This document shows positions 1 through 64,000 of a stretch of 64,000 nucleotides of DNA, piece by piece (positions within the stretch are counted from its first letter, which is position 1; every line of letters begins with the position of its first letter). This stretch comes from Tricholoma matsutake (Eukaryota > Basidiomycota > Agaricomycetes > Agaricales > Tricholomataceae). The stretch is from the NCBI GenBank assembly GCA_026075535.2, contig AP026547.1, forward strand, positions 5,146,001 through 5,210,000. Reading direction: 5' to 3'. The notes below the pieces were generated by a model that saw nothing but the letters and a program-made list of their open reading frames with translations, was not told where the DNA came from and ran no database searches. A program made the translations under genes and the position numbers.

Positions 1-1663
1 CTGGGTCCAGCTCACCCCCTTGAGACCTTTCTTCAGGTTATCATCAATAAATAACGAAATAAACTCAGGTGCCTTCTCGTTTCCATTAACAAACGATTCG
101 AAAGCCTGTAAAAGTCGGAAATGTGTGCTAACTTGGTTATTCTGCGCAAATCACTGCCTACCTCGTTCAGAGCGCTTTCCACTTCTCGATCATTATTGAA
201 GGCTCGTTTCCAAACAATGTCGAACTTATCCTTGAGATCAAGAACATCTTGAACCCACTTCAGAGCCAAAGAGAGGGTCTGAGCGCCTGGGTTTGGAGCC
301 CTAGCTTTGCCCGAGCCCTTCCGATTCCCATTGTCTGCCTCTTCACCTTCCATGTCTACATCTCCGCCATCCATTCCGAGCGAAAGGCGATTAATCTCTC
401 TTCCGCGATTTGTAATAGAGTCCTTAAGCGATCGTTTGAGATATGGCAAACCCGTTGGTACCATGGTAAAGAGGCGGTAAAGACGGGCAATATCATCCAT
501 CTTATCTGTGTCAATCATGGTATCCAGACCTGAATTTGGTAGAGATATGACAGTGGAAAGGTGAGGGGTCAAAAGGTTGTTTTGTAGAATCTGTCGGAGA
601 GGAATTGCAGTGTGTCTTGACAAATAATGATGGACGCGTAAATCCTCGCTTTCAAGGCGTTTTTCGACCTGACAGGTTGAGCGACTTGTAACGTGAGAGT
701 GGAAGTTCACCAACCTTACGTAGGAACTCCGGAGCGTTACAAGTTTCTAGCAACGTCTCACCTTCAACCTTATAAAACGCTTCGCTCTCTCGAAGAACTG
801 CAGGTTCTAGATCACGCTTGTAAATAGTAACTCCAGTATCGTCGATTTCAAGATTTAGGAAAATGTCAACGCATCCTTTTACCGGCGAACGGTTAATGCC
901 GAACCCATCTCGCTCGAACTGGATTTGCTTGAGTATGGCTTTCACAAGGTGGTCTTGTATTGGAGGTCGAATGATGTGCTTGAGAAAGAGCTGACGTCCA
1001 GCATCCCATATTTCTGGCACACGGGCACTGCTGGTGTACACCCGATCCTGTGAGCCGCGTCTAAGAATAAGAAATGCGTAGAGAGGGTGAACATCACCAT
1101 GTATTTCAGGATCTGCCTCAATCTAGCCATATTAGCCAAGTGATCGTCCCAAATAGTCCTCAACCCCTTCAAAAGAAGCTCCCCTTCTTGGCTCTGATGC
1201 ATAGGATCGTCGACAACGCCTGTTGGAAACACCGGAATCACTTTCTCCCTAGCAAGCCTGTCGAGATTCTCGGCGACGAGGTTGTTAACACCATCATACA
1301 GCATTTTTCCTTCTTTATGAAGGACCATATTATATGCGAAACGATAGTTTTCTTCAAAAGACAGATTTGAGGCATCGCGGTTTTGAATCTCGCGGATGTT
1401 GGTCGCTAGTTCCGACCATGTTTTCTCTGCGGAGAAGCTTGAGCCGTGCTAGTGACACAAATTCAGTAACGATGACGAATGAGGGGCTTCCGAACACACT
1501 TTACGTGGAGGTCTCTGCGAATATTGGTTGTCTTGAATATGTATTAGACTTAACTATGAAGGTTAAACCACACACTATTTTCGGCTTCCTACGAGCACCT
1601 AAGCAAACTTGGTTAAAGACTGAAGATGAATCGAAGTCAATGGAATTGCATACCACTGGCCAT
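1..1663 (-). CDS. CUL3: Cullin-3 type ubiquitin-ligase scaffold, N-terminal part (C-terminus beyond window)
   Basis: Scaffold of a cullin-RING E3 ligase; the N-terminal cullin repeats bind BTB adaptors and the missing C-terminal half would bind Rbx1. Splicing by eye gives a continuous cullin N-domain: [20 protein letters not shown], then LKYMDRVYT across an intron at about 1049-1104, [18 protein letters not shown] across an intron near 670-715, then VPTGLPYL and [11 protein letters not shown] near the window edge. The NAYTMVLHK-like and KYMDRVY-like motifs point to Cul3 rather than Cul1 or Cul4. The start is tentative: ATG at 1663 opening [11 protein letters not shown], followed by short exons I could not all resolve. 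An acidic, basic-flanked insert at about 280-400 is not typical of the family. A partial gene only because the window cuts it. The exportin-T gene ends 200 bp upstream on the same strand. Confidence 0.9.
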
Positions 1664-1862
1664 CGCTGAAGTCGCGACTTAAGTGATTCGTATCCTGTGT
1701 TTGATTATGTAAATAAAGTTTGATTTTTCTATGCATAATTTACATAAACCCTGTCAAGATTGCCAGTAGATGCATGAAGATATGTAGGTCAGATGGGCAA
1801 GTAAGCAGTGCGAAGCAAGGACTCAGTGTGTAGCGTCTGTAAAACGTGCTAGTCTAGATATG

Positions 1863-4800
1863 CTATGAAGAGGAGACGGAGGATCGGACGAAATCTGTAA
1901 AGTATTTGCGAAAACTTTTGCCATCCAGATCACGTAGTTTCGTTGTGAATTCTAGCGCCGTTTCTTGGGGCCAGTTTTGTGATGGAAGGAAGATGGACAG
2001 GAAGTAGTTATATGCTTCAGTCCCTCTAGTCTGGCAGACAGTTTGCAGCAGGTTCGCTATCTCATGAAGCACCTACACAAAACATGATTGAGAGAATGAT
2101 CAGTAGACATTTGGGAAAAATGCTTACCACCATCATCTGTCCGTCTTTTGGATTAAACTCTGGCAGCGACAGCACGCGGAAGGACGTAGGAACAAGACGT
2201 TCGTAGATAAATCTATCGAAACCGGGCAAGCTGCTCGATTCGGTCTGCCCATCCTTCGAAGCAGGCAGTTGGCCCCATGCGCTGACACATCGATTCAAGA
2301 AGGTGAATGCCACCTTTTGGCTGGGCGGATCAGAAACGTCTTCAGCTAGCCGTTGCATACTCTCGATCAAGGCCTCGAAGCCACGGGAATTTCCTAGGTA
2401 AAAAAATCTGAGAATGAAATAAACGAAAAGTGACAGAAAACTTACTATCTGAGGTGAAAATCCCATCAAGTTTTGCAGTCATGATGCTGTTCAGCAGTGC
2501 AAGGTACGCTTTCTTTGTATCGATCTGAGATCGCTCGTCGTCGGTTCCGGAAACAGGCTGTGATAAAAAAGCGGTTATGTGTGCACTGAGAGGGCCGATG
2601 AGTTGATCAAGTACATCGAACATATCTTTCTGAAGACACATAGTGTTTAGGACTAAGATGATATGTTTCAGAAAGCAGACAAACCTGCAGTTTACGAATT
2701 AACAGGGAAATGAAATTCATAAAGTCGACCAATTCAGAGGGTTCAAAATGAGCAAGGAGGTTGGACATGAGAGGGGGTATGAAATGGGTAACGCTGGGCC
2801 CTGCACTGGCAAGAATCCTAGCAAAGGCAAAGCGAGTCTGTGCTGACAGTGAGCATCGAGCAAGGCAGAACCCAAGGACAAATGTACTCACCGCATCCCG
2901 AACGATTTTAATCACATTCATCGCCTCCAAGCACACGATAATGGCCTGAGCCACCTGCGCGAAAACATCCAGAGGAGGCAAAATATATCCTGGTGGAGGT
3001 GGCTGAGGATAATCTGGGAAGCCCTTTGAAATATTTCCTAGCGCCATAATGATATGATGAACTTTCACAATAGGTACAAGTTCTTGGCTACCCTTCGTAG
3101 CCGCCTGTAGATTGACTGAGAGCTCGGCCATCAGTGGCTTCACGAGCGAAAGGAGGAGCGAGGCCTGCTGCTCCGGTGTTTTGAATAATAAAGAGCATAA
3201 GATGCCGGCAGTCTCATACAGATATAGCTGCGAATCGAAGGCAGAACTAACCATCTCTGTCAAGAGATCTGCTTCTGAATCATCGAGTTTCGGGATTTCG
3301 ACATCTATTCGGAGCAAATCTTCTACGCTCGCGATGATGCCGTCGCAGATGTCTGTAGGTATGTCATCTCTGCCTTCTTTGATGAATCTATAAAAGAGAT
3401 AGAACAATCTCAATCGGAAAGCAGAGTTATCGTTATGAAGACCTCTTCAAGGGCATGAAAGTGAGCTGAGAAAATGGAAGCGGTAACAGGACTGACTGAC
3501 CGACCATCTACCATCGCCTCCAGCGTAGGAATGATGCACTCTTTACGAACTTTGAAGAAATCGGTGTATCGGGCGACCGTTTCGAAGAACTGAAGAGCAA
3601 CTGTGCGATGTGGGTAAGAAGATATACCGGACTGCACGAGCGCATAGAGCATTTCCCCGTGAGTAGTCAGCGGGTACTCTGAATAATCCGTTGCTTTTCG
3701 TCTCTCCTTCTCCACAGCAGGGGCTAAACAAAATGCTGCTCGACCTTTTCCGCCAGCTTCGAGATGATATATTTAAGAAGCTATTGTTGCCAAGATCAGC
3801 AATTCGCTTACTTTTATTGATCTCACCGAAGATATACACCAGATAAATGCCAAGCTCGGCATCATGCCATTTGATTGAGACGCCGTTTTGATAGGCGGTG
3901 ATGGTATTCAATGAAAGTGTACGGACGGCTTCCGTAACGAGATCTTGGTCGATGGACAGGATCGAGTCCATGAATGTCCGTAATTCCTAAACAACGGGGA
4001 ACTGTCAAGATCTACTGCTACACGTAAGTCGGTAATGGGTACCTTGCGCATTTTATCAAACTCGGCATTATCATCTTCGTCTACATCATCAGGGTCCGCA
4101 TCCGGATCCCATTTCATCTTGGTCAGAATGACTTGGAGAAGCGAAGTGAGGAAAGATCGTTTAGTGTCATCAATCGGGTTAGACGACATCTTTCTGCTGC
4201 GCTTGTACTGCAGGAACTGGATGTGAGCATGGATCAATACAGTAGAAGAATACGAACACTACTGAGGATGACTTGCAGAAACGGAAAAACTGTAGAACAA
4301 GTGTCGTCGTAAGGATCTGCCAAGAATCGAAGCATGACGGGTTGTATTTGTGTCAGATAAGTTGAAGCCTCAGAACGAATGGCTTCATGAGGACAATCCT
4401 GAAAGTCTGTTTAGACTCCAGATGATGAGCACGATACGGCACGTACATCTGAAAGCTTGGATATTTCCAAGCCCAATACATTGAGCAATTTACCGAGTGC
4501 CTCCCGATATGATTCTTCTCCCTCATCTGTGTCAGAACCACGCTCTAGTTGTTGTGCTCTTGTTTTAGATTCTAAGGCATCCAACACCTCTCCCAAGGAA
4601 AGCACCTTGAGGAGACTCAATTTGTCCGCGGGTTCTTTCAATCCCTTCGCGACTATACGCAAGAGGGACACAGATGTTGCTAGCCGAATAGGTAAGGATG
4701 GATCTGCGAGCAGATTGAACAGAAGCGGAACGGTAATCGGCGTCACTGTTAGATTGATATCAATCCATCCTTTGATACCATTAGCCTGAACATGTATCGA

Positions 4801-5831
4801 GACAAGAGGAGAGCTTACCAACATAAGAACCAAATGTCCTGATACCCCAATCTACGACTTCGATTACTCCATCCAGTTCGCGAGATACCTCGGCGGATGG
4901 GTCTTCGCGTTTTCGCAAATTCGACATTCTTTCTGATCCTTCTGCCACCAGAGTCAACACTGCTTCATTAATGCGCGCGGCATCGCGCTCCCGTACAGTA
5001 TCCCGAACCCGCGCGTCCCGAGCATGGCGATCGGCATCATATGGGCGAGCAGATTTGATTATCTGATCAGCCACTTCCCCAGAAATTTCGAGGACGATGT
5101 GGAAAAAGAGGAGGGAAATATGTCGGTTGAAACTAGATTGCGATGAATGGTCTGTCGGTCGAATGAGGATAAAAAGATCTGAGAAAAACGACGGCCATTG
5201 GTGCATGTAGATGCATAAGAAGAAAAGAGTCAGCGTATGAGAGAACTTGTTTCGAAGAACTAGATGCATAAAGTTAATAACTTATTGAGGGGAAAGATAC
5301 ATCGACTTGCATGTGGCATCTGCCTCAGCAGACCCTAGAACGTATTCAGATTGAATGTAAGACACCAAAGCTTGCTGTAACGTTTGAAAAGTTTCTTCGT
5401 CCAGAGGTTGGAAGCTATCAAGAACCGCAGAGTTAGTTTTCTATATCGAGTGAGTAAAAGCGCGAAGACATTGAACAAGGTGAAGCAAATCCAATCAATG
5501 AAGAGGCTCTTGGGCCATGAATATTAGTGTGCAATTGCTTTCGACATGATATGATGATCGGGAGAAATCATATTCACAGGGGACATATGACTCACCGGTT
5601 GTCGAAGAACTCATCTAAGACGCGAAGAGCAAAGAATCGCGCCTGGGGTGGGTATTTCCTTGATCCTTCTGCGTTTCGATCGACAAATATAGGAAGAGCT
5701 AGTCGCCAAGTATTGTTCGCGTTCTGTTGAAATGTCGAAACATATGCGAGGGCTTGTTGATGGAGAGAGACTTGTGTAGGGTCAGAAGCAATGATAATGG
5801 CTCGTACGATTTGTTCTATTTCACGCTCCAT
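1863..5831 (-). CDS. LOS1: Exportin-T (tRNA nuclear export receptor)
   Basis: Karyopherin-beta family receptor that binds mature tRNA with Ran-GTP in the nucleus and releases it in the cytoplasm. About ten exons carry recognisable exportin-T blocks: N-terminal MEREIEQIVRAIIIA, the RFFALRVLDEFFDN HEAT repeat, the Xpo1-like region with QWPSFFSDLF, then GWIDINLTV and VPLLFNLLADP, and a C-terminal HEAT array ending near QNWPQETALEF. Start chosen at 5831 (MEREIEQ); an in-frame Met at 5888 would add 19 residues but lies in a sequence without family similarity. Acidic loop at about 4050-4110 (DPDADPDDVDEDD). Combined exon length fits the roughly 1000-residue family size. Tandem with the cullin gene, about 200 bp between stop and next start. 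Confidence 0.93.
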
Positions 5832-6945
5832 CGATGCCAGTTGATCCCAGTGAAGAATACGCTGAAGTAACACCAGAAACCCAAGCACCGAGGAGCAGAA
5901 TCAGAGTAAGTTTGGGGTCGGACGATAGATAAAACTTTGAAATGGTGATCGTGATTCGTGATGATTGCACTAATTCGGAGAACACGTGTTGTCGATCACT
6001 CGACCCTATATCACAGAACAGCCGTGTTCAAACGATATGTACATAGAAGCCACGGACTCGAGATTCAGGAACTTGCAAGGTCACGTAATAGTCTAGTATC
6101 TACAGTTACCCTACCAGAAGTCTTATCACAACCTTCCCAATGGCTAATGCGTCCCCCGCTGAAGAAAGGTAAGCACCCAACTGAACCGTTGGCATACTTT
6201 CACCGACCTGAGGGAGTTTGGGGTTAGATAACAATTCGGCGCCTGTGACATTGATCAAAAGGAGCCACCTGCGAAAATGTTGTGATAGGTGCCATTAAAT
6301 TGTAACCTCAGACGTTAACATCAGAAAGTGTGCTCGTATAATCAATAAAGCTGTGGCGTTGGCGAGGCCTGCGAGGCGTGGATCACAGTCTGCGCATAAT
6401 GACAACGCATGATTTGAAATGCAAGCGCCCGAGGTAACACTAGGCAGGGCAGCAGACTCGAGTGCCTACCAGACAGCTGATGTCGCCAAGCGAAACTTAA
6501 GTCTTGGTACTAGAAAATTCTAGCTGTGGTTTTCTCGTCTGCGGAAGGATAATTTGTACCCCGCCCGAGAGTAGCTATAATGTATACAGCCTCTCTCTCG
6601 CCTGGCCTGGACTCGCCGTCAGTGATTTGACAATGTCAAGATGTGTGCGTGTGCGTGGCTCCATGTTGGCTCTGTTTTGTGAGGGACTAGCAACCCTGGA
6701 TCATCAACTCTCCATTGTACCGTCTGAAAGTAGCGTTCTGAGCTGATGATGGGGAGAATCCCATGGAAGCTGTACAGAGGCGTTGGGGTTAATAGATGAT
6801 TGTGGCGAGACAAGGAAGGGCATGGTGGGAATATATTACCATATATAGATATTACGGACCCCCTTTCTTAGCCAAGGCACAAGAGTCATGAATCACAATT
6901 CTGCCACTTACCTTCAAGACACTAGATTATCCTCCTTCCATTGGC
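5832..6945. other. Intergenic region, divergent promoters
   Basis: About 1.1 kb between two divergently transcribed genes. Only short ORFs without family resemblance. A TATA-like CATATATAGAT lies near 6840, about 100 bp before the ATG at 6946, and could serve the rightward gene. I see no RNA gene or repeat here. Confidence 0.5.
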
Positions 6946-9256
6946 ATGTCCGAGCTCGACAGTCTCTCGGATTCAGACTGGCTCGATATCTCCAGCAGCC
7001 GTGAGTCGGACGACAATGACTCAATCATCTCCGCAGACAGCGACCACAAGGTCGACTTCACGCCACTGTCTCGGCGGTCTTCAGTGAGTGTGGGCAGCTC
7101 CAGAGAGGGCGATGTCGAAGCTTGGGAAGGTTTTATAGATGACAGTGGCGACGAAGAAGAGAGAAACCTTGAGTGTGAAGTAGTGCCCGCACCATCGATA
7201 ACTGCGGACATAGACGACCATGCCACTAACCATGCAGTAGCTCTCGCTGTTCCCGCCCATGTCGAAATAACCGAAGAACAACGTGTTAAGGAGGCTCTGG
7301 ACCAAAGCCTCATCAGCACTTTGTGTGCATCTCGCTCAAGTGCAGGAAGCACCCATAACTCTTTGCGCGATCTCAGATTGTCATTCCCTGATCCTCTCAC
7401 TAGTTCTCACAACGAACTGCACAGCTCTTACAACAATTTCTCTCCTTCAGATACTCATACCATTGCTCCGGATCTTACGGAAGACATTATCGCTGATGAC
7501 TCTCCTAACCGGGACCATGTCGATGCGGGAATATCAGCTCCGCTGAACAACGAAGATTTGTGTCTTGAGGAGCCTCATCGGGGTGTCAAATTTTCTCCCG
7601 GAGACAATAAAGCCGAGTTTGAGGTTGTTCTTTATGGCTCACCATCATCTGTCAGATGGATTTTAGTTGAAGAATTGGTGCGAAAGATGGCGACAGTGTC
7701 CGGCCGCACCCTGCAGGACGCCTTAATCTGTCCCGGCGACTCTATTCGGTACCTCAACTTGCAACGTAAGATCGATGAATCCTTGAGCATCTCCGAGTTT
7801 GTCGCCATCCACGATAGAACCGCGGATATCTTGGATTCCAAGGTTGGTACATTTATTCTTATCATCTGAGATTGACTACACTACGGTTTCAGTCCTTGAC
7901 TCAGGTTGTTGTCGAACGCCCATCCTTAGCGATCATCTACCTGCCCGCCCCGCTTCACTCCGTCCCGGAGCATAGCTTATATCTACCTGTCTTCGCTCCT
8001 CCTACGTCTTCTGATGGTTTCGAATCACTCGCTCGCATCACAGCCTATCAAGACTGGGAGAATCTTCACGTACCTACTGCCAAGACAGCATATCTGAACG
8101 ACGAGACAGAGTCGCCCATCTTTGATTGCAGAAACGTAAATCAAGTTACAGAGTCGCGGGCCGATCGGCTGCTACAACACCTCAACAATGCCCATGCGAA
8201 GAAGAGATCCATTAGATCTCTTTCTGATCAACTGAGCTCTGTTCATGCAGTCACATTGTATGTCTAGTCCGTATTGATCAAGCTAAAAAATAATGATTTC
8301 ATCGTAGATTTGCCCTAATGTCGTTGATCGTCGGGTTCGCGGCCAATACGGCGTTCCGCATGCCATCCTCCGGAATGTCAGCCCCCTCTACTACCTTCTG
8401 GAAGATCTTTGGTACCGAGAACAATCGTACCTCGGTGTTTGCCACCACCGCTGAGGCTACCAAACCCATCGTTACTACAACTGTCAAGAATGTCGCTCTT
8501 TCGATCTTGAGTCCAGTTACAACCTCCTTGACTACCTCGTCCAGTCCGTCTGCAGCTGGCAGCATCTCCACAACTTCGAAAGTGGAGAGCATCGAGTCTA
8601 AGCCATTCGCATGGATCGATAGAGCCAAATTAGCACAAGACATTATCGTGCGACCCACAACTCAGCTATCCGCCGACACCACCAAGCCATCCATGACCAT
8701 GATACCACATGCTCAGAGTATTGCCGGGCCATCGAAAGCAACCTTGGGTTCGAGGGTTGTGGATTCTTTATCGGAGGTCCTGGACACCAGGGTGAGAACG
8801 TTAGTGGAGGACGTTCGCAGTGACTTCGATGAGCTGATGGAATCATTCGATGAGCTTTCTCGAGCCATTCGTCGGCAAACCCAGAGCACGATGCAGCAGT
8901 CGAAAAGCAAGGCGAACGCCATCTGCGAAAGCGTGGTGTATCGCAACGACAGGGCTCGGGGGAAAGCGAAGGAATTAAAGAAGATTGGAAAGGAACTCAT
9001 CGTGGCTGCCAGCGAGCATTTCAAGGGGAGGACAGACATCGCGAAGAATAAGGCACGGGACATGGGACATAGTTTAGTCCCGTTCGAAACATGGCGTGAA
9101 TATCAGAAAGCGCACGGGCAGTGGGTTGCAAGGCTGAAGGACAGGGTTGCGAACGTAGAGCGACGTCGCGGTCGGATTATCAGATGCAACCGAAAGTCGA
9201 CTAGGATCGGGCGGAAGATACAAAGGGCTCCCAGAATCTTCGGGTGCGCCGTTTAG
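6946..9256 (+). CDS. Unidentified protein with acidic disordered N-terminus, one TM helix and basic C-terminus
   Basis: I do not recognise this family. Three exons (6946-7842, 7893-8257, 8308-9256; introns of 50 nt each) give 736 residues. Residues 1-200 are Ser/Asp/Glu rich and look disordered (LSDSDWLDISSS start). Residues of about 230-400 contain a folded-looking block (FEVVLYGSPSSVRWILVEEL, then VVVERPSLAIIYLP). Across the second splice junction a hydrophobic stretch LFALMSLIVGFAANTAF forms a single predicted TM helix at about residue 425. A Ser/Thr-rich linker, a helical Lys/Arg-rich segment (about 580-700) and a basic tail follow. Single-pass topology with long disordered arms suggests an organelle-membrane receptor or tether, but that is inference. 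The opposite-strand ORF at 6927-7400 is a shadow. Confidence 0.8.
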
Positions 9257-9700
9257 GGCCTTCTGCAAGTATTCATCAATATTTCACTCATTTGTGTACC
9301 AAGTTTAACGTGTATGTTAAGAAGTATCATGTATCACACTTGTAAATTTCTGGGGTGCAGTTGAAAGTTTTGAACCTGGTCAAACACTGTATACTCCATG
9401 CCCCGCACATCGAATGTCAAGGTGAAATTTTTCGTTCGTGATAAGGGGTGTAGTCGATGTAGTCGCTCTAAGCTTCTTCTTAGACCGGTGACCATCGACG
9501 CTCGCTCATACCTGTACGAGTGGTTACGAGTCTACTATCTAGCGTCTTCGCAGCGTCCAAGAAGCTGACATAAGCACGCGTCATACACGTGACTACTCAA
9601 CTATGTGAGTCGTTTTGACTTGACCTTGAAGTTTATGCTGATATCTTAGGCTTCAGCCTTTACTATAACAGCGCCCAAGCTAGCTATCTTCATAACCAAT
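9257..9700. other. Intergenic, nothing recognised
   Basis: 444 bp between two genes on the same strand. It holds the 3' UTR of the membrane protein and the promoter of the polymerase gene. No repeat or RNA gene seen. Confidence 0.5.
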
Positions 9701-12700
9701 ATGAACCTTGATTCCGACATCAACGCGTTCTACCGCGAGCAAGACAGACGCATGAATCTACCTGACGATGACTTCAACGAGTATCTCTCCCGCATGAACA
9801 CAAGAACGAGGTTCGTGTTTTTGAATTCGGCACAACCGTTCCCTCCCAACGCATGGATTCAGACAAGAAGCAGACCGTCCAACCTCAGTTTCTGGGCTCG
9901 TCTACTCTGAAGAATCTATACATGCAATACCAAGTCTTGAAGATCGCCTACCGTCTTCCTCCGCTAATAATGCGGACGGTGTGATTCACAATGTTCAGAT
10001 GCTTTCAAGGTAGCATGGTGACCTGGTTCTGGCTCACTTCATTCAAAATTCTCTTGATCTAGTGTTAACAAAGAACATCACGAGGTGGCTTCGAAAGTAC
10101 CCTCGCAACTGTCACCAAATAGCGGCGACTCGTCGTTCTTCCAGGAGTGAGCCTCCTCAGTTAATTGGTTTTGTTATTTCTCTCAGGCTGAGTAAACTTT
10201 GTGATGGCGTCAGATTTGTAAAGAACTCAGCAAACCTCTCAGCGCTTGATGATGATCCTCAATCCTCAATTCCTTCCAGGATTACTCAACTGGCAGGCGC
10301 TGAACCCGAAACTCCCGCCTCCTCACGGTCAGCCATGTATGCACCTGAAATGCGCAAACGCAAGCCCTCTTCCGGTCACGAATCAGAAACATCACCTAAC
10401 AAGAAAAGGTCGAGGTCTGTTAGATCTCTGCCTGAGACACCCTCAATGATCGAGGAGATCACGTCGTAAGTCACTGTACAGTCTGTATGTCTCGAATTCC
10501 CCCCTTGACGTGATTAGATTTACTGCAAGTCCGACGTCAAAGAAGAGGTCAATTGATTTGTTAGCAGGAGACCTTCCTAGGCAGCAGGTCCAACCGTCTC
10601 CGAAGAAGCGAAAAATTCCTGCTCTGAAATTGCCCACTCTTGCGCCCCCCGTCCAGACTGAGCAGGTCACAGATGACCCTCATGCTCACACCTCACCAAT
10701 TGAAGATGCGAATGAGCTAATCTCTAGGAGTATCTCGGTCCCCCCGACATCCGAAAATGGCAACAGAGCGGCTCTGCAGGCTGGCCCGAGCTGTTTGTAT
10801 TTGGAAGTCAAAGAGCGGGTAGCTCAACATTCGTCGACGAAGCGGAGAGATAAAGTCATGAAACTGAATGCCAAAAACGCTCGCAAAATAGCTGTTCGGC
10901 CAAGCGAACCTTCCATCATCGATATATCATCATCACCACCTCCAGATCGTTCTCGCCTCGCTGCTCTTGCATCTAATGCAATAAAATCCTCTTCCACAAG
11001 CAGGAGGATCACGAAAGACGACAAGTCCAAGCCAAAGCCTATAAAAGGGAAGAAGGGAAAGCTTGCTGCAATGACCCCAGGTGAATACGCCCTCATGTTA
11101 CGTGAAAAGGCTACTCTTGGGCTCGCACCAGAGGTCACTAAGAGGAAAACCGTCAATAAATTTCTTCAAGGGATGAATATATTCTATACAGGGGGAGATA
11201 TGCAATTTGCTTCTGAGCAAACCCGCGGAAGAATGAACTTGGTATGTTCTTCTCTTGTTTCTCTGAAGCCTTAACTGATATGTCAATTTTAGGTTGTCAA
11301 GTACGGTGGTAATCTGTTCCCCACATACGACGCGTCTCTGGTAACCCATATAATCACCGACACATCAATGGCATCCACCCTGAATGCACTGGGTTTGAAT
11401 CGTCTAAGTGAGATACCTGACCATATTCCAACAGTCACCTGGAAGTGGATCGCTGCTGGCATTGGAAGGGTAAACAAAGAAGGATGGAAGGATGAGATTT
11501 TCTTGCACGCAGCTTTTGGTGAACGTATCGATGCAGGAATCAATCGCTCGCGGTCAAGCGGGAAGGGTAAGGAGAAAGTAAACAATAACGCAGAATTTAG
11601 TCGAATATCGTGTGTCAATTGTTATGATGATCAGACGGATTGAACTCTCACAACATCATCACAGGGAGTTCACCCAGGACAAGCTACGGCGGCATACCTC
11701 TGTACACTCCATTCATAGTTCAGAGGACGATGTCGATGATGTTGAGGAGAATGATCCGACAGGAGTACCGCCCACTTCGGAACTACGCCGTAGAAAATCA
11801 ACATCTTATGATGTTTCGAATGTGGATTATCTCAAGGCACGGGAGGAAGATCCACTGGCAGAATTTTATGCACAAGCGAGAGCTGGCCATGAAACGGTGA
11901 GACGACTCCTCTACGAGAATGAACTTTATGGGCTGACGTCGTAATTCAGTACGGAGAAGGGGACGATTCCGACCTTACGCCTTCTGATATTGATATCGAA
12001 GGGTCAGCCCCAAAACCTGTTGCCAAACGAGTATTGTGTCCTGTCATTTTATTCATAGTTGTCTAATTTGTATTTCTTGCAGGGGTGGACTTGCGACAAT
12101 AAGGAGACTCAAAAACAGATCTGCGTTAACCAGGATATCATTGATAAGGTCTGTTCCATGTAATTTAATACAGGTCACATTTTACTGGGATCTGCAGCTT
12201 CAAGAGCTGAAGGAACTTCACCAAGCGAAACCAGGTGACGATGATCATTGGCGTGTTTTCAGCTACACCAAGTGTAATTAGCTCCGAGCTTTCCTTAACA
12301 GTCCTCTCACAACTGCTCAGGCATACGTGCATTAAGGAACTATCCAAAACGAATCGAGTCATTCGCTGAAGCTCGTGCAATCCGTGGTGTTGGCGATAAA
12401 ACGGCTGCCAAGGTAGGCTCTCAACCACACGTCTACAACCCACACACCAAATGCCATGCAGATTATGGAAATCCTTGAAACGGGCGCTTTACGTCGCATC
12501 GAATATGAAAGAACGGAGGATGTGGGGGTTACACGCCTGTTCCAGGGTATTTATGGTGTTGGTATGTTGTCCCGTGGCACTTCCACATTTTCATATAGTC
12601 AACTCATTGGATATCCAGGGCAATCGACAGCATTCAAATGGTATTCTGCCGGCTGTCGGACGCTTGATGATCTCACTGCTGGGAAAGGTGGCATTAAATT

Positions 12701-13706
12701 GAACCCAGTCCAAGAAATTGGTATTCGCTTCTATGATGGTTAGATCGTGTATAATAGAACAACGCTCCCATGCTTACCCTGATACCGTATTTACAGATAT
12801 CAACGAACGTATGCCTAGGCTGGAAGCGAAAGCCATATTTGACCTGATTAAACCGATAGGTGATGTTGTGCGGTACGCATAACCTCCGTTACTGAACCAT
12901 TCTATTGCAGCGCTGAAGATTGACCCAAAACTTTTCATCGAAATAATGGGCAGCTATAGAAGGTATTCTGCCTGTGATTCTTTCCCCCCCTTGAGTCTAA
13001 TCCATTACAGAGGGAAGAAAAACTGTGGCGATATTGATATCTTGATTACACGTCCATCAGACGACGGGATGACGCATAAACGTGCGAACTTCAAGTTTCT
13101 TGGTCGCTGCGTTGCTCATCGCTTTCTAGGAGTTTTACCGCGTCTTCTACAAGAGCTTCACGCTACCGGTATATTGACGGAAGACCTCGCTGTTCCTGAA
13201 GATCCAGACGACCTTGAAGCAATCTACCGTGGCCTTTGTCATATCCCAAAAGAAGGCTCCAAACGAAGAAGGATTGATTTCCTCACAGTACCATGGCGTT
13301 CAAGGGGTGCTGCGCTACTTTATTACACAGTAAGCATGCTACTTGATCATGTTGTTCTACGTTCCTGATTGCGTCCTCAGGGTGACGACATCGTATGTGC
13401 ATCCAAGTTCAGAAACCATACCACATCTCATAATCCTTTCAGTTCAATCGTGCTATCCGCTTGAAGGCGAATTCCTTGGGTTATTCACTCAATCAGCGAG
13501 GGCTGTTCGCAGGCGTTGTTCGAGATCCACGGGATCGTCGCGTTAAACTCAATCAAGGTGAGACTTGTTATAATCCCGTGCGGTGCATAAAGGTATAACG
13601 ACTTGTGCTTGACGTAGGTTCGCTGGTCGCTTCTGAAACTGAAGAAGAAATATTTAAGATCCTGGATGTTCCTTGGCAAGAACCACATGAGAGAGTCCGA
13701 GGATGA
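9701..13706 (+). CDS. POL4: Family X DNA polymerase, lambda type (BRCT, lyase and nucleotidyltransferase domains)
   Basis: Gap-filling polymerase of base-excision repair and end joining. Many short exons. From the N-terminus: a possible first exon MNLDSDINAFYREQDRR; a basic linker with KKRSR and SPKKRKIP nuclear-signal-like runs; a BRCT domain at about 11170-11460 (FYTGGDMQF to HIPTVTWKWIAAG); the 8 kDa lyase/HhH region at 12230-12560 (FAEARAIRGVGDKTAAKIM); the fingers/palm with GSYRRG..KKNCGDIDILIT. GAT-ATT-GAT at 13030-13038 gives the two metal-binding Asp, and RRIDFLTVP near 13276 the third. The C-terminal thumb ends with VPWQEPHERVRG and TGA at 13704-13706, closely like the pol lambda ending. 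Exact exon borders in the first 1.2 kb and the true start are uncertain. Confidence 0.9.
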
Positions 13707-14184
13707 CCTTTGTTCGTCATTGATCATGTCTCGATGTAACTTAACAATAAATGTCTCTCAGGACTCGGATCACGTTTTCACTAAGGTTTCGGGGGACTCG
13801 TGGCAGTGTGCAAATTTGGGAATTTCTCGACCGGCGGAATCAGGGTTATTGATTTCTTTTCATTTCTTCCGTAGGGCCAGACATCACCTGGTGGCAGTCG
13901 GCGATGCAAGCTCCAGACTCGACCGAGTATACGTAGTGTCATTACTAGTGAAGTCAATAGATATCTATTGGATATCTACGACAAGGACACTGCTAGATCT
14001 TCTTGGCCTGCGATACTGTTATCGGATCAGTTATGCCTACAGATTTAGCAAGTGACATGTAATCTGCCTCGTTTTCGCCGCATGGGTTTAATTTTATACT
14101 CTCCAAATCTTTCGTCCAAACATGTGGCAGAATCATTCGCGTTAGGTCAAATCTCCTTGTCCCCTTCTCCCTGCATCAGCCTGC
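13707..14184. other. Intergenic, nothing recognised
   Basis: 478 bp between the polymerase stop and the glucanase start. Contains a perfect palindrome CAATAGATATCTATTG near 13955 but no gene that I can support. Confidence 0.4.
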
Positions 14185-16079
14185 ATGCGATTCTTTGCTC
14201 TCTGCATCGCCTTTCTCTGTCATGGGCACGCGTTTTGGTCTGTGATGGTTGCAGCTACGCAACAGTGCAGACTGAAAGCACCTAGCAGAGTCCTGGCCGC
14301 GGTCCAGCCTTCCACTAACAGTCATTCTAATACTGGATCTTCGAGTTCGAATACAGGCGTCCCTGCCTCCACATCTGTGCCTTTCAATTATGGGACGGAC
14401 AAGATTCGAGGAGTAAACTTGTAAGTCAAGTGGATGGCATGTTCTCGTGTCGAACCTCACGTTTCTGCATGGTAGAGGTGGATGGCTTGTCCTGGAGGTG
14501 AGAATTCCTTGAGTACACTCGCTTTCAGCGCTCACTCATCATAGCCATGGATAACGCCAAGCGTCTTCGACAGCACGAACAACACCGCAATAGTGGATGA
14601 ATTCACGCTTGGTCAGATGTTAGACTCACAAACTGCCATGAATATCCTTCACAAGCACTGGGACACGGTATGTGAAAACATTATTATTAAGTTGCAGTCA
14701 ATTACATAATTTGCACAGTGGATAACAGAGGACGACTTGGTGGCCATCAAAGCTGCTGGCCTCAATCACGTCCGGTCCGTGAGATCCGTGTTCTGTTCAC
14801 GTGGAAGTCTCACTGAGTCACATGTTCACACCAACAGAATACCCTTGGGATATTGGTCCGTCCCTTTAACGTCATCCAATACGAATACCTCAACATCGGT
14901 GGCACCCTATACCCCTGGCGCTTGGACCTACCTCCTCCGTGGTCTGCAATGGGCAAAGAAGCATGGAATCAACGTCATCCTAGACATTCACGGTGCTCCC
15001 GGCTCTCAAAATGGATACGATAACTCTGGTCAGCGCACCACAAATCCCGTATGGGCGGTGAACCCCGCGAATGTAACGCGTACGATCGATACGCTACGGT
15101 TCATCGTGCAGAACACGAACGGGATGGTAGATGTTATTGAATTGCTGAACGAACCAGCCGGGTTCATCGGAAATGCCTGGTCACAGGCAATCCGGCAGTT
15201 CTGGCTAGACGGATATGATGCCGTCCGACAGGCGGCAGGAGCAGGCATCAAAGTCATGATTGGGGACGCGTTTCTTGGCGTACAGGTGTTGTTAGGCCTT
15301 CTCAAGCTGCTTGAATGTCTTTTAATTACCTAGCCGTGTAGAGTTGGGGCAATTTTCTGACCTACCCAAGAGGACAGGGGGTGCTAATGGACTTCGTAAG
15401 TTTCTAACGACCTCTTACATCGACACCCAACCAAACTCCTTTCTGAAGCATGAATACCAAATTTTTAGTGACTTGGAACTTAATCGTACCTTTGACGAAC
15501 ATGTCTCTGTACGTTGTGCTACCTACATGCAATACAATGCTAATAATCTATACGTAGTTTGCCTGCACGTATTCGAGTAGTCTCTATGGGTTTCAATCCC
15601 AAAATATTTGGACCATAATCGGGGAATGGTCGAACGCAGTAACGGACTGCGCTCTGTGGTTGAATGGCAGAGGTGTTGGGTCCCGCTGGGACAACACCTG
15701 GTTTCCTGGTCCGAATACTCAGTATCACGGGTCGTGTACAAATTTTACAGGAAGCTATCTGAGCTTCTCGGACTCATACAAAGCATTCTTGAGAAAGTGA
15801 GTCGGAAGTTCTTTGTAGGCCGAATATCTGAATGCTCACCTGTGATGTTCAATCTCCAGGTATTGGGAGGTTCAAGTCGAGATTGGCGAAAAAGTCCAAG
15901 GCTGGGTCTTTTGGACATGGAAGGTGTGTGCCTGTGTCTCCTTTTGAGTATCTGCATAACTGATATGCCCGTCTGCACAGGCAGAAAATGCTGACGAATG
16001 GAGTTACCAGAAAGGCCTGGAAGGTGGCTGGATACCGCAGGACCCCACGCAACGACAATATCCAGGGCTTTGCCCTTAA
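14185..16079 (+). CDS. Secreted exo-beta-1,3-glucanase, GH5 (GH5_9-like)
   Basis: Hydrolyses beta-1,3-glucan in the cell wall during growth and remodelling. The first exon encodes a hydrophobic N-terminal signal ([11 protein letters not shown]) and a Ser/Thr-rich linker, then RGVNLGGWLVLE across an intron whose donor follows position 14420. Family motifs in order: [12 protein letters not shown] (across a 14770-14838 intron), [24 protein letters not shown] with the general acid/base Glu, the HEYQIFSD segment, and TIIGEWSNA with the nucleophile Glu. A conserved Trp region ([17 protein letters not shown]) precedes the TAA at 16077-16079. At least eight introns of about 50-70 nt. The start is chosen at 14185 because the signal sequence begins there. 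It converges with the next gene, with 192 bp between the stops. Confidence 0.92.
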
Positions 16080-16271
16080 GCAAATCGAGGCTGGTGAAGG
16101 GACGAAGGCTTGCATATCAATACACATGGACATGGGGGAACACATACACTTTATATATTATAACTTATTGAAGTCCACCTTCTGTATTTGACAAAAATAC
16201 TGACAGATAACACATGTGCGATTACTCCAAGAATCCCAACAGAAATACAACAGATGGAGGAAAGATGTACT

Positions 16272-17320
16272 CTAATACATGTTTGGAGGCCAATCTGGGA
16301 GACTTTGGAGCGCTGCATTGCAAGCTTCGCGCACGCGTCGTTTACTTGGGAGATCACCTGACTGACGATAGCCTTGAAAAACCTCACTCATCTGGAATGA
16401 AGAGGCAGCGACAGAGTCTGTTTAGGAAAGGTAAAAAAACGAGTGACTCCCAATGAAGATGTCGCACCAAAGTTGGAGTGCGCCTCCTTCATCAACTGGG
16501 TGAAAATATAAACAGCGGTAATGGAAGCGAACGAAGAACATACCCCTTGCAACCTTGCCCCTTCTTGCTGAATCTGACCAGCGTAATAACCCCCTCCGCT
16601 GTATGCCAATTGCTGTTGAAGCTGCGCCAGCTGCGATCCAAGTTCCTTCGTCCTGCCATCCCAAGTATTCTTTAGCGCATCAAACGCATTCAATAGCTGT
16701 TTCCATGCATAACTATCCCACGCCTCGAGCTCCGGCTTATGATTGCGGATATAATCCCGCGGGTGGGGATCCCCCGAAGGGGAAATCGACGATGAAGACG
16801 TGGAGTAGCTGCCTGTAGCGGTTGTATTTTGCCCTTGGCTCTGAGGCTGGTTCTGGCCGTCCCAGCCTTGCCCGATGGATGCGTATGGATCGAGCTGCGC
16901 AATATATGTCGGGCTCTGCAGCTGCTGTTGGACAGGATTATACTCTGGCTGCTGCGGTTGTGCTTGTCCCTGCAGATAGCCATAACTGCTGCCGCTTATG
17001 TTGGCGGCCAGCTGTTGTCCAAATGCACTCGAGGGTTGAAACGGCATACCCTTTTGCTGTTGCGGTGAGCCTGAGAGGGTATACGCTGACTGGACCGACC
17101 CATACTGCGGTTGTTGCTGCTGTTGCTGATATAGACCTTGCGGTTGTGTCTGGTATGGTGTAGCACTAGGAACTGGAGCAGGTTGGAGCCACTGGGTGTA
17201 CTGTGTGCCGTTTGAAGGAGAAGGACTGGATAGATCTGGGAAACGAGATTGAGCATCGGTGGGATCGTTTACGAATGGATTATTAGTAAATGCTGGGCTT
17301 GTGTAGGCATTGTTGTACAT
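16272..17320 (-). CDS. Q/S-rich conserved protein with helical C-terminal domain
   Basis: Function unknown; I recognise the C-terminal sequence style as conserved among agaricomycetes but no named domain. Three exons by manual splicing: 17320-16544, 16496-16468 and 16417-16272, with introns of 47 and 50 nt. Residues 1-165 are Gln/Pro/Ser rich with polyglutamine (QQQQQQ) and are probably disordered. Then follow NHKPELEAWDSYAWKQLLNA, a coiled-coil-like stretch with QLAQLQQQL, and a conserved tail running NFDSVAASSFQMSEVF and ending LPDWPPNMY before TAG at 16272-16274. The unspliced frame would instead stop at 16388, so the last two exons are easy to miss. The layout (disordered Q-rich arm plus helical tail) resembles nuclear or RNA-granule proteins; that is inference. 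Confidence 0.75.
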
Positions 17321-17497
17321 GGAGAGAATAAGGGTATAATATAAGTGGGTGGTGGTTACAAATCCAGAGCGCAGCCGGGATCGCCGTGCACGTGGTGAAC
17401 ACTGCAACTTTTTCAACAACTACAGGCATCGGAATATACAATGTAGTATATATTGGAAACCACAAAAGATGGGAAGAAATGTCCGACCAACATGATA

Positions 17498-18220
17498 TCA
17501 TCGCCGTTTTAGTTTTGGGACGGGCAGCAAGCCAAGAACTCCGAATATCAGAGCGTATACGGCACATACTAGAACAAAATGTGAAAATGAGGGTCCGAAA
17601 GAAGGTGGGCGACCGTACTGACCTCCGATGACACCTTTTCCGTAACCCAAATTTGACCACTGACCCAGTGTCAGCACAAAAAGTAGCCATCCGACGACAA
17701 TGGTCAGAGTCAAGACCTGCAAATTACGTGCAGAGTGAGCCCGATGCATTATCCTACACAGAGTCCGAATGATCTGCCAAGGACAGAACTCACAGGTATC
17801 ACTGATGACAACATGTCTGATTCTTTCCATGAACGATACTATCCAGGCGAAATTAAAGAATAGACGGAAGAAAGCACTGTGAGATGTACATTGGGCTCTA
17901 CCCCTGTTATCCACGGCGACATGAGCAAGTAGATGAACAAGGCAACGGTTGTGAGTCCATGTCCTAGAGCCCCGAGAGCTGCAGTGCTGTTTCATGATCG
18001 CAATGCAGATGTAAGCCAAGAACAAAGAATCACTCATAGAATGCCAAGAAGAAATGGAAAAGTTGACGCACCGCCCCAAAGAACCATTTGCGCCTTGAAC
18101 GATCCACCAAAATTCTTGGAACGTCCCAAGATAGTAAGTGATCGCGCCGCCGGGGACGACCAATTTAAGTTGTCGTATAGCGTGCTGAGTAGTAGAAACA
18201 GGTATTGGACGCGTAGACAT
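17498..18220 (-). CDS. Small predicted four-TM membrane protein, unknown family
   Basis: Not recognised. Starts MSTRPIPVSTTQHAIRQLKL. Probable exon joins use donors GTGCGT after GANGSLGR and GTGAGT after SSVIP, and perhaps a third intron near 17590-17636. Hydrophobic segments: VVPGGAITYYLGTFQEFWWI, LGHGLTTVALFIYLLM, LTLTIVVGWLLFVLTL and VCAVYALIFGVLGLLP, then a basic end PKLKRR and TGA at 17498. About 190 residues after splicing. The exon in the middle (near 17800-17850) is the least certain. It lies 177 bp upstream of the Q-rich gene on the same strand. Confidence 0.6.
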   Translation of the reverse strand: MSTRPIPVSTTQHAIRQLKLVVPGGAITYYLGTFQEFWWIVQGANGSLGRCVNFSISSWHSMSDSLFLAYICIAIMKQHCSSRGSRTWTHNRCLVHLLAHVAVDNRGRAQCTSHSAFFRLFFNFAWIVSFMERIRHVVISDTCEFCPWQIIRTLCRIMHRAHSARNLQVLTLTIVVGWLLFVLTLGQWSNLGYGKGVIGGQYGRPPSFGPSFSHFVLVCAVYALIFGVLGLLPVPKLKRR

Positions 18221-18471
18221 ATATTCAGATTATATAGAGGTGGTTTGGTGAAGACTCGATTTATATCAGTTCACAAAAGCTGATACAAACCTTTATCACA
18301 TGCTAATCCCACAGGATGCTCGGTGGCTGACCAACTATAACTAGAACTCCCCCGAATCCGAGCTACAATACTTACATGTACATTCGTTCAAAAAAAATAC
18401 AACATAAGGTGTCAGCGCTCAACAGTATATCCACATTATATCTATCAACGTAGTCGGCCAAAGTTCCCTGT

Positions 18472-20044
18472 TCAGAGTTTAGATCCTATTTTTGGATCTT
18501 CCGAGATCTTCACGACCCTAGCGTCCCGAGAATCATGTCAGTCAACCCGTCGATCGATATCTACAGAGATACTCACAGCTTGCCTGTATTCCCACCGCTG
18601 AACAACAGCGGCAGTGCGACAGGTGCTTGTTCAATACCACCTTCCACAACGTGAAATTTTCGCTTGATCGACCCATCAATCAGGCCGTTCGCAAGCTCCT
18701 GGATCGCAGCCGGATATTCTGCAACATGATCAAAACTAAAGGGGAAAAGACGCATGAATATCATCAAGGCGAAATACCGCGGCTTTACACATACACAATG
18801 AAACCTTGCATTTTGGCACGTTGTGCGATAATTGTTTGATAATTTCGCAGGCCGTCAGGTCTGTCCTTCTCTAGGGGAGCGGTATCAACCCCGTAAAATC
18901 TAAGACGAGGATACAGCGCGCACCGTACTGAGAAATTGCACCTAAAAACAATTGAATAACAGGCTAACCACGAAACAAACGAAGCCATACCGCAAAGTAC
19001 AATCCTCGCACCCTTGTTTAGCCTCGTCAGCATCATATCAAGTATATCACCTACGACGACGAGTTACGAGGCAACTATAATCGCGTTGGAAACCATACCT
19101 CCGACATTGTCAAAGTACACATCGAGATAGCCGATTTTTTTGAAGTCTTGCCTAAAGGTAGGACTCTTATAGTTGAAAGCCTTATCGACGCCAACTTCCT
19201 TCTCCAGCCATTCGCATTTGTCTTTGCTACCAGCGATGGCATAGACTTTTGCTCCAGCACGTTTTCCCAGTTGACATGCAATTGATCCTACGGAGCCCGC
19301 TGCACCGGATATGACGAGCGTTTCGCCAGGTTTAATTTGACCAATATTTCGTAGGCCCTGATGAAATACCATGTCACATCTAGCAAAAGAAGCGTGAAGG
19401 TCTGGAACGTACGATGTAGGCTGTAAGACCTGATAGCACAGCACGACTCGTGAATTTTAAAACCTCGAAATTGGCAATGGCTCCGTACCTGGAGTACCAA
19501 GAGTATTCACGAAATCTAACGCCTGAACGCCATTGGGAACACTACAAAGGATGATAAGTATAGGTTGCGAGACTCTCGAACAATCAACCTACATCAACTC
19601 CTCTACGTGTGCATCGTTCATCACCGCATACTCGGTCATGCCTGGTATACAGATAAGCTTCCGTTGGAGAAAGTGTAATTGAACATACCAAATGCTCCAC
19701 TGACTGTATCCCCAGCAGCGAACTTGCTTCCTGGCCCTACCACAACAACAACACCGAGACCCTGCGCACGCATTGTCTAGCACCCTCTTTCGCATCATCT
19801 TCAATACAGCTTTGAGGTAAATACGCACCGCACCGATCTTTACAGGCGGCATGTAACTCCGCGCATCCCTGATGTAGCCTCGCATAGCAGGATCCAGGGA
19901 TAACCAAGTCACCTGGACGAGTACTTCCCCATTCCCAGGTTTGAGGTCGAAAGGCAGCACTTCAGTACGAAACGTTGTTGGCTCGATCTCAGCTACAGGG
20001 CGCTCATGGAGAACGATACGCTTATACTGCTTCGGTAACAACAT
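18472..20044 (-). CDS. Zinc-independent MDR oxidoreductase (NADP-dependent alkenal/one-reductase type)
   Basis: Medium-chain dehydrogenase/reductase of the PTGR/leukotriene-B4-dehydrogenase-like group; reduces alpha,beta-unsaturated carbonyls with NADPH. N-terminus MLLPKQYKRIVLHERPVAEI, then the substrate fold with WLSLDPAMRGYIRD. The Rossmann segment reads GETLVISGAAGSVGSIACQL followed by AGAKVYAIAGSKDKCEWL, with KKIGYLDVYFDNVGG and later LNKGARIVLCGMAS. The end is a short spliced exon VVKISEDPKIGSKL with TGA at 18472-18474. No catalytic zinc Cys/His pattern is visible, as expected for this group. Start set at 20044; an upstream in-frame Met at 20101 is possible. Many introns of about 50 nt. 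Confidence 0.88.
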
Positions 20045-20427
20045 TTCTGAAGCTCCTGAGGGGATGATTGATAGAAGAAGGTTCCACCATATCTCTGGCA
20101 CGGTGTTATATACCTATTAGTTTACGATCTAAGCCATCCGAGTCCCGACACAGGTCGGTCGGACATGGTTGTCACCGGTATCGCGCTGGCTTCACATGGA
20201 TCAAGGTCGTAAAGTACGTGCACCGTTTCTTACCTTCCTCAGGATTTGGCATCGTACCCGAAGCCCGGGATCATTTGACCAAGGATCTGTGGAAAGAGCG
20301 CCAATTCGCATCCCACCCATAACCGGAACATATCGGTTTTAACGACTATTCGTACAAGATATCTGTGCCGCGCTCAGCCTATACAGGCTACAATGTGAAT
20401 TGATACATGTTGAAGCCAAATACGGTT
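20045..20427. other. Intergenic between two minus-strand genes
   Basis: About 380 bp that must hold the oxidoreductase promoter and the aquaporin 3' UTR. No gene or repeat recognised. Confidence 0.4.
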
Positions 20428-21950
20428 TTAAACTACATCAAGTTTTCCGGCATCATATGTGACCGAATTGCCTTCCGAATGGATCTGCATCTCAACGTCA
20501 AGGACGCTGTCCCTCTTCACCTGCTCGCGACGCATCTTCTCTTCTCTATGATCCAACATAATATATGAGTGCTCGAGCGATGCACCAGGAATAACTGGAT
20601 AAAGGCAAGATAGTTAACAAGTCTCGGGTCTCAAGTGGAAACAGGCTAACCTCTGTCAGAATCCATAAAGAAGAATTCGTATATGCACGCAGCAAGCAGT
20701 GTCGCTGGAATACTCGTGAGTGATGCGATAGCAGCATACCTTCCTCCCGCCGCTGATGTTACCTGTCAGTAATTCGAATTCCTTGGGAAACCTTCGACCT
20801 TACCGCCCATTCCCCATACCATCATGGTCATAAGCCGTGCACCTAAATCACGAGCAGTGTTGGTAGCAACTAAGCATCAGGGTTTGTCAGACTAGAAACT
20901 GCTTCCGACATTTGAGTAATCTTACGTCCTGCATCCCCGAAACCCCAGATGGCGTTCGCGCTGGTATCGGTTGTCTCAACTTTCTTCTGCAGGTATACGG
21001 ACAGGACTCACTATGCCAATGAGACCAAGACGGGACCCAATGCGGGAGGGATGAAAACATTTGTAGGGTCAAACGTTGCCCAAATAACAAGTCCAATGAA
21101 GGTGTCCTGCAAAGTTAAAAGGTTAAATCAGTGGTTGTTATTTATTGCACACATTCCGCTGATATTTACCGTGACGAATTCGTTTAGGAACGTTGGGCCT
21201 AGCGTTTGTCCAGATGGGAGATACAATGTGAATCCACCAGCAGGGCCCTCGGGAGTGAATAACAACGACCCTAACGTTCCCGCGTCCGTGAGAACGACTG
21301 TAGCTTTGTCGATTGCGAACTTGTATTGTGCATATACGAGAGCGCATGCAAGAAATGCTCCGATGGTCTGGGCGACAATGTATCTGGATATCCACTAAAT
21401 CTCATGCAAGTGTGACTAACGAATAAAGATACATACCGTAGTGCTTTCAATTTCGGAAATCCTTTGAAGACGACGAAGCAGATTGAGATAGCTGGATTGA
21501 AGTGGCCGCCTGACGTTCCGCTGCATACGGTTATGGCGAAAAGAATGCCGAAGCAATACGCAAAGCCAATCTGGAGAACAGCTGGAAGTTTTCAAGTTAT
21601 ACTTAGGGAAGTTTCATTGCTCGGCCATCGAAAGACTCACAAGAGGTGGCTATGTTAAGGATGTTTCCGATTACAAAATTCATCTGTGATCCAACGCCTA
21701 TCAATTGGTTCAGCGTTGCATTCCGTCGGCGTTCGGTTTCTAATGAGCTTACCAGCATACACGTAGAAGAACACTCCCAGCTAGTATTCCAGGTCAGCTG
21801 TGAGTAGCAGGTCATATCCGTTTTCACCATTTCAGCAAAACATTCGATCGCCCAGTGGATTTCCTTCCTGTGTCTCTGCTTCTCCCAACTGGCGAAGATC
21901 TTTTGCCTTGGATGGAAGTCGCGCAAATGTACAGTTGGTATAACAGACAT
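20428..21950 (-). CDS. Aquaporin / aquaglyceroporin (MIP family)
   Basis: Integral membrane channel for water, glycerol or other small solutes. Start MSVIPTVHLRDFHPRQK. The first pore motif is GTSGGHFNPAISI near 21490 (NPA). Following helices: LRYIVAQTIGAFLACALVYA, the extracellular TFLNEFVTDTFIGLVIWATF, and PPALGPVLVS. The second pore motif reads ATNTARDLGARLM near 20855, so NTA replaces NPA while the following Arg of the selectivity filter is kept. The C-terminal tail after YEFFFMDSD is charged and ends GKLDVV with TAA at 20428-20430. Multiple introns of about 50-60 nt. The last gene before the transposon island. Confidence 0.88.
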
Positions 21951-22380
21951 CCTGGCTAAGCAGGTTGAAATGTAGGGGGTTTGGCCTTGCTTGTTCTCCT
22001 ACGCAGGGGCTTATCTATTGTCTGATCAAAGAACCTGGCTATGTTGGGTTGAACATGCTTGTTGCTTCTTAGGTTATTCATATACATGCAGTCTCAAGAG
22101 TTGGACGGCGACGGTGCCTGTTGGACGGAGAAGGTTGTACCTAAGCCGGATCCCATGTCCAATATCCATGACCCTTGCAGCATCCTAACCCCGCCACAAG
22201 GCTGAAGCTGATTAACGTCCGGTCGAAGTTCGGTTGCTATGCTGCCAAAATCCTGCCTCCGGGTAACGAAAACGAAGATGAAGGGGGGGAATGGAAGTCA
22301 CTGATCTGCCGTGGAGTCGGAATACCTCATTCACACATGTGAAATGCCTCGCACGAGTCCTACACTGCTGGCACTGACCT
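21951..22380. other. Aquaporin upstream region and island boundary
   Basis: No gene recognised. Base composition changes sharply to AT-rich at about 22380. Confidence 0.4.
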
Positions 22381-24110
22381 GTGTTTCCCACAGAAACGCA
22401 GCCTCAGAAACATGTTTTAAGACTTCTGATTTGTCTATCCTTTGGATATTTTAAAGATGTATTTAGACAAAATACTAAGGAAATATTTTACATGTATCCA
22501 AGCTGTATCTGCAAGAAACAGAAAAAGTGTATATTACAATGTTTCTTTCAGATCCATTGTGTTTTTTATGGTTCCTTTGTGTAAGTCAAAGAAACACTTT
22601 ATATCTAATTATAGCTGTATCTGCAGAAAACACTCAACATGTAATTTTATTATGTATGCCCAAATAAGCCAAATATATAAATATAAATACTGTCCTAATT
22701 ATTAGCCAATAATACTTTCCCATAAATATAGAATCACTATTAGATTTAGATTTAACAGATATGCTATATAATAAAATAAAATAACATAAGGACTCATACT
22801 TGCCAGAATTGGCCCTCACCCCAAGTATATAACATCACTATGTAGATGTCATTTTCAAACTCAGCTCAAAATCCTGGTTAGAATGGTATAAAACATCACT
22901 ATATTCCATTTATGATAAGTCACATGACTCTCCCAATGTCATTTTTGAACTCCGCTCAAACCAATCAGAATGGTATATATAACATCACTATATCCCATTT
23001 ATGGTAAGTCACATACTCTCCCAATGCCATTTTTGAACTCAGCTCAAGAAACTGATCAGAATGGTATATAACTTGAATTTAATCTTATGTTTACTTAAGA
23101 CTAATCACCACGAAGGCAACATCTGGCGATGACGGCCTGCACCTTTGAGTGCTGTACACCTTCGTGTACCTCTTTGAGCTTCTGCAGCTCCCCCTCTTGG
23201 TTTTCTTTCCCTGAGCTTGTCAGCTACTTTCTCTTGCTTACATGTTGTCTCCTATGACAACATCTGTCTCACAAGTGGTATATAGTCTTACCCATTGCAC
23301 AAGAGTTTTCTTGTTGCCTCCTTCAACTCTCAACTCTCATACCTTGGGTAGGTTCCTTTTTCTTAGTTTTAGTCATCTCCTTTATCTCACAACTCTCATG
23401 TTTAGTAGTCATCCTGGTTGCTTTAACCCACCCTTCCCACCCTTCTTTTATTCTGCTGCATGGATGGACTGGTGGTGCCTGGGCCAACAGGATGGATGAC
23501 ACTATATTCCTTTGTTCTATTGGCACAAACAAACATGGCGTACATCATACCAGTTCACATGTAGAACTTCTGCTGGTAGCTTTCCTCGTAACTTGCTTGT
23601 CTTTTTCCTAACGGGTTTTTTTAGCAAGACAAGGTTTTGATGCACCCAGTGAAGTTTATTATGTAGTCTTTTTCATTCCATTACTTAGAGCTGTACATGC
23701 ACAATTCATGATTGGTCATGCTACTGGTGGTCAGAGCGCACCTTTCTTCTGGCTAAATCGTCTCCCACGTAAGCCCTGAGCATGTGATTAGATCACTATT
23801 ATATCATGGTCACATGACTCTCCTGATGTCATTTTTGAACTCAGCTCAAAAAACTGATCAGAATGGTATATAACATCACTATATTCCATATATGGATGGT
23901 CCCATCACTACATACATGTCATTTTGAAACTCAGCTCAAAAAACTGATGTATAACATCACTATAAATTTTTGACTCCCACGGTTAGTAAAGTCAGTAATT
24001 TTTTGTAATGGTTGCTGAAAATTACTGACCATGGGGAAAACAGACATGGAAAATGGTCACACTGAATTTTTCATCGATTCTGGGTTTGAAGAACGAGTCT
24101 GTAATACCTC
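22381..24110. repeat. AT-rich segment with dispersed ~90 bp repeat units
   Basis: A unit of about 90 bp built on ATGGTATATAACATCACTAT, then CTCTCCCAATGTCATTTTTG and AACTCAGCTCAAAAAACTGA, occurs in copies starting near 22820 (partial), 22883, 22970, 23800 (partial) and 23863, with a further partial at 23947. The middle (23061-23800) is unrelated, less AT-rich sequence, so the array looks interrupted by an insertion. No coding potential that I can support. Probably a non-autonomous element or remnant satellite. Confidence 0.6.
23991..24029. repeat. Perfect 12-bp inverted repeat
   Basis: GTCAGTAATTTT at 23991-24002 and its exact reverse complement AAAATTACTGAC at 24018-24029, with a 15 nt loop. 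Possibly the terminus of a small foldback element at the edge of the AT-rich array. Confidence 0.7.
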
Positions 24111-24339
24111 CGTTAAGAACTCGTAAACCACTGTTTATTAACACTATATATACATACATAAGTGTTATCTACCAAAAAAAAGTGAAGGGAAAGGGCCAGG
24201 AATGAGTGGAATAGCATGCTCAACATCGGGGATGATGAGCATGACACTAGCCGAGGCTGTGGCATATGTTGATCAACCATGGGAGACGGTGATTGGGCAG
24301 TGATTGGCATGAGAACTGGTGGTAGGGTTTTGATGCAAT

Positions 24340-24392
24340 CAAGCCTAGGAATAGTGAGGCAGACATGGGATGCCTCACTATTCTTAGGCTTG
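24340..24392. repeat. 22-bp inverted repeat with 9-nt spacer
   Basis: The arm at 24340-24361 (starting CAAGCCTAGG) is matched by 24371-24392 as reverse complement with one mismatch in 22. Such a near-perfect hairpin may be a joined pair of terminal inverted repeats left after internal deletion of a DNA transposon. Confidence 0.7.
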
Positions 24393-24419
24393 TATTGTGG
24401 AAAGGTCAGGTGCTGGTAC

Positions 24420-24665
24420 CTGTGATACCTGTTACACCATGGGTAAGGGTATGGGTGTTCAGCAATCCCAAACCCATACCTGTGATGGGATTATCTGGTG
24501 TTACCCACTGTGTCATTCCTTATCCATATTTACTCATATATTTATAGTAACCATCCATTCATCCATGGATACCACCCATGTGATATCCATATCCATTGCC
24601 ATCCATCCATATATGGTATCCATGGATGGTCATCTGGATCATGGCCACCCATGGCAGTCCCTAGT
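24420..24665. repeat. Low-complexity CCAT/ATCC-rich sequence
   Basis: Degenerate iterations of CCAT, ATCC and GGAT with local palindromes (CCATGGAT, ATATGGTATCCATGG). Ends near GGCCACCCATGGCAGTCCC, which could be a transposon terminus. No gene. Confidence 0.55.
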
Positions 24666-24862
24666 ACAGAATATATGGGCACAATATGCGAGAGTGTAGA
24701 TATAACAACTTAGTAACTTAGTAGCACGATTCATGCAGTGGAATGAGGGCACAGCAGGTAAGACCTCTTATTGTGTCATTATCCTATCGACATATATATA
24801 TTTCTACTTATGTTTCAGTCTGGTTAAATCCCAGACTCTCCACTTGCCAAGTACAGCACAGC

Positions 24863-25060
24863 TTACTCCTCAACAGAGTACTTAGATTTGCATGCACTAA
24901 CAGTCTTCATAACACCCATTGTATGATGCTGAGCCATCTCTGCAGCCAGTGCATTCCACATGACAGGCTTGTAGGTGGCGCCATCTGCAGCAGCCTCCTT
25001 TTTAGTAAGAAGAAATGTTATCATCCTCTCCTCATCAGCTGGGGACCAAGAACACTGAGG
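24863..25060 (-). pseudogene. Myb/SANT-like DNA-binding domain fragment, DNA-transposon derived
   Basis: On the minus strand a fragment reads SWSPADEERMITFLLTKKEA, then TYKPVMWNALAAEM and MKTVSACKSKYS. The W..D.E..L..L and K..V.WN..A spacing matches the Myb/SANT-like domain found in the accessory ORF of Harbinger-type transposons and in many fungal repeat proteins. No transposase ORF follows and the frame ends after KYSVEE, so this is a truncated relic. Confidence is moderate for the domain and low for the transposon class. Confidence 0.6.
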
Positions 25061-25121
25061 AACACTAGCAGCTTGAACATCTTTGGCAGTCTGTAAGGGG
25101 AACACCTTACGAGCCCCTACA

Positions 25122-25198
25122 ATGGTTGGCGCACATTTGTGAATGTTTCTGCACACCCGCAAATGTTTGCGCAATGAGGCGCCTTTTGCGCCAACCAT
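25122..25198. repeat. Perfect 12-bp inverted repeat with 53-nt loop
   Basis: ATGGTTGGCGCA at 25122-25133 and TGCGCCAACCAT at 25187-25198. The loop and the following 120 bp contain many TTTGCGCAA- and TGCGCAA-like words. It sits at the N-terminal side of the Myb/SANT relic and may be a terminal or subterminal repeat of the same element. Confidence 0.65.
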
Positions 25199-25370
25199 CT
25201 ACAAACATTCTGATATGTCGATCCATCAGCCCCTATTGTACTCTCACCATTCTCACAGTCAATACCCCTGCGCAAACCATTGTCGCAGTTTGCACCTTTG
25301 TGCAAACCAGTTGCGCAATCGTTGCACCTGCGGAAACGATTGAGGATGTCTTTGCATGCCCATTACCAAT

Positions 25371-25430
25371 CATGGCCTGATGCAGACACCACTTACTGAG
25401 CATGGCCTGATGCGGACACTATCACTGATT
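25371..25430. repeat. Two direct copies of a 30-bp unit
   Basis: Copies 25371-25400 and 25401-25430 both begin CATGGCCTGATGC and share most positions. No function evident. Confidence 0.6.
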
Positions 25431-26256
25431 GATGGCCATCTCCCCAAATGGGAACACGACCCTGGATCTGAATTAGTGCTAGGATGGAAGGGGCTCCAAG
25501 TATTTTAGAACATCGCATGCCTTCCATATATATACTTCGGCCTTGCACCGGACCCCTTAGAGGTTTCTCTTTGGTTTTCCCTTGCAAGGTATGGGTCTTT
25601 TCCTTGTTCAATAGTTATTGAATCTAATCTTTGGTTTTCCCTTGCAAGTACTGAGTTCTTAGGACTCTGATCATAAGGTTGCGCTTACACAGGCAGAGGG
25701 TGGCTGTTTGACAAATGGTGGGTGTGCATGACAATTGAGGCAATTGATGGTTGACTCGGACCTTCACATGCCTTTGCAATTGGCAGAGTGCAGACAAAGA
25801 GATAATTGTGAGAATTCATCAGATTTCTGTTACTGGCCACCCTCTAACTCACATATCAATCTGAAAGTTTTTGTAAGCATGTAGAGCAACAACAACAACA
25901 ACAACCATCATAGCCCTCCACTCATGCGGGATTGGGCCGTAGTTGCTCACTGGTTGCTCATTCCAACTGTTACAAGGACAGGACTTTTGTTGCTGTTGAC
26001 AGGCTCAATTCCTGATACTGCTTTATGTGAGGTTTTGGACACACACACACACCATGACACAAACAACATCACATATCCCACTTGCGAGCCCTCCACTATT
26101 ACTGTGCATTCCACCACCACTGCTATGGCCTCTTAGCAGGTGCCATCTGTCCTCATTCTTTGATAGCAATGACAATGACACCCTATATCACCTGCCTCAA
26201 TGCCTTCCAAACTGAGCAGATTCAGCCACATGCACATGCTTTCAGCTACACAAGAA
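25431..26256. other. Non-coding island sequence left of the Copia element
   Basis: Contains two copies of CTTTGGTTTTCCCTTGCAAG (near 25570 and 25629), a (CAA)6 microsatellite near 25889 and an (AC)n run near 26040. Short ORFs have no recognisable family. This is the sequence into which the Copia element inserted; its continuation lies at 31934-31963 and from 42382 on. Confidence 0.45.
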
Positions 26257-26261
26257 GGACC

Positions 26262-26552
26262 TGTTGGAGCAGACTATATATGCTGCACAGGGGAAGAGAC
26301 AACACGTTCCTTACAACCTACCTGGGGTTTAGTTAGACTTACAGCTAGGGGTTAGCAGAGGTAAGAACACTATATTCTTACTACAGTACAGGTTCTCCTT
26401 ATATACATAATAGTAAGGATATCACATGACTCCAGAGGAATATGCATATGAAACATGTATCAATATTGTTAATTAATGTGGGAGAATATGCACATGCAAC
26501 AATATTGTGGGAGAATATGCACATGCTACAATATTGGTAATGAATTTCAACA
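26262..26552 (-). repeat. Copia 3' LTR (291 bp)
   Basis: Matches the other LTR with few substitutions but carries an additional 29 bp: the segment beginning GTGGGAGAATATGCACATGC is present twice here and once in the partner LTR. Confidence 0.93.
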
Positions 26553-26621
26553 CCCCCCCTCAAACTGTAAAGCGCTCTAAGCAGCTAAGTTTGAACCTCA
26601 AAAGTAATTCCGAGAGAGTCT

Positions 26622-29600
26622 CTAAATTTCCTGAATAGAATGGCACCAAGGTTCTTTGTGAACATTATCACTTCCAGGAATGAAAATGACTGTGACTTTG
26701 TCATTTTCTATGCATTTGCGGGTATAGTGGTAGTGAATGTCTACATGTTTGGTCCTTCTTTCCTGAACTGGATTTGATCCAATAAAGATGGATCCCTGAT
26801 TATCAGCGTAGATTGGTATGCGCTTCAGTATATATCCAAGTTCCTGGAATAAGGACTCTATCCACACTATCTGTCAACAAGTGTCGGAGAGAGCCATATA
26901 TTTGGCTTCTGTGGATGACAGTGCTACAGTTTTTTGTAAACGGGACTGCCAGCACACAATGCCACTTGCTAGAGTAGCAAAGTAACCTGTTGTAGATCGG
27001 CACTTGACAGTGTCAGCTGCCCAATCAGAGTCTGTGAAGGCCTGTAGCCCTTCAGATTTCTCTCCATCGTAGACTATGTTATATTTCTGGGTTCCCACCA
27101 GATAGCGCATGATGTACATTGCTTTGTCTAGATGTTCTTGGCTAGGATTAGCTGAGAATTGCGACATCCTGATTACCACATAAGCGATATCAGGTCAGGT
27201 TCCAAGCATCAGATACAATAAAGATCTGATCACAGACTGATATTTTGATCTAAGCACCGTGTTTGGCATCACTGTGTTTTCCAACAGTTTGTAACCAGTC
27301 GGGAGCGGAGTGGGGGCAGCTTTGGCATTTGTCATCTCAAACCTCTCGAGCACTTTGGCGAGATATTCAGTTTGATCGAGTTTGACTTTGCTTGCAGTCT
27401 GGGTGATGCGCATGCCTAAGAATTCTGTGACTTTTTCAGTACTATGGCACTCCCAATGCTTCAGACAAGCATTCTTCTTTTCATCCACAAGTTTCTTGTT
27501 CTTCCCCATGAACAAGCCATCATCAACATAGACCAGCACAACAACAATGCTGCCTGTCTTAGGATCCTTGTGTATGAAAATGCCGGCATTGGAGCTGGCG
27601 TGCACAAACCCAATGGTGCGCATAAATGCCTCTAGCTCTTTCCACCATGCTAGTGAGGCCTGTTTAAGGCCATACAATGCTTGGCATAAGTGCATTACTT
27701 TGCGCTCTTTTCCCTTGAGTCTGAAACCCTCAGGTTGATCAATATAGATCTCCTCTTCTAGTTTGCCATATAAAAATGCAGTTTTTACATCTAGACCGGT
27801 CATATACATGCCTTCTAGAGATGCAAGTGCAAACATGAGGTGTACGGTCTCGTAGCAGACTACTGGTGAGAAAATCTCATCAAAGTCAACACCTTTGACT
27901 TGTGAAAAGCCTTTCGCCACCAGTCTGGCTCATTTTCTTCCGTCCGATTTCACGGAGAAAACCCATCTATTTTTGATTGTTTTTTGATCATGTGGAAGAT
28001 CGACGATGTCATAGACTTGTCGCTTGCAAAGAGCCTCTAATTCTTCATGACAAGCCTGTTTCCACTCAAGTTGCTGCTGCCGTGGTAGGCGCGCAATATT
28101 GTGAAATTGGTTTGGAACTTGGCTTATTTCACTTGATGGTGTGACTGCTTTTGACAACAGCCAGCGAATAAGCTTATCTCCACCTTCCTTGGTTATCTTT
28201 TGAATATAACCTGCTTTGTCCAGTTCCCCCATTGGGTGATCATGTTCTTGATTATTGGAATTGGGCACACTCTCGTGGGGTGCCAAACTCGGTCCAGCAA
28301 CCGGTTCTTGCTGTTGAGATCATGGTCGTGTTTGGTTATGATCCAAATCTTGACCCACAGATCGCTTCCAATATCAATCACATGCAATGTCTCTCTCTAT
28401 GTCAGAGGGGAGTTGCTTCTCTCCATAGGTATTGCTGGGATGGTTTGGGATGTTCCTCTGCCTGCCTGATCGATGGGGCAATTGCTGCTATTCCTGTTGA
28501 TCTTCACGTCTTGGACAAAAGTCCTCAGTGGTTACTGGAGGCAGCGGAGGAGGAGCATCAGTTGCATCATCATGCACCTTTTGCTCGCTTGGTACATCAT
28601 CATCATCATCATTTTCTGATGATGGAGGAAGGGGCAGATTTTGTGGTGGTATAGAATCATCGCCATCCATTCCAGATGAGTGGTCGTCATCTTCTGGTTC
28701 TGGAGGTGGAAAATCACCAAGGTCTGTCTTGGCAGGAGTTTTAGCTCCGGGACAGCATGGGAACAATGTTTCATCAAATAGTGCTGTAGCACCAATGAAT
28801 ATTGCACCATTAAGTCGCATGAAATGGTATGCTTTAATGCCATCTTCTAATCCAAGGTACGTCATTAACTCCGATTGAGGAGCTAATGTGGTTGGACATT
28901 TTTTCTTGGGTAGATAGACGTAAGCACTGCAACCAAAGACCTTCAGATTGTTTAGATCTGGGCGGACCTTTGTCAGGTCCTCAAAAGGTGTTAGCCATTT
29001 CAGGCGCCTTATTGGGGTTTGGTTTTATAGGTGTGTTGCATGTTCAATGCAAAATTCCCACCATGATTGTGGTAGACAAGCGGTAAATTGCAGGGTTTGC
29101 GACTTTTCCATTATTGTCCTTATGGCGCGCTCTGCGCGCCCATTCTGTTGGTGAACGTGGGGTGCAGACATCTCTATTTTGATGCCAAAATCCTTGAGCA
29201 TATTTTGTAGCTCACGATCTTTGAACTCCCCCCCTGGATCAACACGCCAGTGCTTGATTGTAGTGCCATACTGGGTCAAAGCCATTGCCTGAAATTGTCT
29301 AATCGCTGCAGCAGCATCAGACTTCTTTCTAAGGCACTGGACCCAGATATGTGATGTCTTGTCATCCAGAAATACAATAAAGTATTTATGTTTGTGGTAC
29401 GATAGTACTGGGAGTTCCTTTAGATCAGAATGTATTAATTCAAAGGGTTTCTCTGTGCGTGAATTTGATTTGGGAAAAGATTTTGATGACATTTTCCCTT
29501 CAGCGCACCCTGGACATATAATTTTGTCTTTAGGAATAATTAAATTCCTCAGGAATTTGATGGTGCTATTAGGCATTTTCCCTAGCGCCTCTTTGGATGG

Positions 29601-31439
29601 GTGTCCAAGTCGCCTATGCCAAGTCAAGTAGTCAGCGACATATATGGTCGCAACATTGACCTTTTTGGTGCTCATTATATGAGTCCGAGCCCAATAAATT
29701 GTGTCACTTCTCCTAAGAGGGACACAATGCATAATTGGGTTTCCTTTCTCGATAAATGAAATGTGTGCAGAGGAACCATGCACATCACTTCCGTCTTGTA
29801 AGAAGACGCCCATTGACATTAATCGAGTATTAATGTCAGGTATGTAGTAGACGGGGTATAATCATGTTTCATGCGTCTCTGACTTCCCATGACATACTAC
29901 CTGATGTCTAATGAAGACTGCTCCTTTTCCTACTATATGAGTAGTACCTGTGGCTGTTTGAACCAAGGTAGAGTCCTTTCTTGGTAAAGGCTTGTAAGAA
30001 GCGAAATCTTTCATTTCACCAGTGAAGTGTTTTGATGCGCCTGAATCCATGATCCAGTCAGCACCTTTCTTACAATTTCCATTTGCACACATAACACATA
30101 TATTAAGATCTAAATAGTTCCATGATACATTTAATAGCGGTAAAATTTCACATGAAAAGTTCGCTGTAATCATTGGAATATTAATCTTAGTGCTTGTGGC
30201 AGGGAAAACGACTGACCTGTCATCATATCCTCCTGTTCCAAGCAGTTCATCGATGAGCATCTCATTGATGGCTTTCCATACTTCCTCATCAGAAACCGGA
30301 GGTTCCGATCCGAGGGAGACAATGTTGTCTTCTACCTCCATGATCCTTGGTTCTGGTTTGATCCTCCTCCTCTTACCTTCTCGCACTGTTAGGTGCTCTT
30401 CCAGCGGTCGCAGATTTTTTGCACTGCGCGGAAGATGCATTTGCTCGAGGGTGTCTCGAGCTTGCTGATATTCGGTGTAAACCGAATGAGAGGTAGAGGC
30501 CACACCTGTATATGCCTGTGCAGGCAGTCAGCGGCGAGGATCCCTTGTGGGAGTGTGGTCATGCTTTTCAATGCGCTGAATGAGCGGCATCAGTGGTATG
30601 ATGGTGCCATTACCATTTATGGTAGTAAAGGCACTGGAGGCAAGGTGGGTATGTTTCTCTTTAGGCTTTTCCTCCTTAGTCTTTTTGTCCCTGCATCGTC
30701 CACGTTTTCGGGACGAATCTCCATTGTTGTTTTGCCCTTCTTTGGGCTGCCATTTGGGGTTTCCCCCTTTGTGTTTGACAGCAGAAAGTTTGTTGGCCTG
30801 AAACTGGCCAGCGGGCTTTCCTACTGCCATGTGCCTTGAGGCTTCAGCAACAATGGAGTCCTTGACATGTTTAAACATCAAGGCACTAGTAGCAGTCATG
30901 TTAAGGACCATGGCAGACAAAGAATTGTACTCACGTGGCATCGCAGCAAGTAGGATCATTGCCTGAACTAGTTCGGGGATGGCAATGTTGGCAGCCATGA
31001 GGTGCTCGAACTTGTCAGCCATCTTAGCAATCTCTGGTGCGGGATTTGCAGCCGGAATTTTGATTGCTATTGCAGACCTAAAGTCTGCAAAGACTTGGGA
31101 GGGGCCATTGACACCATAATTGGTGTGAATGAGGTCCCACACCTCCTCAGCAGTGTCCTTGGTGTTGGCATGCTGCTGAATGGAGGGGGCCAGGCAGAGC
31201 ACTAGGCTACCAATAGCCTGGTCATTTTTGTTGCTCCAGGTCTGGAGCTTGGTAGTAGCATCCGCTACAAGAGTAGCGTTCATCGCTGTCAAAGGAGGTG
31301 CTGGAGGCGGTTTGATTTCCGCCCCGCTAGTTATCTGCCAGAGGCCCTGAGACCTGAGCCATGCCTTCATGGAGTCAGCCCATTGAATGTAATTTGAGCC
31401 ATCAAAAGTTTGTATGAGTTTTTCAAGGGTTGAAGACAT
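26622..31439 (-). pseudogene. Copia Gag-Pol polyprotein, one frame with seven premature stops
   Basis: Start at MSSTLEKLIQTFDGSNY (ATG at 31439; an in-frame Met at 31472 is possible), a UBN2/Copia-type Gag, then a basic tail with no clear zinc knuckle. The protease has DSGAS at about 30047. Integrase: WHRRLGHPS and CPGCAEGK form the zinc region, and HSDLK, VDPGGEF and GRAERA the catalytic DDE. RT: WVFSVKSDGRK, FLYGKLEEEIYIDQPEGF and VYVDD. RNase H: FTDSDWA, ALSSTEAKY and YADNQGS. In-frame stops fall at 30528 (TGA), 29862 (TGA), 29025 (TAA), 28488 (TAG), 27930 (TGA), 27195 (TGA) and 26874 (TGA). At 27930, 27195 and 26874 the family has Arg, so CGA to TGA is the simplest origin. The normal end is TAG at 26622. 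Confidence 0.93.
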
Positions 31440-31654
31440 GATTTTGTGGTGGCAGCTGTTATAACCGCTCAATCAGTCTTTTATCCAAGAAAACATGTTT
31501 CACAATCTCAGGAAAAAACACTCCTTCGGAGTGGTTAACCCTAGTCAACCTAGGTTTTAAGTGCAGCTCACAGGGAGTGCAAGGTTATAATTTGGAGATG
31601 ATGAAGTCAACGTCGTTCGCAGCCAATTAAGGTGTGTTCACGACGTGCCCAGCA

Positions 31655-31666
31655 GGGCCCATAACC
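31655..31666 (-). promoter_or_regulatory. Copia primer-binding site, half-tRNA type (initiator Met)
   Basis: On the minus strand GGTTATGGGCCC directly follows the 5' LTR end. It is the reverse complement of GGGCCCATAACC, the anticodon-loop region of eukaryotic initiator tRNA-Met, as in Drosophila copia-type priming from an internally cleaved tRNA. Confidence 0.8.
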
Positions 31667-31928
31667 TGTTGGAGCAGACTATATATGCTGCACAGGGGAA
31701 GAGACAACATGTTCCTTACAACCTACCTGGGGTTTAGTTAGACTTACAGCTAGGGGTTAGCAGAGGTAAGAACACTATATTCCTACTACAGTACAGGTTC
31801 TCCTTATATACATAATAGTAAGGATATCACATGACTCCAGAGGAATATGCATATGAAACATGTATCAATATTGGTAATTAATGTGGGAGAATATGCACAT
31901 GCAACAATATTGGTAATTAATTTCAACA
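31667..31928 (-). repeat. Copia 5' LTR (262 bp)
   Basis: TG...CA ends, abutted by the primer-binding site on the inner side and by the GGACC duplication outside. Differs from the 3' LTR by a handful of substitutions and the 29-bp unit. Confidence 0.93.
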
Positions 31929-31963
31929 GGACCTCTGTACCATCCACACTCTCTGTCCCACTC

Positions 31964-32161
31964 TGTGGTGACCTGGGGCTTGACCCCGCATTTGTATATA
32001 TTATATTTCTTTGCTATTGACCTGGCTGGCCCCTATAAAGGGACCAGCCTTCTATTTTACATAAGCGATCCTTTACTACCACCTCGAGTACACACGATAA
32101 TATACAATATTTGTGTTTAGCTCCTGCATGGTCTTAAGGGACCCCCCTCCAACTCACAACA
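31964..32161 (+). repeat. Gypsy 5' LTR (198 bp)
   Basis: Begins TGTGGTGACC, ends CTCACAACA. Contains a near-symmetric core with GGCTGG and CCAGCC arms around CCCCTATAAAGGG, which also supplies the TATA box (TATAAA). Confidence 0.95.
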
Positions 32162-32388
32162 GTTTTTTAAACACCCAAACTCGTATAGAGTTAAGCTCGA
32201 CATCGCCCCATCAGCGATCGTCATCAACACAACCCTGAACTTCTCCCGCAAAGGGAGAAAATTCTCAATGCGATCAGCGACAGAAGCATATCCATCGCTA
32301 GGACCTGAATCAAGTTTCTTTTGCACTCGACTCTTTGCTTTTCGCCCGCTGCTATGACCGAAAATTTTTCTTTTCTCTCCATTGCTGA

Positions 32389-35300
32389 AGACTGTACAAC
32401 AAGACCGACACCATAGCCTACACCAAGGCCAAAACCAAGAACAAACTGAAGCCTGCTCCTAAGCAGGCCGCGCAAGGTAACTCTCATCCGTCGCCATCAG
32501 GCTTGGATTCTCCTTGGCGTGCACCGAGAGATTTAACTGGACCCCATCCACTCGAGGCGCATACAAGCACCTCGAGAAACAATGTTTCCCCTACTAGGGA
32601 TACCCTCAAAGCGCATACAGCTGCTTTGAGAAACATCAATTCCTCTGCCCTTGGACTACACCATCAATGGGCCACCATTGAGGACGCTGACAACAGTGAT
32701 CCCAAATCCAGAAAATCTTCCTCATCGAAAAACAGTCAACGAGACTCTCAACCTAACCCAGGACCTCCTCCTGGTTTGCTGAACCTTTCTCCTCTGGATG
32801 AATTGACCCCAGAGCCCAACAATAACCAGGTTACCCCCAGTAGTGGTATCGATCTTCCCTGCAACAACCAGGTGTACGATACACCTGGATTATTTCCTGC
32901 TGTGTGGCTGGATTTAACACCATCAGCGCCCGCAACACCGATGAACACTAAGGATCGGCTGCGCCGACAAGAAGAGAAAAAGCCCCTCAAGAAACCTCGA
33001 GAGGATGAATCGGACAAAGAGTTTGGAGCTAAGCACTTCGCTCAGATCGCGACGGATATGTTTACCCATTGCATGGATGCAAGAGATTTTGAACCTATTA
33101 AGTTGGAAAACCAACTTAAAGATCTGGCGTTGAGTTACACCAGACACTTTTCCGGTAGGAGTATATTTAACCCTACCATCCCTCGTCCTGCCACAGCGGA
33201 ACAAGATCCCAATCCTATCCTACCTCGTTCCACCAACCCTGTGGAACGAGAAGATCCTTCTGCACATAGACATGGTTCCCCACGTCTACAAAACCCCAAG
33301 TTATCTCGTGAAGTACCTTCTAAGAAGAAGGTACACTACATCAACAACAACAGGATCGTCCTTCAAAGGATACGCGATGGCGATATCCAGGACGGACATC
33401 CCACCTCAATCCCCGACCAGGGGATCTGCTTCGACAAAGATGGTCAACCTTGGGATAAGGATGACACTTCATCTCGCCATCAGAAGTGGGACATCCCACC
33501 CTCTTGAAATTCCAGACAGCCTGCACAGAGTCACGCAGGCCATGGAGGACCACCAGATGGAGATGGATCCGGGGGTGATGATAATGAAAGTGATAGCGAC
33601 TCGACATATAGCATGTCAAGCGACAACAGTACCAATTATTCTTCCCAGATAGAGGAAGAGGCGTCCCACAGAAACTTGTCGAATCATCGATGAGAAACGT
33701 GGACTCACAATTCTTCCAGACGTACACCGTCTGGACATTCTGGTACCCAACAAGAGCCAAATAGCCCTTACTGGTCTACATCTTCCCATCCCGATTCTTA
33801 TTGAGAAAAAGGCTCTCGCCGTCCCTCAAAATATTTGAGGGACATCCATACCAAGATACATAGACAGATCAACAACAAGGTCTCTGTCTTGACAGAAATT
33901 CCTACCACTGGAGGCAAGAACCGTCCCCATGTTCCCAATCCATCAAAGTACAGCGGATTACCTGACACTGAAAGCTTTGAAAGATGGCTAAATGCCCTTC
34001 TTCGGTGGTTGAAGGTGAACAAGGTATGTGGCCCTGAGCTGGACTCAGACCGTATTGAATATACGGCGATGTTCCTTGAGAACACTGCCCTCACTTGGTT
34101 TGAGGAAAGCGTTGATGGTGCATACCGCCCACGCTCAATCTGGACTTTCAAAGAAGTCATCACTGGCCTATACAACTGGTTTGTGCATGAAAATGCGACG
34201 CATGACGCGACCGATAAATTCTGGCACGTCGAATATAACACCGAAGAAGGCGTTATGGGCTATTACCACAAACTGGAGCAATATGCTACCAGGATGATAC
34301 AGGCGCCTGATCCTTTTACGTTCAAAATGCAATTAGTGACCGGATTGCCCACAAGCATCATCTCCTTTGTACTGGACAAAGGATGCTCCGCTGAGACAAG
34401 CTCAGTGCAAGATATTCTACACTTTGCCTGCCAGGCAGAGGAAATAGGTAAAATGAGAAAATGCTTCAATGAAAAGAAGCATATAATGGATTCCACCAAG
34501 TCGAAGAGCGCATCCTCTTCGACTAAAAGTTCTAAAACAAAAGACCCTTCACCTGAATGGTCTCATGAATGATCCCGAGATCATTCCCAAAAACACGATA
34601 AGAACTATCATGACAACTCTAAATATCCGGGTTTGAAGTATCCTACCAAGGAAGTTCGAAGTCATGGCGACAGCGATCGCCATAACAAAGATCATCATGA
34701 TACTCGACATTGCTCATCTGGAGGAAAACCATCCAGACATTCCGGATCCAAATCAGACAAAAGGTCTGATGACAAGAAGACCCCAACTTGTTACAGCTGT
34801 GGAGGTCCACACTACTCCACAGATAAGGGCTGCCCTAAATACGGACAGCCAAAACCATCGGCTAAGATGTACGCCGCTCGGGAAGGATCAGGCTCTACGA
34901 CTGATCTCCAGACATCCAGTGCTCAACCGAGCGGTGATCACCACTCAAGTCCTACCAGGGACTTGGATTCACACTCTGCGACAAGTGAATGACTCGCCAC
35001 AGCATACAGCGACTCAGAGGACAACACTCCCTCTGAGTATGGGTCTGCGTTGTCAGACATGAACCCTGACGGTTCTCAGTACAGTTCAGAAGGCGAACTG
35101 TACAACTTGGAATCTGACACTGGAGATAACCCCAGTGAATATTCTGGATCAGAGCACTTTGGTGCAATCCAAGAAATCCTTTCGGAGTATGACTCTGATA
35201 GTTGCCCATCCACCCAATTGGTATCCGACTCAGAGGAAGACTCTGAGGATGAGACGGAGAAGAAATCTCCATCATTTTCTGAAAGATTAGGCATCATGAT

Positions 35301-38300
35301 GGACAACCTTTTCAAAAACAAACCACACTTTAGAGGCGCGACCACTTTGAGGAAATCCTCAAAGAAAATAACCTGTCCTCCTCACTCAGAGAAGGACAAC
35401 CATTGCTTCGTGGCGAAAATGAGGCTTCATGAACTTGAAGCTTTCATCCTCCTTGATTCAGGCTGCATGTCTGATTCAATCTCACCTGAGTTCGCCATGT
35501 CAGCGAACCTTAAAGCCCACGAATTGGAAGAACCGGTGCCATTGCAATTGGGCACCATTCGAAGCCGTTCGAAGATCAACTTCGGACTATTCACCAATTT
35601 TGAAATTAGTGAAATCAAAAACACCCACTACTTTGATGTTGTTAACATCGATAGGTATGACGCCATTCTGGGCACCGTGTTCATGAGAAAACACGGTATA
35701 GTATTAGACTTCAAACATGACAAAGTACACATCAAGGGCAAACACCTCGATACCATCATTGAGGGCCCTAACACTTTCAAGCAAGCCCAGCGGCATGCTA
35801 TGCATCCTCAACCTCCCAAGGATGAGTGACTTGACCGTGGCCACCCGGCTGCATGAAAGAAAAAAGATCCGGACAAGCCTGGTCCAAGTTCTACGAAAGT
35901 GCAACCTCCATCTGTGAGACGTAGGAATGTTGAAATGGAAGAAGTAGACGATGTTGACAAACATCGTCCATCGAAGCTGAAACTTTCGGACCCCATCCTT
36001 TTGGGACCTGAAGAGGGACCCCTGAGTGACAAAGAGGACAATCTGGAAGAGATCGTCCAGGAATTCACTCGGGATAGATTTCCCGATGGACCCAATTTCG
36101 AACCTCCCGGGTTTGATCCCTCTATCCCTGCGGTACTTCCACCAGATCAGGTCGATGACCTGAATGATGTACTCTTTGCAATTTGTGAAGATCTGGCTGA
36201 TAAAGCTAAAAGTAAAGGACCTCTTTCAAAGAAGGACCTTCCATGCCTCCATGAGGAGTGGAAACAATCTTGTCAGGACATCCTTAATGGAGTACCTGAC
36301 AAACTATCTCCTTTAAGGGAGATAAACCACCATATCCCACTGGTGGATGAGAAGAAGAAGTATAACTACTATCTTCCCAAATGTCCGGACTCAATGAGGA
36401 AACCCCTCGCCAAGAAAATATCCAAGTACTGCAAGGCAGGCTGGTGGCACCCTGCCCACGCAGAGCAAGCAGCTCTGATGCTAGTAGTTCCCAAGAAAAC
36501 AGAGAAACTTCGCACTGTGATCAACGCAGTGAAACGTAATGCTAACACAGTGAAAGATGTTACACCATTTCCTGATCAAGACTTGATTCGTCTTGATGTC
36601 ACTCGAGCGAAGTACCACTCGAAGATTGACCTCTCGGATGCCTATGAGCAGGTCCGAGTTGCGCCAGAAGACGTCTGGAAAACTGCATTCTCAACTGTTC
36701 AAGGCGTTTACAAGAGTCTTGTTATGCAACAAGGTGACTGCAATGCACCATCAACCTTTCAAAGGTTGATGAACTCCATATTCCAAGACTACATCGGAAT
36801 ATTTGTCCACGCCTACCTGGATGACATTTTCATGTTCAGTGACATGATCGAAGAACACCAGAAACATCTGGAGCTCGTGTTTGACAAGCTATGCGAGCAT
36901 TCTCTGTACCTTTGTGCAGAGAAGTGTGAACTCTATGCTGAAAAGGTAGAGTGTCTCGGTCACATGATTGACAAACACGGCCTACATGCTGATAGCGATA
37001 AAATGGCGCGTATACGAGAGTGGAAAACTCCTCATAATTATCACAAAGTCCAGTGTTTTCTGGGACTCGTGCAGTATCTGGCACATTTCCTGCCAGATAT
37101 AAGTGCCTTCACTAGTCCGCTTTCTGTGATGACTAAAAATGGCCAAGCCTTTTTGTGGCGACCATTGCACGATCATTGCTTCCAGATGATTAAACACATC
37201 TGTTGCACGACACCAGTGCTGAAGCCGATCGACCCAGATTCACCTGAACCAATATGGGTGATCTGTGATGCCTCAGTCTTTGGGACTGGGGCAATGTATG
37301 GTCAGGGACCCGAGTGGCAAACTTGCTGCCCTGCTGGGTTCCTGTCCAAGAAATTCTCTGACGCTCAAAGGAACTACCGTACCTTTGAGCATGAGACGAT
37401 TGCCATACTTGAGGCACTCCTCAAGTGGGAAGACAAACTGATCGGTAGGCGCATTCATGTCATCACCGATCACCAGGCACTTGAGTTTTTCCAAACTCAA
37501 TGCCGACTGTCTGCTAGGCAAACACGATGGATGGAATATCTATCACATTTCGACTTTGACATTCGTTATGTCAAAGGCAAATTGAACAAAGTAGCGGACA
37601 CTCTGTCCTGCTACTACCAATTCAACTCTTGGGATGATGCTCCTTTAGTCCAACACTACGTCTTCGCAGACGTACGTCTCGACCCCAACCACGAGGATCT
37701 CCCGTGGGATCGACATCTCAAAATCAAAAATCGAGTAATTGAAACTCATTCCACTGCTTCCCAGCAGAAACGAGTTGGTGAACAACTAAAAGCTCTTCGA
37801 GAATGAGTTGAAGAGCGTGAGGCAGCCGCAGCCATAATGACTGCAAATGCAGAAGAAGTAACCACAACTCCTTCAGACACCAACCAATCGCAGGATGATC
37901 CTTCGATTTATGCCTCTCAGGCTAAAGGGCCTGACCTGAACATTCACATGTCAGAGTTAGACCCCCTGAACGACGATATCCGCAAGGGATATGTCAACGA
38001 CAAACATTTCAAGAAGGTTCTTGAAAAACCTAAGGACCACCCGGACTTCCAGATTCGGGATGATTTCATTTGGAGAAAGAACAGAGGAGGCGAAGATGTT
38101 CTTTGCATCCCCACCTCTACTTCCAAGGGTACGACCTTACATGGTTGTATCATCAAACAAGCCCACACACTGGTAGGGCATTTCGGCCCTCTGAAAACAT
38201 CAGAATACATCCGACGTTGGTATTGGTGGCCTCGACTTCAATATGAAGTCAAAAAGTACTGTGATTCATGCAAACCTTGCGTCCGCTCGAAGGGGGAATA

Positions 38301-39465
38301 CCGCTCCCCTCGAGGCAAGCTGCACTCATTACCAACACCCATGAGACCATGGGAGTCAATTGGAATGGATTTTATCGGACCCTTCCCAGAGTCCGATGGA
38401 TTTGACTACCTTTGGGTAATTATATGTCGTCTGTCTTCCATGGTTCACCTTATCCCGGTGAACCCGACGACAACAGCATCGCAACTATCTCCCATCTTCG
38501 TGAAGGAGATTGTCCATTTGCATGGACTACCTGGCTTGATCGTTTGTGATCGAGACTCTAAATTCACATCCAAATGGTGGTGTGAAATCCACCATATCTT
38601 GGACGTAAAGATACTCATGTCCACATCATTCCATCCTCAGACAGACGGAATAATGGAACGCGCAAACCGTTTGATCGCTCAAATCCTCCAAGTGTTCATT
38701 GCGTCCAATCAGAAAGATTGGGTAAAGTTCCTCTCTCTCATAGAGTTTGCAATAAACTCTACCATTAACAGAGCAACGGGTATGGCCCCATTTGAAATCA
38801 ACTACAGATTCTTGCCTTGCATGATGCAAGAACTTCCTTCTACAGAACGCATTCCTCCTGGATTGCGTACTTTTGCAATGAATGCACTGCGAAACATGGC
38901 GATGGCCCATGATAGCATCATCGCTGAAAGAGTCTTTCAGTGGCACTATGCTAACAAGCATCAGTGCAAGGAGCTCGATATCAAACAAGGAGACCTTGTT
39001 TACCTTTCCACCAAAAATCTTGTGTTGCCAAAGGGACGTGCAAGTAAGCTGCTACCTAAATTTGTAGGACCCTACAAGGTCCTACAAGCTTTACCCAAAA
39101 AATCCAGCTATGTGCTGGATCTTCCCAGCGAGTTGAAACGCCGGTGTATACACCAGTGTTTCCATGTGAGCCTACTAAGGCCTCACCACCCTAACGATGA
39201 CTTGTTGTTTCCCAACAGGCGTTATCCTGATGCATATGACTTCGGTGCCCCAGATGACACTGAATGGTATGTCAAAGAAATCACGGCTCACAAGTGGTGT
39301 GGCTGTACCGTCCAGTTTGAAGTCAAGTGGAGTCTGGGAGACACCACTTGGGAACCTTTAGCGAACTGCAATGATCTTGCAGCTCTAGATGCTTATCTGG
39401 CAAGAATTGCCAAAACGCGCAGGAACTCCTGCGCGTCAACGAACTTAGCTACTTCAAAATTTTGA
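32389..39465 (+). pseudogene. Gypsy Gag-Pol frame with chromodomain, interrupted only by TGA codons
   Basis: One frame is open from 32389 to the TGA at 39463 except for TGA at 33505, 33691, 33802, 34570, 34990, 35827, 35854 and 37804; there is no TAA, TAG or frameshift in it. It is preceded by TGA at 32386; the initiator is unclear (an ATG at 32354 lies in another frame). Gag core at 33835-34570 (YSGLPDTESFERWLNALLRW), CCHC knuckle CYSCGGPHYSTDKGC near 34792, protease LLDSGCMSDS near 35451, RT with QRLMN and YLDDIFMFSD near 36815, RNase H with CDASVFGTGAMYG and ITDHQALEFF, integrase zinc region and FHPQTDGIMERANR, then a chromodomain (TVQFEVKWSLGDTTWEPLAN) near 39310-39370, which targets integration to chromatin in this group. 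Confidence 0.92.
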
Positions 39466-39572
39466 AGTCACGTTGGGCGGGTAACTGTCCAGCAGATTTC
39501 AAACTCCACAACTGTACATCACAACGCGCGGAGTTTCAAATTTTTTCTTCCTTCATCACTTGGTACATTACC

Positions 39573-40244
39573 ATGGCGAGTATTCCACCAGACAAGGATG
39601 ACCCCATGGGGGACGATTTTGACGACAAAGAACCTAGCCAGATGCGCGAGACGGGCCCCAGTGGCCGGTCTCGAAGGGGGAAGGAGAAGCAGAGAGAGCT
39701 CGAGCCCACCAGCTCGAGCAGCAGCAACACTCAACACCATTGCTCGCCAAGCCCTGGTGAGATCGAAGAAGCCATCAGCACTAGCAGACGTTCTGCTAGA
39801 GAAGAACAAAACCGGCAAGTTGGTGTGGGCACCAGCTCTTCCGCTACTGGAAATTGGAGGATTGACGGTGAAGGCATCGTCCTTCACCGAGGCACTTGCA
39901 ACATCTGCAAGAGCTATGCTTTACACGTGTACACCCACGTGTACGACCAAGATGATGAATATTTTGACGCAAAGAAGCATCGAGATTCTGAAATTAACTC
40001 TGGCGCTCTCACCAGAGCCAATCGTGTTTATGATGAATATGAAAAAGATATTGCTGCCCTCCAGGATACCATCCGGAACCTGGAGGATGAGAATGAGCAC
40101 CTGCACGAGCAGCTCGATGGATGTTCATCCAAGCAAGCTCATACTCATGAACCCTCTCCTTACCCCGACAGACCTCAGGGTAATTCGTATGCCGGTGCAG
40201 CCTCTCGGCCTGCTCCACCTCCTGCTCCCCGACGAGGACGTTAA
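39573..40244 (+). CDS. Gypsy accessory ORF2: acidic/Ser-rich protein with Cys-His motif and coiled coil
   Basis: Unknown function. ATG at 39573 in a good context (ACCATGG), 108 nt after the pol stop; ends with TAA at 40242-40244, giving 223 residues. Residues 1-85 are acidic and Ser-rich with RRGKEKQRE; a middle block has CNICKSYALHVYTHVYD, which could bind metal; residues of about 150-185 form a heptad-like coiled coil (EYEKDIAALQDTIRNLEDEN); the C-terminus is Pro-rich. The frame is intact although its neighbours are broken. Its position after integrase is where errantiviruses carry env, but there is no signal peptide or TM segment, so it is not envelope-like. Confidence 0.7.
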   Translation: MASIPPDKDDPMGDDFDDKEPSQMRETGPSGRSRRGKEKQRELEPTSSSSSNTQHHCSPSPGEIEEAISTSRRSAREEQNRQVGVGTSSSATGNWRIDGEGIVLHRGTCNICKSYALHVYTHVYDQDDEYFDAKKHRDSEINSGALTRANRVYDEYEKDIAALQDTIRNLEDENEHLHEQLDGCSSKQAHTHEPSPYPDRPQGNSYAGAASRPAPPPAPRRGR

Positions 40245-40245
40245 C

Positions 40246-42032
40246 ATGAACAAGGTCTACCCACTTCTTCCTAACCTTCCACCCCCGAGATATACATTCT
40301 CGGGCCCTGATGTTCCCAGGACGGCGAACTGGAAACCAGCTCCCAAGCTGCATGGCCAAGTTCCTATGTCCATTCCTCAGAACACTGAGGAATTTAATAG
40401 CTGGTCCCAGATGGCCCACACCTCCGGGAACTTCGCAATGTTGGAACGAATGTGTGAGTACATGCAGTTTGTCAATGACACTCCTTCAGGGGCTCAAATG
40501 CCCCTGATGACTTATGCCCTTGCCCACTGGAGATTACCCAGTTGGCTCCCTGTTCAAATGCAGTTGGCTCAAGGATTACGCTGACTCAATGACCCTACTT
40601 GCCTGGAGCAACCCTCGCTCCTGGATTCTGCTGAAACATGGGTGCAATTCATGCACCGACACCTGTACCAGTGGCGATTCCACCCTCGCTCCTGGATTCT
40701 GCTGAAACGTGGGTGCAATTCATGCACCGACACCTGTACCAGTGGCGATTCCACCCTGGTACCCTACTGGACGAACAGAGGGTCTCCCTCCCATACGTCA
40801 GGGGACAACTCCTGCTTCATCAACAGATTCCTTCAGGGCTCTCCCCTGAAGCCAAACTACTTCTCTACCTTCGTATTGCGGAGGTACTAGCCACACCGGG
40901 ATTGTACTGACAGATTTGAGAGTGCGAATGCCTCTCACTGTCCCCCGTGCACCGTCGGCAGCCCATGCCGATCAGCAGCAATACAATTTCCCTCGAGGAC
41001 GTTGTACGACACCTTGCTTCTATAGGAGTCTCGGACAAGGAAGTCCGAGAAGGTTCTCACTATGCCATCGGCTGGCTTACAGCGACGGCTACTGCCAGCT
41101 CTTCCCATTCAGAAGAGTCTTCTACCACTGCAGACATCATAAGACGTCTGTGGCAACATCAAAATACCCATTCAGAGGATGCTCCTCTGATGTCTGAACC
41201 CCAGTGGTGGATCGCTGGGCCTAACAACGTAGCCCTTCGAGAGCCACGAAGAAAAAGAAAAAGAGAATCCACCGCTCCCACCAGGGGCGGAGCTCCCTCT
41301 CATTCAGGGCGACCTCGCCCTGAATCAATGACTTCCACTGCCCCATCCTCCGGATTCTCCACTGGACTATCTGCATCTATGCACGCGAGCACCTCTCGCG
41401 TGGACATCCAACCCCCTGCCAGTGCCGGACCTTCGTATCTGTCCAGCTGGCATCCAACTCCTCCAGAGGAATATTCCCTGGAGAACAATCCAAACTCAGG
41501 ATGGTCCAGATCCCCCCTCATTGTCAAGGCAACTCAAGGCCAGAAGAAGGCCTTGAAGAGAGCTAGGAGAGTCGCCACCGGCATCCCTCCTAACGGGCAC
41601 AAGAAGCCCATTAGCAAATTCACTCCAGTTGCGTCTACCAAGCCGCAAAAAGTTAGAGATGCTGAGGATGACGGTGATACCACCGACTCCGTCTCTTCAT
41701 CCGACGATGAAACATTCACCGTCGATAAGTCCACCATCGATAAGGACCGTTTCCCTCTTGATGAAGGGCAAACGACGGACACCTCGGCTCTGGGGAACTC
41801 CCCAGAGACACCCATATCCCAATTGTCTTCGTTGGCATCAAACAATGAAATGACCCTGCTTTCTTCCATGCCCGATTATGAGTGTGAAGACCCCATACCC
41901 ACAACTCCAGAGGAAGTTAGACGTATGATAGTCGACATCAACCTCCCTGATTCCTTGTCGAACCTCGACAAGTCCAACATATCATCGTTGAGCCTCGACA
42001 ATACCCACATCCCCGATGACCCTACTAAATAA
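40246..42032 (+). pseudogene. Gypsy accessory ORF3, broken by TGA codons and a 71-bp tandem duplication
   Basis: ATG at 40246 directly after the ORF2 stop (TAACATG). Begins MNKVYPLLPNLPPPRYTF and includes EFNSWSQMAHTSGNFAMLER. Stops at 40582, 40908 and 40917 are all TGA; a 71-bp duplication at 40612-40753 shifts the frame by two, after which the second frame runs to TAA at 42030-42032. Without the duplication the coding length would be about 570 codons. The middle part (AETWVQFMHRHLYQWRF, EDVVRHLASIGVSDKEVREG) looks helical and folded; the C-terminal 250 residues are Ser/Thr/Asp-rich and disordered with a basic patch RRKRKRES. No known family recognised. Confidence 0.7.
40612..40753 (+). repeat. 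71-bp direct tandem duplication
   Basis: Copies 40612-40682 and 40683-40753 are identical except one site where copy 1 has CA and copy 2 has CG (AAACATGGG against AAACGTGGG), a CpG-type transition after duplication. Confidence 0.9.
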
Positions 42033-42178
42033 GGTCGTCGCATTTTTTAATAAACAAACAAATTGATTCACCTCATCATACCCCGACGATACCCACATGC
42101 CAGACGATACTCTCTTCGAGATCGTCTACTTACTCAAAACATTATGCTTCTCCCCTGGACGAAGCCTAAGGGGGAGGG

Positions 42179-42376
42179 TGTGGTGACCTAGGGCTTGACC
42201 CTGTGTTTGTATATATTATATTTCTTTGCTATTGACCTGGCTGGCCCCTATAAAGGGACCAGCCTTCTATTTTACATAAGCGATCCTTTACTACCACCTC
42301 GAGTACACACAATAATATATGTTATTCATGTTTAGCTCCTGCATGATCTTAAGGGACCCCCCTCCGACTCACAACA
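42179..42376 (+). repeat. Gypsy 3' LTR (198 bp)
   Basis: Same length as the 5' LTR with 12 substitutions and no indels. Preceded by the polypurine tract and followed by the CACTC duplication. Confidence 0.95.
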
Positions 42377-42381
42377 CACTC

Positions 42382-43740
42382 ACTCTGCTCTCACACTGTT
42401 GCTTGCCACAACCTTGTCGGTATTGCTGCAGATGTCGAAGAGCCTTGCGGGGTTGTCACATGACATCCAAACTGTTGCTCACACATCCAGCCCATTCAGC
42501 ATGACTATCACCTCTATAAGGGCAACCTCAGCCTCTAGCAAAGGGAAATCCAAAGTTAAAATTATGCTACATAATACAGGGATTGGGGACGCACCTAGCA
42601 AAGGGAAATCTGAAGAGAAAACTCTAAAGATCCCTTTGCCAGTGCCCAGTATATGTGAAAACTGCAAAAATCAAATAATAACTAAAAATAGAAAAGGCGG
42701 AGATAGGCTGATCAAGGCCGCCGCATGATGTAATACCAAGGGGTAGATGTCGGAAGGGTACTCCGTCTCTAAATATAAAACTGTCAACATGCACAAATGT
42801 GATAGAAAGGGAAATTAGTAATAAAATAAGGGAAAAATCATAGAAAATGAAGAATAGAAGGAAACGAGGCAAGAAAAAATATAGGACGAACATAAAAAAT
42901 AGGAGAAACACATGGGACACCCTCTAGTCCCCTTACAACCTCATCTTCTATTCTACCTCTGACTACACACCCTGTCATTAGTGACAATGCATCCTTTTCC
43001 CTCAAAAAGCCTCGCGCTCCTTCACCATTGCGCACATCACCTGTCAGGCCCACAACCCATAGTCAGATCACACTTTGGATAGGAATGGACTCTTTGCATG
43101 GTCGAGCACATGGTGGACAATTTTTTCCCCGACTCTCCATATCTAGGTCTATCGAGGCTTACTTTTTAGTATGTCCTTAGCTACTTATGTAAGGTAGATA
43201 TCAATATAGTAACATAGTAACAAGGACAAACTAATATTAATAATCTATTTCTCATGCTATGGCGTTACTGCTTACAATTTCACAGATGAAAGCGGTGACG
43301 CCGGTCCATGATCCCAAAATGATCCTAGAAGTTGAAGATGGCGAGTGAATACGAAGATCGCGGATACAGGAGTGTAGGAAGACCGCTAGTAGTCAAGGGA
43401 CAATGTTCGAAGATAGCATCGTGGTGTGAGAAAACGGATATGGCAGGATACAGAACGGAAGGAGGAGCAGAATGCGTTGTTAGCCCCACATGTCATGATG
43501 ATGACGTGTAAGCAAAATTGCTAATCCGTTTCCTTTCCCTTCATTGAGAAGAAAAATGAACAGAACATGCATGAAGTAAAATGTCACTGAGCAATATTTT
43601 AGGTCCTAGGCATGTACGGATATGCCCGTAACACTTGACTCGTCCGTGTGACGGAGATGCACAACCGGAGTCGGCCATAGAGTCGAACCGCGTATGCATA
43701 CTGTTACCTCTATGGCTTACAGTATCTGCTGTAACAGCTT
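42382..43740. other. Unassigned sequence between the Gypsy element and the MCM5 relic
   Basis: A frame at 42399-42728 (no ATG start) encodes a Lys/Ser-rich peptide with two SKGKS repeats and ICENCKNQI, ending at TGA. Two near-identical words CTAGCAAAGGGAAATC recur at about 42534 and 42594. The rest has no coding signal that I can support. Probably part of an older element that received both retrotransposons. Confidence 0.4.
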
Positions 43741-44901
43741 CCGTCCAATGCGACTCTGTTTCGGCGTGTAGGCACAGATATTTAACATAAACAACATTAG
43801 AGGGAATTCTATCTAGAAGGAGGTGCCATGGTACTTGCAGACACCGGTGTTGTATGTATTGATGAATTTGACAATATGTGGGACGAAGACAGTCGCCATC
43901 CAGGAACAATAGCCCATCTCAATAGCTAAGGCTGGTATTACGACAGTGCTGAACTCGCGAACCAGCGTACTACATACCGGCTGCGAATCCCGTCTTTGGC
44001 AGATACGATGAAGAAAGAAGCCCTGGGGAGGTGTGTACTGAATTCTCTCTACAATGATTGGCCCCCTCAGGATTTTTGACCCGCCATACAGAATATTGAC
44101 TTCCAAACTCTATTTCATCCCGATTTTCATTGTCAAGGACGAGCATAATGATCAGCGGGACAAGGTTCGTTTCTGCAAAGGAGCTTGCGGATCAAAGACG
44201 ATAATCACAAACAGATGATTGCGCGACATGTCATGAACATCCACATGAACAGGGGAGGCCACGAAAACGGTGATGTGGGCGAGCTTGGGGCGAGCTTGAT
44301 CTGGAGAAAATGAAGAGATACACTGCATATTGCAAAAGGTGAGGTTGACAGAAAATTCTCTTGCAATGTTGAAAATGATTCCAGTAAATGCGTTCCTCGT
44401 CTCTCGCCAGATGCACAGGAGATGCTTAGCAGTCACTTCATGAGTCTGCGGAAGCAAGTCCAAGAGGTCGAGCGAGATAAAGATGAGCGAGATAGAGATG
44501 AGAGAAGCTCTATCCCCCTCACAGTTCGGTGGGTAGTTCTATACTTTGTTCCATTGCCTCACGCTCAACATCATCAGCTACAGTCAACTCGAGGCTATCA
44601 TTCGGATATCCGAGTCTTTAGCGTTGTCTCCAGTAGTGCAAAATCATCACGTCGAGGAAGCGATCCGGCTGTTTAAGTATTCAACTATGGATGCTGTATG
44701 CTGGATCCGTTGGCCTTTCGCGAGGCGAGTTGAATGAAGAAATGAGCGCCGGCGACTACCCATAGATTGGAGTATGAGCTATCAAAGCCTTTTTATTGAG
44801 TTTGTGACACAACAAGGATACTTCAGAGAGGACTTTATTTGTCATGGAGAGAGAGATTATACGATTTTCAGGCCAGGAAGGGTTGGTGTGTGATATATAG
44901 C
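43741..44901 (+). pseudogene. MCM5: Decayed 3' half of an MCM5 replicative helicase gene, introns retained
   Basis: Matches the C-terminal AAA+ half of MCM5. Pieces in order: TASVQCDSVS (43735-43763), then after an AG acceptor at 43800 [27 protein letters not shown] (Walker B CIDEFD), [16 protein letters not shown], then in another frame AANPVFGRYDEERSPGE (sensor region), FIVKDEHNDQRDK, RHVMNIHMNR, then DLEKMKRYTAYCK joined across a normal intron to CVPRLSPDAQEMLSSHFMSL, SIPLTVR joined to QLEAIIRISESLALSPVV, HHVEEAIRLFKYSTMDAV, RLPIDWSMSYQSL, EFVTQQGY and finally REIIRFSGQ. Several frameshifts, a missing stretch after the Walker B motif and in-frame stops show it is dead. No N-terminal half is visible upstream. 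Confidence 0.88.
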
Positions 44902-44959
44902 CAGGTACTAATTGCGGTAGTTCGAGGTTCATAAGTTGCTAGAAATTATTTATATCGTT

Positions 44960-45062
44960 GCCCGCCTAGCTCAATCGGATAGAGCGTCAGACTTTTACGG
45001 AGGTCCGGGTGATCTGATTGTAAACAATCTGAAGGCTGCGAGTTCGACCCTCGCGGTGGGCT
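44960..45062 (+). tRNA. tRNA-Lys (anticodon UUU) with a 29-nt intron
   Basis: Acceptor arm GCCCGCC pairs with GGTGGGC (one G-U). The D arm has TAGCTC...GAGC with an A-box-like TAGCTCAATCGGA, the anticodon stem CAGA/TCTG flanks CT-TTT-A...A, and the T arm is TGCGAGTTCGACCCTCGCG with the B box GTTCGACCC. The intron, one base after the anticodon (after position 37), is 44998-45026, the canonical place for nuclear tRNA introns. Total exon length is 74 nt. Confidence 0.93.
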
Positions 45063-45074
45063 ATTACCAACCTC

Positions 45075-45079
45075 TTTTT
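45075..45079 (+). terminator. RNA polymerase III T-run terminator
   Basis: TTTTT 13 nt after the tRNA end, the usual Pol III stop signal. Confidence 0.7.
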
Positions 45080-45960
45080 ATTATTATTTCAAATCATGAT
45101 CTTACATAATTTGTTGTTGAGTCAACTACTAACTCCTTGAAAGGCAGAACATGTCTCTACATAGCACACTGCAGCCTGTGGCCATACACTCAAATGTCGA
45201 GGATGATCCTTCCGTCCTTTGGGCTTCTGCGTGTCGTCCGTTATCGGTAACTCCTGGGTGGAGAGGTAACTTTGATACACCAGATCCAAAAGGACGCCCC
45301 ACCAGAAGATTTCCAGATGCCTCAGTGCTTTTCGGCGGGGACCATCAGGAACCGGATTGATCGACGGTTCTAACGAACGTCGAAACTTGGCAGCAATTAT
45401 CGGAAAGAAACACTCCCTGAAAGAAAAACATCAGCGCATTCGTGCTACACATTAGGTCCACATACTTGCGAAACGGATAACAATGTTTCATTTTACATTT
45501 TATGCACTCTTGCCCTTTGCCAATCTTTGGGCGACCTTCGTTATGATGAACTTGCATGCAGTAAGACGAGTCACGCAGCATAAGTGACAGCATCTTTTTC
45601 AGTGTCCGGATTTCCGCATGATGTGGACATCTCATTGCTCCAGGGTCTCCATTGACAACTTCTAGGTCGCAAAACGGAATGACAACTGCGTTGTACAAAA
45701 TTCGTAGACGTTCATCGCTTCGAAGAAAGATTTACCTTGATGGTGGGCTGATATTCAATGAGAACCGAGACAGAAAATGTAGATAGGATGGTGCATTCGT
45801 GAAGTTGCTTGTAGGCGGAAACCCATGCTGAATGTCCTAGATAATAATTTTAGCGGTTGCAAATATGCAACCGATGCAGTGGAAACCTGACCACTTGATA
45901 CACACCAGAATCAAATATCAAATATTATATCCAGTGCCCTGAGTCTGCGTGCTCATCATA
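45080..45960. other. Unassigned region after the tRNA
   Basis: Short ORFs on both strands (for example a Cys-containing one at 45345-45698 minus) have no family resemblance and no consistent splicing pattern. I make no gene call. Confidence 0.35.
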
Positions 45961-46932
45961 TCAGCGTGAGGCGGTCAGCCAACGGCGGAAGGATATATAG
46001 TACCGGTGTTCATTGGTGATAATAAAGGGATAATAAAGGGATAGTGATACGCAAGCAACAAACCCATAAGTACAGACCACGATAATATAGAACGTCAACG
46101 GATCAATGACCCCAGCCGCTACAAAAATAGCTTGAGACACTGCATTTGATGTAGTTGTGGGAACCTTTGTTGGACTAGAACTGCTGGGCACAGTCGTGGA
46201 GCTATTCGATGACATATGTGAAGATGATGTAGACGTAGAGGGTGGAGGGAAGGAGAGAGATGTGCTGTTGGGAGGAACATTACAAAACTGCTGTGCCAAC
46301 AATTCTGCGGTTGAGAGCTCTGAAGGACATCCGCTCAGCGCTGGAAATATGATCCACCATCGTCCTCGTGAAGCGGTTACTGAGGTATCATTATGAAACT
46401 CATTGCACAACAGATTTAACGAGTAGACTGATCCACGTACTTGACACAGTAGCAATTCACATTTGATTCACATCCACTTATGCCAGTGCAGCAAGCGAGC
46501 TTCCCGTAGCTAAACACGTCGTCACTGACTACTCTCCCATAGTCAGACAACAATGATGCAGATGACAGTCGATCTACTTCAATTGTAGTCGACCAGATAG
46601 TCAGTTTCTACTGCAAACGTAACATTATGATGATCATACCACAAGAAGAGTATCCGGTAAAGGATGGAAAGGCACCACTACTAGTTTGAGTTGCAGAAGT
46701 CCCGAGTCATCCTTACATTACCTGTCACTGCAGTATACTCAGGCTACTTAGTAGCACTTGGAACAGTGGTATTGCAAAAGCCCACGATTAATGTTTGGCA
46801 AGGTAACAATTGAGATAGTCTTGTCACACCAATTTTTCGGCCTAACAAAGGAGACCAATAATTAATAGCACTGCATTCCTGGCAGGGGATGTCATGTATA
46901 ACATTTGCCAAAAATAGCAGTGTTGAAAACAT
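45961..46932 (-). CDS. Possible small secreted Cys-rich (CFEM-like) protein, uncertain
   Basis: Very tentative. On the minus strand an N-terminal piece MFSTLLFLANVIHDIPCQEC could be a signal peptide; a separate exon-like piece reads KLACCTGISGCESNVNCYCVK, and another has SGCPSELSTAELLAQQFCNV followed by a Ser/Thr/Pro-rich tail and a hydrophobic stretch. The Cys spacing and the S/T-rich tail resemble CFEM-type surface proteins with a GPI signal. I could not build one continuous splice model, so this may be a pseudogene or a chance pattern. Confidence 0.3.
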
Positions 46933-47610
46933 GCTATCTCAGTGGATAATATTTTCTCCACATTTGTTTGGCCAAAAATGTTCATTGCAATTGCCAGTGA
47001 ATGGCAGAGCACCAGTTCATCCTATCCTGAGTGGTGTGGCAGATGCTGAATTGAAATAGAGATCACAAGCAACCACCTACATACGATTCAAAGAGCACGA
47101 TTTCGAGTACTCTTTCAGCGCTAGAGAAAGGAATAGAATCGGTGTTAGCTTCGGTGGAGTATGATTGTGGCTGATTGTGGCTCAGCTGAAGGAGTTTAGT
47201 CTACGCCTCTGTCACGAAGTTCCTGCCTGTATTCCTGGAAGAAGCCAGTGGAAGAAGCTGAGAAAGTTCACGTCCTAGTTGACGGCCAATTGGTAGTCAC
47301 GGTGTTCAAGCTCAACTTGCTTTTTCTGTCTGCGTATTGTTTTGTTTCATATTGTAACAATCGCGAGAAGTGACAGACTAGCACACGACCGGTGTGTATT
47401 CAGCCCTAAATGATGTGTCGAACAGCGGAACGGAAACGCTCAGGAGAGTGTCCCAGACGCGTGGTAAGAAAAAGAGACGTTGAAGTTGAAGGTCGTGCAC
47501 GACCTTGTGGGTTTCCAAAGCGGAAAAGCGAGTATCTTATTTGATCGTTCGTACTGCTCAAATAATGGAGACGATTTTCTCGACTCATTTATGTGGTGTA
47601 CATCGCCTTC
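46933..47610. other. Intergenic, nothing recognised
   Basis: Contains a short direct repeat (GATTGTGGCTGATTGTGGCT near 47164) and no supported gene. Confidence 0.4.
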
Positions 47611-47956
47611 TCACTCGTCGTCGTAGCCCTGGATTGGTTTCCGTGCTCGACTTGGAACTGAGAGGGAGAATGAGCAGGAGAAATTCTCTAAATCGTGACA
47701 GTAAACATACGAGGATAAGTAGCGGGTACCATTTCTGCTGGTTTATAACCAAAATGTTCACGAATGGGTGGCACTGCGACGACCATTACGGGCCCCACTA
47801 GGCCAAGAACTACTGAGTAAAACAGGACGGTATTTTCGTGAGCCTGACGTTGCTGTTGTGTTCAGAACTAGTAAGGTAAACCATTTATAGAAGCAATGTC
47901 GAACCCACGATATATCGGTATGACTGACGAAAAGGACTCGTGAACATGGACGCCAT
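47611..47956 (-). CDS. NADH:ubiquinone oxidoreductase 9.5 kDa subunit (complex I accessory)
   Basis: Small single-TM accessory subunit of mitochondrial complex I. Three exons by manual splicing: 47956-47909, 47852-47711 and 47657-47611, total 78 residues. Exon 1 encodes MASMFTSPFRQSYRYI; exon 2 has QRQAHENTVLFYSVVLG, a TM segment through VGPVMVVAVPPIR, and HFGYKPAEMVPATYP; exon 3 ends with RARKPIQGYDDE and TGA at 47611-47613. The PPIR..FGYKPAE..PTSYPLP pattern is that of the fungal 9.5 kDa subunit. No single ORF shows it because each exon is short. Divergent from SNU66 with 102 bp between the start codons. Confidence 0.88.
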
Positions 47957-48058
47957 TTTGTGTTTTGAGAGACGGAATGCCCGCCGAGCTTTGGGCCTGA
48001 GAACTGCACACGTAATCAGACTCTCGTTGTATCTTGACCTCTCAGCACGTCGTTCAAC
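47957..48058. promoter_or_regulatory. Short bidirectional promoter (complex I subunit / SNU66)
   Basis: Only 102 bp separate two divergent start codons, so both promoters must overlap. No clear TATA box. Confidence 0.6.
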
Positions 48059-50986
48059 ATGTCGATGGAAGAAAGCATCAGCTTGGAAGAGACCAATAAA
48101 ATTCGTATCAAACTCGGCCTCAAGCCTCTCACTGACGATGGCGCCCCGGCAGACGACAAAGACAAGCAAGCCGAGGACAATTACAACAAAAGGCGTGAGC
48201 AGGAGGCCAAAGACCGCGAGTCAAAGTACATATCTTGTCAAGGTCCGCCATCCTTCCTTCGCAGAATGGTCTGACATCCCTTTCTCTGCTCTTTTTTAGG
48301 ACAATTCAGGATCAGATAGCCAAGTGAGTCACTTCCTGTCCGATTTCATTACAGTCACTTCCATCTTGTTTCACGGGCACTTCAGACCCGCAAAGTAAGA
48401 GAGCGGTATTTCTTACGCGTGCTTCGTTAGGGTACGGAATAGAAAGGAGCTTAATGCTTCGCTCAAAGGCTCGACTCTCGGTGATGCAGATGGTGATGAC
48501 GACACCCTAAAGTGGATCAAGAAGGCCAAAAAGAGAGAGAAAGAGTTGGCAAAGAAGCGGCAGCAGGAATTAGAAAACATGGACAAAGTTTTCCAGGGAG
48601 ATGAGTATACAGAACGTGAGTCTCGATTGTCTTTTCACTATAGCATTCGTTCGACATACTCGCGTTAGGTGATCTTGTTGGGCTTAAGGTCAGCCATGAC
48701 TTCGACGAGATGGACGAAGGAGAAGCTCGCATACTCACCCTGAAAGATAGTCGCATTCTTGATAACGAAGGTAATATCTCCTATTAGCTTTTCCGACCTG
48801 GTGTTAATCCTTGTTTATTAGAGGACGAGCTGCAAAACGTAGAGATGGTGGAAGCGGAGCGTGCTCGAAAAAATAATGAACTGAAGATCAAGAAACGTGA
48901 CTATACGGGTTATGACGATGAGGAATTCACTGAAGGAAATCAGGGTATGAAACGTGCCGTTTTGGCGAAGTACGACGAGGATATCGAAGGCACACGAGAA
49001 ACTGTGAGTTTGGTCATGTTGTGGAGTTTCTCGCTAACCATCATTGCAGGGTTTCAGATTGGGCAGTTCTGTGATTTCGAGTAAGGCCAAGCAAGTAGAG
49101 GAGAAACTGCAGGCGGCCGCCTCAGTAAACAAGTCACTGTTATCCATAGATTACGCCAGTAAGAAAGGTTTATTTAATCCCGATCGGGTTGGGCTGAGCA
49201 TCAATTTCTAGAAAACCTAGAAACAATGGATTATATGACAGAAGGGGACGTCGGGTTCAAGAAGCCTAAGGTCAGTCCTTTTCTCATAGTGTTTATAGTA
49301 TATCTCACCTTGCCTTAGACAAAGAAGAAACGCCCTTCTCGCCGTGCGCCTGTTGAGCCCGAAACTGCAGCGGAAGAAATGGATGTAGATCAAAAGCCGA
49401 TCGTTCCACGGGTAAGGGATCTCGATACCAATTTCATTGATGACGACGACCTTCAAGCTGCCCTTGCGCGGTCGCGCAGAGCCAAATTGCATAAGGCTAA
49501 GAAACAGACTCCAGAAGATCTGGCCCAAAGAAGTTCGTCATTCCGTCATTCTCTTGAGTACTTATTAACTTCTATCTTGTTTGCCTTATTAGTTGCCGAA
49601 CAAAGAGACCAACAAGAGGCGGATGCCCAGGAGACCATAAATGCTGAAGAGCGGGATTCTGATCTTCAAGAAGGTCCTGGAGGTAGACTCACATTTGACG
49701 ACACATCCGAGTTCGTACGTGCGGTCGGAAACAATCCCGTAGTCAAACCAGAACCAAAGGAAGTTTCCGTCGCTCGCTCGCCGGCTCCGCGAGTGACGCA
49801 CAGGTCGCCATCACGAGAAGTCTCAATGGCGCCAGGTGACGAGGCGATGGATGAATTAGAGGCAGGCGAGGTGGTCGTTAAGGACGAAGAAGAGGACCTC
49901 AATATGGAGATGCTTGACGACCTAGAAAATGCCATCAAGACTGCAGAGGCTGAGGAGGGCCGGCAGAATGGCAACGTTCTTGGTGATGCCATGGGAGGCA
50001 CATCTGCAGAGCAGACTTTCAGCTCTGGCATGGCTTCTACGCTGAATATCCTTCGACAACAAGGTATCCTCGCTGCTCCTGCAGCAGATGATAAGGAACG
50101 CGAAAGGACACAGCTACAACGCGATCTATGGTTAGCCGACCAGCGCCGTCGTGTCTCACAACGTGAGCTGGAAAAACTTCAATCACGGGGGGCAAATAAA
50201 GATCAGGCACAGCGTGAATACGAGAATAGGCTTCGTGAGCAACAGGAGGCACGCGATAATCTGGAAGCATTTAGGAACTACAAACCGGATGTTAATATCG
50301 TCTATTACGATGAGCATGGGCGTTCTTTGACCCCGAAAGAAGCGTGGAAGGCGCTTTCACACAAGTTTCATGGAAAGGGCTCGGGGAAGATGAAAACGGA
50401 GAAGAGACTAAAGAAGATCGCAGAAGAGAAGAAGCAAGCGGCAATGGCTAGTGGTGATACACCGCTTAGCATGAACAGTGCCTTCCAACAGCGACAAATG
50501 AAGGCAGGACAAGCCCACTTTGTGCTATCGGTTGGTAACCGAGGGTATGTCTTTCAGAAATACATTCTGTATGTAGTAGCTTCTCATGTTGGGATTAGTG
50601 CGGTACCCCAGGCTGCCGAGTTCCTTGACGCACAACCCCTAGCCAAAGGGAAAACGGAGAAGGCAAAGAAGAAGAAGGAAGGAAAGGCTGCTCAGCAGGC
50701 AATGGAGTCAGGGTTCATGACCCTACCTGCGCCTCAATTACAGTCGATGATGAATGGAGGCAGTCCTGCTCCATCAGGATTCTCGTCCGTCGCACCAAAC
50801 AGCAGTTCAGCGTCGCCTGTTCCATCAATGAAGCCTGGATTCTCAAGGATCTCATCGGTTGTCGACTCTCCGTCACAGGGGGGTACCCCAGGTCCTAACG
50901 ATCGTTCGAAGGTAACATTCGGATTTGGAACGAAAAGGAAAGCTGGAGAAGAAGCTTTCAGTCCGCCGCCGCAGAAACGGAGATGA
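48059..50986 (+). CDS. SNU66: Snu66/SART1 family U4/U6.U5 tri-snRNP protein
   Basis: Component of the spliceosomal tri-snRNP, needed for spliceosome activation; nuclear. Starts MSMEESISLEETNKIRIKLG, the conserved SART1 N-terminal block (ETNKIRIKLGLKPL). Several short exons follow: NRKELNASLKG, DDTLKWIKKAKKREKEL, VGLKVSHDFDEMDEGE, then DYTGYDDEEF and VLAKYDEDI. The long last exons have FDDTSEFVRAVG, the RQQGIL block, VNIVYYDEHGRSLTPKEAWK and SHKFHGKGSGKMKTEKRLKK, the family hallmark. A C-terminal Ser/Pro-rich tail ends with PPPQKRR and TGA at 50984. Rich in charged helices throughout. Confidence 0.93.
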
Positions 50987-51136
50987 GGCCAGGGCCATCG
51001 TTGCGGAGTCTGTATGATAGTATATACACATGGGGACCATTGCTCATTCAGAGCATTGCAACGCTAGTAATTTTTAAGTCTTTCGTCACCGCGCATCGAT
51101 CTTTATTCAAGCCTTTACCCGTTTCGAAAGCCTTCA

Positions 51137-52208
51137 CTAGCGATGCTTGGCCATCGTCAATCCTGCGTAGTCAATGTTAAACGGCACTTGAAAATGAAGA
51201 AAAAAACTGACCATTTGACTGCATGAGCCGTTTTTTCTAGCAAGAGCTTCACTGTCGTCCAGGAGAAACGAGCGACCTTCGGGAAGCCGAAGGTTGGTTC
51301 CAAGGAATTCTTTAGCCAATCCTGAGTTTTCGGATCTAGAAGAACCATCACACGATATTCAAAAGGATTACAAGAGCGTTACCTGAAGGATAACCGCAGC
51401 CAAAATCTATGTTCCATGGCAGAGGCGACGGCCTATCACTCTCCTCAAAGTGCCAATCCTCTATGCACGCATCTCGAGTAACTTTTGCTGCGATACTCGC
51501 AGCTCCGACAATTTTGAACTTTGAATCAGCTTTATTGGTCACCGTGAAGTCGATACTGGGAAAAAGTTTTGAGAGATATGCCTCGTAGGTGGTTGTTGTA
51601 CCGAGGGCATCTACATATACCTGCGGGATAGGTTATACACTGATATACATTCATCGTAAGTGAGCATACCTCTGATAGTTGGATTCCTCGTGAAATAACC
51701 TCACGGATGAGAAGGACTGTGGCTTGCTCGGATTGTCGATTAAGGTTCGTTGGAGGACGGCAAAGCATGCCTGATGATATTGCTTGAGGACTGAGAAAAC
51801 TTATCAGATGATGAGAGCTGATGGTACAAGAGCTGAGGAGCTGACCTTATAACTCTCACAGACCATCCCAAATTTGAAGGGTCGGAAGAGAGAGTATCGA
51901 GGAGTGAGGACCTGGTATCAGCGGTCAGGGTTTTAGAGTCTAGCTAACCCTCAGTCAATAGCTTGACTAAACCTCGAGCCAAACTCACCTGCGAATCCTA
52001 GCTCCTCCAATTGTTCCCGGTATGAGACTGGGCAGTATGCCACACCATAAACTAAAGGCCCAAGAACGGGACCTCGACCAGCCTCGTCGATGCCAAGGAT
52101 ATATGGTCCGTCTGCAGTTGGAATTGGAGAATGGTATGTATACGATTCGCGGAGGGCGGTAGATGGTCCAGGAGCAGAAGGAATGAAATTAGATTTCGAG
52201 TCGGACAT
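51137..52208 (-). CDS. RNH201: Ribonuclease H2 catalytic subunit A
   Basis: Removes ribonucleotides and RNA primers from DNA; nuclear heterotrimer catalytic subunit. N-terminal [14 protein letters not shown] leads into [20 protein letters not shown] with the first catalytic Asp-Glu. Next: the [18 protein letters not shown] block, [19 protein letters not shown] with the third acid, and [22 protein letters not shown]-terminal exon has GCGYPS followed by [19 protein letters not shown]. The last short exon ends [13 protein letters not shown] with TAG at 51137-51139. Introns are about 25-60 nt. Confidence 0.93.
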
Positions 52209-52323
52209 GGTTGAAGTTCGAGACGCGATGTTTACGCGTTATTTGACATAATATACCGGATCGACGGTCCGGTCCGAGGAGAACTATCCGCCTTCCGATT
52301 GCAGCGCTTGCTCACCAATTAGT
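52209..52323. promoter_or_regulatory. Short bidirectional promoter (RNH201 / BCP1)
   Basis: 115 bp between divergent start codons. Contains the imperfect GC-rich palindrome GGATCGACGGTCCGGTCC near 52258. Confidence 0.55.
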
Positions 52324-53403
52324 ATGTCGAAACGCAAGCAATCTGAAAACGAAGACGCTGACGACTCCTCGTCCGACGTTGTATGTCTGACATGTCTTTA
52401 TATTCATTGCTTTTCTCTCATCAAGCACCTCCCAGTAGAGTTTCATCGACGTTGACTTCGATTTCTTCGATCCAAATCCTGCTGTCGATTACCAAGCCCT
52501 TAAACGTCTCTTGGTGCAGCTTTTCCAAAGCGATGCCGATAATTTTTGCCTACACGAGCTTTCCGAGCTCATTTTGAGCCAGCCCACTGTGGGGACTACG
52601 ATTAAAACCGATGGGCTCGAGAGTGATCCGTTTGCTTTCTTGACAGTATTAAATATGCACGTGCACCATGTAACTCCTCACCATCTTCCTTTCCTTCTAA
52701 TCCATCACGCTGATTATCCTTGCTAGCAACACCCGTCAATAAAGGCTATCGCAAACTACTGTCTGCAAAAGTCAGCTATCGATCCAGAGTTACACGCTAC
52801 CCTTCAGGCGCTTTTCTCTCAAGATCAGCATCACGTCGGATTTGTATTCTCCGAGCGCCTCATCAACATGCCGGTGCAAGTTGTGCCACCTATGTATAGA
52901 ATGCTGAGCAACGAAGTCAAATGGGCAATAGATGATGTGCGTGTGACATTTTGCATGCTGTTTTTATCCTAATGCAGATTCCCCAGCACGAACCTTACAC
53001 ATTTTCTCACCTCTTATTCCTCTCTCGGACATATCATCTCACATCCGACGAAGAGTCCGCGCTGTTCAACTCTGCTCCTTCGTCCAAGAAGTCAAAACGA
53101 TCGAAAGCACCGCCGGCGCAACACCTCGACATGGAGTCACCACCAGACGGGATCTACCCTTTCCATCCAGAAGATGAATACATCAAGAAGGTGTGCTTTC
53201 ATTTAATGAATAAAATAGGCCCAGGGTATTATGGTTAATTTCCCCAGTTCGCCATATATTCTGTTGATTACACGACAGCGCCTGCCGAGCTTCGCGAGAA
53301 GGACGCTTTCGGCCTCGATATGCGGGGACGGATGATGCTTGTGCCTGCTGATAGGTTTCCTCAGCTTGTCGAGAAGATGAGCGAGGTGTACGCTGTAAGT
53401 TAA
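52324..53403 (+). CDS. BCP1: Bcp1 (BCCIP homologue), nuclear chaperone
   Basis: Family role: export of Mss4 kinase and chaperoning of ribosomal protein uL14 in yeast, BRCA2 and p21 interaction in animals. Starts MSKRKQSENEDADDSSSD, then after an intron FIDVDFDFFDPNP and VDYQALKRLLVQLFQ, the family signature. It continues with LSQPTVGTTIKTDG, SERLINMPVQVVPPMYRML, SHLLFLSRTY, a basic insert SKKSKRSKAP, FHPEDEYIKK and the terminal FAIYSVDYTT. The stop at 53401-53403 assumes no last intron; a GTAAGT donor at 53395 could instead lead to a short further exon ending near 53510. Confidence 0.92.
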
Positions 53404-54615
53404 GCGACCGGCTTGATTAAAATAGACATGGATTTCCATCTCGGGTTTGAGTTGGCAGCAGCAGAGGCTTTCAACTGGTCGCTCGCTTTCTGCATCTAGA
53501 TGCTAGGCAATTGAGACAGTCGTATTGTGACAAAATCGGCAACATACATGTATAAAACAATTCCATGGGCAACGCTTGAATCTGAAGCCCATAGACTACA
53601 CATGTAGTTCAACTTTTCCTCAAGATGAGACTAATATGCGAAGTTTTGGTACATGCCTGTAAGACATCTTCCGGTGGTGTCTTGAGGGTAGCGTTTGATC
53701 GCTCGTCCATGACGTTGGATGCAACGCAACCGCGAGAACGGTGATCCTTTACATCACCTCTATATCGAAAGGCTGCACGATACATACATCAACGAAGATT
53801 TCGTGAAAAAAAGATTGTTCGCTTCAGACTGAGTGATGGATTCAGCAGGCTCTGGCGACTCCCGCTTGCTAATAATGGAGGTTCGTGCAATAATGATTCT
53901 GTATGTGATGACTTTGGTTCATCCTGGGCAATTCCTTGGATGAGAACAGACGGTGATTTACGGCGATGCTAGCTGGCAAAGATGAGTACAGACCTACCAG
54001 TTCTTTCTTTGCGCACGCGATATTCCGTTAGCTCACCATATAGATTCGGATGTGCGTTAATTCTGAGCCCACTATGATTCCTAGTTATTCTCCGGTGTGA
54101 TGTACCATATGTCAGAGAACACGTATACTATGCACTGTATTGTGCATAAAAATCCTTTTCGGTGGTGGAAAACTGTGGCAACTGCTCGAGGGGTCGCTAA
54201 TCGGCCCTCGAAGCACGAAAAATGGTGCATAGACCATGGGGAGTGGTGGGAGGAGAGAAGAGGGGAATAGTTGGTATATTGAGCGTATTACGAGCTATAT
54301 GTAGAGTTTTGCTGGCATCGTGAGGTCACCAAAAACAGGTTGGAACTTGACCCATGGTCACGATGAATGCAGTTAAGTCTGTGAGGTCCTGTTGCAATTT
54401 TTCCACGGAATACTTTAACGTAGTCCTCTCAATTTGCCACTTGAGCTACCCCCAGCGCTAGCAATCTCGAACACTCGTGGAGCTGGGCTGGTTTGCTGAT
54501 TGTTACGCCGACTGTTCACATAACGAACTTCTCTTCTCCGTTGCGGAGAACTACATACTCAATCCATCGTTGCTTCCCTGCCAAACACCCTCGTCGAGTT
54601 CAACTGCATTCAACC
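53404..54615. other. Intergenic, nothing recognised
   Basis: 1.2 kb without an ORF that I can support. Only short, scattered inverted words. It holds the 3' end of BCP1 and the DBP4 promoter. Confidence 0.45.
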
Positions 54616-57495
54616 ATGGCTCAGATTGTAGACGGTCCTTCTGGCTTCAGCAAGAAGAGAAGATTGAACAAGGCTCTCAAGATGACAAAATCCTCAAAGC
54701 TTAAGAGGCTTTCAGAAAAGCAGAGGATTGAGGCGTTGGAGAAGGATGCTATGAATTTTGTGAGCATTTAATATCTGTCCAAGATTGATTTTAGCCAGCA
54801 TTGAGTAAACACTGCACTGATAACAGGAGCATCTGGAGGATATCAAGCTGTTCTCTGACTTGCCTATATCAGAACTCACAAAGCGAGGTCTGTGTTCCGT
54901 ACAAAGTGGACCAAATCATGATGATCAACCGTGGCCGACGTTATAGGTTTGAAAAAAGCTTTTTTCGTCGAAATGACGGAGGTCCAGGCGAAGAGTCTAC
55001 CCGTGTCACTGAAGGGGAAAGATGTTCTTGGTGCAGCGCGTACCGGAAGTGGGAAAACCCTTGCCTTCCTCATACCCGTCCTTGAAATTCTCTATCGTCG
55101 AAAATGGGGACCCTCAGATGGTCTTGGTGCTCTTATTATTTCACCCACACGGGAATTAGTATGTGCATTCCAAATTACATTCTGCTCGCTGAACAACCAC
55201 ATCCAGGCTGTGCAAATTTTTGAAGTTCTGCGCTCGATTGGAGGATATCATTCTCTCTCTGCCGGTCTTGTGATAGGTGGTAAAAGCCTCAAGGATGAAA
55301 GCGAGAGGCTATCTAGAATGAATATTTTAGTCGCCACTCCTGGTAGGCTCCTGCAGCATATGGACCAGACTGTTGGTTTTGCGCCTGAAAATCTTCAGAT
55401 GCTCGGTAGGTTCTTTTATGCCATTTTACCATGCTCATGTTGACGAACTTCCATCCGTACAGTTCTTGATGAAGCTGATAGAATCCTTGATATGGGTTTT
55501 TCTCGGACATTGTCAGCCCTTCTTTCGCACCTTCCTAAATCTCGCCAAACCCTCCTCTTCTCCGCCACCCAAACCCAATCCGTATCTGACCTTGGTCGTC
55601 TAAGTCTCACACATCCCATTCCCATTGGACTCCCGACCGACTTAAAGGACAACAGCTCACCTTCTTATACCTCCACAGCAACAACCCTACCCTCATCTCT
55701 AGAGCAGCATTACTCCATAACCACGCTAGATCAAAAACTCTCCCTGCTATGGGGATTTCTGAAAACTCACCTGCACAACAAAATACTTGTCTTCTTCTCC
55801 TCCTGCAAACAAGTACGCTTCGTCTTCACCACTTTCTGCAGCCTGCATCCGGGTGTCTCCCTCCTGCATCTGCACGGGAAGCAAAAACAGTCTGCGCGGC
55901 TGTCAACCTATGACAAATTCGCATCGATGAAACAAGCTGTGCTGTTCGCGACAGATATTGCTGCACGGGGGCTCGATTTTCCTGGGGTGGATTGGGTACT
56001 GCAGATGGATGCACCGGAGGATGTTGACACTTATGTGCATCGCGTGGGGCGGACGGCACGGTATGGGAAGGGTGGGCGGGCACTGATGGTGTTGATGCCG
56101 AGCGAGGAGGAGGGGATGCTGCACAGGATGAAGGAAAGAGGGGTGGTTCTAGGGAAGATTAAGGTCAAGGAGAGTAAGGTGGGGAGCATTGAGAATCAGC
56201 TGCAGAACCTGGCATTCAAAGACCCGGAAATTAAGTATTTGGGGCAGAAGGTTGGTTTCACTGCTTAATTTTTCTGTTGTTGTCGTATTTTGTTGATCTG
56301 TGCATTTGGCTATCTAGGCATTCGTGTCCTATCTACGCTCCATCCACCTCCAGAAGGATAAATCAATTTTCAACCTTGATAAGTTGCCGTTCGAGCGCTT
56401 TGCAGAGTCGCTAGGTTTACCGGGGGCGCCGAAGGTCAAGTTTTTAACGAGACAAAATACACATGCCAAGCAGAAGTCGGCCCTGAAAGAGACAGCTGTG
56501 GAAGGTCAGGCAGAATCAGTAGTCGAGGAGGACAATAAGAGCGAGGATGGGAGTGATGTGAGTGGGGAGGATGACAAGTTTTCGTCGGGTGACGACGAGA
56601 CGATGACCCGAGATGCACCAACCAAACCATCCAAGGTAACTGTATGGACGAATATCTGGATATCCTAAGAATTGCTAACCCAAAATGTTCTACAAGTCTA
56701 CTGGTGTACGTACGAAGTATGATCGGATGTTCGAGCGCAAGAATCAGAACATCCTTTCAGAGCACTTCACCAAACTTGTTGATCACGAGCCCATTGGTGG
56801 TGGCTCCCTGTCTGACCCAGAAGATTTCATCACTCTCAAACGCGCCGACCATGGCCTCGACGAAGATCTAAGCAAACTCGATGTTAACAGCCAAGTGGAT
56901 GCAGAGACCTTCTCTGCCAACCTCTCGAAGCGCAAGTTGAAGCTTGGGAAGGCCAAGCGTGCAATGATCACCGGAGGTGAGCCGAAGAAAATCGTGTTTG
57001 ACGATGAAGGGCGAGGGAGGGACGTGCATGCGGTTGTGGATGGGGAAGAGTGGGTCAAAGAGAAGGGTGGTGAGAAGGGGGTGATGGAGGAGGGGAGGAG
57101 GTATGCTGAGGGGGGGAGAGGGTGGATGAGAGCGGTGGAAGGGAAGGATAAGGAGGAGGCGAGGGAGAAGAAGAGGGAGAAGAAGAGAAAACGGAAGGAG
57201 AGGGAAGGTACGGGGATTGGTCTGGTCAGTAATCGTTGTTCCTCGTTGCACTACCCTCTTCTGATGCTTAGCTACACAGGCTGACAGTGTTGGTGGATCC
57301 GTCCTTGCTCTACCATCTGATGATAACGGGTATGTCTCTCCTGAGTTCGACATGCCTTCCCAGTCCGAAGACGAGGAAGATATGCCTGTGGCAAAACGAA
57401 GTAAAGCTTCACACCGGGATAGCACAAGGAATCTGGCTGAAAACACAGTGGAGGAGGATGAGGAATTTGCTCTTTCACTTTTGCGGAGACAATGA
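54616..57495 (+). CDS. DBP4: ATP-dependent RNA helicase Dbp4 (DEAD box)
   Basis: Nucleolar DEAD-box helicase that releases U14 snoRNA during early 18S rRNA processing. Start [20 protein letters not shown]. Motifs in order: [14 protein letters not shown] and [14 protein letters not shown] (Q motif), [16 protein letters not shown] (Walker A), [33 protein letters not shown] (across an intron at about 55405-55460), SATQ, then [41 protein letters not shown] and [10 protein letters not shown]. The C-terminal extension ([20 protein letters not shown], then acidic [12 protein letters not shown] and a Lys-rich [12 protein letters not shown]) is characteristic of Dbp4. Stop TGA at 57493-57495 after LSLLRRQ. 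Confidence 0.95.
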
Positions 57496-59194
57496 TGTGT
57501 GTATATTGATCTTGTGTTCTGGTGATAAATTTGCACTGTCTGCTTGACCTTCCTCCACTGACATATATTATTGTTATGTCTAGATTTCATCAGTGCAAAG
57601 TAATATAAATGCATAGGAACCAAACGAAACTGTCATGCATGTCATGGTCCGTCTCCTATAGTCTCGATGCCAAACTCCATCACGATTCTGAAGACAATCG
57701 TTCAAAATGTTATGGAGTCTCCTACCCTTTTTTGTCAAGTACATACATTGCTAATGACGCCCGGAATCTACTTCTGAGTTGGCGACGCTTGACACGAATG
57801 TTTGACAAAAGAGCGGACGATATCATGAAAGACAATGACATCTGGGCCATGCACAATACAGGGTTGAGGTGGATGCTTAGGGAGATCACAAACTCTATTG
57901 CTAACGGAGAGATATGGAAGGTGGCAATAGAGATATGTAAAAGATATGTTCGTTGAATTACGAAGCTCGGTTTTCCGCGCTGACTATCTCATCATTTCTC
58001 AGCTAAGACACTTCAGCTCAAGTGTGGCTTCATACTATCAAGCAGCCCACTTGAATGACGCTTCTTGATATCGTAAAGACTTGATCTCTCAGGGCTAGAC
58101 AACTAGAAGCCTGATTTTCCAACAAACACGAATTCTGAGCAAAAAAAAAAAGAATACTAACAAGCTAAACACGCATCAGTTTGCAAGTTCGAATTTGTTC
58201 AAATAACGCATGTAAGTCCGTTCTTATTCCTGTTGGACCAGCCTTTCCGTTTCTGAGTCCTTCGACGTTCACTCAGTTGATGGGTCTTTGGCGAACAGTC
58301 ATTTCCAGTCGAGATCGAGACCCAGCACCTAGAAGGGCAGGCAAGAACTTTCCGGATCTTTGGCGGGTGAGCTAGCCATATTGTCAGCTGCACCCTATTG
58401 CCTTATTGTCGACTATCTCCAAACTCTGGAAGGTTTCCATCTCCGTCGACCAAAATTTCAAACAGAAATCCAGACTCTCATCTTTGATGAAGACTCGGAC
58501 TTGTCCTCTATGGCTAGCTTGTCGGCAGTCTCCATGCGATGCATATCCCTCGGGTAAGTGTTCACAATACCGAGCTCATGAGGATCCTTACGAACCGGCT
58601 CGCTGAGCAAGCAAGACGCGTATTCAATCAATGGTCAACTGTTGTTCTAGAGCTTTCGACAACCGGAGATGCGAGCTGCATATTGAGAGGACCTCTCATC
58701 ATAAATACCTTCTGTGTGCAGACGAAAATGGTTATCTCGACCATCCCGTTTAGCAATTCGACGAGCAGCTGCAGAAGGAAGGCACCAAGTGACTACTGTG
58801 GTGCATTTCTAGGATGACCTAGGTTTGTCGATGAGTGTACGATGCCGGTGGCAAGGTTAACAAGGCTGTCTGCCGAGGCGCTTCTTACTGACTCCGTTGA
58901 CTGAGCATATAAAATTGTTTTTGTTCCTTATCAGCAAGTGGCGTACGGGGTTCGTTCAAAATGGGGGTAACATTGGGCGTGGTCATCATGCGAGGTGGAA
59001 TATTAATAATGAGAACAACTCCGAGATGGATACAACGATGTAAGTCATGCATTCCACTTAGATAAGTCATGCATTCCAATTAGAATTTCTCATATAGAAT
59101 TTAGATACATACGCCAGTCATAGATATCAGATTCGGCGTCGCAGAATAATTACATATGGCCTCTCTCAAATAGGAGATAGGAGGAAAATTATGT
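57496..59194. other. Gene-poor stretch with degenerate ORFs, possible relic of an unidentified gene
   Basis: A 115-codon ORF at 57609-57956 (plus) ends in a helical stretch (TGLRWMLREITNSIANGEIW) but matches nothing I know. At 58300-58640 degenerate frames read LSAVSMRCISLG and TELMRILTNRLAEQARRVF, similar to frames near 60490. I make no firm gene call. Confidence 0.35.
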
Positions 59195-59487
59195 TCAACA
59201 AGTGCACGGCTTATTATCGGTCGTGCAGCCGCAACTATCAGCGGCGCCGGAGCAAGAACACTGAAATGAATCAGAACTTCGTTACGTGAGTGAAACGAAG
59301 GCAGACACACATTAGCGGTGTGGAACTTGTTCTCGCAGTTGTTGCAATTACACTTGTTTTTGGGGCATGCACAGCCCGTTCCGGAGGGGCCACAGGCGCT
59401 GGATGGCAGCAATGTGTAAATGTTTTATCGTCGAAGTTTATTTGATACTCACCCGCAGTTGGTTTGGCAGGTACAGTCTGACGCCAT
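59195..59487 (-). CDS. Metallothionein, 62 residues, 15 cysteines
   Basis: Binds Cu, Zn or Cd through clustered thiolates; cytosolic. Three exons by manual splicing (59487-59453, 59398-59311, 59260-59195; introns of 54 and 50 nt, GT..AG). Exon 1: MASDCTCQTNCG. Exon 2: CGPSGTGCACPKNKCNCNNC. Exon 3: CSCSGAADSCGC ending KPCTC with TGA at 59195-59197. There are six C-X-C pairs and no aromatic residue except one Phe; a CENKFHTANC linker with a His separates two clusters. No single ORF shows the gene; one frame of exon 2 only gives a partial Cys-rich peptide. Confidence 0.9.
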
Positions 59488-59555
59488 GTGAAATGTAGAG
59501 TTATGTGTAGTGTTTATGTGGGTTGTTTAGAAATGAAATGTCTAACGAACGGGAC

Positions 59556-59572
59556 TATATATATCGAGCGCA
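59556..59572 (-). promoter_or_regulatory. TATA box and metal-response-like heptamer of the metallothionein
   Basis: On the minus strand TATATATA (59556-59564) lies about 70 bp before the ATG, directly preceded by TGCGCTC (59566-59572), which fits the TGCRCNC core of animal metal response elements. A 7-mer can occur by chance and fungal regulators may use other sites. Confidence 0.45.
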
Positions 59573-60920
59573 TGGATGACGTATTATATGTCTTGAATGT
59601 CTTGTCTTGGTCTCGTTGTTGACCTTTGTTTTATTTTGTTTCATGAGTAAGTCGACCAGCTTGAATCGAAGTCCGAAATTGAGAAGTAAAAACAGGCGGT
59701 ATAGTGCGAACATTTGCACTCGACGGATGCGCTGGGAGGGTCGTCGAACCTAATTTGATTACTTCCACGGTCAGTGGCTTAACCGAGCAGGGGCCATGGC
59801 CATGGATCGGATATCTACTCACCAAGGGTTCGGATAGAAGTTCAACGTTCGTTATTCATCGGTCAAACGTATATTTGGGAAGTTCAAACCGACGACTTTA
59901 CGATTTTCACCTGCAGCTCTACACTTGATTCCCCCATGGCAACGCCCCATCCTTTGTGCTGGATTGCCATTGCGTGATTAACACTTCTTTCGGGCATGTT
60001 GACAACAAATCTGAAATATGATTGCTCATGGTCGGCGCAAGGGTATTTGGTAATTGCGAGAGTGTGGTGCGGTTGAATGACGAGGGATTGGGCACTCGTT
60101 TCGTAGTCATAAGACAAAGCAAGTTCCCTGATGTTTGGGAGGCTAGGAGGGTTTGTCGAGGAATTGCATCACCACCAAACGAGAGATGTGTTAATGAGAC
60201 CGTTAGACTCTGACCAATTTCACGGTATCGCGTCCTACATCCCCAAATACCGTAGGTTGGGCATGTCAAGCTGATTCTTGGATCAAACCGGTCAATGCGG
60301 AGTGTAGCAGAAGATGCGCTCTTAGCATCATTTAACTTTGCATACTACGCGCCAGAAGAGAGGTTCTATTTCTTTTCAAAACGGGTCAGAGAAGAATGGT
60401 GGCGTCCCCAAGGGTCTGTCCACTAGAAGTTTTGACTCGATCGCTAGTTTTTCTATAAACAATCTCATCCATGAAAGCATTGAGTGTCGGCGGTCTCCGT
60501 GCGGTGGATATTCATCGAGAGAGGTATCGAGCTCACGAGGATCCTCATGAACTGGATAGAACGACTCCGAGGATATGATAACATGCGGCGGGACCCCAGA
60601 AGCAATATTGAAACTCCGTGTCTCAGGCCAATGATATGTGTACTACCAAATATAGAGACAACATAGGTTATGCGGTGCCAGGGGTCTGTGGAATTCGTCT
60701 GGACAGACTTTTGTTGGAAGCAGCTGTTACCAGCTCATCGTCGTTGCCAGCCTTCGTCGCTGTCTTCCCCGGTCTCGAACAGCTTATCATAGCTGCTGTT
60801 ATTTCTCTTCAAAATAGGAAGGTTCTTGTCGTCTTCGCCTTCAATTCTCATCGCGACTTGTTCGCAATCATCTTTTGCGTCTGGACGACCTGTGTTTTCA
60901 GTCTATACTCGGTTTCTTCT
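59573..60920. other. Gene-poor stretch with degenerate ORFs
   Basis: A frame at 59704-59928 begins VRTFALDGCAGRVVEPNLI, reminiscent of leucine-rich F-box proteins, and one near 60484 reads MSAVSVRWIFIERGIELTRI, resembling frames near 58530. No continuous gene model. The last 200 bp is the PBP1 promoter and leader. Confidence 0.35.
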
Positions 60921-63900
60921 ATGTCCACTACTCCTCGTCAACCAAGGCCCACCAAGAAAGCCATTCCTGAACCCGCTCGGTCTGTTTTTCCTCTAAAGTA
61001 TATCTCCTCTGTTTCCTAACGTCGTTTCTAGCCGTGCTTGGACGGGAGCAAGAGCTTCTCCTACCTTTTCTCCTCCCCCCAGTGGCTCTCCTCGTTCACA
61101 GCCTACTGTATCTCCAGTTGCAGTTCCTTTTCCTTCGCTGTCTCAAACGAATGGCGCTCGCCCTGACTCTGCGCAGGATCGCGTTCTCCAATCTCTCTCA
61201 GGGCTAACAGTTCGTGCTATTGAGAGTATCTCTTCCGACTGTTGACAAATAGATCATAGGGAACCACTGTCACAATTCAAACCAAAACAGCTCAGCGCTA
61301 CGAGGGTGTCGTCGCTTCCACGAGCAGTGAGGGCGACACCACCGGGGTGACATTAAAGGACGCAAAGGAAATCAGCAATCCCGGCGCCCCTCTGAAGGAC
61401 CAACACTTCATTGCCTCTACCAACATTGAAACTTGGTCATCAGGTCCGGCGGATGCCAAGCTCCCCAATGGTGACAGTGAGCGCTACATCAACATCCAAG
61501 GCATAGTCTGACAGATATCCCTTTCCATCTTAGCTTTCAGAACTGACACCGACATTAGCCAGAAGAAAGGTAGTGGCCGAGAACGTGAGCTTCAACAATG
61601 GCAACCAGGCGTTGATGTTCCGCCTGGTGGCGTGCCCAACCAGGGTGACGAGGATACGTTCGGCTCAGGCGCATCCCGCGGTCCCTGGGATCAGTTCGCT
61701 GCCAATGAAAAGCTTTTCGGTGTCAAGACACAGTTTGACGAGAATCTATACACGACCAAGCTCGATCGTAGTGCTGCAGATTTCAAGGAGCGAGAACGCG
61801 AAGCTCAGCGGATCGCAAATGAAATCATCGGGGTACGTTGTGCTTTTCATCTCACTTGTCTCACTGTTTACAGCTCATTCCATTTTCATTAGGCTGGAAC
61901 AAATAACCCCCATATCGCCGAAGAGAGGAACCTTAACAACGTCGACGACAGCGGTGTGAATGAGGAAGACAAGTTCAGTAGTTTTTTTTCCACGTGTATG
62001 GTGATCGGCTACGGTCTGACATGCTTTCAGATATGGTGCTGTGGTCCGTGGTACCAATGCCTATGTTCCACCGGGCGCTCGGAAACCAAGCGTCTTGTCG
62101 CCTCCTCCTGTAAACAACGTGCCCAAGGCTGAGATCCCTAAAGTATCTGTTAATGGTCCAGATGGCGCTGCAATCCCCTCCCAGACACAGTCGCCCCCCT
62201 CTTCTAAAGCCCCCTCTCCTGCTCCTCCTAACAAGGTGAGGTCTGTTGTACAACGTTTGGCGTCAACTAGTAACGGTTGAGAATTGTCTCCTTGCAGCCT
62301 CCTGCAGATCCGCTCCCGGCATTCCGTGATTTCGTCACCAGCGAGAAACAACGATTAACAGAAAAGCGCCAAGCTCTTGCTAAGAGCGAGAAGGACAAGC
62401 GCGTGGCCGAGCTAGTTAAATTTAGTCAAAGTTTCAAGGTGCGGATTGATGCGCATTTGCATCCGTGCACGGACTCATCCTCGGTGCCTGACAGCTCAAT
62501 AAACCTATCCCTGACGATTTGGTGCCGATTCTGGCTAAGGACGAAGAGAAACAGCGAGCCATTCGTGATAAAGCAAGCAAGGACGCCTCATCTTCGCAAG
62601 CGCGCAGCATTGGCGCTGCCACTGCCGCCAATGCCTCCCGCGGCACTCAAGTTCCCCAATCCAAGATGAGCACAGACTTGAGTCGTCGCCCGCTTGCCCC
62701 GACCAAGACAGCCGCGAATAATCTCGCTGCTTCGGTGACGGTGCAAAAAGTGACAACTTCCTCCAAACCTAGCAATTCGTCTGACCCTGCTGTGAAGACG
62801 GCTCCGTCGAAGCCTACTACCGGTATGTTTATTCAGTCCATCCCACCGTTCAAAGGCAAGTCCCGCTCGCCACCGGGTGCTATACCGACTGCATCTGCCA
62901 CTGGATCGGTTTCCACGAATGCTCCTACCACGCCTGTGTCTGGTTCTGCCACTGCTTCCTCCAATACAGCCGCCGCCACGGCTGCAAGCAACAACCGGCT
63001 GAATGTCAACGCTTCTTCGTTCAGACCAAACCCAAAGGCAAATGCCTTTACTCCTGTAACATCGTTGTTCTTTCACGCTGACTAAAGGCCCTGCTCTGAT
63101 TCACCTCCGCAGAGTGCTTCTTCACCCATTTCCGCCCCTTCAAACCAGGGCGTTGGCTCTGCTTCTGTGTCCCCTAAACCCAAGTCCGATTCGGTAAGAT
63201 TATCGTCTGGCGTGTGTTGCAGGAGAAAAGCAAGGTTGATGACAAATGCATGCTTCTCCAGACCCCCAATCCTTTCTTCGGTACGCGGCCCATCAAGAAA
63301 AGCACACCTGTGAATGTAAAGGACGATTTCAACCCGTTCAAGCACAACAAGGTTGTGGACGCCTCGCAAGTTTGTGCGTTTCCCATTCCATTTTCATCTC
63401 TTCTCTCTTTTCAAAATCTTGACGTGGTGCGTCGTGGACCTTAGCGGCATTATGGCCATACACCGGGAAGCGATACACCCAGATGTTCCCCTCGCCTCAT
63501 CACCAGCCTCAACAACACCCTTCTCATATGGCCCCTCCTGGCCCTCCACCCATTCCCCCTCCCTCATACGAGGAGGACTCGGCAGCACAAGCCGCTGCTC
63601 GTGGCTATGTCTACGCCTACCCTCCTTACGGTTATCCGAGTCAGGTTTGTCTTTGCATCGCCTCCTGCGATCCAGTACCCTGATCTGGTATACTCGCATT
63701 TTCTTTAGCCTATGATGCCAGGAATGGCACCCCCCGGACCGCCAGGCGCCTATATGCATGGTCCTTATATGCAGCCGATGCAGTATCCTCCTGGAATGCC
63801 TCCCCCTACTGGTCAGTGCAATTCCTCGCTGTTATATCTTGCCACTCTGACAGCCATGTATGAATGAACAGCCATGTACTCGCCTGGCATGGGACAAATG

Positions 63901-64000
63901 CCACGTAAGCTGCCTTCTCTGCTTCAGGTTTGTTCATCTCTTATCAATGGCTTTGTAGCCCCACAAGCCTATATGCCCGGCCCTCCACCTCCTGGACCAT
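60921..64000 (+). CDS. PBP1: Ataxin-2 homologue Pbp1 (LSm, LsmAD and PAM2), C-terminus beyond window
   Basis: RNA-binding stress-granule and poly(A)-binding-protein partner. ATG at 60921 opens MSTTPRQPRPTKKAIPEPAR. The LSm domain spans 61190-61480 (GTTVTIQTKTAQRYEGVVAS, TGVTLKDAKEI, HFIASTNIETW). LsmAD: FRTDTDISQKKGSGRERELQ, then EKLFGVKTQFDENLYTTKLD and FKEREREAQRIANEI. After proline-rich linkers a PAM2 motif LNVNASSFRPNPKANAF at about 63000-63050 would bind the MLLE domain of Pab1. The remaining exons are Pro/Met/Gly-rich (GMPPPT, PGPPPPGP) and run off the window end. Introns of about 50-60 nt. The antisense ORF at 62588-63076 is a shadow. Confidence 0.93.

Follow-up and report, generated by a model that had tools for sequence, protein, structure and literature searches.

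A Ty3/gypsy-type retrotransposon of Tricholoma matsutake whose almost entirely coding interior is a chain of local perfect hairpins formed by codon choice

The window (the whole stretch of DNA analysed, 64,000 nucleotides of Tricholoma matsutake contig AP026547.1) lies on ch10 and contains at positions 31964–42376 an LTR retrotransposon of 10.4 kb with LTRs of 198 bp. Its parts, in window positions and with counts of perfect inverted repeats, are the following.

31959–31963, no strand: target-site duplication CACTC, left copy, same letters as 42377–42381
31964–32161, + strand: 5' LTR, 198 bp, TG...CA; zero perfect repeats with arm at least 6, loop up to 10
32162–32502, + strand: leader; two repeats with arm at least 6, none with arm at least 8
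32503–39465, + strand: gag-pol reading frame, in-frame stops retained; 32 repeats with arm at least 8
39573–40244, + strand: extra 3' ORF, no Pfam match; 5 repeats with arm at least 8
40245–40946, + strand: stretch separating the two extra ORFs; 3 repeats with arm at least 8
40947–42032, + strand: extra 3' ORF, no Pfam match; 7 repeats with arm at least 8
42179–42376, + strand: 3' LTR, 198 bp, differing from the 5' LTR at 12 positions
42377–42381, no strand: target-site duplication CACTC, right copy

The LTR features are those of Ty3/gypsy elements (Metaviridae): TG...CA ends, CACTC on both sides and a polypurine tract, AAGGGGGAGGG, before the 3' LTR. Pfam families Retrotrans_gag, RVP_2, RVT_1, RT_RNaseH, Integrase_H2C2 and SH3_Tf2-1 were found in the gag-pol frame, the matches following the Ty3/gypsy domain order of gag, protease, RT, RNase H and integrase; the integrase core rve was matched at E 1.3e-5, under the Pfam curated cut-off. 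No Chromo family, the chromovirus mark, was detected by Pfam at the integrase end at E ≤ 0.001; the integrase C-terminus is chromodomain-like by eye only. Another frame, 39598–40584, overlaps in part the stretch 40245–40946. The element is a Ty3/gypsy-type retrotransposon, and its interior, almost entirely coding, is a chain of local perfect hairpins made through codon choice.

A scan of 31964–42376 for perfect inverted repeats with arms of at least 8 bp and loops of up to 17 nt yielded 48 (4.61 per kb). The initial annotation of this DNA had described dense repeats, one every 50–100 bp, and had counted 38 where about three were expected by chance; the density was as said, while the count was low. 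In 30 dinucleotide shuffles of the element the mean was 2.6 (sd 1.8, maximum 7), so that the excess is about 18 times chance; with arms of at least 9 bp, 22 repeats compare with 0.5 in the shuffles. With arms of at least 6 bp and loops of up to 10 nt, 113 distinct centres are present across 32503–42032, spaced 84 bp on average, in agreement with the earlier spacing. The three examples named at that time, at 36749, 37554 and 39451, proved exact. Loops are mostly of 3–10 nt, and perfect arms are of 8–12 bp across copies, the longest in the window copy having 11 bp. The hairpins are listed below (no strand; arm in bp, loop in nt), with their state in relatives, among them L033, L034, L036, L037 and L038.

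32605–32630: arm 8, loop 10
32868–32888: arm 9, loop 3
33098–33119: arm 9, loop 4
33224–33250: arm 10, loop 7
33313–33334: arm 9, loop 4
33715–33735: arm 8, loop 5
33821–33843: arm 10, loop 3
34363–34383: arm 8, loop 5
34499–34524: arm 10, loop 6
34567–34586: arm 8, loop 4
34797–34822: arm 8, loop 10
35012–35038: arm 9, loop 9
35079–35103: arm 9, loop 7
35345–35364: arm 9, loop 2
35674–35697: arm 8, loop 8
35947–35968: arm 9, loop 4
36270–36302: arm 8, loop 17
36575–36597: arm 8, loop 7
36749–36771: arm 11, loop 1, RT motif STFQRLMN; identical in L033
37075–37099: arm 9, loop 7; retained in L033
37363–37390: arm 9, loop 10; perfect in 5/6 relatives, one arm change in L036
37407–37426: arm 8, loop 4; retained in L036
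37481–37500: arm 8, loop 4
37554–37576: arm 9, loop 5, FDIRYVKG; paired in 6/6 relatives, double change C:G to T:A in L033 and L037
38007–38026: arm 9, loop 2
38076–38104: arm 8, loop 13
38442–38464: arm 8, loop 7
38741–38761: arm 8, loop 5; double change A:T to G:C in L034, L036 and L037, with another stem pair open there
38924–38940: arm 8, loop 1
38983–39001: arm 8, loop 3
39062–39087: arm 10, loop 6
39415–39436: arm 10, loop 2
39451–39468: 18-bp palindrome with the pol stop codon; ORF 37837–39465 ends inside
39698–39719: arm 8, loop 6
39781–39799: arm 8, loop 3
39866–39889: arm 9, loop 6
39922–39943: arm 8, loop 6
40058–40086: arm 8, loop 13
40372–40393: arm 9, loop 4
40486–40507: arm 8, loop 6
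40831–40851: arm 8, loop 5
41029–41050: arm 8, loop 6
41172–41190: arm 8, loop 3
41302–41325: arm 11, loop 2
41382–41402: arm 8, loop 5
41534–41556: arm 8, loop 7
41788–41807: arm 9, loop 2
41954–41972: arm 8, loop 3

The 32 repeats of gag-pol (32503–39465) compare with 2.5 in synonymous-codon shuffles (maximum 7, n = 200) and 2.4 in shuffles holding both synonymous codons and dinucleotides (maximum 8, n = 200). Since protein-preserving shuffles remove the repeats, codon choice produces the hairpins, within conserved coding motifs, as the initial annotation had supposed. The least constraining codon phase (positions 1:1 and 2:3) is over-represented, namely, in 26 of 54 stems with arms of at least 7 bp (29% in shuffles) and in 11 of 17 with arms of at least 9 bp. 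Stems with a single mismatch also exceed shuffles (for example, A.C, 30 vs 4.8; A.A, 10 vs 2.4; G.U, 10 vs 4.0). In the non-coding ends (LTR, leader and 3' end, about 687 bp unique), two stems with arms of at least 6 bp were found vs 8.1 expected (P 0.012), and none with arms of at least 8 bp.

Chance, composition or codon usage is refuted by the dinucleotide, synonymous and combined shuffles, nothing having been found in its favour, and hardly comes into consideration.

Host sequence of the window lacks such density, as previously noted: the flanks in the window contain 22 repeats in 31,963 bp (0.69 per kb) and 8 in 21,624 bp (0.37 per kb). Host frames and a helitron showed no clear excess. 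The neighbouring Copia element (26500–31500), in which earlier spot checks had not shown the pattern, is weakly enriched, with 9 matches vs 1.2 in shuffles, four of them on one CATCATCA run, which leaves six distinct places; the coding strands of two of its three ORFs fold strongly (22.6% and 28.5% beyond codon-shuffled controls; 6.3% in the third). Elsewhere in the genome, a folding excess of about 20% over shuffled controls is present in Copia family 1 and in a LINE-like element. Both have few long perfect stems (1 vs 0.57 and 2 vs 0.8, respectively) and lean to the + strand, by 0.85 kcal per window (sd 0.76) in the former and by 1.6 (sd 0.89) in the latter. No such excess was found for a helitron or for a second family of Copia.

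The pattern is present in 24 further copies (3.2–5.6 repeats per kb) and in five relatives tested (3–11 repeats per 2.5 kb vs about 0.8 in controls). Over the full 2.5 kb, 7, 3 and 4 long stems were found in L036, L037 and L038, respectively, vs 0.7–0.8, but in the longest open piece of each they were at chance (1 vs 0.57, 1 vs 0.37 and 0 vs 0.33). Stems turn over in pol: of 11 reference stems, four are fully paired in L033 and two in each of five other relatives. Hairpin arms co-vary between families: in stems with arms of at least 8 bp from six families, double Watson–Crick changes number 52 vs 30.0 (sd 4.1; maximum 42 in 500 shuffles), the count pooling related sequences. G.U and A.C are lowered alike between families (97 vs 117 and 154 vs 187 expected), and arm divergence is balanced (D 0.59 vs 0.85, 0.70–1.02). 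Synonymous sites in stems are kept more often: at amino-acid-conserved, non-CpG codons, third positions are identical in 694 of 1025 cases in stems vs 7272 of 14081 outside, a count pooling 30 ordered pairs of related sequences from six families, and an amino-acid-matched test was positive in all 9 tested of the 30 ordered pairs (z 0.2 to 4.4).

Genome-scale ordered RNA structure (GORS) is ordered structure extending over the genomes of RNA viruses. In the element, mean folding energy in 150-nt windows is −41.7 on the + strand vs −32.7 in controls (sd of means 0.47) and −47.7 on the − strand vs −38.6 (sd 0.48). Predicted RNA folding thus goes far beyond codon-shuffled controls, the + strand excess over synonymous shuffles being 28.1% for gag and 32.9% for pol, with the RNA phage MS2 as a yardstick at 28.9% and 30.5% (range about 29–31%). 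This likeness of size, an excess of about 30% across the coding genome, together with the + lean of the LINE-like element, of Copia family 1 and of L033 (1.1 kcal, sd 0.81), would suit selection confined to the sense strand, as genomic RNA or mRNA, like that in RNA viruses and MS2. However, a sense-strand folding preference was looked for in gag and pol of the window element and none was seen: the (+)−(−) energy difference is 4.19 vs 3.98 in pol (sd 0.56) and 7.94 vs 7.39 in gag (sd 0.69), whereas MS2 shifts 3.1 and 1.4 kcal toward the + strand (sd 1.25 and 1.03). L034, L036 and L038 lean to the − strand by 1.0, 2.8 and 1.2 kcal. G.U pairs in minimum-free-energy structures give no sense-strand preference either, being lowered on both gypsy strands (on the + strand, 22 vs 26 per kb in the element and 21 vs 32 in L033) and in MS2 mainly on the minus strand. 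On the + strand, perfect Watson–Crick helices with 8 bp or more number 4.1 per kb vs 1.1–2.0 in MS2, where perfect stems with short loops are scarce; the stems here are short-looped and perfect rather than irregular. Ordinary selection on sense RNA is improbable, given the equal folding of the two strands and the absence of any preference for G.U.

Neither of the two causes proposed in the initial annotation, template switching and selection for a folded genomic RNA, is established. For the folded RNA, covariation, synonymous conservation and the MS2-like energy speak in favour, while the G.U signature of MS2 is absent. Template switching would act as arm homogenisation: the nascent strand would snap back in reverse transcription and use one arm as template for the other, perfecting quasi-palindromes, while protein constraint confines the build-up to synonymous sites, and function is unnecessary. 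Perfect Watson–Crick arms, equal folding of the strands with no G.U preference on either, the favoured codon phase (as in long mitochondrial repeats of Nematomorpha; PMC6649704), loops that suit snap-back, and the host frames and helitron without clear excess all fit this process. Homogenisation of arms by template switching has been described for yeast coding genes (PMC8604942). Private variants lengthen some repeat by at least 2 slightly above controls (78/421 vs 13.8% and 74/421 vs 14.4%), but those creating repeats are in no clear excess over matched random changes (arms of at least 8 bp, 9/421, 2.1%, vs 1.75%; arms of at least 7 bp, 16/421, 3.8%, vs 3.2%), and shared variants do not lengthen stems beyond controls (15/120 vs 46/348); these tests have low power for the active lineage because most variants arose after insertion. 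Balanced rather than one-sided arm divergence, the stem-poor LTR, leader and 3' end, and the second Copia family without the pattern also stand against arm homogenisation, which is a possible though doubtful explanation.

Stems with arms of at least 8 bp are disrupted by 22 of 421 private variants (5.2%), fewer than the 8.6% for matched changes (p 0.013). In subfamily A, stems and the remaining sequence do not differ significantly in variation (stems relative to the rest, 0.85x for single variants, p 0.29, and 0.64x for shared ones, p 0.24). CpG decay inside the stems of inserted copies ignores pairing, compensated TG/CA and CA/TG numbering 63 and 61 and uncompensated CA/CA and TG/TG 68 and 62. 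Since this decay breaks stems freely after insertion, and inserted copies do not repair the damage, maintenance of the stems is confined to the active, replicating lineage. Correction of palindromes at the DNA level by host replication or repair agrees with the strand symmetry, but this decay and the low density in host sequence of the window make it very unlikely.

Selection for hairpins on both strands is preferred to arm-copying by template switching, as a tentative reading that falls a little short of being probable. Such selection would favour strong local self-folding of the nucleic acid of the element, and the selected state would involve the sense RNA plus minus-strand cDNA or antisense RNA; both strands would have to be concerned because G.U is unfavoured on either and both fold equally well. 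Among the observations on its side are the protein-preserving shuffles, folding, covariation, balanced arms, synonymous conservation, less stem breakage, loops of 3–10 nt and non-coding ends free of stems with arms of at least 8 bp, as well as the folding excess of about 20% in the LINE-like element and one Copia family. Against it are the lack of wobble preference, stem turnover, chance-level long stems in the longest open pieces of three relatives, non-significant variation in subfamily A and the few long stems in the LINE-like element and Copia family 1. As to function, fast local folding might prevent base-pairing of either strand with small RNAs or with the complementary strand, allowing escape from RNA silencing, and might make the template more compact when it is packaged and reverse-transcribed. 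A hairpin code across the element genome under both-strand selection, to which codon choice and an occasional amino acid yield, and which most simply shields from complementary RNA, is conceivable, if far from assured. It would be an ordered genome structure of both strands, distinct from viral sense-RNA structure, and none such was found described for transposable elements.

If the hairpins are selected, a second code superimposed on that for protein would give a transposable element a predicted folding as tight as that of MS2, and would open a route to asking what silencing or packaging requires of retroelement RNA. If produced by arm copying, they would record the frequency with which a reverse transcriptase uses its own product as template and would be a nuclear counterpart to the unexplained palindromes of Nematomorpha. 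Either way, a single genome assembly provides many copies at graded degrees of divergence on which both readings can be tested.

The suggestion that no such family had been described agrees, for retrotransposons, with the literature searched, in which no description of hairpin-packed coding was found, but mitochondrial genes of Nematomorpha provide a precedent, the nearest one together with the ordered RNA structure of viruses. According to the report on Nematomorpha, these genes contain perfect coding inverted repeats, counted there from an arm length of 15 bp upward, with a mean arm of 43 bp and a maximum of 142 bp; imperfect repeats are not in excess, and template switching is among the proposed causes (PMC6649704). 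Common to both systems are perfect repeats made by codon choice in conserved coding sequence, phase 2:3 favoured in the longer ones, and turnover of repeat positions, there between species; they differ in that the arms there are long and lie in mtDNA, whereas those here are of 8–12 bp, enclose short loops and belong to a retrotransposon of the nucleus, and in the enrichment of single-mismatch stems here (PMC6649704). In Saccharomyces cerevisiae, template-switch homogenisation of arms is reported as multinucleotide changes in 39 genes and would likewise yield perfect arms inside genes, but the element has 4.6 repeats per kb throughout and no clear excess of stem-creating private variants (PMC8604942). 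Pre-miRNA-like regions occur in most transposable element superfamilies and in genes of maize, and local hairpins in transposable element transcripts are a shared feature, while dense perfect short stems formed by codon choice are unmentioned in the abstract of that work (PMC10760457). The element marY1 of T. matsutake belongs to the gypsy group and shares the host, but is reported to be about 6 kb in length vs 10.4 kb here (PMC10211490).

The element at 31964–42376, a retrotransposon of Ty3/gypsy type carrying in-frame stops, lies on contig 10 of the assembly (161,040,721 bases, 13 contigs). The target-site duplication CACTC and a polypurine tract are present. Pfam matches follow the order gag, aspartyl protease, reverse transcriptase, RNase H, integrase zinc domain, integrase core and SH3-like C-terminus, the integrase core match scoring below the Pfam cut-off.

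Features of the retrotransposon
31964–32161 and 42179–42376: LTRs, 198 bp each, 12 differences between the pair
32503–39465: gag-pol, with 9 in-frame stops, counting the terminal one
39573–40244 and 40947–42032: two additional 3' reading frames without Pfam match
40611–40757: tandem duplication of about 75 bp; the unit is single in 20 of 24 other copies (those aligned across the site; the remaining four do not reach it)
42245–42258: in the LTR, an 11-bp quasi-palindrome with one A·C mismatch and a TATA-like motif within the loop

The dense inverted repeats described in the initial annotation proved real and strong. The element contains 48 perfect inverted repeats (arms of at least 8 bp, loops of up to 17 nt), or 4.61 per kb, versus 2.6 in its dinucleotide shuffles (sd 1.8, maximum 7, n = 30) and 0.69 and 0.37 per kb in its flanks. 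Gag-pol carries 32, and codon shuffling cuts the number to 2.5 when the protein is preserved and to 2.4 when dinucleotides are also held; chance or composition as the cause is ruled out by the dinucleotide and protein-preserving shuffles. The stem excess is carried by short loops.

Gag-pol stems with arms of at least 8 bp, by loop length (observed versus expected)
0–2 nt: 5 versus 0.4
3–6 nt: 15 versus 0.7
7–10 nt: 10 versus 0.5
11–15 nt: 1 versus 0.5
16–25 nt: 3 versus 0.9
26–40 nt: 1 versus 1.0
41–80 nt: 5 versus 2.8

The codon phase least constraining for the protein is preferred, being used by 26 of 54 stems with arms of at least 7 bp and 11 of 17 with arms of at least 9 bp, versus 29% in shuffles; no phase is favoured in the two extra 3' frames (5 and 7 stems, arms of at least 7 bp). 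Regular stem spacing was left unused, being marginal for arms of at least 8 bp (CV 0.61 versus a null range of 0.66–1.14 in the interior, 0.59 versus 0.61–1.14 in gag-pol) and within the null range for shorter arms.

Hairpin density is 3.2–5.6 per kb in 24 other copies, of which 20 belong to subfamily A and 4 to subfamily B; not all of them were covered in full. Six 2.5-kb pol pieces of gypsy relatives from other families (67–78% nucleotide identity) contain 11, 6, 9, 7, 3 and 4 repeats; the same stretch of the window copy contains 11. With loops of 0–15 nt, five relatives (L033, L034, L036, L037 and L038) have 11, 6, 7, 3 and 4 repeats versus 0.7–0.8 in synonymous shuffles. In the longest open frames, shorter than 2.5 kb, the counts are 8 versus 0.73 in L033 and 4 versus 0.63 in L034, and the result is weaker in L036 (1 versus 0.57), L037 (1 versus 0.37) and L038 (0 versus 0.33). 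Repeat counts drop roughly alongside CpG content, and thus partly alongside age. The clade is a sample rather than a survey: 104 of 8949 candidate places were scored in the search, and the DNA of 31 places, window copy included, was examined. Protein P0001, of metagenome source, showed 93% identity. Searching viral_contigs, whether with a single protein or with an alignment, gave nothing useful. In genome_contigs, one fungal-type gypsy piece (L039) was found in a Rhizonema sp. cyanobacterial MAG record (JAQYWP010000673.1), most likely as lichen-fungus contamination.

The proposed comparison of relatives for compensatory changes revealed an excess of double Watson–Crick changes among six families: 52 versus 30.0 (sd 4.1) for arms of at least 8 bp, 98 versus 71.4 for at least 7 bp and 178 versus 125.2 for at least 6 bp. 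A cruder count gave 59 double Watson–Crick changes versus 42 broken pairs, the shifted controls giving 19–26 versus 46–68. Arm divergence is balanced between the two arms, synonymous identity is higher inside stems, and private variants break stems less often than matched controls. These observations speak for maintained pairing. The counts draw on related sequences and meet some conserved stems repeatedly, so they are less significant than the numbers alone imply.

Subfamily-A copies differ chiefly through CpG decay. Their 728 CpG columns contain 7947 CG, 3175 CA and 3083 TG states; about 44% have decayed to CA or TG in a near-equal split (L009–L028 and the window copy), and non-CpG sites off the column majority number 26–76 per copy over 8917 columns. 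This sequence pattern points to strong CpG-directed mutation of this family. Where CpG lies in both arms, compensation is no more frequent than its absence (63 and 61 compensated states versus 68 and 62 uncompensated); therefore, inserted copies shed stems freely, and upkeep takes place in the replicating lineage. Host-level DNA correction of palindromes was ruled out, as CpG decay is independent of pairing. Variation within stems is lower than outside in subfamily A, not significantly.

Template switching, in which the nascent strand snaps back during reverse transcription and copies one arm from the other, is possible, though less likely than not. Stem-lengthening private variants weakly favour it: their apparent excess (95 of 489 versus 195 of 1424, and 78 of 421 versus 13.8% once sites having CG in any copy were excluded) shrank to 74 of 421 versus 14.4% under a larger matched control. 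However, there is no clear excess of stem-creating private variants or of stem-lengthening shared variants, and the non-coding LTR, leader and 3' end have no stems with arms of at least 8 bp and only 2 with arms of at least 6 bp versus 8.1 expected across some 687 unique bp (P 0.012).

Folding was scored in 91 windows of 150 nt of gag-pol on both strands, and gag-pol surpassed its shuffles on each: mean energy is −41.7 (+) and −47.7 (−), whereas synonymous shuffles that keep the dinucleotides reach −32.7 and −38.6, for a mean z of −2.02 and −2.00.

Folding excess, % (+/− strand; gag, pol, MS2 and host frames over plain synonymous shuffles; the remaining elements by one frame of 1.7–2 kb apiece)
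Pol: 32.9/29.9
Gag: 28.1/24.1
RNA phage MS2: 28.9/22.7 and 30.5/28.3
L033: 28.1/23.3
L034: 15.2/18.2
L036: 13.4/20.5
L037: 15.7/13.9
L038: 10.1/13.5
Copia family 1: 19.6/15.8
Copia family 2: 0.1/−2.0
LINE-like element: 19.8/15.2
Helitron: 3.7/2.2
Lichen-fungus gypsy: 3.7/−1.2
Five host reading frames: between −25 and +6 (+)

MS2 resembles the element in + strand excess but has only 3 repeats (arms of at least 8 bp, loops of up to 17 nt) in 3569 bases. Ordinary sense-RNA structure is an improbable explanation of the hairpins: G·U is not preferred to A·C between the six families; G·U is reduced on both strands of gypsy, whereas MS2 loses it mainly on the − strand; and folding energy does not favour the sense strand in the window element, its relatives leaning either way (L033 to +; L034, L036 and L038 to −). 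A minus-strand preference, based on fixed single mismatches (A·C 18 versus G·U 5), was dropped because shifted controls carry the same skew (401:251, p 0.13). The tentatively preferred explanation, at a likelihood just short of even, is that selection favours local hairpins pairing on both strands.

Ordered RNA structure of viruses is a known phenomenon, for which the literature search found no retrotransposon case; no treatment of hairpin-dense retrotransposon coding sequence was found either, subscription papers being thinly covered. Coding palindromes in Nematomorpha mtDNA (PMC6649704) and homogenization of inverted-repeat arms in yeast genes (PMC8604942) are precedents as well.

As folding excess is present in some elements and absent from others, strong folding is a property of some retroelement lineages in the T. 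matsutake genome; among the elements seen, the gypsy clade carries it furthest, in the form of long perfect stems. The earlier spot checks, in which the adjacent Copia did not show the hairpins, need correcting: the window's Copia, 92% identical to Copia family 1 over 2 kb, is mildly enriched in repeats, and two of its three frames are clearly folded. This neighbour (26500–31500) is unusually folded (z −1.4/−1.7), and the related family is represented at other genomic sites by many intact 1631-aa frames. The LINE-like frame L043 (1289 aa, high-copy family, found via Exo_endo_phos_2) exceeds its codon-shuffled controls in folding by about 20%, with no clear excess of long perfect stems. The host frame 55492–56268, which looks like a helicase by eye, falls 25% short of such controls. 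The stretch 22501–25500, devoid of 150-aa ORFs and perhaps an old transposon, surpasses shuffles in folding, with z of roughly −0.8 to −1.7, and contains repeats with 12- and 13-bp arms.
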